From contig JAURVQ010000058.1 in the NCBI GenBank assembly GCA_030655395.1, positions 1-43,118 on the forward strand: a stretch of DNA of 43,118 bases, read 5' to 3'. Position 1 is the stretch's first letter. Every line of letters begins with the position of its first letter. The stretch comes from Gammaproteobacteria bacterium (GTDB lineage Bacteria; Pseudomonadota; Gammaproteobacteria; SURF-13). Under the pieces are notes generated by a model. The model made no database searches. It was not told where the DNA came from and saw nothing but the letters and a program-made list of their open reading frames with translations. The position numbers and the translations under genes were made by a program. Shown here one piece after another: positions 1 to 43,118 of the stretch.

Positions 1-811
1 CGCGCGCAGTTTCCACGTCCGCCGCCTTGGAGCCGAGCGTGTTCGCCTCGCGGTTCAGCTCCTGCATCAGAAAGTCGAGCCGCCGTCCGGCGGGCGCCTT
101 GGCGCCGAGCACATGCAGCACCTCATCGAGGTGCGCCGCGAGCCGCGTGAGCTCCTCGTCGACGTCGATTTTTTGCAGCAGCAGCAGCATCTCCTGCTCC
201 ATGCGCGCCGGGTCGAACCCGGCCTTGAGTTCGATCACGCGTTCGGTGAGTTTTACGCGCAGCCGCGCGTGGATCTGCGGTAGTTGCTGGCGCACCTCGA
301 CGACGCGCGCCCGCATGGTCTGACAGCGCTCCACGATCAGTGCTTCGAGTCGCGCGCCTTCGCGCTCGCGCGTGGCGACGAGTTCGGCGAGCGCGAGATC
401 GAGCAGGGCGAGCGCCTGCGCCGCAAGCTGTTCCTGATTCACCGGCGGTGTCTCCACCACGCCGGGCCAGCGCAGGATGTCGAGCGCGCTGAGCGGCGCA
501 GGGTGCTCCAAGAGTCCTTCCACCTCGCGGCAGGCGCGCGTGAGCGTCTCCGCCAGCGCGCGGTTAATGTGTAAACCAGTGGCGGCGGTGGTGCCAGCGT
601 CGGTTTGCAGGCGCAGGTTGCAGTCGAGCTTGCCGCGCGCGACGTGCGCGCCGGCATGCTCGCGTACCGCGCCTTCGAGCGCGCGCAGCTCTTCCGGCAG
701 GCGCAGGGAAATTTCCAGATAGCGGTGGTTGACCGAGCGCAACTCCCAGCTCAGTATTCCCCACTCGGTGTGTTGCTGTTGCCGCGCAAAGGCGGTCATG
801 CTGCGTAACAT
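1..811 (-). CDS. yicC: YicC family endoribonuclease, 3' end cut by window
   Basis: The minus-strand reading frame is open from 811 to the window edge. It begins [11 protein letters not shown], matching the family start (MIRSMTAYAR in E. coli), and includes the family-typical [10 protein letters not shown] segment and a C-terminal [19 protein letters not shown] segment. About 270 codons are present; E. coli YicC has 287 residues, so roughly the last 20 are outside the window. Family knowledge: YicC proteins are RNases linked to turnover of the small RNA RyhB and to stationary phase. ATG 811 is preferred over ATG 799 because of the match to the family N-terminus. It is divergent from rph, with a hairpin repeat between them. 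Confidence 0.93.
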
Positions 812-850
812 CTTGGAAAATCTCTCGATGATGGTGGCGCCTACTATACT

Positions 851-905
851 AGGGACTGGGGATTAGGGGCTAGGGGAAAGCGGATCTCCCCTAGCCCTTG
901 GCCCT
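851..905. repeat. GGGGCTAGGGG-type hairpin repeat between yicC and rph
   Basis: The 138-bp divergent intergenic region contains a run of GGGATTAGGGGCTAGGGG-like units. It forms a stem between 865-877 (AGGGGCTAGGGGA) and 887-898. A related GGGGCTGGAGGCTAGGGGCTAGGG string sits directly upstream of recQ at 9710-9734. A TATACT hexamer at 845-850 could be a -10 element for one of the genes. Confidence 0.55.
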
Positions 906-949
906 TGTATGCTAAGCTACGCGCCTTTCCACGAAGCAAAGGATTCCCC

Positions 950-1678
950 ATGCGCCCCAGCGGACGCGAAGCCTCCGAACTGCGCACCATCAAACTTACC
1001 CGCCGTTACACCAAGCACGCCGAGGGCTCGGTGCTGGTGGAGTTCGGCGACACGCGCGTGCTGTGCAACGTGAGCGTGGAAGAACGGGTGCCGCAGTTTC
1101 TCAAGGGCAAGGGGCAGGGCTGGGTAACGGCCGAATACGGCATGCTGCCGCGCTCCACCGGCAAGCGCATGGATCGCGAAGCGGCGCGCGGCAAACAGGC
1201 CGGACGCACGCAGGAGATACAGCGCCTGATCGGACGCTCGCTGCGCGCGGTGGTCGATCTCACGGCGCTGGGCGAGCGCACGCTCACCATCGACTGCGAC
1301 GTGATCCAGGCCGACGGCGGCACGCGCACCGCCTCGATCACCGGCGGCTATGTCGCACTGGTGGACGCGATCGAACATCTGCGCAAACAAAAAGTCATCA
1401 GCCGCAGCCCGATACACGGCTGCGTCGCGTCGGTGTCGGTGGGCATTTATCAGGGCCAGCCAGTGCTCGACCTCGACTATATCGAAGACTCGGAGGCCGA
1501 GACCGATATGAACGTGGTGATGAACGACGCCGGCCATTTCATCGAATTGCAGGGCACCGCCGAGGGCCACGCGTTCCGCATGGATGAACTCACCGCCATG
1601 ATCGACCTCGCGCGCGGCGGCATCACCGACCTGCTCGCAAAACAGAAGGCGGCGCTTAGTGAGGCAGAGAAAAGATAA
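950..1678 (+). CDS. rph: Ribonuclease PH
   Basis: This 242-residue protein is close to the usual 238. RNase PH is a phosphate-dependent 3'-to-5' exoribonuclease that trims the CCA-side extension of tRNA precursors in the cytoplasm. The sequence has the family start [29 protein letters not shown] in pieces, the phosphate-site region with [15 protein letters not shown], and the [17 protein letters not shown] core. ATG 950 is chosen over upstream in-frame starts because AAAGGA lies about 7 nt before it and the protein then begins exactly like the family. It is followed by a long inverted repeat and then rdgB, probably co-transcribed. Confidence 0.97.
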
Positions 1679-1768
1679 AAGAGGCAAGAGCAAAGTAAAG
1701 GCCGAGCACAACAATGTGCTGTTGGTCTGGGTTCTTTTATCTTGTATCTTTGCTCTTTTCTCTGTCTC
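1661..1768 (+). repeat. Long imperfect inverted repeat between rph and rdgB
   Basis: The 15 bp at 1661-1675 (GAGGCAGAGAAAAGA) pair with 1754-1768 with one mismatch. Further A/G-rich left-arm segments match T/C-rich right-arm segments (CTTTTATCTTG, CTTTGCTC), so most of this 108-nt stretch can fold. The arm includes the rph 3' end up to its stop codon and ends 3 nt before the rdgB ATG. No T-run typical of a terminator follows it. Confidence 0.6.
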
Positions 1769-1771
1769 TAT

Positions 1772-2359
1772 ATGAAACGCGTCGTACTCGCCAGCGGTAA
1801 CCTGGGCAAGCTGCGCGAGATACAGGCGCTCGCGGGCGACGCCTTCGAATTCATACCGCAGTCCGACTTCGAGATCCGCGAAGTGGAAGAGTCCGGCCTG
1901 AGCTTTGTCGAAAACGCCATCCTCAAGGCGCGTCACGCCGCACGCCACGCCGGGTTGCCCGCGCTCGCCGACGACTCCGGGCTGGAAGTGGACGCGCTGA
2001 GCGGCGCGCCGGGCATCCACTCGGCGCGCTACGCCGGCCCCAACGCGAGCGACCGCGAAAATGTGGACAAGCTGCTGCACGAACTCGGCGACACGCCCGA
2101 GCACCTGCGCCGCGCGCGTTTCCAGTGTGTCATGGTGTATCTGCGGCATGCGCTCGATCCCATGCCCATCATCGCGCAGGGCACCTGGGAAGGACGCATC
2201 CTGAACGCGCCGCAGGGCGAAGGCGGCTTCGGCTACGACCCGGTGTTCTTCGTGCCGACGCACCGCTGTTCCTCCGCCGAGCTGCCCGCGGCCGTGAAAA
2301 ACCAGCTCAGCCATCGCGGCAAGGCGCTGCGCAAGCTGCTGGAGATTGTCGCTGCCTGA
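1772..2359 (+). CDS. rdgB: XTP/dITP diphosphatase (RdgB/HAM1 family)
   Basis: This 195-residue protein hydrolyses non-canonical purine triphosphates (XTP, dITP) to monophosphates and so cleans the nucleotide pool. It begins MKRVVLASGNLGKLREIQAL, the SxNxGKxxE nucleotide-binding motif. It also has the family segments ADDSGLEVDALSGAPGIHSA and GGFGYDPVFFVP. ATG 1772 fits the family start; a TTG at 1742 would add ten unconserved residues. No Shine-Dalgarno sequence is visible, since the region upstream is the pyrimidine-rich arm of the inverted repeat. Its 3' end lies 7 bp before the hemW start. Confidence 0.96.
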   Translation: MKRVVLASGNLGKLREIQALAGDAFEFIPQSDFEIREVEESGLSFVENAILKARHAARHAGLPALADDSGLEVDALSGAPGIHSARYAGPNASDRENVDKLLHELGDTPEHLRRARFQCVMVYLRHALDPMPIIAQGTWEGRILNAPQGEGGFGYDPVFFVPTHRCSSAELPAAVKNQLSHRGKALRKLLEIVAA

Positions 2360-2366
2360 GTCAAAA

Positions 2367-3551
2367 ATGTTCCGCTTCACCACCCTGCCGCCACTGTCCC
2401 TGTATATCCACCTGCCGTGGTGTGCGCGCAAGTGCCCGTATTGCGATTTCAATTCGCACGAAGGCGAGGTGCAGGAGCGCGCCTACGTCGATGCGCTGGT
2501 GAACGACCTGGAGCAGGACCTGCCGCGCATCTGGGGGCGGCCCGTGGTCTCCGTGTTCATCGGCGGCGGCACGCCGAGCTTGTTTTCACCCGAGGCGCTC
2601 GACCGCCTGCTGTGCGCGGTGCGCGCGCGGCTGCGCCTTATCCCGCAGGCCGAGATCACGCTGGAGGCGAACCCCGGCAGTTCCGAATATGAAAAATTCC
2701 GCGAATTCCGCGCGCTCGGTATCAATCGCTTATCCATCGGCGTGCAGAGTTTTGATGACGACAGTCTCCAGCGCCTGGGGCGCATCCACGGGCGCAGCGA
2801 GGCGTTGCGTGCGGCGGAGGCCGCGCACGATGCGGGCTTTGAGAGCTTCAATCTCGACTTGATGTTCGGCCTGCCCGAACAGACGCTCAAGCAGGCCGAG
2901 AGCGACATCGCCACCGCGCTGGCGCTGGAGCCCGCGCACCTCTCGTATTACCAGCTGACCCTCGAACCCAACACCCTGTTTCATCATCAGCCGCCGCAGT
3001 TGCCGGAAGAAGACGTCATCGCCGCGATGCAGGAGCGCGCCCAGGAGCGGATGGCCGAGCGCGGATTTCAGCACTACGAAGTCTCGGCCTACGCGCGCGA
3101 AGGCGCGCAGTGCAAACACAACCTCAACTACTGGCAGTTCGGCGATTACTTAGGTGTTGGCGCAGGCGCACACGGCAAAATCACCGACGCGCAACAGCAA
3201 ACCATCACCCGCCTGTGGAAACTCAAACAGCCGCGCGATTATATGGATAAATCAGAAATGCCTGAGCGCATTGGTGAAGAGAGCCTGCTTACGCCCGCCG
3301 ACGCCGCATTTGAGTTCATGCTGAACGCGCTGCGCCTCACCGAAGGTTTTACGTCGAGTTTATTCACGGAGCACACCGGCTTGCCGCTTTCTTTTATCGA
3401 ATGGCCACTCAAACAGGCCGAGGAGCGCGGTTTGATTGAGAGAAATGCACAAGGCATGCGCCCCACCGCGCAAGGGCAACGTTATCTCAACGATTTGACC
3501 GCGCTGTTTTTGCCGCCCAGCATGCCTATCACCGGCGCTGCACGACGATAA
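2367..3551 (+). CDS. hemW: Radical SAM heme chaperone HemW
   Basis: This 394-residue protein is a coproporphyrinogen-dehydrogenase-like radical SAM enzyme that acts as a heme chaperone. The radical SAM cluster motif is CARKCPYCDF (CxxxCxxC) within YIHLPWCARKCPYC. It is followed by the GGGTPSLF, EANPGS and LSIGVQSF segments of the HemW/HemN group and a C-terminal HemN-type domain. ATG 2367 is preferred because the alternative TTG 2346 would overlap rdgB. Its last 23 bp overlap the convergent holin-like gene. Heme delivery to respiratory proteins fits the cytochrome island downstream, but that link is inference. Confidence 0.95.
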   Translation: MFRFTTLPPLSLYIHLPWCARKCPYCDFNSHEGEVQERAYVDALVNDLEQDLPRIWGRPVVSVFIGGGTPSLFSPEALDRLLCAVRARLRLIPQAEITLEANPGSSEYEKFREFRALGINRLSIGVQSFDDDSLQRLGRIHGRSEALRAAEAAHDAGFESFNLDLMFGLPEQTLKQAESDIATALALEPAHLSYYQLTLEPNTLFHHQPPQLPEEDVIAAMQERAQERMAERGFQHYEVSAYAREGAQCKHNLNYWQFGDYLGVGAGAHGKITDAQQQTITRLWKLKQPRDYMDKSEMPERIGEESLLTPADAAFEFMLNALRLTEGFTSSLFTEHTGLPLSFIEWPLKQAEERGLIERNAQGMRPTAQGQRYLNDLTALFLPPSMPITGAARR

Positions 3552-3906
3552 TCTCGATCCGCCCGCGCGGTCCGATGAAGTATGACGCGAGCCATCCGGT
3601 CACGCTCACGACAATCGACCCGAACAGCGCCGGCCAGAAACCCGCGATGGTGAAGCCGTCAAACATCCACGCCACCAGCCCCAGCATCGCCGCGTTGATC
3701 ACCAGCAGAAATAATCCAAGCGTGAAGACGGTGGCGGGCAGCGTGAGGATAATCAGCACTGGACGCACCACGGCGTTGACAATGCCCAGCAGCAACGCCG
3801 CCCCGAGCAACGTCCCCACGCCCGTCACCTCAATGCCCGGCACCAACTCAGACGCCAGCCACAGACCAAGTGCGACAATCAGCAGACGTAATATGAATCC
3901 GGCCAT
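3529..3906 (-). CDS. Phage holin family 4 / YvlD-like membrane protein
   Basis: This 125-residue, almost entirely hydrophobic protein has four predicted membrane segments (about residues 3-20, 28-50, 55-82, 88-112). The pattern AALLLGIVNAVVRPVLIILTLPATVFTLGLF, seen in parts, is typical of the 'mycobacterial 4 TMS phage holin superfamily IV' (Pfam Phage_holin_4_2). Most such genes are chromosomal, not prophage, and their function is unknown; no phage gene is nearby. It is convergent with and overlaps hemW by 23 bp. Confidence 0.85.
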   Translation of the reverse strand: MAGFILRLLIVALGLWLASELVPGIEVTGVGTLLGAALLLGIVNAVVRPVLIILTLPATVFTLGLFLLVINAAMLGLVAWMFDGFTIAGFWPALFGSIVVSVTGWLASYFIGPRGRIEIIVVQRR

Positions 3907-4049
3907 GGGTTTATAGTCTCATATCCAAAGCAGCTCCAGCATAGCCCATCTTGGGGCAAGCCGCTTGCTGGGAAATAAAATAAGGCGTTTAATCCAATCC
4001 GTATGTAGTTGCTGTGAGTATTTTGAACAATCACTTGGGAGGCAAGATC

Positions 4050-4391
4050 ATGCATGGCACCATTCTAAAATACATCTGGATTATGGCCCTGTTACTTACG
4101 GCTCCATTCTTGAGCGGGCACGCTTCTGCGGAAGAATCGAAAGCCGCGAAGCAACAGCGAGACACTACTACGTTGCAGCTACACATCTCAGATGACGGAA
4201 GCGCCATCGTTGATCAGAACGGCAAAGAAGTGGCTCGTTTCAGTGAAGACATGCGAGTCAATCCCGAGCAGTCTGGAAATAAGGCGATGCAGGGATGCAT
4301 GCGCTGCACGATGGAATGCATCATCTGGGAGGGCGAGCGCTGCGTTAAGAAGATCCGTTCCTGCACGTGGGATTTCGACTGTAAAAAATAA
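4050..4391 (+). CDS. Small secreted six-cysteine protein, unknown
   Basis: This 113-residue protein has a clear signal peptide (residues 1-27, hydrophobic IWIMALLLTAPFL, cleavage near HASA). The mature N-terminal half is hydrophilic. The C-terminal tail carries six cysteines (83, 86, 90, 98, 105, 111) in 29 residues, suggesting three disulfides or a metal site in the periplasm. I do not recognise a family. ATG 4050 is chosen because GGGAGG lies 7-8 nt upstream; a GTG at 4014 would extend the N-terminus without an obvious ribosome site. It stands alone between convergent neighbours. Confidence 0.7.
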   Translation: MHGTILKYIWIMALLLTAPFLSGHASAEESKAAKQQRDTTTLQLHISDDGSAIVDQNGKEVARFSEDMRVNPEQSGNKAMQGCMRCTMECIIWEGERCVKKIRSCTWDFDCKK

Positions 4392-4417
4392 ATCAGGGCA
4401 TGGCTGCCGGGCGGCCT

Positions 4418-4843
4418 CTACTTGACGTCGACCAGCTCCACGTCGAAGATCAGCGTCGCGTTGGCCGGAATCGGCCCCCGCGCCTGCGTGCCGTACGCCA
4501 GGTGCGGCGGAATGATCAAGGTGCGCTGGCCACCGACCTGCATGCCTTCGAGGCCCATATCCCAGCCGCTGATGACGCGCCGGGTGCCCAGCACAAAGGT
4601 GATCGGCTGGCCGCGATCACGCGAGCTGTCGAACTTGGCGCCGCGCTGTTTCGGCGCGGTCGCGTCGTACAGCCAGCCTGTGTAGTGCACCGAGACCTGC
4701 TTGCCTGCGCTGGCCTCGGCCCCCTCCCCCGCCTCCTGCAGATCGATTTTGACCAGTTCCGTGGGTGCAGACGGCGTCGATTCGGCATAGGTCGTAGTGC
4801 AGACGGCGAGTGCTGCCAATGCCAGCAAGGTGCGAATGTTCAT
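4418..4843 (-). CDS. Periplasmic FKBP-type peptidyl-prolyl isomerase
   Basis: This 141-residue protein has a signal peptide (about 1-20, ending TTTYA). One FKBP domain follows, with the active-site segments VSVHYTGWLYD, GAKFDSS, FVLGTRRVISGWDMGLEGM, YGTQARGPIPANATLIFDVEL. It catalyses cis-trans isomerisation of proline bonds in exported proteins. ATG 4843 gives the intact signal peptide; an upstream ATG at 4879 would add 12 residues. In the ancestral arrangement it lay just downstream of recQ, before the restriction-modification insertion. Confidence 0.94.
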   Translation of the reverse strand: MNIRTLLALAALAVCTTTYAESTPSAPTELVKIDLQEAGEGAEASAGKQVSVHYTGWLYDATAPKQRGAKFDSSRDRGQPITFVLGTRRVISGWDMGLEGMQVGGQRTLIIPPHLAYGTQARGPIPANATLIFDVELVDVK

Positions 4844-4958
4844 CAAGGCTCCATCGGGAAGGTAAGGGCTATATGGCAAGTATAGCTCAGCCCGCCCTGT
4901 TGTTTGATGGGTGCGGATACCTAGCCGTCCATGGGTCGACGGAGTTGCGCTGCGGCAT

Positions 4959-5013
4959 ACTATCCCGCCAGTCGCACGCAGCGCAAAATCTCATATGAGT
5001 ATTGCCCGCCCAG
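4959..5013. repeat. Direct repeat, left copy (duplicated recQ 3' end)
   Basis: These 55 bp match 7561-7615 at 54 of 55 positions, with a T/C difference at 4972/7574. The right copy is the true 3' end of recQ including its stop codon. The left copy is a detached duplicate beyond the restriction-modification genes. The flanks outside the two copies are unrelated. Confidence 0.93.
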
Positions 5014-5058
5014 AGAAAATGGACGCTACCCTATTTATCATCCAGGCCTGTGATCGAC

Positions 5059-6012
5059 TCACTTTGAGTACGGTCCCAGGAATCGGCTGCCATTAAAATG
5101 GATAAGATGCGTTGGTGCATCAGCGCTCCACACCTCCGTTTCCCATGCAATCACGGACAGGTATTTCCGCATGACTTCGCCACGGTTTGGGAAGGCCGTG
5201 ACATAAACGAGCCCTGCGGTCGAATTTCTGAACAACTCGGATAACTCGACATGTCTGCGCCCGTCTACCGGGCCACTGCTTGTTACCGCCTCGGCCAGAA
5301 TTAACCAATTCTTCGCGCGGAAATAAATTACCACGTCCGGCATCTTGCCGTGCTGGCCGACATCGATACGCAGTGACTTGAGAAGGTCTCGATCGAAGTA
5401 CCCCCATTTACTGCCTGTGTCACCCACGTATATGAGTTCGCCATTCGGAACAAAGCGCGGCGAGAACTCTTCGAGAATCGCGCGAATGAGTTCGGAATGT
5501 TCACCTGCGCTCAGGGTGATTGTCTCCCCGTCCTTGATTCGTACGGGGATTCTGGCCATGTCACGGCGGCGCGCATATTTATCGGCCAGCGTCTGACGCC
5601 CGGAGAGATAAGCGGTTAACGTTCCGCGCCATGATCGCTTCCCGAAGGTGCGGAAAAGCGCGAGCGCGGCCGGCTCAACCTGATAGCAGTTCTTGGGGCT
5701 GTTTACGGCGCGGGAAGGGTCGTCCGGATTGTGCATTACTACTCCGGCCGATACCAATGGCTTGATGCTTTCATCGCGGATGGTTTCGCGGGTGTTCTCC
5801 GCGTAGAGGCGTTTGTATTTGCTGCGCGCGAAGTCGAGGATTGCGCGGATACCCAGTCTCGGGTCTTGAGCATCGCCCCAGGCTCTGTCCTTCGTTAAAT
5901 CCAGCAAAGCCAGCAGACAGATGGCGGTGCGTTCGTTTAGCTGTTCATTGGGCATGCCCAACTCGCTCAGAACGGTTAACGCTTCCTGAATATGTTTTAC
6001 TTTGACGGCCAT
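5059..6012 (-). CDS. BsuBI/PstI-type type II restriction endonuclease
   Basis: This 317-residue protein matches the BsuBI/PstI endonuclease family, whose known members recognise CTGCAG. The C-terminal nuclease domain has the PD-(D/E)xK-type core: P225-D226 in GKMPDVVIYF, then E241 in LAEAVTSSGPVDG, with downstream RHVELSELF and VYVTAFPNR segments. The N-terminal ~150 residues form the helical domain typical of the family. Its start overlaps the methyltransferase 3' end by 16 bp, so the nuclease is translated after the protective enzyme. CTGCAG as the target is inferred from the family, not shown here. Confidence 0.92.
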   Translation of the reverse strand: MAVKVKHIQEALTVLSELGMPNEQLNERTAICLLALLDLTKDRAWGDAQDPRLGIRAILDFARSKYKRLYAENTRETIRDESIKPLVSAGVVMHNPDDPSRAVNSPKNCYQVEPAALALFRTFGKRSWRGTLTAYLSGRQTLADKYARRRDMARIPVRIKDGETITLSAGEHSELIRAILEEFSPRFVPNGELIYVGDTGSKWGYFDRDLLKSLRIDVGQHGKMPDVVIYFRAKNWLILAEAVTSSGPVDGRRHVELSELFRNSTAGLVYVTAFPNRGEVMRKYLSVIAWETEVWSADAPTHLIHFNGSRFLGPYSK

Positions 6013-7469
6013 CTTGTTTCGACTTCTTTTATCAATTGGTCGATGGCGGCCTGATCGTTGACTTCTACTGTCGACAGCCGGCCAAGCTCCAACAACTGTT
6101 CGTGGCTCGGGTAGCGCATCTGCCGCAGGTCTGTCGCATTCACCTGCGTGTGGCCCGAAAAAACCCGGAAATGGGAATCCACGACCGTTGAATTCAGGAA
6201 CAGCGCCAGACCGAGCGCGGTTTCCTTGTCCATGCCGTGTTTTGCGATATGAAAAACATTCAGATGGTTCTCGAAGCCATAGAACGGCGCAGGCAGTTCA
6301 TTTGGGTCGATAACGTATGCGACAACCCGGCGCCGTTCTTCCTTGCTGGAGAACCGCTTGGTCAGAACATAGAAGCCCTTTGGCATCAGCCATTTCCGGG
6401 CTTCCTCCGCCAACAAGATCGCATTCGGTTTCTTGTGTGTCTTTGGATAAACAAGCTTCCCATCGGAAAAATGATGGGCATAAATCAGAGGAACCGTGCC
6501 GGATTCCGGTTCCGCGCGGCAATGTTCCCGCAGCCTGAAATCGACCACTGGACCGGTACAAACCTCAATCCCGAGTTCTTTCAGGCTATGACTGAACAGA
6601 CCGTGTGTGCCATCACCGGCATTGGCAAGTACGGGGATGTGAATGAAGCGCTCCGCATCGCCATCTTTGATGATCTGGCCGAATGGCAATGCCCGCTCGT
6701 GGTAATCGCTAAACGTAGCGTCGTGACTCTCGCTCACCGTTACAGCACCTTGTGCCCCGGCCTTCTTGAGCTTGACGATGATGTTCTCCTGAAGCACATC
6801 ATCGTCGCTGAATGCCTTGTTGCGTGCCTCGAAGACATGGATATGTTCGATGGCGCAGCTTTGCAGTAACTGCTCCCGAAACGGGCGGTAATAGGTCCCA
6901 TTGCAAAAAGACCTCGGAACGATGGCCACTATCTCGCCCTCTTCCTCCATGAGGAGGATAGCCAACGCGAGAAACGCGGTATAGAGATTGACCGTCTCGA
7001 TACCCACATCCCGCAACAAGTAGCGGTGCTTGCTGTCGCTCTTTATTTTTCGATAGGGCGGGTTAAGGATGGCATGGGTAAATCGCTGGCCTCCCTCCAT
7101 CGAGATATTCCAAACCGCATCCTCGATAAAGTCGGAATTATGGATACTGCTCGCCAATCCCGCGCGGGCATACGAAGCCAGCGTATCGGCCAGAACCATC
7201 TTCAATAATGGATCGATCTCCCACGCCTCGACCGAAGCTGTCGAACCTTGGAAGCGATCAAGGAAGGCGCTTGTAAGCGAGCCCACCCCTGCCCCGGCGT
7301 CCAGCAGGTGGATTGTCTTGGTCGGGGCAGAGAAAAGGGACGTCATGAACGTAGCGATTGCCGCAGGCGTCATGAACTGGCCGAGCTCGGATTTTCGGTT
7401 CGCTTCAAGCGAACTGCCGACATCAAGTCTTACGGCATCAATAGAGCCTTGGATGGCTATCTCGCCCAT
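5997..7469 (-). CDS. N6-adenine DNA methyltransferase of the PstI/BsuBI R-M system
   Basis: This 490-residue SAM-dependent methyltransferase methylates adenine in the target site and protects the host from the adjacent endonuclease. Motif X is ELGQFMTP (about residues 28-35), motif I LLDAGAGVGS (55-64), and motif IV NPPY (136-139), in the order of gamma-class N6-adenine enzymes. The C-terminal half would hold target recognition. ATG 7469 (MGEIAIQG) is preferred; an in-frame GTG at 7520 adds 17 residues without a clear ribosome site. It is first in a two-gene operon with no visible controller (C) gene. Confidence 0.92.
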   Translation of the reverse strand: MGEIAIQGSIDAVRLDVGSSLEANRKSELGQFMTPAAIATFMTSLFSAPTKTIHLLDAGAGVGSLTSAFLDRFQGSTASVEAWEIDPLLKMVLADTLASYARAGLASSIHNSDFIEDAVWNISMEGGQRFTHAILNPPYRKIKSDSKHRYLLRDVGIETVNLYTAFLALAILLMEEEGEIVAIVPRSFCNGTYYRPFREQLLQSCAIEHIHVFEARNKAFSDDDVLQENIIVKLKKAGAQGAVTVSESHDATFSDYHERALPFGQIIKDGDAERFIHIPVLANAGDGTHGLFSHSLKELGIEVCTGPVVDFRLREHCRAEPESGTVPLIYAHHFSDGKLVYPKTHKKPNAILLAEEARKWLMPKGFYVLTKRFSSKEERRRVVAYVIDPNELPAPFYGFENHLNVFHIAKHGMDKETALGLALFLNSTVVDSHFRVFSGHTQVNATDLRQMRYPSHEQLLELGRLSTVEVNDQAAIDQLIKEVETRWPSK

Positions 7470-7560
7470 GCAGGTGATTATGGCAAACCTTAATGGGGGA
7501 TACCACCAATCAAAAAGCACACGTGATCAGATATTGCATTAACACATTCCCCTGCAACAC

Positions 7561-7615
7561 ACTATCCCGCCAGCCGCACGCAGCGCAAAATCTCATATGA
7601 GTATTGCCCGCCCAG
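7561..7615. repeat. Direct repeat, right copy (native recQ 3' end)
   Basis: This is the native member of the 55-bp pair. It contains the recQ stop codon (TAG, complement of 7562-7564) and the last 17 codons. See the left copy at 4959-5013. Confidence 0.93.
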
Positions 7616-9703
7616 TGCCTCGTACACCGGCTTGAGCGCCTGTCCGCTGCTGGCGTGCAGTGCTGCGTGGATGCGGGCGAAGTCTTCTTCATCCAGCGGC
7701 ACCACATCGCGCAGTTTGAGCTCGCCGCGCGTGATGGCGAGGGTAAGGTGGTGGTAGATGGTGGTCTGTTTCAGGCCGCGGCGGTCGGCGATGGCGGGGG
7801 CGTCCAGGCCGAGGCGGAACAGGTGCAGGGTTTCGGCGGCGGTGTCTGAGAGGGCGGTGGTTTGGTCATCCTGCGCGAGGATGGTTTCGAGAAAATCCTC
7901 GCCGTAGGCGGCGAGTTTGCGTTCGCCGACGCCGGAGATGTGCGCGAGTTCTTCCAGCGTTTGCGGGCGGCGCTGAACCATTTCGGTGAGGGTGGCGTCG
8001 TGGAAGACGACGTAGGGCGGCACGCCCTGCGCCAGCGCGAGTTCGCGGCGGCGGGCGCGCAGGGCTTCCCACAGCATCAAGTCGGCTTCGCTGGTGAAGG
8101 CGGCACTGTGCTTCTGGCCTTTGACCCCCACCCTGCCCTCGCCCTTCAACGCTGAGGTTTTGGTTTTGACGGGGTCGCGGCGCAGCCACAGGCGCTCGTC
8201 ACCGCGCAGCACGGGGCGGCAGGCGTCGGTGAGTTGCAGCGCGCCGTGGCCTTCGATGTCCACGGCGAGCAGACCGCGCGCGATGAGCTGACGGAAGATG
8301 CTGCGCCATTCCTGCTGGCTCAAGTCCTTGCCGATGCCGAAGGTGCTCGACTTGTCGTGGCCGAAGCGCAGGATGCGCTCATCTGTTTTGCCCATCAGCA
8401 CGTCGAGTAAATAATTCACGCCAAATCTTTGCCCGGTGCGGTGTACGCAGGAGAGTGCTTTCTGTGCGGGCACGGAGGCGTCCCAGGTTTCGGGCGGGTT
8501 GATGCAGGTGTCGCAGTTGCCGCAGGGGTTGGGCTGCGCGTCGTCGAAGTAGGCGAGCAGCGCCTGACGGCGGCAGGTGGTGAGTTCGCACAGGCCGAGC
8601 ATGGCGTCGAGCTTGTGGCGCTCGACGCGTTTGCGCGCAGCATCGGCCTCGCCGGCTTCGAGCATCTGGCGCAGCGTAATCACATCCTGCAGGCCGTAGA
8701 TCATCCACGCATCGGCGGGCAGACCGTCGCGCCCGGCGCGCCCGGTTTCCTGATACTAGGCCTCGATGCTCTTCGGCAGGTTGAGGTGCGCGACGAAACG
8801 TACATTGGGTTTGTCGATGCCCATGCCGAAAGCGATGGTGGCGACGATGATGACGCCTTCCTCGTTGATGAAGCGCGACTGGTTGCGCTCGCGCACTTCA
8901 GCGGAAAGCCCGGCGTGATAAAGCAGCGCGTCGAGGCCTTGATCTTTAAGCCAGGCGGCGATCTCATCCACGCGCTTGCGCGACAAACAGTAGACGATGC
9001 CGGCGTCGCCCGGATGTTCGCTGCGGATGAAGCGCAGCAGCTGTTCGCGCGCGCTGCCGCCCGCGTTGGTTTGGCTGATGCGGTAGCGGATGTTGGGGCG
9101 ATCGAACCCGCTGATGAAAACGCGCGCGTTTTCGAGGCCGAGGCGCGTGATGATTTCGCGCCGCGTAGGCTCGTCGGCGGTGGCGGTGAGCGCGATGCGC
9201 GGGATGGCGGGGAAGCGCTCGTGCAGCACCGAGAGCTGCATGTACTCGGGGCGGAAGTCGTGGCCCCACTGCGAGACACAGTGCGCCTCGTCGATGGCGA
9301 ACAGCGCAATGTTCGCGCGCGCCAGCAGGTCGAGCGTGCGCTCGGTCATCAGGCGCTCGGGCGCGATGTAGAGCAGGTCGAGTTCGCCGCGCAGAAGCTG
9401 CTGTTCGACCGCGCGCGCCGTGGTGGCATCGAGCGTGGAATTCAACAACGCTGCGCGCACGCCGGCCTGCTTCAGCGCCGCCACTTGATCCTGCATCAGT
9501 GAAATCAGCGGCGAGATGACGACGCCCGTGCCGGGGCGCACGATGGACGGAATCTGGAAGCAGAGCGACTTGCCGCCGCCGGTGGGCATCAGCACCAGCG
9601 CATCGCTGCCCGCCATGAGGGCGTGGATGACCTCGTCCTGCGGCGCGCGGAAGCGTTCGTAGCCGAAGACGCTGCGCAGAATGTGGAGGGGCTGGTCTTG
9701 CAT
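7562..9703 (-). pseudogene. recQ: ATP-dependent DNA helicase RecQ, interrupted by one in-frame TAG
   Basis: Read through one stop, the frame gives 713 residues. The first part has Walker A ([15 protein letters not shown]), DEAH ([18 protein letters not shown]) and SFII motifs IV-V. The second part has the zinc site (CELTTCRR...NPCGNCDTC), the RQC region, an HRDC domain and an extra helical C-terminus. At 8756-8758 (codon 316) TAG replaces the first Tyr of the conserved YYQETGRAGRDG (motif VI, arginine finger). There is no frameshift and the rest of the frame is intact. As written, the product stops before motif VI and should be inactive. It may be a recent nonsense mutation or a sequencing error. 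The 3' end is duplicated at 4959. Confidence 0.9.
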
Positions 9704-9706
9704 AAA

Positions 9707-9770
9707 GTCAGGGGCTGGAGGCTAGGGGCTAGGGTGAGGCGTGAGGCGAAACAGTATTTTACGCCTCACT
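9707..9770. repeat. GGGGCTAGGG string plus GTGAGGCGT hairpin upstream of recQ
   Basis: The 80-bp gap between recQ and the next gene holds GGGGCTGGAGGCTAGGGGCTAGGG (given in pieces), related to the string at 851-905. A stem pairs 9734-9742 (GTGAGGCGT) with 9761-9769. It may be a terminator for the upstream minus-strand gene and lies where the recQ ribosome site would be. Confidence 0.45.
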
Positions 9771-9783
9771 TGGGAAGGGTAAC

Positions 9784-10551
9784 CTACCCGCGCAGCCAGA
9801 GATACAGGCCTGCCGCAAGCAGGCCAGCGCTTGCGAGCGAGCCCTTCCAGTGGCGCTGCAAAAAGCTCTTGAGCACGAAATAGGCGTTGGGCTCGACCTG
9901 CACGCTGCACTCGGGCCAGGCGAAGTGGAGCGTCTCTTCGCTGCTCGGGATTTTGAGGGACAGGTCAAGATCAAGCGCGAGCGCGCGGCGGCCGGCCTTG
10001 AGCGGTACGACCTCCCACGCCCATTGCGCCTCGGGGGCGGCCAGCCCCTGCTCGGAGGCGGCGAGCGGCGTAATCCTGAAGCCGTCGCCGGAGAGCAGCG
10101 CGGTGAGGTGGGCGCCGATCTTGAGCGTGGTTACCTTGGCGGGGGCGGCCTGGTTGAGGGCACGGGTGATGGGGCTGACGATGTTCTGCGCGAGGGCAAG
10201 CTCCAGCCGCGCCGGCTCACCCACCATGAGGTCGCGCGGCGCGATGAAACGCACGTCCTCCAGGTCGAGGTGGCCAAGTTCGCGCCGCATGATAAGGGCC
10301 GAGTCCTGCAGCGCGTGCGCCAGATTGCCGTGCAGGCTGCTTACTGCGGACAGCCGTGGCTCCGGGTCGTGATGGCGCAGTTGGGCGGAAAAGGCCGGCC
10401 CGTCCTCGCGCGCGGGCTGGTCGCGCACCTCGTCGGCGTGGCTTTTGCCGCGGATGCTCTTCACCATCAGCCCCTTCATCACCACCACATAGAATAGCAG
10501 GTCGGCAAAGATGAAAAGAATGATGATGACGACAAAGTCTTTAACATCCAT
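9784..10551 (-). CDS. Membrane-anchored protein of unknown function
   Basis: This 255-residue protein has an N-terminal membrane helix (about 7-27), a charged linker, a central soluble beta-rich region (about 95-225, with paired W residues at EAQWAWEVVPLKAG) and a C-terminal membrane helix (about 236-253). I do not recognise a family. It is divergent from the small-protein/cytochrome operon that starts the respiratory island and precedes recQ on the same strand, separated by a hairpin. No cofactor motif is visible. Confidence 0.7.
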   Translation of the reverse strand: MDVKDFVVIIILFIFADLLFYVVVMKGLMVKSIRGKSHADEVRDQPAREDGPAFSAQLRHHDPEPRLSAVSSLHGNLAHALQDSALIMRRELGHLDLEDVRFIAPRDLMVGEPARLELALAQNIVSPITRALNQAAPAKVTTLKIGAHLTALLSGDGFRITPLAASEQGLAAPEAQWAWEVVPLKAGRRALALDLDLSLKIPSSEETLHFAWPECSVQVEPNAYFVLKSFLQRHWKGSLASAGLLAAGLYLWLRG

Positions 10552-10566
10552 AGGTCCATTTCCAGT

Positions 10567-10597
10567 GGGTGCGGGGGGGTCCGCCGCCCCCGCACCG
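10567..10597. repeat. G-run/C-run hairpin in divergent intergenic region
   Basis: GGTGCGGGGG pairs with CCCCCGCACC over a 9-nt loop, giving a perfect 10-bp stem 16 bp upstream of the 10551 start codon. It has no T-run on either side, so it may act in the 5' leader of the minus-strand gene. Confidence 0.5.
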
Positions 10598-10641
10598 TTG
10601 CGGCTTTCGGGCGCGGGCGCGCAATCAGAACTACGGCCCGC

Positions 10642-10670
10642 TTGCGGGGGTGAATATCTCGTGTCATAAT
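10642..10670 (+). promoter_or_regulatory. Candidate sigma70 promoter for the 10723 small ORF
   Basis: TTGCGG (10642-10647), a 17-nt spacer, then CATAAT (10665-10670). The start of transcription would be near 10677, about 45 nt before the small gene's start codon. Confidence 0.4.
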
Positions 10671-10722
10671 TTTACAAAGTTCCAGGCAACCATGAAAGCA
10701 TCCTGAACAATGGAGGTGTAGC

Positions 10723-10866
10723 TTGTTTGATTTATCGGTGAATTTGGCCAAAGACTCAATCGATTACAGCACGGGTGATGTGCTCGCAATGTACGGCATT
10801 ATTCTGGCCGTGGTGCTGACGATACTCGTCGTTGCATTCAAGTCGGCGACTAAAAATAAATCCTGA
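10723..10866 (+). CDS. 47-aa single-TM micropeptide
   Basis: TTG start codon with a strong GGAGGT 6 nt upstream, 47 residues. It has an acidic N-terminus (MFDLSVNLAKD), one membrane helix (about 23-40, MYGIIL then AVVLTILVVAF) and a basic tail (KSATKNKS). It lies 160 bp upstream of the diheme cytochrome and in the same direction. Its layout resembles the small accessory subunits (CcoQ-like) of oxidases, but no family is recognised. Confidence 0.65.
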   Translation: MFDLSVNLAKDSIDYSTGDVLAMYGIILAVVLTILVVAFKSATKNKS

Positions 10867-11027
10867 ATTGCGGGCGCTTGAGCCGGCACGCCGGGTAACT
10901 TTTCGCATCGCTCCCCAGGCGGCCTTATAACTGAAACCGCGCAGGAAACGATGTGGAGACAGGGTGGGCCGGAATGCGGGTGTCCGAATAAAAAATTTTG
11001 GCTTAAAAAATTGGGAGGATAGTTTAT

Positions 11028-11888
11028 ATGCGTCGGTTTTTAACAGCATTATTTGCGGCGCTGTCGCTTTGCGGGTTAACCCCCGTTTTGGCGGAAGACC
11101 CAGCCGCTGTCCCCGCAGCAGCGCCTGCCGCTGAGGTTACTGCGGCCCCCGCTGTTCCTGCCGCGCCCACGCCTCAGCCGATGCCGAATGGCGTGCTCAA
11201 GCTGGTGGGCAACATTGAGGCCGGCAAGAAGATTTTCAACGAAGGCAAGGGCGAGGCCCCGCCTTGCATGTCTTGCCATGGCGAGACAGGCTTGGGCGAT
11301 GACAACATGGGCACGCCGCGGCTGTCAGGACAGGGCTTTGTCTATCTCAGAAAGCAGTTGTATGAGTTTGCCACCGACCACCGCACCGATACCACCATGG
11401 GTGTGATGAACGGCGTGGCCAAGGCCCTCTCCGACCAGGACAAGGCGGATATCTCCGCCTATGAGTCCAGCGTACAGCAGGGCGCCCTCGCTGCCGCCTC
11501 GAATCTGGAAGAGATCAAGGCCGCCGGCGCCGTGCCGGTGGGCGAACGCCACCTCGGCAAGGGTATCGTGCTGTACGGCATCCCCGAACAGGGCGTGGCG
11601 GCGTGCAGCAGTTGCCATCAGTACAATGGCCGCGGCGCGTTGCCGGTCTACCCCATCATCGGCGGACAGCGCTACGTCTACCTCGTGACCCAGTTGAAGA
11701 AATGGCGTGACGGCAGCCGCGCCAACGATCCGCTGGCGCAGATGCGCGTGGTGGCCTCCAAGCTCAAGGACGAGGACATCTACAACGTCGCTGCTTACCT
11801 CACCAGCGCGCCGACCATTGGCGGCGGCAATTCACGCGAGCCGCACCAGGCGCAGCCCGCGGCAGCAGGAGCGGTAGCCGCACACTGA
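11028..11888 (+). CDS. Periplasmic diheme cytochrome c, c4-like
   Basis: This 286-residue protein has a signal peptide (1-22, PVLA/ED), then an Ala/Pro-rich linker (about 24-53), then two cytochrome c domains with CxxCH at 80-84 (CMSCH) and 193-197 (CSSCH). The two-domain arrangement resembles cytochrome c4, which carries electrons from the bc1 complex to terminal oxidases. Candidate axial methionines are in DNMG and DPLAQMRVV. GGGAGGA lies 9 nt before ATG. It opens the cytochrome island and is followed by a strong hairpin terminator. Confidence 0.93.
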   Translation: MRRFLTALFAALSLCGLTPVLAEDPAAVPAAAPAAEVTAAPAVPAAPTPQPMPNGVLKLVGNIEAGKKIFNEGKGEAPPCMSCHGETGLGDDNMGTPRLSGQGFVYLRKQLYEFATDHRTDTTMGVMNGVAKALSDQDKADISAYESSVQQGALAAASNLEEIKAAGAVPVGERHLGKGIVLYGIPEQGVAACSSCHQYNGRGALPVYPIIGGQRYVYLVTQLKKWRDGSRANDPLAQMRVVASKLKDEDIYNVAAYLTSAPTIGGGNSREPHQAQPAAAGAVAAH

Positions 11889-11918
11889 GCGAACTTGGTG
11901 AGCCCATAGTGGTCCCAT

Positions 11919-11941
11919 AAAGGGCGGGTTGACCGCCCTTT
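11919..11941 (+). terminator. Hairpin terminator after the diheme cytochrome
   Basis: AAAGGGCGG pairs with CCGCCCTTT over a GTTGA loop, 30 bp after the stop codon. It is followed directly by MITE-like repeat copy 1, whose own hairpin ends in AAAAAT. Confidence 0.7.
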
Positions 11942-12042
11942 ACTCAGGAGTCACAGGGCGTGACTCCTGAGTAAAAATCTGTTTACTCTACCCCCACCCT
12001 GTCCCGCCCCCTCAACAGGGGGCGGGGACGCAACGGAAAGTG
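11941..12042 (+). repeat. MITE-like repeat family A, copy 1 (right end truncated)
   Basis: Module A is the hairpin TACTCAGGAGTCAC / GTGACTCCTGAGTA (11941-11973, 5-nt loop). Module B is CTCTACCCCCACCCTGTCCC followed by the GCCCCCT...AGGGGGC inverted pair (11986-12030). Homology to copy 4 continues to about 12042 and then stops, so the outer terminus seen in copies 2-4 is missing. It fills most of the 221-bp gap before the next cytochrome. Confidence 0.8.
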
Positions 12043-12109
12043 CGGTCAAATTTATTGACTATCCGTAATCTCCAGGTTAGGCCAAGTTATTTTGCTGCGG
12101 CAGGCATTG

Positions 12110-12706
12110 ATGGAACGTAAACAATTACTCAAGCCCGGTGAAAAGGTGCTGTTTGCCGTGTTTGGCGCATTCCTGGTACTTGCGATTGCCGGTCTCGTGG
12201 TTATGGAGGTCGTGCGCGCCCACATGTCGAAACCGATGTTTGCCTCGCGCGCCTCCTTCGATCTCAGTGCCGCAGGCCGGCATGGCTCCAAGCTGTTTCG
12301 CGAGGCCGGCTGCACCGCCTGCCACCGCGCCATGCGCAACGGCACCAATCAGGGCATCGGGCTGGACGGCGTCGGCTCCCTCCGCAGCCAGCAATGGCTG
12401 GAGGCCTTTCTCAAGCACCCCGAGGCCAATTGGGCGACTGTGACTATAGATCACGGCCAGCCGCCCAAGGAGGCGGCCTACGTCGCGCAATTGCCGCCGC
12501 AGGACTTGCACGACATCGCGATGTTTCTCTCCGAGCTGAAGGCTGAGCGGGGTTCGGCGACGTCCGCCGTGCCGCCGCCCGAGATCGCGCGCTCGGGCTT
12601 CGTCAATAGCATGACCGAGATGTGGGCGCCCGAGGCGTGGAAAGAGAAATATCAGGATATCCGCCACAAAAAACCACCGGCAGGCGAAACGAATGAGCCT
12701 CAGTGA
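12110..12706 (+). CDS. Membrane-anchored monoheme cytochrome c
   Basis: This 198-residue protein has one uncleaved N-terminal membrane helix (about 13-35) and a periplasmic cytochrome c domain with a single CTACH (68-72). It shares the segment LDGVGSLRSQQW with the cytochrome at 19211 (LDGIGSLRDEQW), so the two are likely paralogs. ATG 12110 is chosen over a TTG at 12092. Its 3' end overlaps the mini-CcoN gene by 14 bp. It probably feeds electrons to, or forms a complex with, that b-type protein (inference). Confidence 0.88.
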   Translation: MERKQLLKPGEKVLFAVFGAFLVLAIAGLVVMEVVRAHMSKPMFASRASFDLSAAGRHGSKLFREAGCTACHRAMRNGTNQGIGLDGVGSLRSQQWLEAFLKHPEANWATVTIDHGQPPKEAAYVAQLPPQDLHDIAMFLSELKAERGSATSAVPPPEIARSGFVNSMTEMWAPEAWKEKYQDIRHKKPPAGETNEPQ

Positions 12707-13208
12707 GGCCTATGGCCAGGAAACCGAGTACCGGCGCTACATCCTGTGGTTTATCGCGGCCTGCGTCATTTACAGCATCATCGGGTTCTCATGGGGCGTG
12801 GCGGTGGGTATGCTGCCCGATCTGCGCGAGTTCATCAACCACCAGCCGCACGCGCACCTCATCATGCTCGGCCACGGCCACCTGAATCTGCTGGGCTGGG
12901 TCGAGATGGCTATATTCGCCGCCGTTTACTACATCGTGCCGCGCCTGGTGCGGCGCAATATCTACAGCCTGCGCCTGGTCAATATCCATTTCTGGATCCA
13001 TAACTTCGGCCTGCTCGGCATGGTGCTGTCGTTTGTCCTCGCTGGCAGCCTGGGCGGGCTCGCCAGCCAAACCATGGACCTGGACGAGGTCAATAAAATC
13101 GTGCGCCCGTTCATGATCGCGGTGGGCATGTTCGGCAGCCTGGTGCTGCTCTCCAACCTCATTTGGGCCTACAACCTGTGGCGCACCGCGCGGCGTTGGC
13201 AGCCATGA
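12693..13208 (+). CDS. Mini-CcoN: short heme-copper oxidase subunit I-like membrane protein
   Basis: This 171-residue protein has about four membrane helices. Residues 53-120 align by eye with the C-terminal helices of the full CcoN at 15153: GHGHLNLLGW here matches AHAHLALLGF there, followed by VYYIVPRLVRRNIYSLRL and NIHFWIH. The HxH heme-ligand pair is H61/H63; extra histidines are H50, H53 and H55. It lacks equivalents of the copper-binding histidines in the middle of CcoN, so it cannot be a complete oxidase. It probably binds heme b. It lies in a coupled operon cytochrome c / mini-CcoN / thioredoxin lipoprotein / membrane protein, overlapping the next gene by ATGA. Confidence 0.75.
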   Translation: MSLSEAYGQETEYRRYILWFIAACVIYSIIGFSWGVAVGMLPDLREFINHQPHAHLIMLGHGHLNLLGWVEMAIFAAVYYIVPRLVRRNIYSLRLVNIHFWIHNFGLLGMVLSFVLAGSLGGLASQTMDLDEVNKIVRPFMIAVGMFGSLVLLSNLIWAYNLWRTARRWQP

Positions 13209-13711
13209 ATATTCAAGTGATCAGCCTCCTGTGCGCCGCCTTGCTGCTCGCGGCTTGTGATACCGGCTCCAGGGTCAAGGTCGGTCAACAGGCGCCGGCC
13301 ATCGCCACCAAGACGCTGGCCGACGTGGGCGGCGACTTCGGCAAGATCACTACCTACCGTCATCCCGATGCGCGCATGTACCAGTATTCGATCGACCAGG
13401 CGCTTAAAGCAGGCAAGCCCATCGTGCTTGCCTTCGCCACGCCCGGCCACTGCACGCCGTGCGACCAGCAGCTGCAGATGCTGAAGGCGATGATCGACAA
13501 GCATCAGGATCGCGTGCTGTTTCTGCACCTGGATCAATACCAGAACCCGCAGGCCTTCAAGGCCTTCGGGGTGATGGGCGACCCGTGGACGTATGTCGTC
13601 GATGCGCGCGGCACGGTACGCTATGTGCAGGCCGGACGCGTGCTGTACGGCGAGCTGGAGGGGGCGCTCGCGCCGCTGCTGGTTGCCTCCCCGCAGGCGG
13701 CGCAACGATGA
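13205..13711 (+). CDS. Thioredoxin-like lipoprotein
   Basis: This 168-residue protein has a lipoprotein signal (LLLAAC, lipidated Cys at 18) and a thioredoxin fold with CTPC (83-86) in FATPGHCTPCDQQL. A later segment, GDPWTYVVDARG, corresponds to the cis-Pro region. It probably acts in the periplasm as a thiol reductant or oxidant, perhaps in c-heme attachment or copper-site assembly for its neighbours (inference). ATG 13205 overlaps the previous stop by 4 bp (ATGA), and its own stop overlaps the next start in the same way. Confidence 0.88.
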   Translation: MNIQVISLLCAALLLAACDTGSRVKVGQQAPAIATKTLADVGGDFGKITTYRHPDARMYQYSIDQALKAGKPIVLAFATPGHCTPCDQQLQMLKAMIDKHQDRVLFLHLDQYQNPQAFKAFGVMGDPWTYVVDARGTVRYVQAGRVLYGELEGALAPLLVASPQAAQR

Positions 13712-14157
13712 GCGCGCGTTACGTGTTGCAGCAGGATCGCGCCGGACTGGTCTGGGATCTGCTGCTCTATGTGCCCACCGTGGGTGTGCTCGGCCTGTTG
13801 GCCGTCAAGCTCTGGTACGGCGCCAATCAGGGCGCGGCCTACGTGCTGTTTTTCATGGCCTCGTTTTTCTTCATCGCCGGCGCCAACCGCATCCTCAAGA
13901 CCCGCCTCATGCTGCTGCCCGCAGCGCCGGTCGCGCTTGAAGTCGATGCCGGGCAGGTGCGGCTTGAGCTGCGCAACGGTGAGTACATCAGTCTGGTAAA
14001 GGACGTGCGCTTTTACATCGACACGCAGGGCAAGTCGTTTGGGCTGTCCGGCAAGGATGTGCTGGGGCGCCCGCAGCAGCACGTTTTTCATCGCGGGCAG
14101 TTCCCCGATGAGAAGGTTTACCATGAGGCCGTGCTGGCGCTGCAGCCATACAAATAG
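13708..14157 (+). CDS. Two-TM membrane protein, unknown
   Basis: This 149-residue protein has two membrane helices (about 14-36 and 40-60) and a soluble C-terminal domain (about 70-145) with LLPAAPVALEVDAGQVRLEL and FHRGQFPDEKVYHEAV in pieces. The soluble part looks like a small PH-like beta domain, but I do not assign a family. It is coupled by ATGA to the thioredoxin lipoprotein and is the last gene of the mini-CcoN operon. Two hairpins follow it. Confidence 0.75.
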   Translation: MSARYVLQQDRAGLVWDLLLYVPTVGVLGLLAVKLWYGANQGAAYVLFFMASFFFIAGANRILKTRLMLLPAAPVALEVDAGQVRLELRNGEYISLVKDVRFYIDTQGKSFGLSGKDVLGRPQQHVFHRGQFPDEKVYHEAVLALQPYK

Positions 14158-14164
14158 CGGCCTG

Positions 14165-14215
14165 GCAGGCTGTTAAAACAGCCTGCGTGCGGCCCACGGA
14201 TGGGCCGCCATTTTT
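14165..14215 (+). terminator. Tandem hairpins ending the mini-CcoN operon
   Basis: GCAGGCTGTT/AACAGCCTGC (14165-14186) is followed by GCGGCCCA/TGGGCCGC (14189-14208) and TTTTT at 14211-14215. The second is a good intrinsic terminator. It sits between convergent genes. Confidence 0.8.
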
Positions 14216-14277
14216 CAAACACGCTGTATGTGTTGGAAAAATGAAGCAAGGCGAAAATCGCATTTTTCAACCATCTA

Positions 14278-14475
14278 CTAGCTGCGCTCGCGGCGGCGTT
14301 TGACGACATCCCACCCCATATAAGCGAGGCAGGCCGCGCCGATCAGGCAGACGATGAGGATCACGGTGCGCTCGGTGTGTGGGCTCACTAATCCGCCGAT
14401 AAACATGTGCACTGAATACCCAAGAACCACGAGACCGCCCAAGGCAGCCAGACCGTAAAGTAAAAGTTCTTTCAT
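14278..14475 (-). CDS. Small two-TM membrane protein, unknown
   Basis: This 65-residue protein has two membrane helices (about 4-26 and 37-55) and a strongly basic C-terminus (VVKRRRERS). No family is recognised and no strong ribosome site is visible. It is divergent from the 14591 gene and convergent with the mini-CcoN operon. Confidence 0.55.
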   Translation of the reverse strand: MKELLLYGLAALGGLVVLGYSVHMFIGGLVSPHTERTVILIVCLIGAACLAYMGWDVVKRRRERS

Positions 14476-14590
14476 GCAGGTGTTGAAATTGTCCTGTGAC
14501 CTAGGGTAAATTAAGTATAAATATAAACTGCGGCTGTAGGGTGGGTGGGCAACCGCATAATAGACTTATTTTTTTAGCGTGGAGACTGGG

Positions 14591-14887
14591 ATGGCAAAGC
14601 AAGTCAGCATGGTAAGAAAGTCCCTCATTCTGAGCCTCGTGGTAGGCATGGTGGTGGGCATGGGCAACGGCAGCGTGTTCGGCATTTATCTCATGGCCAA
14701 TCTGGGTCGCGGCCAGTTTGCCGAGTGGGGCGGCTGGGGTTGGCAGTCTTATAACCCGTTCGGTTACTTCAATGGTTTTATGACCTGGGTCATGCTGGTG
14801 TTCGGCGTCGCCTTCATCTGGATATTATTGTCCGCCCTTTATGGCCATGATAAGATGTCAAAAATTCAAGGCGGCGGTGGCCACTAG
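14591..14887 (+). CDS. Small membrane protein at head of the oxidase cluster
   Basis: This 98-residue protein has two membrane helices (about 10-36 and 60-84) separated by a Gly/Trp-rich loop (WGGWGWQSY), ending in a Gly-His tail (GGGGH). GGAG lies 7 nt before ATG 14591. No family is recognised. Its place 60-270 bp ahead of a four-Cys small protein and ccoN suggests an accessory or assembly subunit of the oxidase (inference). Confidence 0.65.
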   Translation: MAKQVSMVRKSLILSLVVGMVVGMGNGSVFGIYLMANLGRGQFAEWGGWGWQSYNPFGYFNGFMTWVMLVFGVAFIWILLSALYGHDKMSKIQGGGGH

Positions 14888-14945
14888 GCCGTCCGGTCAT
14901 GATCTTACAGCCAGTTCTCACTGCAATTCCTGGGAGCAAATAACA

Positions 14946-15101
14946 ATGTTAGCGAAAATCGCCGCCGTATTCAGCATGGTCGCAGCCTTTTCCAGTATGT
15001 GGCTCGCCTGGTATCTCATGATTCCCTGCAGGGTGTGCGGCAAGGTGGGCAATCGTGGCCTGATCAAACCCTGCTGTCCGGCGCCTGGCAAGAAGGCATA
15101 A
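14946..15101 (+). CDS. 51-aa membrane protein with CxxC and CC
   Basis: This 51-residue protein has one membrane helix (about 5-25) followed by a short tail with four cysteines, C28 and C31 (CRVC) and C43 and C44 (PCCP). The arrangement could bind a metal such as Cu or Zn. GGGAG lies about 9 nt upstream of ATG. It is 52 bp upstream of ccoN and in the same direction; a role in metal delivery to the oxidase is possible but unproven. Confidence 0.65.
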   Translation: MLAKIAAVFSMVAAFSSMWLAWYLMIPCRVCGKVGNRGLIKPCCPAPGKKA

Positions 15102-15152
15102 GCCGTTCCAGCCCGAATCGAAGATTTCTGAAATTAATTTGAGGTAGCTCGC

Positions 15153-16562
15153 ATGTTGATGAAATATCTGTTTGGCAAGAACGAGGACATCCCGCCAGGC
15201 ACCGCCTCGATCTTTTTCTCCTTCTCGGCCATCGTCTGGTTCATTATCGGTACCGGCCTCGGCTCGTTTAATGCCGCCAAGCTCGCCTACCCTGACTGGG
15301 TGACGGGCTTTGAGTTCTTCGCCTTCGGCAAGATGCGCCAGGTGCATGTGATGGCGGTGATCTTCGGCTGGATCTCCATGGCCTTTGCTGCGGCCATGAT
15401 GTACATCACTCCCGCGCTCGGCAACACCAAGCTGTGGTCGGAGAAGCTTGGGCTGTGGAGCTGCATGAACTGGAACATCGGCCTCGCGGTCGGTTTGTTC
15501 ACGCTGTGGATGGGAATGACCTCCGGGCGCGAATATTCTGACTTCATCTACCCCATCGACCTGATTCTGCTGTTTGCGGTGTTGATCCCGGTATCGCTCA
15601 ACGTGTGGATGACGATTGCTAAACGCCGCACCCAGGGTATCTACACCACCAACTGGTTCTTCGCCGCCTCGCTCTTCATGCTCATGATCGTGTTGCTGGT
15701 GGGCAACCTGCCTGAATACTTCCACCTCACCGGTCTGACCGAGGCCTATCTCACCTGGTGGAATGCGCACAACATCCTGGGCCTGTGGATCACCCCGGTA
15801 GCCGCGGCCATTGCCTACTACACCATCCCCAAGATCACCGGCAACCCGCTGTACTCGCACCGCATCGGTCACCTGCACTTCTGGTCCATCGTGATCTTCT
15901 ACTCCACGCCCGCCGCGCATCACCTGATGTCCGCGCCGCTGCCGGAGTGGCTGAAGTCCTTCGCCTCGGTGGAAGGCGTGCTGATTCTGGTGCCCGCGAT
16001 TGCCTTCGTATCCAACATCCTGCTGACCTTGCAGGGCAAGTGGAACATGTTCGTGGAGAACATCGAGGTACGCTTCACCGTCACCGGCGTGCTGCTCGCC
16101 ATCCCGCTCAATATGCAGGGCGGCTTCCAGCAGACCCGTTCCATCAACTGGTACATTCACGGTACGGGCTGGATCGTGGCGCATGCGCACCTGGCCTTGC
16201 TGGGCTTCTCCACCTTCATTGAGGTCGCCGCCGTGTACTACGGTCTGCAGGTGCTCATGAAGCGCAAGCTCTACTCCCTGGCGCTGGCCAATTTCCATTT
16301 CTGGATGCTGCTCATCGGCTTCTCGATCTACTGGATCGCCATGACCATCGCCGGCCTGATTCAGGGCGCGGGCAAGATTTACGAAGTGCCGTACATCGAC
16401 ATCGTGATCGCGGAACACCCATACATGATCGCGCGCTGGTTCGGCGGCACCTTGGTGTTCCTGGGCAACTGCGTGTGGCTGTACAACATGTGGATGACGG
16501 CGCGTGAAGGCACCCCGGTGCCCGCAGGCCGCATGGTGCATGAACTGGCCTACGAGCGTTAA
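15153..16562 (+). CDS. ccoN: C-family (cbb3-like) heme-copper oxidase catalytic subunit CcoN, divergent
   Basis: This 469-residue protein has about 12 membrane helices. Ligands can be placed by comparison with known CcoN: low-spin heme H65 (GKMRQVHVMAVIFGW) and H346; copper/FeB ligands H206 (TWWNAHN) and H256-H257 (PAAHHL); high-spin heme H344 (VAHAHLALLGF). Y250 lies six residues before H256, as does the cross-linked Tyr of cbb3 oxidases. Subunit I with all of these should reduce O2. Odd features: the helix before HxH reads NWYIHGTGW, resembling NorB (NYYTHGT), and the acidic residue usual in canonical CcoN about 20 residues upstream of HxH appears as Gln (Q322). GAGGT precedes ATG. First of a ccoN-ccoO operon. 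Confidence 0.88.
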   Translation: MLMKYLFGKNEDIPPGTASIFFSFSAIVWFIIGTGLGSFNAAKLAYPDWVTGFEFFAFGKMRQVHVMAVIFGWISMAFAAAMMYITPALGNTKLWSEKLGLWSCMNWNIGLAVGLFTLWMGMTSGREYSDFIYPIDLILLFAVLIPVSLNVWMTIAKRRTQGIYTTNWFFAASLFMLMIVLLVGNLPEYFHLTGLTEAYLTWWNAHNILGLWITPVAAAIAYYTIPKITGNPLYSHRIGHLHFWSIVIFYSTPAAHHLMSAPLPEWLKSFASVEGVLILVPAIAFVSNILLTLQGKWNMFVENIEVRFTVTGVLLAIPLNMQGGFQQTRSINWYIHGTGWIVAHAHLALLGFSTFIEVAAVYYGLQVLMKRKLYSLALANFHFWMLLIGFSIYWIAMTIAGLIQGAGKIYEVPYIDIVIAEHPYMIARWFGGTLVFLGNCVWLYNMWMTAREGTPVPAGRMVHELAYER

Positions 16563-16589
16563 TTCTGTAGAAATTTAAGGGAGCTTAAC

Positions 16590-17540
16590 GTGGCTTTTAG
16601 AGAATATCGAATCGGCGCCGTAATGTTCGGCGCAGCGCTCAGCATGTCCATGTTCATCACGCTGGTGATGCCGAGCTTTAATATCTTCTCCGTCGGGTCC
16701 ACGGCGCTCGCCCTGGACAAGCAGTTGACCTACGGCTTCAACAGCGGCTGGAACCCGGATGACATGTTCCTGTCCGGCGCCAACAAACCGCTCAAGGTTC
16801 TGTTGAAGCAGGATCCGCAGACAGGCGCCGCGACGGAACCGGTGCATGCCTACGTGTTCCCTGTCAACGCGCGCTTTCCGAGCGGCATCCTGCACCCCAA
16901 GGTGCTGGGCGCCGGCTCTGACGTGTTGAGCGTGGAGCAGGGTAAGATCAACGAGGCCAGCGAGGCGCAGGGTGCGGTGTTCCTGGTGCGTCATGGCGAA
17001 CATGAGGGCGCCTCCTATCCGTACATCGAAAACGCCACCGCCACGCGCGGCTGGACGGCGGACGCCGTGCTGCATGCGGCGGGTGATGCCAATACCAGCC
17101 ATGCCGGTGCGGGCAAGACCATCTTTGTGCGCGAGGGCTGCTGGTGGTGCCACACCCTGCTGCCCGAGCAGACGCAGGACTTCCAGTATTTCGGCGCACC
17201 GCCTTACCTGGGTGACTTCAACGGCGAGTCGCCGACCGCATTCGGCTCCGACCGCAAGGCGCCTGACCTGCTGCACGTGGGCTCGCGCAACTCCTCCAAG
17301 GAGTGGATGATGATGCACTTCTTCAATCCACGCCTGGTGCAGCCGCACTCGATCATGCCGCGCTTTGATTATCTGTGGGGCAAAACCGACGCCGATGGCA
17401 ACAAGATCGATTATGCCGCCTGGCGCAAGGAATTCGTGCAATACCGCAACGGTGAGCGCATCACGCCGCCCGAGGTGCCGAACTACCGTAGCGATAGCGA
17501 GATTCGCTATCTCATCGACTTTGTCTTGAATCTGAAGTAG
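16590..17540 (+). CDS. ccoO: CcoO-like membrane-anchored monoheme cytochrome c with enlarged N-domain
   Basis: This 316-residue protein has one N-terminal membrane helix (about 9-28) and a periplasmic domain. The heme site CWWCH is at 184-188 in FVREGCWWCHTLLPEQ, parallel to CcoO (YIREGCYxCH). Then come GSDRKAPDLLHVGSR and HSIMPRF, with M256 the likely axial ligand. Canonical CcoO has about 200-240 residues; here roughly 100 extra residues (about 45-160) separate the helix from the heme. The start is GTG with GGGAG 7 nt upstream. It passes electrons to CcoN. Confidence 0.88.
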   Translation: MAFREYRIGAVMFGAALSMSMFITLVMPSFNIFSVGSTALALDKQLTYGFNSGWNPDDMFLSGANKPLKVLLKQDPQTGAATEPVHAYVFPVNARFPSGILHPKVLGAGSDVLSVEQGKINEASEAQGAVFLVRHGEHEGASYPYIENATATRGWTADAVLHAAGDANTSHAGAGKTIFVREGCWWCHTLLPEQTQDFQYFGAPPYLGDFNGESPTAFGSDRKAPDLLHVGSRNSSKEWMMMHFFNPRLVQPHSIMPRFDYLWGKTDADGNKIDYAAWRKEFVQYRNGERITPPEVPNYRSDSEIRYLIDFVLNLK

Positions 17541-17554
17541 TTAGGAGGAGTGTC

Positions 17555-18244
17555 ATGACCTGGAGATTTGATAATCCGCTGCGTACATTGACCAGTGATG
17601 AGCAAAACAAGACCGCCATGGAAGTATGGGAAGCGGAGAGCATGGGCGGAATTATGGAAAACAATAACCGTCTGCCGCAGCCGGTCGTTTATTTGCTGGT
17701 GCTGACGATCATATCTGCCTATCTTATTACCTTCCCCTTGTGGGGCCAGCGCCCCACCGCCGCCATCTACGAAGAGTTTGTGGCAGCGATGGACAGCCCG
17801 GAGGTTCAGGCGCTGCCGAATGACGCTGCACGCATGGACTATCTGCTGAAGCAGGCGAGTGAAAGTGGCTCCAAATATGCCACCCCTCACATCAATCACC
17901 CCATCAGCATGGATGATCTGCGTACCATTCGGCCGCAGATCGAGGCGCTCAAGGCGCAGGGCGTGGTGCTGGATGATTACACTGTGGTAGGCAACAAGGT
18001 CGTGCTGGCCAATTTCGAGGGCAATCTGCGCGCTGACGGTACCCAGGTGCGGCAGCAACCGTGGTGGGATATCGGCTACACTATCGATATCTTCTATGTG
18101 ATCTATTTCTGTCTCGCGGTGCTGATTGTGGTGAAGCGCCTGCCCCCCAATAGCGTACAGCCGCGCCATGGTAACGAACGCATGCTGAGCGACGCCGAGA
18201 TTGCCGAGCTGAGCGTGCATGGCCAAAAGAGGAGAGTAGCATGA
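17555..18244 (+). CDS. Heme-less two-TM protein at the CcoP position
   Basis: This 229-residue protein has membrane helices at about 47-66 (VVYLLVLTIISAYLI) and about 176-196 (DIFYVIYFCLAVLIVV), joined by a periplasmic loop of about 105 residues. It has no CxxCH and no cysteine motif. The first helix ends FPLWGQRP, a motif also found in the 25585 protein (FPFWGDRP), so the two may be related. AGGAGG precedes ATG. It sits where CcoP would lie in a canonical operon, with ATGA overlap to the next small gene. Probably a structural oxidase subunit (inference). Confidence 0.7.
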   Translation: MTWRFDNPLRTLTSDEQNKTAMEVWEAESMGGIMENNNRLPQPVVYLLVLTIISAYLITFPLWGQRPTAAIYEEFVAAMDSPEVQALPNDAARMDYLLKQASESGSKYATPHINHPISMDDLRTIRPQIEALKAQGVVLDDYTVVGNKVVLANFEGNLRADGTQVRQQPWWDIGYTIDIFYVIYFCLAVLIVVKRLPPNSVQPRHGNERMLSDAEIAELSVHGQKRRVA

Positions 18245-18366
18245 TAGATATCGACAACCCGCCGCTGGTTCTGGCCGGAGTAACGCTGGTAGCTTTGCTG
18301 GTCCCGGTGCTGTACAGCTTTATCGTTGACCGCTACGCACCCAACCTCTACAAAAAGAAAAAGTAG
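18241..18366 (+). CDS. 41-aa CcoQ-like small membrane protein
   Basis: This 41-residue protein has one membrane helix (about 8-29) and a basic C-terminus KKKK. Its start overlaps the previous stop by 4 bp (ATGA), with AGAGGAGAG just upstream. Size, topology and operon place resemble CcoQ, but there is no sequence signature. A strong terminator follows 40 bp later, so it ends the ccoNO operon. Confidence 0.7.
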   Translation: MIDIDNPPLVLAGVTLVALLVPVLYSFIVDRYAPNLYKKKK

Positions 18367-18405
18367 CAGGTAGCAGGCGGCACTTCGCCTGTATTTAAGA
18401 CGTAA

Positions 18406-18440
18406 GACGATGCCGCTCTAACGAGCGGCATCGTCGTTTT
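18406..18440 (+). terminator. Intrinsic terminator of the ccoNO operon
   Basis: GACGATGCCGCTC pairs perfectly with GAGCGGCATCGTC over a TAAC loop (13-bp stem, 18406-18435), followed by GTTTT. Confidence 0.9.
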
Positions 18441-18457
18441 GAGCAACAGCGCGTATA

Positions 18458-18784
18458 ATGCTTACTCCGATGTCCAGCCTCAGCCCAATGCAGCACACAG
18501 CCGCTACTGCGCCAGCCCCTCATATTGCGCTGCAAGCGCAGGATCCGGTGGCCGACGATCACGGGGTGGATAGCCTCTATAGCCAGCAGTTCAGCATCGG
18601 CGTGTTCTTTTTTATGCTGCTCGCCATTGTTTTTTTTGCCACCATTGTGATGGGATTTATGGCGGGAAAAAATGTCAAAGGACTGAAGCGTGGTGAAAAG
18701 TGGCTGTTTGCCTGGATTTTTCTCGGCATCGTAGTGGCGGTCATACTGGGCGCGCTGCAACTGCTGGGTGGTTACCTTCTTTAG
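18458..18784 (+). CDS. Two-TM membrane protein, unknown
   Basis: This is a protein of up to 108 residues with membrane helices at about 46-68 (IGVFFFMLLAIVFFATIVMGF) and 84-106, and a short basic loop between. The N-terminal ~40 residues are hydrophilic. The start is uncertain: ATG 18458 overlaps a TATAAT at 18454-18459 that could be its own -10, in which case ATG 18470 or 18488 would be used. No family is recognised. It lies between the ccoNO terminator and repeat family C copy 1. Confidence 0.65.
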   Translation: MLTPMSSLSPMQHTAATAPAPHIALQAQDPVADDHGVDSLYSQQFSIGVFFFMLLAIVFFATIVMGFMAGKNVKGLKRGEKWLFAWIFLGIVVAVILGALQLLGGYLL

Positions 18785-18790
18785 GAGCGT

Positions 18791-18907
18791 GATCAATTAG
18801 ATTTCGCACCGCGCGGCATGAACCCGCGCGGGCGACCAAAGGGGAGAGCTAGCGCCTCTCCCCTTTGGAAACCCCATTGCTAAGGAGCCCGCGGTAAGAC
18901 CGCGGGG
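18791..18907 (+). repeat. Repeat family C, copy 1 (three hairpins)
   Basis: This ~117-bp element recurs in inverted orientation at 26398-26510. It contains ACCGCGCG.../CGCGCGG, a perfect 13-bp stem CCAAAGGGGAGAG/CTCTCCCCTTTGG (7-nt loop), and CCCGCGG/CCGCGGG. Loop sequences differ between copies while stems persist. Its last GGGG lies about 9 nt before the next ATG and may act as its ribosome site. Confidence 0.82.
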
Positions 18908-18916
18908 AAATCAATT

Positions 18917-19174
18917 ATGAATACAGATATGTTGGTTGACGGCTGGACGATCTATCTCTGGCTCGTGGTTGGCGCGCTGATTCTGGTGGCGGCGGCGTTC
19001 GGCATACGCTGGGCGATGCGCAACGAACAGTTCGATGAAGACATCAAGTACGTGATGTTCAACGAAGATGACCAGGAGCGCATGGATCCGGCGGAATACA
19101 CCAAGAGCAGAGAAGTCCTGGCGCGGCAGATCAAGCGGCGCGAGGAACTGCTCAAGGAACACAAGCGCAGCTAA
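18917..19174 (+). CDS. CcoS-like cbb3 oxidase assembly protein
   Basis: This 85-residue protein has one N-terminal membrane helix (about 12-30). A segment RNEQFDEDIKYVMFNEDD follows, resembling the CcoS signature SGQFDDLEGPAHRILFDDD. CcoS is needed for cofactor insertion into cbb3 oxidases. The C-terminal ~30 residues are charged and helical (AEYTKSREVLARQIKRREEL), longer than in typical CcoS. It starts a second oxidase-related gene run directly after repeat C1. Confidence 0.65.
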   Translation: MNTDMLVDGWTIYLWLVVGALILVAAAFGIRWAMRNEQFDEDIKYVMFNEDDQERMDPAEYTKSREVLARQIKRREELLKEHKRS

Positions 19175-19210
19175 CGCCTTACTCAACACCAACCTTGATT
19201 CTCCCGCCCC

Positions 19211-19702
19211 ATGCGTACAGGCGAAAAATGGATATGGAGCCTGATTGCGATCATTGCCTTGTGGGCCGTGGGCAGGGCGCTTTGGCAACTCGGCACGCAG
19301 CATGAGCCTGACCCAGGCATACCGTTCTATAGTACCGCGACACCTGAGATCACGCGTGCGGGGTCTGATCTTTACCGCCAGCTGAACTGCAAGAACTGCC
19401 ACACGTTGTGGACTGTGCGCGACATGTTTCAGTCGGTACCCGCCCCGGCGCTGGATGGCATTGGTTCGCTACGCGACGAGCAGTGGTTTTACAATTATTT
19501 TTCCGCAGCCGATCCGCAAACCATACTGCCTACCCGGTTAAAGCCACAATACCGCATGCCATCCTACGCGCACTTGGATGAACAGGAGCGGCGCACCCTG
19601 GCGGCCTATATGGCGAGCCTCAAGGTGCAGGACTGGTATTTGGATGAGACGCGCCAGGCGGAATACGAAAAACTGACGGGAAAGCCTTACCGCCCCCAGT
19701 AG
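19211..19702 (+). CDS. Membrane-anchored monoheme cytochrome c
   Basis: This 163-residue protein has one N-terminal membrane helix (about 8-26) and a single CKNCH (60-64) in LYRQLNCKNCHTLW. Downstream LDGIGSLRDEQW is shared with the 12110 cytochrome. M in QYRMPSY is the likely axial ligand. It is 36 bp after the CcoS-like gene and 19 bp before the SUMF1 gene, so probably in one operon. It is a candidate electron donor or CcoP substitute for the oxidase (inference). Confidence 0.88.
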   Translation: MRTGEKWIWSLIAIIALWAVGRALWQLGTQHEPDPGIPFYSTATPEITRAGSDLYRQLNCKNCHTLWTVRDMFQSVPAPALDGIGSLRDEQWFYNYFSAADPQTILPTRLKPQYRMPSYAHLDEQERRTLAAYMASLKVQDWYLDETRQAEYEKLTGKPYRPQ

Positions 19703-19721
19703 CGCGGGCGGCTGCAGCACC

Positions 19722-20786
19722 ATGCGTTTGATTCGGCGTAACCAACCCTTGAGCGATGCGGAGCGCCTGAAGCGCAAGCGCTATCTCACCGCCACGCTCA
19801 TTACCTGCCTGACGCTGACCATGATAGGCGGAAGCCTATACGTGGTGCAGCTCGGCGCGAACCGCCTTGCGGAAATGCGCGGCAAGGCGACCTACGACCT
19901 CAAGGAAGAGAGGTCGCGTATCCGCGCTGCGGGCGAGCAGGCGGTGCGCAGGGCCGGCGAGGCCGGGGTGGTGACAGGCGTGTACACGCCGGAGGAGGTC
20001 GAGGCGCTGCTTACGCCCGCACAGTGGGAGGAGGTCAACAGCATGATCGAAATTCCCGCCGGGCCGTTCACCATGGGCACCGGCAGCGAGCGCGCCGATG
20101 TGCAAAACCAGCCTGAGCACAGTGTGACCTTGCCTGCCTATCGTATTGATAAATACCCCGTGACCAACGCCCAATATGCCCGTTTTGTCGTTGCGACCGG
20201 GTACCCTGCGCCGGAAAACTGGATCGGAGGCAAGATGCCCAGGGGCAGGGAGTTGCACCCGGTGACGATGGTGTCATGGCATAACGCCCAAAGCTACGCG
20301 CAATGGGCGGGCAAACGCCTGCCCAGCGAGGCGGAGTGGGAGAAGGCCGCGCGCGGCGCGGACGGGCGGCGCTGGCCGTGGGGCAACGTCATGGACGCAA
20401 ACCGGATTAACACCTATTCCAATGTCGGCTCTACCACGGAAGTTACCCGCTATCAGCAAGGGGCGAGCCCCTATGGGGTGATGGATATGGCGGGCAACGT
20501 GAGCCAGTGGACGGCGGACGATTTCCTGCCCTATGAGGGCAGCAGCGCGTCGGCGGAACTGTTCAAGGCCAAGCGTGGCGTGGCCGCCTCTACCCAGGAT
20601 CGCAGTCTCAAGGTGGTGGATTTGATTATTACCGGAGAGCGTTACAAGGTGATGCGCGGCGGTTCATGGAAGAGCGACCCGTTTTCCACCTCCAGCTACC
20701 ATCGCAACTATTCGTTGCCCAACTATGCCTCGGACTTTTTTGGCTTCCGCTGTGCGCAGGATGCAAAACAACATGAACCACCGTAA
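19722..20786 (+). CDS. Membrane-anchored SUMF1/FGE-like (NirV-like) protein
   Basis: This 354-residue protein has an N-terminal membrane helix (about 23-45), a charged helical linker, then a formylglycine-generating-enzyme-like fold (about 108-345) with IPAGPFTMGT, YPVTNAQYARFV, RLPSEAEWEKAARG, MAGNVSQWT, MRGGSWKSDP and FFGFRCA. The two catalytic cysteines of FGE, normally in the GGSW region, are absent; the only Cys residues are 29 and 344. It is therefore unlikely to make formylglycine. Related proteins (NirV) occur beside denitrification and oxidase genes with unknown function. Confidence 0.85.
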   Translation: MRLIRRNQPLSDAERLKRKRYLTATLITCLTLTMIGGSLYVVQLGANRLAEMRGKATYDLKEERSRIRAAGEQAVRRAGEAGVVTGVYTPEEVEALLTPAQWEEVNSMIEIPAGPFTMGTGSERADVQNQPEHSVTLPAYRIDKYPVTNAQYARFVVATGYPAPENWIGGKMPRGRELHPVTMVSWHNAQSYAQWAGKRLPSEAEWEKAARGADGRRWPWGNVMDANRINTYSNVGSTTEVTRYQQGASPYGVMDMAGNVSQWTADDFLPYEGSSASAELFKAKRGVAASTQDRSLKVVDLIITGERYKVMRGGSWKSDPFSTSSYHRNYSLPNYASDFFGFRCAQDAKQHEPP

Positions 20787-21006
20787 ATGCCGGATCGCCG
20801 CGCTGCTCCTGCTCGCGTTCGCTGGTAACGCCCAGGCCGTGGACAGCTACCGTTATCTGCACGTCACCATTGATACCGTGTGGCATATCTTTCTGTTTCT
20901 GCTGCCGTTGGTGCTGGCGCCGTTGGTGCTGGTCGCGTGGTTATACTGGCGCTACGCCAAGCGCGGGAAAGGCCCGAATCAGGACGTGAAGGACAGCGAG
21001 CCGTGA
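20773..21006 (+). CDS. Small single-TM protein with signal peptide
   Basis: This 77-residue protein has a signal peptide (1-22, LLLLAFAGNAQA), then a short periplasmic stretch and a membrane helix (about 36-56, FLFLLPLVLAPLVLVAWLY) with a basic then acidic tail. ATG 20773 is preferred; ATG 20761 is also in frame. It overlaps the SUMF1 gene by 14 bp and the next gene by GTGA. No family is recognised. Confidence 0.65.
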   Translation: MNHRKCRIAALLLLAFAGNAQAVDSYRYLHVTIDTVWHIFLFLLPLVLAPLVLVAWLYWRYAKRGKGPNQDVKDSEP

Positions 21007-21437
21007 ACAGGTTCCTCCGTGCCGGCGCGGTGCTGTTGAGCCTGACGTTTCCGCTCGTGACCCAGGCGGTCGCTGGTGTTGCGGCTCCCTGCCCAGCAGA
21101 AACGGCCAACAGCGCCGTGCCGGGATGCACCAGTGTCGAGGGAGGCGGGACCGCCGTGCAGCAGAGCCAGGAAGTGCTGCGCGGCTTTATCGAGCAGCAG
21201 CAGACGCAGCCGCCTGATGAGCAGGGGTTTGGTGCCGAGATCAAACAGAAGCGCCAAATCCTGTTTTTGATGGGTAGCGTTCTGCTCATCGGCATTTTCA
21301 CCACGCTGTCGCTGGGCATCGCCATGGCGCTCTATAACAAGCCGGTGTTTGTGGCGCACATGGTGTTTGCCGGCATCACTGCCACCTTGGCGCTGATCCA
21401 TGCCGTCACCGCCATGGTGTGGTTCTATCCTTTCTGA
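21003..21437 (+). CDS. Membrane protein with two C-terminal helices, unknown
   Basis: This 144-residue protein has a signal peptide (about 1-22), a periplasmic stretch with two cysteines (C30, C42), a Gln-rich segment (IEQQQTQPPDEQ), then two membrane helices (about 86-108 and 115-140). The GTG start at 21003 overlaps the previous stop by 4 bp, with AGGA upstream. No family is recognised. Coupled translation with the two genes before it suggests a shared complex. Confidence 0.7.
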   Translation: MNRFLRAGAVLLSLTFPLVTQAVAGVAAPCPAETANSAVPGCTSVEGGGTAVQQSQEVLRGFIEQQQTQPPDEQGFGAEIKQKRQILFLMGSVLLIGIFTTLSLGIAMALYNKPVFVAHMVFAGITATLALIHAVTAMVWFYPF

Positions 21438-21459
21438 CGCGCGTGCGCGCACTTATTTC

Positions 21460-24159
21460 GTGACCACGCGCCTCACCGCTCGCTGGGCCTGGGTGCTGGT
21501 CTTGCTCTATGGCTTCTCCGGCCTGACCGCGCTGGCGTATCAAGTACTGTGGGCGCGCATGCTGAGCCTGCAATTCGGCGTGAGCATCTTCGGCGTCATC
21601 GTCACGGTGGCGGCCTTCATGGCCGGGCTCGGCGCGGGCAGTCTCGCGGGCGCCGCGTTAAGCCGCCGGGTCAGGGCGCCGCTGTTATGGTTTGCGGCGC
21701 TGGAGGGCGCGGTGGCGCTGTTTGCCCTGCTTTCGCCGTACATTTTTCGTGTTCTGGATGCGCGGCTTGACGGTTTTGCCGCAGACGTGTCACTCAACGC
21801 CTGGTACCTCACACAAGGCGCGGCGACGCTGCTGTTGTTGCTGATCCCCGCGACGGCGCTGGGCGTGACCTTTCCGTTGATGCTGCGGGCGCTGTCCGCG
21901 TCACGCCTGGGCGTGGCGGAACTCTACGGCGTGAACACGCTGGGCGCGGTGATAGGCGCATTGCTGCCGCTGGTGTTGCTGCCCGCGCTGGGCTGGATCA
22001 GCGCCATGCGGAGTGTGGCCGGATTGGGTCTGGCCATGGCGCTCAGCGCCGCCCTGCTGGCGACGTTTTCATGGGGCAGAATCAAGCCCGGCTTGCATCA
22101 TGTCACTGTTCGCCCCGGCTTAAAGCACTTGATCGCCTACGGCGTGGTGGGCGCGGCGGCGCTGATGCTGGAAATCGCCTGGACCCGGCTATTCGGCATG
22201 ACGCTGCTGCGCACCGAATACGTCATGGCGCTCATCCTGGCCATATTTCTGTTCGGTATCGGTGTGGGGAGCCTCGCCGCGCGCACCCTGCTGCGGCGCG
22301 ACGCGCTGTTTCCGACGCTGTTTACCGCGCTGCCGCTTGCCGCCGCGGGTTTTGCCGTGCTGAGCCTGTGGTTTGTGCCGCGCCTCTCGGCCTGGGGGAG
22401 CCAAGGCGCGTTTAACTCACTGCCGCACGCGCTGACGTTGCAAGGTCTGGCGCTGGCCGCGCTGACCCTTCCGGTCACGCTCATGCTGGGCGCGTGGTTG
22501 CCGCTGCTCAGCAAGCGCCTCGGGGCCTACGATGGCGATGGCGTAGTCAGTCGCTCCCGGCGTCCTGCCTCCCGCGACATTAGTACATCCATGTACGTCA
22601 GCGGCGCCGCCCTGTATGGCGCGAATTCACTGGGCGCTGCGCTCGGCGCGCTGACGGCGGGGACGATATTGATGCCGCTGCTGGGCGCGCCCGCTACGGT
22701 GTGCATCGCCGCGCTGTTGCTGCTTCTGTGCGGCGCGGTTTGGATCACGCCGCGTTACACGCACGTTGCAGCCTGGGGCGTTGGAGGACTGCTGATCGTG
22801 CTCGCCGCCTGGCCGGTGCGTGATCTACCGCCCGTGGCGCGCCTGTTGCCGGAAGCGCAGGCCTACAGCACGGATATCTTCCGCCATGAAGATGCGCTTG
22901 CCATCACGCATGTGATCGAGCGCGCCGACGGACAACGCGTGCTGCTTACCGACCTGCAGCGCATGGATGCCGCCAGCGACCAGGCCGCCGTCGCGGTGCA
23001 GGAAAATCAGGCGCGTCTGCCGCTGCTGCTGCACCCGGCGCCGCACTCGGTATTGTTTCTGGGTCTGGGCACCGGCATCTCCGCCGCCGGTTCGCTGCCG
23101 TATCCTGATCTTGAGCGGACGGCGGTGGAGTTGTCGCAAGGTGCCATCGACGCGGCGCGCGACTGGTTTGCTCCGGTGAACGGCGGCGTGTTGACTGCGA
23201 TACATGTAACGCGTGACGATGCGCGGCGCTTTCTGCGCGCAACCGCCGCGTACTATGATGTCATCATCGGCGACCTGTTCCATCCCGATCTCGCCGGTCA
23301 CAGCGCGCTGCTGTCGGTGCAGCAGTTTGAGCGCGCGCGTGCGCGCCTCGCGCCCGGCGGTTTGTTCGTGCAATGGCTTGCGCTCAACCAGTTCGACCCG
23401 GCGTCGCTGGATGTCGTACTGGAGAGTTTCCGCCACGCGTTTCCCGGCGCGGTGCTGTTTGTCGACGGGCTGCACCTTGCGCTGGTGGGCCCGCAGCACC
23501 ATTTCTCCGGCGCGCCCGATGTACTGGCGAATCTGAACCGGCTGACCGCCGATGTGCAGAATCGGGCCACCGGCGGTGAAGGCCCGTGGACCTGGCTCGG
23601 ACGTTACTGGGGCGCCATCACGCCGCGCGTGGCGCCGCTGCAGGAAGAGTGGGCGCCGCGCATCGAGTTCCGCCTGCCGCGCGCGCGTTATGGCGGCGCC
23701 ACGCACTTGGTCGCGCTGCTCGACCGGATGTTGGCGCAGCGTCCAAGTCTGGAGCAGGCGGCGCGGGAGTTACAGGTGGCGGAGGCAGATCGCCCGGCCT
23801 TCGAGCGTGCCTACGGCGCCACCGAACTCGCACTGCGCGGCTGGCGCATGAGTTTGCAGGGCGAGGGCGAAGACGCACGCCTGCTACGCCTGGCCTATGA
23901 GGCGAATCCGCGTGACCGCTGGATCGGCTTTGCGCTGGCCGACGCCATGTTCGCCACTCTGCCGCAGGCCGTGCAGCAGGGCACAGGCGAACGCGAGGCG
24001 CTGCAAAGGGTGCTGGCGGTGCGCCCCGATCACGCCGAGGCGCTGCGCGCACTGTGGCATCTGGAGCGGACGGCGGGTCATGCCGGCGAGGCCGAACGTC
24101 TGCGCGCACGCCTCAAAGCCGCCGCCCCGCTTGATCGTGAACTGCGCGCCGGACCATAG
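21460..24159 (+). CDS. Multi-TM spermidine synthase-like (fused MFS/SpeE) protein
   Basis: This is a protein of about 899 residues. The N-terminal ~460 residues hold many membrane helices with the family start YGFSGLTALAYQVLWARML. An aminopropyltransferase-like SAM domain follows (VLFLGLGTGISAAG, then DVIIGDLFHPD and GGLFVQWLALNQF). The last ~200 residues are helical and may form TPR-like repeats. Such proteins are widespread and not shown to make spermidine; roles in exporting or modifying envelope compounds are guessed. GTG 21460 gives the usual short N-terminus; ATG 21400 would overlap the previous gene by 38 bp. It is unusual among oxidase genes. Confidence 0.85.
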   Translation: MTTRLTARWAWVLVLLYGFSGLTALAYQVLWARMLSLQFGVSIFGVIVTVAAFMAGLGAGSLAGAALSRRVRAPLLWFAALEGAVALFALLSPYIFRVLDARLDGFAADVSLNAWYLTQGAATLLLLLIPATALGVTFPLMLRALSASRLGVAELYGVNTLGAVIGALLPLVLLPALGWISAMRSVAGLGLAMALSAALLATFSWGRIKPGLHHVTVRPGLKHLIAYGVVGAAALMLEIAWTRLFGMTLLRTEYVMALILAIFLFGIGVGSLAARTLLRRDALFPTLFTALPLAAAGFAVLSLWFVPRLSAWGSQGAFNSLPHALTLQGLALAALTLPVTLMLGAWLPLLSKRLGAYDGDGVVSRSRRPASRDISTSMYVSGAALYGANSLGAALGALTAGTILMPLLGAPATVCIAALLLLLCGAVWITPRYTHVAAWGVGGLLIVLAAWPVRDLPPVARLLPEAQAYSTDIFRHEDALAITHVIERADGQRVLLTDLQRMDAASDQAAVAVQENQARLPLLLHPAPHSVLFLGLGTGISAAGSLPYPDLERTAVELSQGAIDAARDWFAPVNGGVLTAIHVTRDDARRFLRATAAYYDVIIGDLFHPDLAGHSALLSVQQFERARARLAPGGLFVQWLALNQFDPASLDVVLESFRHAFPGAVLFVDGLHLALVGPQHHFSGAPDVLANLNRLTADVQNRATGGEGPWTWLGRYWGAITPRVAPLQEEWAPRIEFRLPRARYGGATHLVALLDRMLAQRPSLEQAARELQVAEADRPAFERAYGATELALRGWRMSLQGEGEDARLLRLAYEANPRDRWIGFALADAMFATLPQAVQQGTGEREALQRVLAVRPDHAEALRALWHLERTAGHAGEAERLRARLKAAAPLDRELRAGP

Positions 24160-24241
24160 CACTTCGCGCTTGTTACCTTGTCTCACCTGGTGGGCAGGTC
24201 TACGCCCGTGACCAGTACATCCCTATGTTAAAATTAGCGTT

Positions 24242-25588
24242 ATGAATACAAGCGCAAACGAAGCCCTGAACCGCATCAAGGTGACGGTGGAGACCGGCCA
24301 CGCGGTATCGAACGGCGCGGCAGTGCAGCGCTGGCGGCGTGCGGTGCAGATCGGCACGCTGCTGCTCGCCGTGCTGATTCCGGTGAGCGGGCTGTTTCGC
24401 ATCGACCCGGCCGCGGCGACCTTCGTGGTGCTCGGACGTCAAATCTGGTTTTCCGACTTTGCGCTGGTGGCCGGCTTCTGGCTGGCGCTGGCGAGTGCGC
24501 TGATTATCACCTACTCCACGCTCGGTACCGTCTTTTGCGGCTGGTCGTGTCCGCAGAATACATTGTCCGAGTGGGCCAACCGCATGACCAAGAAATTTCT
24601 CGGCAGGAATGCCGAGGTGAGTCTTGAGGGTGCAGCGGTGCGCGTCTCGCTGGGCAAGCAAAAATGGCTGAGTTGGGCGCTGCTCGGCGGCCTGTTTGTC
24701 GCAGTATCCATGGGGCTTGCGCTCATCCCGCTGTTTTATTTTTATCCGCCGGAGGTGGTGTGGTCGTTCATCACGTTCCGGCATGACATACGGCTTGCGC
24801 CGTCGCTGTACTGGATTTACACCATATTCGTGCTCATCGTATTGGTCGATGTCGCGGTGGTGCGTCATTTCTTCTGCCGCTTCATGTGCATCTACCGCGT
24901 GTGGCAGCATTCGTTCAAGACGCGCCACACGCTGCATATCGCCTATGACGCTGCGCGCGGCGAACAATGTGCCGCGTGCAATTACTGCGTCACGGTGTGC
25001 CCGGTGGACATCGACCCGCGCAATACCACGACCTTCGACAGTTGCATCAATTGCGGCCTGTGCGTCAGCGCGTGCGACTCGTTGCAATTTCCGAAAAATG
25101 AACCCGGCCTGCTGTTTTTTGAATTCGGCGAGCGCAAGTTGTCGTTGCCCGTAGGCCGGATGCTGGGCGCGGGGGTACGGCTCAAAAATAATCTGGGCAC
25201 ACTGAAGGGCCGCATCGCCTGGGTGACCCCGGTGATTGTGATCGGCCTCGTGATGTTCGGCTGGGGCAGCGTACACTATCAGCCCTATCACCTTTCCGTA
25301 TATCGCGCCGACAGCGCGCATGAGGCGACGATACACGATTACCGCATCGAGCTTGCCAACAAGCTGTATCGTCCCGGCCTGCTCAAGGTGAGCGTGAGCG
25401 GTTTATCCACGGATCGCTACCGGCTTTCCGCGCGCGAGGCCGTGTTCAGCTCCGCCGGGCGCCAGAGCCTGATACTGCACATCAATGATCTGCCGCAGGG
25501 GCTCTACACCCTGATGGTGCAGGCGGAGTCGAGTGATGGCTGGCGTATCCGCTATCGCGTGCAGCACTATGCAGGAGGTACTTCATGA
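24242..25588 (+). CDS. ccoG: CcoG/FixG-like 4Fe-4S membrane protein
   Basis: This 448-residue protein is of the FixG/CcoG family, which has Cu(II)-reductase activity and helps build the copper centre of cbb3 oxidases. It has membrane helices at about 35-60, 78-100, 140-165, 185-205 and 325-343. The motifs are CGWSCPQNTLSEW, CRFMCIY, and two ferredoxin sites CAACNYCVTVCPVDID and CINCGLCVSACD. The C-terminal Ig-like domain (about 350-445) is typical of FixG. It is followed at 4-bp overlap by the 25585 gene. Confidence 0.93.
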   Translation: MNTSANEALNRIKVTVETGHAVSNGAAVQRWRRAVQIGTLLLAVLIPVSGLFRIDPAAATFVVLGRQIWFSDFALVAGFWLALASALIITYSTLGTVFCGWSCPQNTLSEWANRMTKKFLGRNAEVSLEGAAVRVSLGKQKWLSWALLGGLFVAVSMGLALIPLFYFYPPEVVWSFITFRHDIRLAPSLYWIYTIFVLIVLVDVAVVRHFFCRFMCIYRVWQHSFKTRHTLHIAYDAARGEQCAACNYCVTVCPVDIDPRNTTTFDSCINCGLCVSACDSLQFPKNEPGLLFFEFGERKLSLPVGRMLGAGVRLKNNLGTLKGRIAWVTPVIVIGLVMFGWGSVHYQPYHLSVYRADSAHEATIHDYRIELANKLYRPGLLKVSVSGLSTDRYRLSAREAVFSSAGRQSLILHINDLPQGLYTLMVQAESSDGWRIRYRVQHYAGGTS

Positions 25589-26010
25589 GCGACATACACA
25601 AGACAACACCGGCGGACGGCAAACCCCCGCCTTGGGGCGAGGAGTCGCCCGATCACTTCGGTTATGCGAGCGATGAAGAGCGTCGCACCAAACGCGGCCT
25701 GGAAGACTGGGAGCTGGTGGAAAAAATCCCGGAGTCACAGCGCAAGGTGCCGTACTGGTTTATCGCCGTGGTGGTGGTGGTGACGCTGATCGCCGTGGGT
25801 TTGAGCTTTCCGTTCTGGGGTGATCGCCCCGGTTATGAGCGCGCGTGGTTTGATTGGGGCTTTGCGGCGGCATTGGTGTGGATTGCGCTGGGCTTTACGT
25901 TTGTCTACTACATGGTCAACCTGTACGGTACCGAGCGCGCGGGCCGGCTGGACAGCGATAAGGAAAAAGATAAAAATGAGAGTGCCGACCAGGGCCGGCG
26001 CGATGATTGA
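25585..26010 (+). CDS. Two-TM protein sharing FPxWGxRP with the CcoP-position protein
   Basis: This 141-residue protein has a long charged N-terminus (about 1-50), membrane helices at about 52-73 and 89-111, and a charged tail. The first helix ends FPFWGDRP, matching FPLWGQRP of the 17555 protein. No cofactor motif is present. It overlaps ccoG by 4 bp (ATGA) and the next lipoprotein gene by 8 bp, so ccoG, this gene and the lipoprotein form one operon. Confidence 0.72.
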   Translation: MSDIHKTTPADGKPPPWGEESPDHFGYASDEERRTKRGLEDWELVEKIPESQRKVPYWFIAVVVVVTLIAVGLSFPFWGDRPGYERAWFDWGFAAALVWIALGFTFVYYMVNLYGTERAGRLDSDKEKDKNESADQGRRDD

Positions 26011-26374
26011 TGCCGCACGCTACGTCATCGCCGCCGTGTTGTGCACGCTGCTTTTCGCCTGCGGCGCGGAGCAGGCGCGATTGCCGACGCAAGAGTGGCG
26101 GGGCGCCATCGTCGGAGTGGAGACGCGTCCTGCGCCGGTGGTCATCGGCATGAATGAGTTTCTCGTCTCGGCGACGCGCAAGACAGGCGGGGCGGAGCAT
26201 GGTCTGCTGGTGTTTATCCGCATGCACGAGAGCGAGCCGTGGACGCAATCCATTCAGGACGGCCGCACCGGCGTATATCGCCGCGCCATTGCGGTGGGCG
26301 CTGTGCCGCAAACGTTGCAGGTGCGGGTAAAGCGTGCCGGGGAGGAAGCGGTGCTGATGTTTCCGCTGCATTAG
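26003..26374 (+). CDS. FixH/YtkA-like lipoprotein
   Basis: This 123-residue protein has a lipoprotein signal (LLFAC, lipidated Cys at 19-20). A single Ig-like beta domain follows, with GMNEFLVSATRK, WTQSIQDGRTGVYRRAIAVG and a hydrophobic C-terminal strand. The pattern resembles FixH/CcoH and YtkA-like domains that act in copper insertion into cbb3 oxidase, and its place after ccoG agrees (ccoG-H order). The family call is by pattern only. Repeat C2 starts 24 bp after the stop. Confidence 0.6.
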   Translation: MIDAARYVIAAVLCTLLFACGAEQARLPTQEWRGAIVGVETRPAPVVIGMNEFLVSATRKTGGAEHGLLVFIRMHESEPWTQSIQDGRTGVYRRAIAVGAVPQTLQVRVKRAGEEAVLMFPLH

Positions 26375-26397
26375 CAGAGAGGTTTTATAATTCATAA

Positions 26398-26510
26398 CCC
26401 GCAGCTTGCTGCGGGCACAAAGCCATGGGGTTTCCAAAGGGGAGAAGTGCAACTCTCCCCTTTGGTCGCCCGCGCGATTTCATATCGCGCGGTGCGAAAT
26501 CAAATTGGTC
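26398..26510 (-). repeat. Repeat family C, copy 2 (inverted)
   Basis: This is the reverse complement of the element at 18791-18907, with the same three hairpins: CCCGCAGC/GCTGCGGG, CCAAAGGGGAGA/TCTCCCCTTTGG, and GCGCGAT/ATCGCGC. The stop codon of the minus-strand gene ending at 26500 lies inside its outer end. Confidence 0.82.
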
Positions 26511-27018
26511 GCGCCGCGATACGCTTCTGTAGCGCCGGACTTTCCACCCAGTGACGCAGCAACAGGACTTTCTCGCCGCCGCGCTCGGATGCGCAGTGCG
26601 GGCAGGTGAGGTGGCTGAGATATAATTCCAACGGCCTGCGTCCCAGATTTACGAGCTCGCTCTGCATCTGTTTTACGCTGCGCGAAATGTCCGTAATGCT
26701 GCCGTGATGCAGAAAACCGCGCACCTGAAACGGTGAGGGGAGAAACGTGAGTCCGTAGGCGGGTGAGGCGGACGGTTCCAGCAGGCGCAGAAGTTTTCCC
26801 CGCAGCAGCCCGGTGCGAATCAGCACCAGGCCCGGCCAGCGCTGCTTGAGCTTGAGCCGCTCCAGCGTCTGGCGCTGGCGCTCCGCGCGCAGTTCATAGC
26901 CGATGGGCATGTGCAGAAACATCGGCACCGGCGCCACATGCACCAGTTCACCGCCGAGATTGATGTCCTGCTGATGCCAGCCGGGAAAGCTGGCGGGGCA
27001 GCCGCACTCCAGTCTCAT
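26500..27018 (-). CDS. Unknown protein with two Cys pairs, coupled to mini-CcoN 2
   Basis: This 172-residue soluble protein has C5 and C7 near the N-terminus and C139/C142 (TCPHC) near the C-terminus, which could form one zinc site. The interior has repeated hydrophobic/His segments (VPMFLHMPIGYEL, FQVRGFLHHGSI) and a predicted helix with SVKQMQSELVNLGRRPLEL. No family is recognised. ATG 27018 overlaps the stop of the upstream mini-CcoN gene by 4 bp. A longer frame reaching 27234 is a shadow inside that gene. Confidence 0.72.
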   Translation of the reverse strand: MRLECGCPASFPGWHQQDINLGGELVHVAPVPMFLHMPIGYELRAERQRQTLERLKLKQRWPGLVLIRTGLLRGKLLRLLEPSASPAYGLTFLPSPFQVRGFLHHGSITDISRSVKQMQSELVNLGRRPLELYLSHLTCPHCASERGGEKVLLLRHWVESPALQKRIAARPI

Positions 27019-27542
27019 CCGCGTGTTTTGTAAGCGCTTCTCAGGGTGAGGAAGATGTTGGCGAAGTAGCACCAGAAGCCGATGCCCATCGCGGTGGAAA
27101 CCGTTGCGATGATCGGGGGGTAGTAGCGGTGTACATCCGCTATGGCAGCGGGATGGGTGAGCAACAGATTGCCTTCCCAGATGCCGAATGTGAGCAGGGT
27201 GGAGTAAAAGCCGGTCACGCCGAGCGTGATCCACCAGAAGGTGTGTTCCACCAGGCGCTGCGAATACAGCGGGCGCTGGGTGAGGATAGGCAACAGGTAA
27301 TAGCTTACGGCCATGATGAGCAGCACCACGCCGCCGACCATGTTGATGTGGGCATGCGCGAGCGGGTCGATCATGCGTCCCGGGCCGCCGTAAGGGCTGC
27401 CGATGGAGTCGAGCCAGGCGCGGATCGGATGCGTGATCTGCAACACGCCATGCACCGTGCCCACGAAGAAAAACGTGGTCGACATCATGACGAACTTGAT
27501 GAGTGGATGGTGTGGGGCGGACATGGGCATGGACTGCGGCAT
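27015..27542 (-). CDS. Mini-CcoN 2: short heme-copper oxidase subunit I-like protein
   Basis: This 175-residue protein has four membrane helices. The second carries DPLAHAHINMVGG, aligning with VAHAHLALLGF of CcoN (HxH at H63/H65), followed by SYYLLPILTQRPLYSQRL, matching CcoN and mini-CcoN 1. H31 in the first helix (FVGTVHGVLQITHP) could be the second axial ligand of a heme b, like H65 of CcoN. Equivalents of the CcoN copper-site histidines are missing. It is divergent in sequence from the 12693 protein, so not a recent duplicate. It forms a two-gene operon with the Cys-pair protein. Confidence 0.75.
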   Translation of the reverse strand: MPQSMPMSAPHHPLIKFVMMSTTFFFVGTVHGVLQITHPIRAWLDSIGSPYGGPGRMIDPLAHAHINMVGGVVLLIMAVSYYLLPILTQRPLYSQRLVEHTFWWITLGVTGFYSTLLTFGIWEGNLLLTHPAAIADVHRYYPPIIATVSTAMGIGFWCYFANIFLTLRSAYKTRG

Positions 27543-27545
27543 CGG

Positions 27546-27696
27546 TTACTCATAAGTCAGTAAGTAAGGCTACACTTCCCGCCGCGTACCCGCCCCTTGT
27601 TTAGGGGGCGGGACAGGGTGGGGGTAGGGTAAACAGCGTATTTACTCAGGAGTCACATCATTCACGTTGTCGCCTTACTTTGTGACTCCTGAGTAA
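27546..27696 (-). repeat. MITE-like repeat family A, copy 2 (complete)
   Basis: 151 bp in inverted orientation relative to copies 1 and 4. The outer terminus is TTACTCATAAGTCAG, then AGTAAGGCTACACT, module B (CCCGCCCCTTGTTTAGGGGGCGGG then ACAGGGTGGGGGTAG, split here), then module A hairpin ACTCAGGAGTCAC/GTGACTCCTGAGT with a ~25-nt loop. It fills most of the 256-bp gap between two minus-strand genes. Confidence 0.85.
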
Positions 27697-27756
27697 GTGC
27701 GTGCACCTGGGAAGCGAGTAGCCCGGGCAGAGTCAGGCCAGCGGGTAGCGGCGATA

Positions 27757-27788
27757 ACACAGGTGTGCAGCTTTCTGCACACCTGTGT
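27757..27788. terminator. Perfect 14-bp hairpin after the 33-aa gene
   Basis: ACACAGGTGTGCAG pairs perfectly with CTGCACACCTGTGT over a CTTT loop, 10 bp downstream of the micropeptide stop (minus strand). No T-run follows on either strand, so it may stabilise an mRNA end instead of terminating transcription by itself. Confidence 0.6.
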
Positions 27789-27798
27789 AGAAAGCCGG

Positions 27799-27900
27799 TT
27801 ATTGCTTGGCGAGATTTGCCAGCGCGATATTGGTGACCTTGATGGCGATCAGAATGCCGCCGACGAAAATGACGATGGGAATGAGCAGTGAGGCTGACAT
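27799..27900 (-). CDS. 33-aa membrane micropeptide
   Basis: 33 residues, almost wholly one membrane helix (about 5-22, LLIPIVIFVGGILIAI) with a Lys-containing C-terminus. Support for translation is good for its size: AGGAG 6-7 nt upstream of ATG 27900, a candidate sigma70 promoter at 27955-27984, and a strong hairpin directly after the stop. It may be an oxidase accessory peptide given the neighbouring mini-CcoN operon (inference). Confidence 0.65.
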   Translation of the reverse strand: MSASLLIPIVIFVGGILIAIKVTNIALANLAKQ

Positions 27901-27954
27901 AAGGTTCTCCTGAAGTCTGATATTCGGCAAGTATTCTTGCGTGCAGCGTGCCTT

Positions 27955-27984
27955 AGTATAGCCGCCCGGCACCTTTCCGGGCAA
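27955..27984 (-). promoter_or_regulatory. Candidate sigma70 promoter for the 33-aa gene
   Basis: On the minus strand TTGCCC (27984-27979), an 18-nt spacer, and TATACT (27960-27955). Transcription would start near 27948, about 48 nt ahead of the start codon. Confidence 0.5.
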
Positions 27985-28015
27985 GTCCTCCGGGCCTCTC
28001 CTTGCCGGGGGCAGC

Positions 28016-28045
28016 GCATAAAAAACGGGGCTTGCGCCCCGTTTT
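28016..28045 (-). terminator. Intrinsic terminator of the DEAD-box helicase gene
   Basis: AAAACGGGGC/GCCCCGTTTT with a TTGC loop (28022-28045), followed on the minus strand by a T-run (GTTTTTTATG). It lies 29 bp after the helicase stop. Confidence 0.88.
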
Positions 28046-28073
28046 CCGTGAACAGCATCCAACGCCGTTAAGA

Positions 28074-29405
28074 TCAGGCACGCGCCCGGTCATTGCCACC
28101 GCGGCGGCCATCAGGACGCCCGGAGGCGCTCTTGAAATGATGGCCGGTCTTGCTGCTGCCGCGCCCCTTGGCGAAACCCGGCTTGAACCCGCCGCCCTTG
28201 CCGGCAGCAGGCTTTTGACCCCTGCCCTGGCCCCGGTGAGGACCGGGCCGGGACGCCCTGGATTCCGGCACGCTGGGCTCAAGACCGGGCAGCACCTGCC
28301 GCTCCAGCCGGTTGCCCGTGAGGCGCTCAATACCCGCGAGCTTGCCCCAGTCCTGCGGCCCCACCAGTGACGCAGCGGTGCCAAAGGCCCCGGCGCGCCC
28401 GGTACGGCCTATGCGGTGCACGTAATCCTCGGCCACCATGGGCAGGTCGAAGTTGATGACGTGGCTCACGCCCTTGATGTCCAGACCGCGGGCGGCGACA
28501 TCGGTGGCCACCAGCACCTTGACGGAGCCAAGTCTCAGCCGCTGCACGGTACGGTTGCGCGCGCCCTGCTGCATGTCACCATGCAAAGCCGCGCAGGCAT
28601 GGCCGTCGGCCGCCAGCGAGTGAGCCAGCTCTTCCGCCGAGCGTTTGGTGGCGGTGAAGACGATGGCCTGATTAAGCTCTTTGGTGCACAGGATGTGATC
28701 CAGGATACGGCGCTTGTGGCGCACGTCGTCGGCCTGATGCATGCGCTGCGTGATCTGGGCGTGCTGCTCCTGCGCGCGCGCCACCTGTATGCGGGCCGGG
28801 TCTTTCAGCAGCCGCTGCGCCAGCCCGAACACCTTGCCTTCCAGGGTCGCGGAAAACAGCAGTGTCTGACGATCCGCCGGCGTCGCCTTGCTGATCTGTT
28901 CCACGGGCTCGATAAAGCCCATGTCCAGCATCCGGTCCGCCTCGTCCAGTATCAGCAGTTCGATGCGCGAGAAGTCCACGCGGCCACGCTCCATGTGGTC
29001 GATCAGCCGGCCGGGGGTCGCCACCAGGATGTCCAGATTTTCGCGCAGCATACGCTCCTGCGCGGGATAGGGCGCGCCGCCTACGATGGCGCCCATGCGC
29101 AATTGCACAAACTTGCCGTAACGCTTGACGGCCTCCAGCACCTGCGCCGCGAGTTCGCGGGTCGGGGTGAGGACCAGCACGCGCGGGCCGCGGCCCTTGC
29201 GTTGTGATGGCGTGAGCAGGCGTTGCAGGGCGGGCAGCACGAAGGCCGCCGTCTTGCCGGTGCCGGTCTGCGCCGAGGCCATCAGGTCGCGGCCTGACAG
29301 GGCCACCGGAATCGCCTGGCTCTGAATCTCCGTGGGCAGGGTATAGCCGCTGGCCTCGATGGCGCGCATCAGCTTTGAATCAAGATTTAATGATTGAAAT
29401 GACAA
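28074..29405 (-). CDS. DEAD-box ATP-dependent RNA helicase (RhlE-like)
   Basis: This 443-residue protein has all helicase motifs: Q motif (FQSLNLDSKLMRAI...PTEIQSQAIP), AQTGTGKT, PTRELA, TPGRLID, DEAD, SAT, ARGLDIKGV and HRIGRTGRAG. A basic Gly/Arg/Lys-rich tail (about 365-443) likely binds RNA. It probably unwinds rRNA or mRNA structures, as RhlE-type proteins do. TTG 29405 is preferred: GAGGA lies 7 nt upstream and the protein then begins MSFQSLNL, as many homologs do. GTG 29429 would add eight residues that include the ribosome site. The gene is monocistronic with a terminator. Confidence 0.93.
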   Translation of the reverse strand: MSFQSLNLDSKLMRAIEASGYTLPTEIQSQAIPVALSGRDLMASAQTGTGKTAAFVLPALQRLLTPSQRKGRGPRVLVLTPTRELAAQVLEAVKRYGKFVQLRMGAIVGGAPYPAQERMLRENLDILVATPGRLIDHMERGRVDFSRIELLILDEADRMLDMGFIEPVEQISKATPADRQTLLFSATLEGKVFGLAQRLLKDPARIQVARAQEQHAQITQRMHQADDVRHKRRILDHILCTKELNQAIVFTATKRSAEELAHSLAADGHACAALHGDMQQGARNRTVQRLRLGSVKVLVATDVAARGLDIKGVSHVINFDLPMVAEDYVHRIGRTGRAGAFGTAASLVGPQDWGKLAGIERLTGNRLERQVLPGLEPSVPESRASRPGPHRGQGRGQKPAAGKGGGFKPGFAKGRGSSKTGHHFKSASGRPDGRRGGNDRARA

Positions 29406-29768
29406 AATAGTATCCTCATCCGCGTCCACGCGCGGATTTAAAAGAAATAAACCAAATGCTTAACAGCAGATTGCGCTGACGAAAGCATGCGCAAGCACAC
29501 ACAGGGCGTCTTAAACCAAAAAGACGTCACCGTCGCCCGCATATCTGGGCGTAAACTGTTAGGGGCGGGTACCGCTGTGGCTGGGGATAACCGCCAGGTT
29601 CCTTGGTACGTCGCTAATCAGGAAACCTGCGGCAAAAACCGGAGAGAGATCAGAAACGCGTATATTTAATGCACTGGTACAATGCGCAGTATACACGAGA
29701 CACGCAGGATATGCGAGCGCGGAGTCTGTTGTAGAATAAAAACGGGCTTATTATTGAGGATAAAGAGT
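29406..29768. other. Gene-free 363-bp divergent region, likely long helicase leader
   Basis: No credible gene is seen between the helicase and the Sel1 gene. On the minus strand two weak pairings occur (AGGTTTCCT with AGGAACCT at 29592-29626; CGTCTT with AAGACG at 29506-29527). A long structured 5' leader is common for DEAD-box helicase genes induced by cold, but nothing here proves it. On the plus strand GAGGA precedes the Sel1 start. Confidence 0.4.
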
Positions 29769-30188
29769 ATGCGTCTTCTGGCGCTGATGCTGGCTGGTTT
29801 GCTGCTGACGAGTGCCGCCTGGGCCGAGCGGCGCAAGCCCATCGTCAGCGAAGAGCGCGGCATCCTGCTCTCGCCGGGGATGGCCGAACTTATGGAGCAG
29901 GCCGATACCGGTGATGCCGACGCGGCGAACATCGTGGGCGTGCAATACGAGATGGCCTTGAGTGTGGTGGAAAATTATGGCGAGGCGATGAAGTGGTATC
30001 GCAAGGCGGCGCAACTCGGCAGCATTGCGGCCTTGTTCAACATCGGCTCACTGTATGAGGGCGGTATTGGTGTGCCGAGGGATATGGTCGAGGCGAGAAG
30101 GTGGTACGAGCAGGCCGCCGCGAAAGGTTATAGCGCTGCGGAAATCCACATTAAGCACCTTGATGAGTCGGCGCCGGCAGTGAAATAA
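29769..30188 (+). CDS. Sel1-repeat protein, secreted
   Basis: This 139-residue protein has a signal peptide (1-19, LLLTSAAWA) and at least two Sel1/TPR-like repeats: NYGEAMKWYRKAAQLGSIAA and DMVEARRWYEQAAAKGYSAA. These helix pairs mediate protein contacts, here in the periplasm. ATG 29769 is chosen because GAGGA lies about 9 nt upstream; longer upstream frames lack a signal peptide. It is convergent with coaD, with 3 bp between stops. Confidence 0.85.
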   Translation: MRLLALMLAGLLLTSAAWAERRKPIVSEERGILLSPGMAELMEQADTGDADAANIVGVQYEMALSVVENYGEAMKWYRKAAQLGSIAALFNIGSLYEGGIGVPRDMVEARRWYEQAAAKGYSAAEIHIKHLDESAPAVK

Positions 30189-30191
30189 AGA

Positions 30192-30683
<492 letters not shown>

Positions 30684-30737
30684 CTATTTTTTATAGTAAC
30701 GGCTTCATCATAACGCCTTGCAACGCAGACACCAAGC

Positions 30738-31349
30738 TCAGCGCAATGCTTGCGTTTCCGCTGCGCGCTGTGCGAGGTGGTAACTTACCTGCCCCGCTTT
30801 CTTGCTGCGGGTGATGTGCCAATTGGGCGGCAGGCCGGATAACGGCAGATCGCTTTCCGTCTCGATATAAATGCGCGCGCCGGGCTTGAGCCAGCCGCCG
30901 CGCTCCAGCAGCTCGCAGCAGGGTGCGACCAGATTTTTCCGGAACGGCGGGTCGAGAAAGACGATGTCGAAGCCTTCGCTGGGAGGATGTTGCAGATAGC
31001 GCAGTGTGTCCGCATGCGCTGTTTGTGCGCCGTTCGCGTGCAGGGTGGCGATGTGCTGGTGCAGGTGCGCGATCACCGTTGCATCGCTGTCCACCATTAC
31101 CACGCTCGCTGCGCCGCGCGACAAGGCCTCAAGTCCGAGCGCGCCGCTGCCGGTGTAGAGATCGAGACAGCGCGCGCCCTCGATCATGGGCGCGAGCCAG
31201 TTGAACAGGGTTTCGCGCACACGGTCGGGCGTGGGGCGCAGGCCTGCGACGTCCGGGAAACTCAAGCGTCGTCCGCGCCACTCCCCGCCGATGATGCGCA
31301 GACGGTTGATGTTGCGCAGTTTAGTTTTGTGATGCTGTTGCGCCGCCAC
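30738..31349 (-). CDS. rsmD: 16S rRNA (guanine(966)-N2)-methyltransferase RsmD
   Basis: This 203-residue protein methylates G966 of 16S rRNA in the small subunit. It begins with the family segment RIIGGEWRGRRLSFPDVAGLRPTPDRVRE (in parts). It has the SAM motif I LDLYTGSGALGLEALSRGA, the catalytic DPPF in IVFLDPPFRKNL, and ends with a typical YHLAQR strand. Its start overlaps the 3' end of the M16-like gene by 29 bp, so the genes are probably one transcript. Confidence 0.95.
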   Translation of the reverse strand: MAAQQHHKTKLRNINRLRIIGGEWRGRRLSFPDVAGLRPTPDRVRETLFNWLAPMIEGARCLDLYTGSGALGLEALSRGAASVVMVDSDATVIAHLHQHIATLHANGAQTAHADTLRYLQHPPSEGFDIVFLDPPFRKNLVAPCCELLERGGWLKPGARIYIETESDLPLSGLPPNWHITRSKKAGQVSYHLAQRAAETQALR

Positions 31350-32649
31350 CGACGACCACCGTTACCATCTGTTCCGGTTTTATGCGCCGCTTGAAGGCGG
31401 CGCGGATTTGCTCCAGTGTGATGGCTTCCACATGCCCGGAGTAGGTGTCGAGAAAGTCGAGCGGCAGATTATAAAATCCGATCAGCGCGAGGTATTCGAC
31501 CAGCTTGCTGTTGCTGTCGATGCGCAATGCGAATCCGCCGGTAATATTCTGTTGCGCGGCCTTGAGTTCCTGCGCGCTTGGCCCATGCTCGGTGAACGTC
31601 TGCAAGGTGTCGCGCAATACCTTGAGCGCCTGTCCGGTTTGCTCGTTGCGTGTTTGCAGTCCGAGCGTGAACGGGCCCGGCTCGCGCAGCGGCAGAAAAT
31701 AACTGTAAGCGCTGTACGACAAACCGCGTTTCTCGCGCACCTCGTCGGTCAGGCGTGACACCAGCCCGCTGCCGCCGAGGATGTGATTGCCGACCAGCAG
31801 CGGGAAGTAATCGGGGTCGATGCGGCTCATGCCGGGCTGGCCCATGAGCACGTGCGTCTGCGCCGAGGGGTGTTTGATCTGTATCGTCTGCGCGCCGGTG
31901 AGGTCGTGCACCTTGGGCAGCGCCGGCGCGGCCTCCCCTGCGGGCAGACCTCCGACGACGGTTTCCGCGACGGCTGCGGCTTCGCTGCGGGACAGTGCGC
32001 CCACGATGGCGACTATCGCATTGCGCCCTGTGTAATACCGTTTATGAAACGCGGCCAGATCGTCGCGCGTGAGCTTGTTCAGGCTCGCCTCGGTGCCTGC
32101 GGGTTCGGTGCCGTAGGGGTGTGAGCCGTACACGGCGCGGTAGAACGCCTTGCCGGCGATGTCGCCCGGCGACTGTTCCTGCGCGCGCAGCGCAACGCGC
32201 GTGCGGTCGCGCTCGCGCTCAAACGCGGCGGCGGGGAAGGTGGGCCGTTGCACCAGCGCGGCCAGCGTGTCGAGCGCGGGCTGTAATACATCGGGCCGGC
32301 TCAGGCTGCGCAGGCTCACGCTGGTCATGTCGCGATCAGCGCCGGCGCCGAAGTGTGCGCCGAGACCGGCGAAGCGATCCGCGATCTCGTCCGCGTTGAG
32401 TTCGCCGCTGCCGGTCTGCGCGCCGTCACTCAACAGATTGCCGGTGAGTGCGGCGAGCCCCGCTGTGTCGCCGTCGCGCGCGCTGCCTGCGTCAAATGCG
32501 ACGCGTACGTCCACCATCGGCAACTCCGGCGCAGGCACGAAATACACGCGTGCGCCGTTTTTTGTCTCCCAGTGCTGGATCTCCGGCGCGGCAAAGGCCG
32601 CCGTGTTGAGCAGCAAGAGGGCGGCGGATAGAAGGATGTGTTTAATCAT
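31321..32649 (-). CDS. M16 (pitrilysin) family protein lacking the zinc motif
   Basis: This 442-residue exported protein (signal peptide about 1-20, LLLNTAAFA) has the M16 fold through to a C-terminal domain with LGGSGLVSRLTDEVREKRGLSY. Where active M16 peptidases have HxxEH it reads LTGNLLSDGA, so no zinc is bound. It is probably the inactive partner of the next M16 gene in a heterodimer, as in many M16B pairs. ATG 32649 is used; the frame upstream translates repeat copy 3 and is not protein. Confidence 0.92.
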   Translation of the reverse strand: MIKHILLSAALLLLNTAAFAAPEIQHWETKNGARVYFVPAPELPMVDVRVAFDAGSARDGDTAGLAALTGNLLSDGAQTGSGELNADEIADRFAGLGAHFGAGADRDMTSVSLRSLSRPDVLQPALDTLAALVQRPTFPAAAFERERDRTRVALRAQEQSPGDIAGKAFYRAVYGSHPYGTEPAGTEASLNKLTRDDLAAFHKRYYTGRNAIVAIVGALSRSEAAAVAETVVGGLPAGEAAPALPKVHDLTGAQTIQIKHPSAQTHVLMGQPGMSRIDPDYFPLLVGNHILGGSGLVSRLTDEVREKRGLSYSAYSYFLPLREPGPFTLGLQTRNEQTGQALKVLRDTLQTFTEHGPSAQELKAAQQNITGGFALRIDSNSKLVEYLALIGFYNLPLDFLDTYSGHVEAITLEQIRAAFKRRIKPEQMVTVVVGGGATASQN

Positions 32650-32792
32650 GAGTTCACTATTAAGGCTGCTCCATCGTACACGTCCCCGCCCCCTGTTGAG
32701 GGGGCGGGACAGGGTGGGGGTAGAGTTAACAGGGTTTTTACTCAGGAGACACCCCGACAGCGATGTTTCCTTACTTTGTGTCTCCTGCTTAA
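32642..32792 (-). repeat. MITE-like repeat family A, copy 3
   Basis: ~151 bp in the same orientation as copy 2, filling the gap between the two M16 genes. The outer end TTAATCATGAGTTCAC contains the start codon of the downstream M16 gene on the minus strand. Module B CCCGCCCCCTGTTGAGGGGG (then CGGGAC) and module A ACTCAGGAGACAC/GTGTCTCCTG follow. The last arm is partly degenerate (CTTAAC) and includes the upstream gene's stop. Confidence 0.83.
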
Positions 32793-34183
32793 CGGACATT
32801 GTGGCCTCCCGTTGCGCCCGCCGCGGCGCGCGGTTTGTTGGGGTCGATGGGCAAGGGGTCGAGTATGGCGACTGTCAGGCGGTCGTCGATGAGATATTTG
32901 CGCGCCACCTGCTGCACCTGCTCCGCCGTCACCGCAGTGATCTTTTCCACGTAGCTGTCCATCAGGCGCCAGTCGAGGCCGACGGTTTCCAGCGTGCCGA
33001 TCTGCATCGCCTGCGCGAAGGTGGAGTCGCGCTGATAGATTTCATTCGCCACTACCTGGGTCTTGATGCGCGCAAGCTCCGCCTCGCTCACCGGCTCATC
33101 CTGCAGGCGCTTGATCTCACCGCGCAGCGCCTGCTCCAGTTCGCCGATGCTGTGCCCCTCTGCAGGTGTGCCGTCTATCATGAACATGTCCGGCAGACGC
33201 GCAGTAAGATTGTAGCCGGCGCTGGCGTTGGCCGCGATTTTCTGGTCGCGCACCAGATGTTTGGCCAGCCGCGCGCTGTCGCCGCCGGAGAGCAGCGCCG
33301 ACAGCATCTCCAGCGCATACGGTTCCCAGGCGTCGCTGGCGCTCACCGATTTCAGCACCGGCGCGGGATAGCCCATGAGGAGATAGGGCAGCTCCGCCGG
33401 GGCCTTCACCGTGATGCGGCGCATGCCGATCTGTTCGGGTTCGCTGTGCGGTTTGAGGGTGGGGCGTGGTGTGGGTTTCAGCGCACCGAAATATTTTTTG
33501 GCGAGTTTGAATACCGCATCCGGCTGCACGTCGCCCACCACGACCAGCGTCGCATTGTTCGGCGCATACCAGGTTTTGTACCAGGCCTGAAGATCGGCTA
33601 CGCGCAGATTTTCCAGGTCGCCCATCCAGCCGATCACCGGAATGCGGTAGGGATTGCTGTGAAACGCGACTGCGGTGAATTGTTCGGAGGTCAGCGCTTC
33701 CGGGTCGTCGTCGGTGCGCAATCTGCGTTCCTCCATCACCACGCGGACCTCCTTGGCGAACTCTTCCTGCTTGAGCAGGAGGTTGCGCATGCGGTCGGCT
33801 TCGAGCTCAAAGCTCACCGCGAGGCGGCCCTTTTCCAGTTGCTGAAAATAGGCGGTGTAATCGCGTCCGGTGAAGGCATTTTCGCGCCCGCCGTTCTGCG
33901 CGATGATGCGGGAGAATTCGTTCGGCCCGTGCTTGCGTGTACCCTTGAACATCATGTGTTCGAGCACGTGCGAGAGGCCGGTGGCGCCGTTATTTTCGTA
34001 ACTTGATCCCACCTTGTACCAGACCTGCGACACCACGACCGGTGCGCGGTGATCTTCCCGCACGATGAGCTTGAGGCCGTTGGCAAGACGATATTCGTGG
34101 GTGGCGGGAGTGGTGTCTTGCGCGTTCACCGCGAACGCGGCGGCCCACAGGCACAGGCCGGCTACGATATACTTGTGCATCAT
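32789..34183 (-). CDS. M16 family zinc peptidase (catalytic)
   Basis: This 464-residue protein has a signal peptide (about 1-21, AAAFAVNA/QD). The zinc motif HVLEH is at 72-76 in GATGLSHVLEHMMFKGT, with the downstream third-ligand Glu in VRVVMEERRLRTDDDPEA. It is predicted to be a periplasmic or envelope peptidase that forms a clamshell with the inactive M16 partner encoded next. Substrates are unknown. It is divergent from ftsY with 69 bp between starts. Confidence 0.94.
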   Translation of the reverse strand: MMHKYIVAGLCLWAAAFAVNAQDTTPATHEYRLANGLKLIVREDHRAPVVVSQVWYKVGSSYENNGATGLSHVLEHMMFKGTRKHGPNEFSRIIAQNGGRENAFTGRDYTAYFQQLEKGRLAVSFELEADRMRNLLLKQEEFAKEVRVVMEERRLRTDDDPEALTSEQFTAVAFHSNPYRIPVIGWMGDLENLRVADLQAWYKTWYAPNNATLVVVGDVQPDAVFKLAKKYFGALKPTPRPTLKPHSEPEQIGMRRITVKAPAELPYLLMGYPAPVLKSVSASDAWEPYALEMLSALLSGGDSARLAKHLVRDQKIAANASAGYNLTARLPDMFMIDGTPAEGHSIGELEQALRGEIKRLQDEPVSEAELARIKTQVVANEIYQRDSTFAQAMQIGTLETVGLDWRLMDSYVEKITAVTAEQVQQVARKYLIDDRLTVAILDPLPIDPNKPRAAAGATGGHNVR

Positions 34184-34252
34184 GTCATCCTTGTTTCAAG
34201 ACCATGAGTGATAGGATAGCGCATTAATGGCGCTTTACCAGAAGCCACAGCT

Positions 34253-35236
34253 ATGACCCTGAAATCCATGTTCAGTTTCAAAAAATCCGCTACGGCCAAT
34301 GCCAGCATCGGCACTGATGGTGAGGGCGGAGTATTGGCGCAGATGGGGAATGCGCTGGCGCGCACGCGCGGAGGCCTCACCGGCTGGCTGCGCGGTTTGC
34401 GTGCCGATGACGCTGATCTGCTGGAGATCCTGGAGGCGCGCCTGTTGTCCGCGGATGTCGGCGTGGAGGCGACACAGGCCATACTTGCCGACATCAGCTC
34501 GCGTCTCGGGCGGCGCGAGCTGAACGATGCGGCTGCCCTGCTCGGCGCGTTGCGCGGAGAGTTGCTGGCCATACTGCAGCCGTGCAGCCGCCCGCTGGTG
34601 ATTGCGCGCGACACCAGGCCCTTTGTCCTGCTCATGGTGGGGGTCAACGGCGCGGGCAAGACCACCACCATCGGCAAGCTCGCGCGGCAGTTGCAGCGTG
34701 ACGGGCGCAGCGTGATGCTCGCCGCCGGTGACACGTTTCGCGCCGCCGCAGTGGAACAGTTGCAGGTCTGGGGCGAGCGCAATCAGGTGCCGGTGATCGG
34801 GCAGCGCACGGGCGCGGATTCCGCTGCGGTGATTTTCGATGCGGTGCAGGCGGCGCACGCACGCAATGTGGATGTGCTGATCGCCGACACCTCCGGACGC
34901 CTGCACACGCAGGCCAACCTGATGGAGGAGTTGAAGAAGGTCAAGCGCGTCATCGCCAAGGCGGAGCCCTCCGCGCCGCACGAGGTGATGCTGGTGGTGG
35001 ATGCCGGCATGGGACAGAATGCGCTGGCGCAGGCGCTGCAATTTCATCAGGCGGTGGGGCTCACCGGCATCACGCTGACCAAGCTCGACGGCACCGCAAA
35101 AGGCGGCATCATCTTCGCCATCGCAAAAAAACTCGGCGTACCGATACGCTACATCGGCGTCGGTGAAGGCATAGACGATTTGCGTGAATTTAATGCGGAG
35201 GAATTTGTGGACGCATTGTTTGAAGATAATATGTAG
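34253..35236 (+). CDS. ftsY: Signal recognition particle receptor FtsY
   Basis: This 327-residue SRP-GTPase docks the SRP-ribosome complex at the inner membrane. The N domain (about 25-110) is followed by the G domain: GVNGAGKTTTIGKLA, DTFRAAAVEQL, DTSGRLHTQ and TKLDGTAKGG, ending EGIDDLREFNAEEFVDALF. The long acidic A domain of E. coli is missing; only a short basic start (MTLKSMFSFKKS) remains, as in many bacteria. It starts the ftsYEX block and is followed by a hairpin before ftsE. Confidence 0.97.
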   Translation: MTLKSMFSFKKSATANASIGTDGEGGVLAQMGNALARTRGGLTGWLRGLRADDADLLEILEARLLSADVGVEATQAILADISSRLGRRELNDAAALLGALRGELLAILQPCSRPLVIARDTRPFVLLMVGVNGAGKTTTIGKLARQLQRDGRSVMLAAGDTFRAAAVEQLQVWGERNQVPVIGQRTGADSAAVIFDAVQAAHARNVDVLIADTSGRLHTQANLMEELKKVKRVIAKAEPSAPHEVMLVVDAGMGQNALAQALQFHQAVGLTGITLTKLDGTAKGGIIFAIAKKLGVPIRYIGVGEGIDDLREFNAEEFVDALFEDNM

Positions 35237-35264
35237 GTCGGCTCAAGCGCAGCGGAGCCGACCT
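35235..35264 (+). repeat. Hairpin between ftsY and ftsE
   Basis: AGGTCGGCTC pairs perfectly with GAGCCGACCT over a 10-nt loop. It includes the last two bases of the ftsY stop codon and ends 2 nt before the ftsE ATG, so it occupies the place of the ftsE ribosome site. Confidence 0.75.
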
Positions 35265-35266
35265 TT

Positions 35267-35935
35267 ATGATCCTCTTTAATCACGTCTCCAAGCGCCACC
35301 CCGGCGGATTCGAGGCGCTGCGCGAGGTGAGCTTCGAGCTCGCGCGCGGCGAGATGGCCTTCCTCACCGGCCATTCCGGTGCCGGCAAGAGCACGGTGCT
35401 GCGGCTCATCGCCCTGCTTGAGCGCGCCAGCTTCGGCCAGATCGTGGTGAACGGTCAGAGTCTCTCCGGTGTCACCCGGCGCGGCCTGCCAAAGCTGCGG
35501 CGCAGTATCGGCATGGTGTTCCAGAATCACAAACTGCTGCACGACCGCACCGTGTTTGACAATGTTGCATTGCCGCTGGTGATCGCGGGCCTCAGCCGTG
35601 ACGACACCGCGCGCCGCGTGCATGCCGCGCTCGACAAGGTCGGTCTGCTCAGCAAGGAGCGCGCCTACCCGGTGATGCTCTCCGGCGGCGAGCAGCAGCG
35701 TGTCGGCATCGCGCGCGCCGTGGTGCACAAGCCGCCGCTGCTGCTGGCCGACGAACCGACCGGCAATCTCGATCCGGAACTGTCGCGCGAGGTCATGGCG
35801 CTGTTTCAGGAATTCAACCAGTTTGGTGTGAGTGTGCTGGTGGCTACGCACGACCTTGAGTTGATCCGCCACCTGCCGCACCGCACCCTCACCCTGAAGG
35901 ATGGCCAACTGGTGGCGGACAGCGCGACACCATGA
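35267..35935 (+). CDS. ftsE: Cell division ATP-binding protein FtsE
   Basis: This 222-residue ABC ATPase of the FtsEX complex activates septal peptidoglycan hydrolases (through EnvC in enterics). It has Walker [11 protein letters not shown]-loop FQNHKLL, signature LSGGEQQR, Walker [13 protein letters not shown] and a His switch ([11 protein letters not shown]). No Shine-Dalgarno is visible because a hairpin abuts the ATG. Its stop overlaps ftsX by 4 bp (ATGA). Confidence 0.97.
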
Positions 35936-36963
35936 TCTCGTTCTTCAAGCGCCGCCGCAGTGGCGCGACACCGCGCAGCCGCACTTCCGGCCCCGCTCCC
36001 GTGGCGCCACGCGTGCCCCCCGCGCCCACGGCGCGGCGCAGTGCTGCTTCACTATCGCTCAGGGCCTACATGGCACAGCATGCGCGGGCGTTTTCTTACA
36101 GCCTCGGCCAGTTGTGGCGCGCACGTGCGGCGACGCTGATGACTGCCGCCGTGATTGGTATCGCGCTCGCGCTGCCGACGGCGCTGTATCTGGTGCTGGA
36201 GCATGCGCAGCAGGTGAGTGCGGGATGGAAGGGCGGCGCCCAGGTCACGCTGTTGCTCAAACAGGAGGTCAGCGACGAGGCGGCGCGGACGCTGGCAATA
36301 CGGTTGCGCGCGTGGCCGGCGCTGACCGAGGTGCGCGCCATTTCGCGCGCGGAGGCGCTGGAGGAGTTTCGTCGCCTCTCCGGCTTTGGCGCGGCGCTCG
36401 ATGCGCTCGATGAAAATCCGCTGCCTGCGGTGCTGGTGCTGCAACTGACAGCGGGACAGGAAGACGCGGAGCGGTTGCTGGCAAAGGTGCGCGCGCTGCC
36501 CGAGGTGGAGCTGGCCGAATTTGACGAGCAGTGGCTCAAGCGCCTGCACGCGATCATGGCTGTGATCGAGCGCGCCGTGCAACTGCTTGCGCTGTTGCTC
36601 GCGGCGGCAGTGCTGTTCATCGTCGGCAACACGCTGCGGCTTGCGGTGCAAAGCCGCAGCGATGAAATCGAGGTCAGCAAGCTTATCGGCGCCAGCGACG
36701 CCTTCATCCGGCGTCCGTTTTTATACAGTGGCATGTGGCACGGAGCCCTGGGCGGCGTGTGCGCCTGGGTGATGGTGAGTCTCGCGCTCTGGCTGCTGCA
36801 CGGGCCGGTGCAGCGGCTCGCTGCGCTTTATCAAAGCGATTTCAGTTTGAGCGGCCTGGGTTTCACGCTTACACTGTGGCTGGTCGCCGCCGGCGCCGTA
36901 CTTGGCCTGCTGGGTGCGTGGCTGTCCGTGGGGCGGCATTTGGCGAATATCGAACCGGCCTGA
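35932..36963 (+). CDS. ftsX: Cell division permease-like protein FtsX
   Basis: This 343-residue protein has a Pro/Arg-rich cytoplasmic N-terminus (about 1-50). Four membrane helices follow (about 62-85, 208-232, 265-288, 308-330), with the periplasmic domain between helices 1 and 2 (AQVTLLLKQEVSDEAARTLA, EFRRLSGFGAALDALDENPLPAVL in parts). The cytoplasmic loop carries the family segment SDEIEVSKLIGASDAFIRRPFLY. It couples FtsE ATP hydrolysis to amidase activation at the septum. MITE-like copy 4 starts 4 bp after its stop. Confidence 0.96.
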   Translation: MISFFKRRRSGATPRSRTSGPAPVAPRVPPAPTARRSAASLSLRAYMAQHARAFSYSLGQLWRARAATLMTAAVIGIALALPTALYLVLEHAQQVSAGWKGGAQVTLLLKQEVSDEAARTLAIRLRAWPALTEVRAISRAEALEEFRRLSGFGAALDALDENPLPAVLVLQLTAGQEDAERLLAKVRALPEVELAEFDEQWLKRLHAIMAVIERAVQLLALLLAAAVLFIVGNTLRLAVQSRSDEIEVSKLIGASDAFIRRPFLYSGMWHGALGGVCAWVMVSLALWLLHGPVQRLAALYQSDFSLSGLGFTLTLWLVAAGAVLGLLGAWLSVGRHLANIEPA

Positions 36964-36967
36964 TAGC

Positions 36968-37116
36968 TACTCAGGAGACACAAAGCAAGGAGGCACTGCA
37001 AGCCAAGTGTCTCCTGAGTAGCAACCCTGCTTACTCTACCCCCACCCTGTCCCGCCCCCTAAACAAGGGGCGGGAACGTGGCGGAGAGTGTAGCCTTACT
37101 TACGGACTCATGAGTA
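36968..37116 (+). repeat. MITE-like repeat family A, copy 4 (complete)
   Basis: ~149 bp. Module A is TACTCAGGAGACAC/GTGTCTCCTGAGTA with a 25-nt loop. Module B is ACTCTACCCCCACCCTGTCC, then CGCCCCCTAAACAAGGGGCGG. The outer end is CTTACTTACGGACTCATGAG. Start and (reverse-complemented) end both read TACTCAkGAG, an imperfect terminal inverted repeat. Its ATG at 37110 opens an eight-codon frame that ends in an ATGA overlap with the next gene. Confidence 0.86.
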
Positions 37117-37132
37117 AATATATGGAATGTAT

Positions 37133-37942
37133 ATGACGGACGTGTCCCGGCTCATGGTGGTGGACAGCGCAAGCGTTTCGCGCGCGCTGATCGTTCGTGG
37201 CCTGCGCACCAAAATCGAGGGTGCGAAGATCACTGCCTGCGCTTCCGCCGCCGAGGCCCTAACGACGGGTGCTGCCGAGTGTTTTGATTTTATAGTCTCC
37301 GTACAGCCCCTGCCGGACATGGAGTGCGTGGAGTTTATCCAGCAACTCCGCAAACTCCCGCGCCAGCGTTATACGCCACTGGTGGTGGTTTCAGGTGGCG
37401 CCGATGCAGCATTGCGGCGCGCTATATTTGCCGTCGGGGCGACGGACTATTTTGACAAGGCCCAGGGATATCCCGCACTGGCGCCGTTCATCGCCGCAAT
37501 GATGCAACATCACTTCAGCCTGAAGGGGCGCGTGCTCTACGTGGAAGACAGCCCCACCAGCGCGCGGGTGATCTGTAGTCTGCTGCAAAATTATGGCCTG
37601 CGGGTCGTGCATGTGCCCGACGCCGAGCAGGCGCTGGAGCTACTGCGCCCGGCAGCGCCCTTTGATCTCGTACTTACGGACTACCTTCTGTCGGGCGAGA
37701 TGACCGGCGGCGATCTGGTGTGCGCCATACGCGCCGACCTGCGTTACTCGGCACAGGCTCTGCCGGTGCTGGTGATCACGGGCGAGAGTAATGGAAGGGC
37801 GCTGGACAAGGTGCTGGAAGTGGACAGCAATGATTTTGTGACCAAACCCATCGTCGCCGGGCCGTTCATGGCGCGGGTGCGCAGCCTGTTGCTCATCCGG
37901 CAGCAGTATCAAGCCCTGCGGCGGTTACAGGAGCAGGCCTGA
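37133..37942 (+). CDS. Two-receiver response regulator, first receiver degenerate
   Basis: This 269-residue protein contains only two CheY-like receiver domains (about 5-125 and 132-258) and no output domain. Receiver 2 has E138-D139, phospho-acceptor D183 (LVLTDYLL), T216 and K238 (VTKP). Receiver 1 has V57 where the phospho-acceptor Asp should be (IVSVQPLPDME) but keeps K109. It could relay phosphate or bind a partner. Two inserted features separate ftsX from rpoH, which are usually adjacent. ATG 37133 is preferred over ATG 37127. Confidence 0.9.
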   Translation: MTDVSRLMVVDSASVSRALIVRGLRTKIEGAKITACASAAEALTTGAAECFDFIVSVQPLPDMECVEFIQQLRKLPRQRYTPLVVVSGGADAALRRAIFAVGATDYFDKAQGYPALAPFIAAMMQHHFSLKGRVLYVEDSPTSARVICSLLQNYGLRVVHVPDAEQALELLRPAAPFDLVLTDYLLSGEMTGGDLVCAIRADLRYSAQALPVLVITGESNGRALDKVLEVDSNDFVTKPIVAGPFMARVRSLLLIRQQYQALRRLQEQA

Positions 37943-37970
37943 CCCCCCGCTCTACCACTGCGCCAACCCC
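37943..37970 (-). other. tRNA 5'-half-like fragment (possible remnant)
   Basis: On the minus strand the sequence GGGGTTGGCGCAGTGGTAGA followed by GCGGGG resembles a tRNA acceptor strand plus D arm (AGTGGTAGAGC). The D-stem has one G-A mismatch. No anticodon or T arm follows, because the response-regulator 3' end abuts it. A chance match or an old integration scar are both possible. Confidence 0.3.
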
Positions 37971-37997
37971 ATTATCTGATTGAACTTTTTACCCGGT

Positions 37998-38026
37998 CTG
38001 GCACTCTCATTGCAGAGTGCTAAAAT
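37998..38026 (+). promoter_or_regulatory. Candidate rpoH promoter with CIRCE-like inverted repeat
   Basis: CTGGCA (37998-38003), a 17-nt spacer, and TAAAAT (38021-38026). Spanning both is GGCACTCT-CATTGC-AGAGTGCTAA. It is close to CIRCE (TTAGCACTC-N9-GAGTGCTAA) but with an 8-nt spacer between CACTC and GAGTG and two mismatches in the left arm. Repressor binding there would block the promoter. Confidence 0.5.
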
Positions 38027-38057
38027 AGTACCAGCATTAGACAGGGGGAGTAAGTCC

Positions 38058-40494
<2,437 letters not shown>

Positions 40495-40495
40495 G

Positions 40496-41263
40496 TCATT
40501 GATGCATAAATTCGTTGAGGACACGCATAAACTCCTGCGTGTGCGAGAGAAAGGGCGCATGCCCCGCCCCGGCGATGACGGATAAATGTGCCTGCGGCAG
40601 GTGAGCGGCGAGATAACGCTGGGCGTCAACTGGCGTCAGCGTATCGCGTTCGCCCGCGATGACCAGCGCGGGGCAGGTGATGCTGCCTAACTCATCACGC
40701 AAATCACTATCGCGCAGCAGCGCAAGGCCGGCAGAGAGTGCGCGCGGGTCGGGTTCGCCATGCCGGAAGGCAATAGCATTGAGACGGCGCAGTGTCTGCG
40801 CGGCCTGTGCGCTGCCGCGCAGCTGGAGTGCAAGAAAGCGCTTGATGCAGGAGCGATAATCAGAGGTCAGCGCGCGCACGAATTCATCCAGCGTGCCTGC
40901 CGCCACGCCGTGCTGCCAGTCCGCTGCATTCACGAATTTCGGCGTGCTCGCCACCAGCATCAATTTATTCACCCGCTCAGGGTGCTGCGCGGCAAGATGC
41001 AGGGCGATGATGCCGCCCAGCGACCAGCCCAGCCACATCGCGTGCGGCGGCGCGGACGCCAGCAACTGTTGCGCCAGCGTCGTCAGAGAATAATGGCCGG
41101 CCAACCAAGGACTGCGGCCATGGCCCGGCAAATCAATCAACGTGACGCGGAAATTCTCCGCCAGCGCAGCGGCGGTCTCTTCCCATACGCCGCTGTGCAG
41201 TCCCCAGCCGTGCAGCAGCACGAGGTCGGGGCCGTGTCCGGCTGTTTCGCTAAACAGTGTCAT
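40496..41263 (-). CDS. bioH: Pimeloyl-ACP methyl ester carboxylesterase BioH
   Basis: This 255-residue alpha/beta hydrolase cleaves pimeloyl-ACP methyl ester and ends the BioC-BioH priming route. The catalytic triad is S81 (GWSLGG), D207 (GERDTLTP) and H235 (GAGHAPF), almost identical in position to E. coli (82/207/235). It also has the [12 protein letters not shown] oxyanion segment. It overlaps bioF by 14 bp. Confidence 0.97.
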
Positions 41264-42416
41264 GGGTGTGTACTGACAGTTCTTCGAGCAGACGATCCAC
41301 CTGTGCCTCGCTGTGCGCGCACGAGAGCGTGATACGCAGACGCGCCTGGCCCTGCGGCACGGTCGGCGGGCGGATGGCGCTCACGATGATGTTGCGCGCG
41401 AACAATTTTTCGCTGAGCGCAAGCGCCTGCGCGCTGTCACCGACGAGCAATGGCTGTATCGGCGTCGGTGATGGCATGAGAGGGAGATTTAATTCCGCGG
41501 CGCCGCTTGTGAAGCGCGCAATCAGTTGGCGCAGCCGCTCGCGCCGCCAAGTCTCGGTTTGCACGAGTTTGAGGCTGGCGCGCGTCGCCTCGGCGAGCGC
41601 GGGCGGCAGCGCCGTGGTGTAGATATAGCTGCGTGCCTGCTGAATCAGTGTCTCGATGAGTTCCTCGCTGCCCGCGACGAACGCGCCGAAGGTGCCGAAG
41701 GCCTTGCCCAGTGTGCCCATCAGCACGGGGACATCATCCGTGCCCAATCCAAGCTGCTCCAGTGAGCCGCCGCCGTGCGCGCCGAGCACACCGAGGCCGT
41801 GCGCGTCGTCAATCATGAGTGGAGCTTTATGCTCGCGTGCGAGCGCGGCGAGTTGAACCACAGGTGAGATGTCGCCGTCCATGCTGAATACGCCGTCGCT
41901 GGCGATGAGCGTTGCCTTGCCGTCAGCAAGTCTTTTTTCGAGTGTCGCCACGTCAGCGTGCGGATAGCGTTGCAGACGAGCACCCGACAACCGTGCCGCG
42001 TCGATGAGCGAGGCGTGATTGAGGCGGTCTTCCAGCACCGTGTCGCCGCGCCCGAGGAGCGCGCCCATCACGCCGAGATTGGCCATGTAGCCGGTGGAAA
42101 ATAACAGCGCGCGCTGCCGTTTTGTGAAGGCGGCGAGTTCTTCTTCCAGCGCGTGGTGCGCGCTACTGTGTCCACAGATGAGGTGTGCCGCGCCGCTGCC
42201 CACGCCGTAACGCGCCGCGCCGCGCTGCATGGCCTCGATCACCTGCGGATGATTGGCGAGGCCAAGATAATCGTTGCTGCAAAAATTGAGATAACGTTGT
42301 CCGTCGATGACGACTTCCGGGCCTTGAGGACTTTCAATGACGCGCCGCGTGCGGTAGAGGTGATCATCACGGCGCCGCGCAAGCGCATCGCGCAGGCCTC
42401 GTTTCAAGCCGGACAC
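41250..42416 (-). CDS. bioF: 8-amino-7-oxononanoate synthase
   Basis: This 388-residue PLP enzyme condenses pimeloyl-thioester with L-alanine. The Schiff-base lysine is K238 in [15 protein letters not shown]. Other family segments are [32 protein letters not shown] and [17 protein letters not shown]. It overlaps bioB (13 bp) and bioH (14 bp), indicating tight translational coupling. No bioA is in the window; it may be elsewhere. Confidence 0.97.
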
Positions 42417-43118
42417 ATTCCCAGCTTCTCAAGCAGCACACGGTCGCGCTGTGCCTCGGGATTGCCGGTGGTGAGCAGCTTGTCGCCATAAAAAATCGAA
42501 TTGGCGCCGGCGAGAAAACACAGTGCCTGCACCGCCTCCGACATCTGCTCGCGTCCGGCGGACAGGCGTATGCGGCTGTGTGGGAGTGTGATGCGCGCGG
42601 CGGCGATGGTGCGCACGAATTCCAGCGGATCGAGTGCGTCCGTGCCATAGAGCGGCGTGCCTTCCACCTGCACCAGATTGTTGATCGGCACGCTCTCCGG
42701 CTGCGGGTCGAGGCTGGCGAGTTGCGCGATCAGCGCGGCGCGCTCGCGGCGCGACTCGCCCATGCCGACGATGCCGCCGCAGCATACGCGCAGACCGGCG
42801 TGGCGCACCTTATCCAGCGTATCGAGGCGGTCGTCATAATCACGCGTGGAAATAATTTCGCCGTAAAATTCCGGCGCGGTGTCGAGATTGTGGTTGTAGT
42901 AATCGAGGCCCGCCTGCTGCAACTGCTCGGCCTGGCCCTCACGCAGCATGCCGAGCGTGGCGCAGGTCTCCAGCCCCAGCGCGCGCACTGCCTTGACCAT
43001 CTCCAGCACCGGCGCGAGGTCTTTTTCCTTCGGCCCGCGCCATGCCGCGCCCATGCAAAAGCGTGTGGCGCCGTTCGCCTGCGCCGCGCGCGCGGCCTCC
43101 AGCACGGTGGCCAGCGGC
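42404..43118 (-). CDS. bioB: Biotin synthase, 5' part beyond window
   Basis: The minus-strand frame is open to the window edge; about 237 residues of the usual ~320-350 are present. BioB inserts sulfur into dethiobiotin using radical SAM chemistry. Visible segments are [17 protein letters not shown], the [2Fe-2S] cysteines in [10 protein letters not shown] and [26 protein letters not shown], and [13 protein letters not shown]. The CxxxCxxC cluster motif lies outside. It is the first gene of bioBFHCD. Confidence 0.96.

Follow-up and report, generated by a model that had tools for sequence, protein, structure and literature searches.

A C-family heme-copper oxidase with an apparently heme-less CcoP-type third subunit and an enlarged CcoO

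The oxidase locus and its conservation

The DNA analysed here (the window) is a stretch of 43,118 nucleotides, contig JAURVQ010000058.1 of the gammaproteobacterial assembly GCA_030655395.1. Since the source genome is a 1.72-Mb draft of 120 contigs (97.9% complete), absences from it are not absolute. At positions 14591-18366, a sequence-only reading had described an oxidase operon, and all of its genes were found at the positions given there. They lie within a longer run of conserved genes, for which 80 related loci were fetched for comparison; the counts out of 80 below refer to these loci. The features of the upstream block and the operon are as follows:

11028..11888, + strand: di-heme cytochrome c, upstream block; two PF00034 domains; within reach in 54/80 loci
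12092..12706, + strand: second anchored mono-heme cytochrome c, upstream block; PF00034, 40 bits
12693..13208, + strand: half-size CcoN-like protein, upstream block; COX1, 69 bits; invariant H61 and H63
13163..13711, + strand: thioredoxin-like protein, upstream block; PF00578, 30.6 bits; 52/80 loci
14591..14887, + strand: pA, 98-aa membrane protein; homologues in 80/80 loci
14949..15101, + strand: pB, 50-aa single-helix peptide; homologues in 66/80 loci
15153..16562, + strand: ccoN, catalytic subunit, 469 aa; assigned by COX1, PDB match, tree and ligands
16590..17540, + strand: ccoO, mono-heme subunit, 316 aa, enlarged; PF02433, one CXXCH
17555..18244, + strand: 229-aa heme-less subunit, predicted CcoP N-terminal anchor, periplasmic loop and second helix; FixP_N and profile match
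18241..18366, + strand: 41-aa single-helix peptide
18458..18784, + strand: 108-aa membrane protein conserved in the operon; 74/80 loci
18917..19174, + strand: CcoS/FixS-like maturation protein; PF03597, 21.5 bits, below the Pfam cut-off; 74/80 loci
19211..19702, + strand: membrane-anchored mono-heme cytochrome c; PF00034, 36.8 bits; 76/80 loci
19722..20786, + strand: FGE-sulfatase-family protein, membrane-anchored; PF03781, 186.5 bits; 70/80 loci
21400-24159, + strand: 919-aa membrane protein with a spermine/spermidine-synthase domain; operon member in 60/80 loci
24242..25588, + strand: CcoG-like polyferredoxin of an assembly factor family; TIGR02745, 127.6 bits against a cut-off of 316.7; 52/80 loci

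Described as unusual in the sequence-only reading, the system is no isolated case and belongs to a widespread clade whose 80 loci span several classes, with carriers including Nitrotoga, Gallionella, Sideroxydans, Ferrovum, Mariprofundaceae and Chromatiaceae. Most of these loci keep one order: pA, pB, ccoN, ccoO, the 229-aa, 41-aa and 108-aa genes, ccoS, the cytochrome c gene, the FGE-family gene, p93, p145, the spermine-synthase-like gene and ccoG. The same order was found in more genomes of the phylum (L161-L163); in a few loci (L081, L107) the genes stand in another arrangement. As gene content and order are kept across classes, chance can be excluded as their origin. A relative of the same family (G003) has a CcoN that is 94% identical to the window CcoN.

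The small proteins around the oxidase genes proved to be real members of this set. Homologues of pA share the motif TGMGNGSVFGA; most pB homologues are shorter than pB itself, with about 30 aa and one helix (AFSSMW.SWY..MP). Two small proteins had been predicted ahead of ccoN, one with four cysteines; both are present, but the cysteines of pB occur in only 2 of its 66 homologues and are specific to its own family, so that we rejected them as a conserved metal site. The 41-aa peptide predicted after the 229-aa gene is likewise present, with detectable homologues in 59 of the 80 loci. The FGE-sulfatase-family protein belongs to the conserved operon, although we know of no link between that family and oxidases.

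Elsewhere in the window, a BsuBI/PstI-type endonuclease lies beside an Eco57I-type methylase as a restriction-modification pair (5059-7520, - strand). The C-terminal domains of RecQ (zinc-binding, RQC and HRDC) occupy their own open frame (7562-8704, - strand). The adjacent frame 8756-9703 may hold the helicase part, which would point to a frame break.

The third subunit and the enlargement of CcoO

In canonical cbb3 oxidases, electrons pass from cytochrome c through the hemes of CcoP to CcoO, and from there to heme b and the b3-CuB centre (PMC7876108). In the window, the gene following ccoO encodes a 229-aa protein that lacks CXXCH, as do all 76 of its complete homologues, and in complete loci this gene always adjoins ccoO. 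The protein scored 23.5 against FixP_N, the CcoP anchor domain, just below the cut-off of 24.9, and 12 of 24 homologues matched FixP_N with E values up to 0.1. When the family profile was compared with ten canonical CcoP proteins, the match ran from the anchor motif across the helix and ended a little ahead of the first heme (E 1.7e-6), at a probability of 89.9 that is not near 100. The family profile did not find CcoP among PDB sequences, and a PDB fold search with the 229-aa protein returned no significant match. These comparisons indicate that the third subunit is a heme-less homologue of the CcoP N-terminal anchor, keeping the anchor helix and the motif before it without the heme domain, and adding a second helix after a loop of about 100 aa. 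The sequence-only reading was thus right that the protein is heme-less, has two membrane helices and is no diheme CcoP, but the protein is related to CcoP all the same. The N-terminal region of CcoP probably lines the entrance to the proton channel of C-family oxidases. The anchor would have been retained since CcoN needs it structurally, and perhaps also for proton entry.

The earlier estimate of about 100 extra residues before the CcoO heme was also borne out. CcoO matched PF02433 (67.4 bits) and has a single CXXCH, making it mono-heme; its heme-domain match begins at residue 174, compared with residue 55 in 3mk7_B, which gives about 119 additional residues ahead of the heme. Counted against the relative G040 (below), the insert between membrane helix and heme is about 105 residues. 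It was modelled with pLDDT mostly of 74-94 over residues 61-170, and a PDB fold search with the modelled insert gave no significant match. We propose that the CcoO insert and the loop of the 229-aa protein touch, and that together they would form a heme-less cap at the place that is taken by the CcoP hemes in canonical cbb3.

A short form of the oxidase was found in G040:

L129 (G040 contig C157), 3079-5393, - strand: short-form oxidase relative, CcoN 61% identical to the window CcoN

The G040 CcoO has 173 aa and no insert, and its CcoP-like protein of 114 aa scores above the cut-off for FixP_N and shares the QPWWD motif of the second helix. Since both subunits are short in G040, the two periplasmic enlargements are probably later additions. 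The parsimonious reading of this one intermediate genome would place heme loss and gain of the second helix first, with the insert and some 80 aa of loop gained in the ancestor of the main clade.

It could be argued that CcoP has been split, with a separate operon cytochrome, either the di-heme cytochrome c (11028-11888) or one of the anchored mono-heme cytochromes, sitting permanently in the complex and giving a path much like that of canonical cbb3. The di-heme protein does match the CcoP model, at 36.3 bits, and its gene is linked in the 54 loci noted above. That score is, however, far under the CcoP cut-off of 179.95, both candidates are ordinary class I cytochromes, and the di-heme gene is not within reach in many loci (e.g. 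L052, L087 and L096), in contrast to the constant pairing of the 229-aa gene with ccoO. We consider a split CcoP unlikely.

The catalytic subunit and the oxidase complement of the genome

The window CcoN matched COX1 with 252.6 bits, and its best PDB matches were canonical cbb3 structures (P. stutzeri CcoN 3mk7_A, E 6e-65). Against TIGR00780, the model for canonical CcoN, it scored 231.7 bits, under the cut-off of 583.15. The sequence-only reading had held all cofactor ligands of CcoN to be present, and this proved correct: the histidines of the b hemes and CuB (H60, H207, H257, H258, H345 and H347, P. stutzeri numbers) are invariant in 31 clade members, as is the helix-VII cross-link tyrosine, Y251 of P. 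stutzeri and Y250 of the window CcoN. A maximum-likelihood tree of CcoN with oxygen and NO reductases, which that reading had called for, placed the window clade, including the 61%-identical G040 protein (support 96/98), beside canonical CcoN (100/100) and not within it; NO reductases and other oxidases branched outside all CcoN, whose common node had support of 100/99. Among the matches listed from 398 genomes of the phylum, CcoN identities to the window protein were either at least 68% or at most 34%, and the sole intermediate in the relatives search was G040. By its ligands, the window enzyme is predicted to be an intact C-family (cbb3-type) heme-copper oxygen reductase of a distinct clade.

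The residues S236, H243, N289, T293, Y237, S240, Y317 and E323 (P. stutzeri numbers) we take to belong to the C-family channel region. Throughout the 31 members, S236, H243, N289 and T293 are kept, and Y237 is replaced by H, S240 by G, Y317 by A and E323 by Q. As E323Q and Y317A run through the whole clade, the proton path may be altered relative to canonical cbb3.

The glutamine at the E323 position and the differences at several other channel positions might also point to an NO reductase, or to another non-oxygen enzyme derived from the C-family. NO reductases (cNOR and qNOR) lack the cross-link tyrosine, which is invariant here along with the three CuB histidines. The NorB match of the window CcoN in the PDB search was weak (E 1.7e-6), the NO reductases fell outside all CcoN in the tree, and the enzyme is the only recognisable terminal oxidase of its genome. 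An NO reductase identity was rejected on these grounds, and any non-oxygen function is, in our judgement, very improbable.

Two half-size CcoN-like proteins of about 171-175 aa with four helices are encoded in the window (12693-13208, + strand, and 27015-27542, - strand), and G040 also has one. Both window proteins keep the two helix-X histidines of CcoN, and the first is conserved together with the operon block; these proteins could bind heme or help assembly.

The genome encodes one full COX1-family protein, and no cytochrome bd was found in it. Canonical FixP_N was absent from nine genomes (this one, five family relatives, G026, G027 and G041), and a second full C-family CcoN was absent from the five family relatives, G026, G027 and G041. 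With no other full heme-copper oxidase, bd oxidase or canonical CcoP recognised, the window enzyme should be the organism's working O2 reductase, as far as gene content can tell, and it must then function in the absence of CcoP hemes, unless these are replaced by another cytochrome. In line with this, cbb3-type oxidases have been reported as the only ones in the genera Nitrotoga and SURF-13 (PMC12361377). A CcoP at another place in the genome was rejected: one weak match, on contig C26, sits in a frame without CXXCH. That this is an ordinary cbb3 oxidase whose CcoP gene lies in another part of the genome is scarcely credible, the draft state of the genome leaving some room for it but the missing FixP_N in nine genomes largely refuting it, with CcoN in a separate clade and the heme-less protein occupying the third-subunit place; tree and genome search thus both spoke against the case that the sequence-only reading had named as its own refutation.

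Electron input and relation to known oxidases

Since the third subunit carries no heme, electrons probably reach the enzyme along a different path, and a difference from the electron input of canonical cbb3, as first proposed from the sequence, is a sound inference. Of seven PF00034 matches in the genome, four lie within the window. The anchored mono-heme cytochrome c (19211-19702) has CXXCH in every complete homologue, and appears to be the best candidate for this input. A cytochrome c, most likely this one, would deliver electrons directly to the heme c of CcoO, from which they would pass to heme b and b3-CuB. The operon cytochromes would in turn be reduced by a lithotrophic donor or by alternative complex III, whose genes (molybdopterin subunit, NrfD and ActD) were found in the same genome at L170 (G000 contig C58, 528-7240, + strand). 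Because no match to cytochrome c1 was found anywhere in the genome, we propose alternative complex III as the route for quinol electrons. SoxB and the decaheme family TIGR03507 were searched for and not found, and a dsrA match was weak and below its cut-off. The host is a small bacterium and probably a lithotroph.

Compared with canonical CcoNOQP of P. stutzeri (3mk7/5djq) and R. capsulatus (6xkw, PMC7876108), the window system shares the CcoN ligands and tyrosine, a mono-heme CcoO, the CcoP anchor segment, and CcoS- and CcoG-like factors. Its CcoN is only about 30-34% identical, however, and carries E323Q and Y317A; in place of a di-heme CcoP it has a third subunit without heme but with a second helix and loop, and it adds the CcoO insert, the small membrane proteins and the operon cytochrome c. 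A CcoS-CcoN fused oxidase (G030, L127) also has a reduced CcoP and Q at the E323 position; unlike in the window system, its CcoP is mono-heme, its CcoO is not enlarged and it forms a separate branch.

Proximal and distal cbb3 subtrees were reportedly defined by Ducluzeau in 2008. S. lithotrophicus ES-1 has two cbb3 clusters, of two subtrees and differing subunit composition, whose responses to Fe(II) and thiosulfate are not the same (PMC8788666). Both cbb3 forms also occur in Zetaproteobacteria (PMC7029218), and we group complex IV-2 of Tenderia (PMC5371394) with the second form. Zetaproteobacterial genomes carried two CcoN, 75-77% and 32-34% identical to the window CcoN. The window system resembles this second form of the iron oxidisers in occurring in the same kinds of organism, with two forms of differing subunits. 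Judged by these organisms and by the two forms per genome, the window clade very probably corresponds to one of the two subtrees described for iron oxidisers. The oxidase of Nitrotoga fabula has been described simply as cbb3-type (PMC6050957). In the accessible literature, a search on CcoP-less cbb3 in Gallionella gave nothing relevant, and we found no description of a heme-less CcoP relative or of the paired enlargements, although these may still have been reported. What appears to be new here is the homology of the 229-aa protein to the CcoP anchor up to just before the first heme.

Taken together, we hold it probable that this is a C-family O2 reductase of a distinct clade, acting as the terminal oxidase, with a CcoP anchor without hemes and electrons passing from cytochrome c to CcoO. 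A more specific reading, plausible but tentative and to our minds short of an even chance, is that it represents a structurally distinct subclass: CcoP would have turned into a scaffold without heme, the paired enlargement of this scaffold and of CcoO would form a new periplasmic cap, and the anchored mono-heme cytochrome of the operon would feed CcoO directly, as an adaptation to lithotrophic donors of high potential, for example Fe(II) or nitrite. The only terminal oxidase recognised in this organism comes from the clade, which is also common among neutrophilic iron oxidisers and in Nitrotoga, where publications refer to it just as 'cbb3-type'. Should the third subunit be what is left of CcoP after loss of its hemes, the textbook transfer from cytochrome c through CcoP to CcoO would not hold in the carriers, and nature would have set apart what the CcoP anchor does for the structure and what the CcoP hemes do in electron transfer. 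The proposal also puts forward an electron donor, open to testing, for the final step in the respiration of iron and nitrite. Its greatest interest lies in the third subunit and the apparent natural loss of the CcoP hemes in the only oxidase that these bacteria possess.
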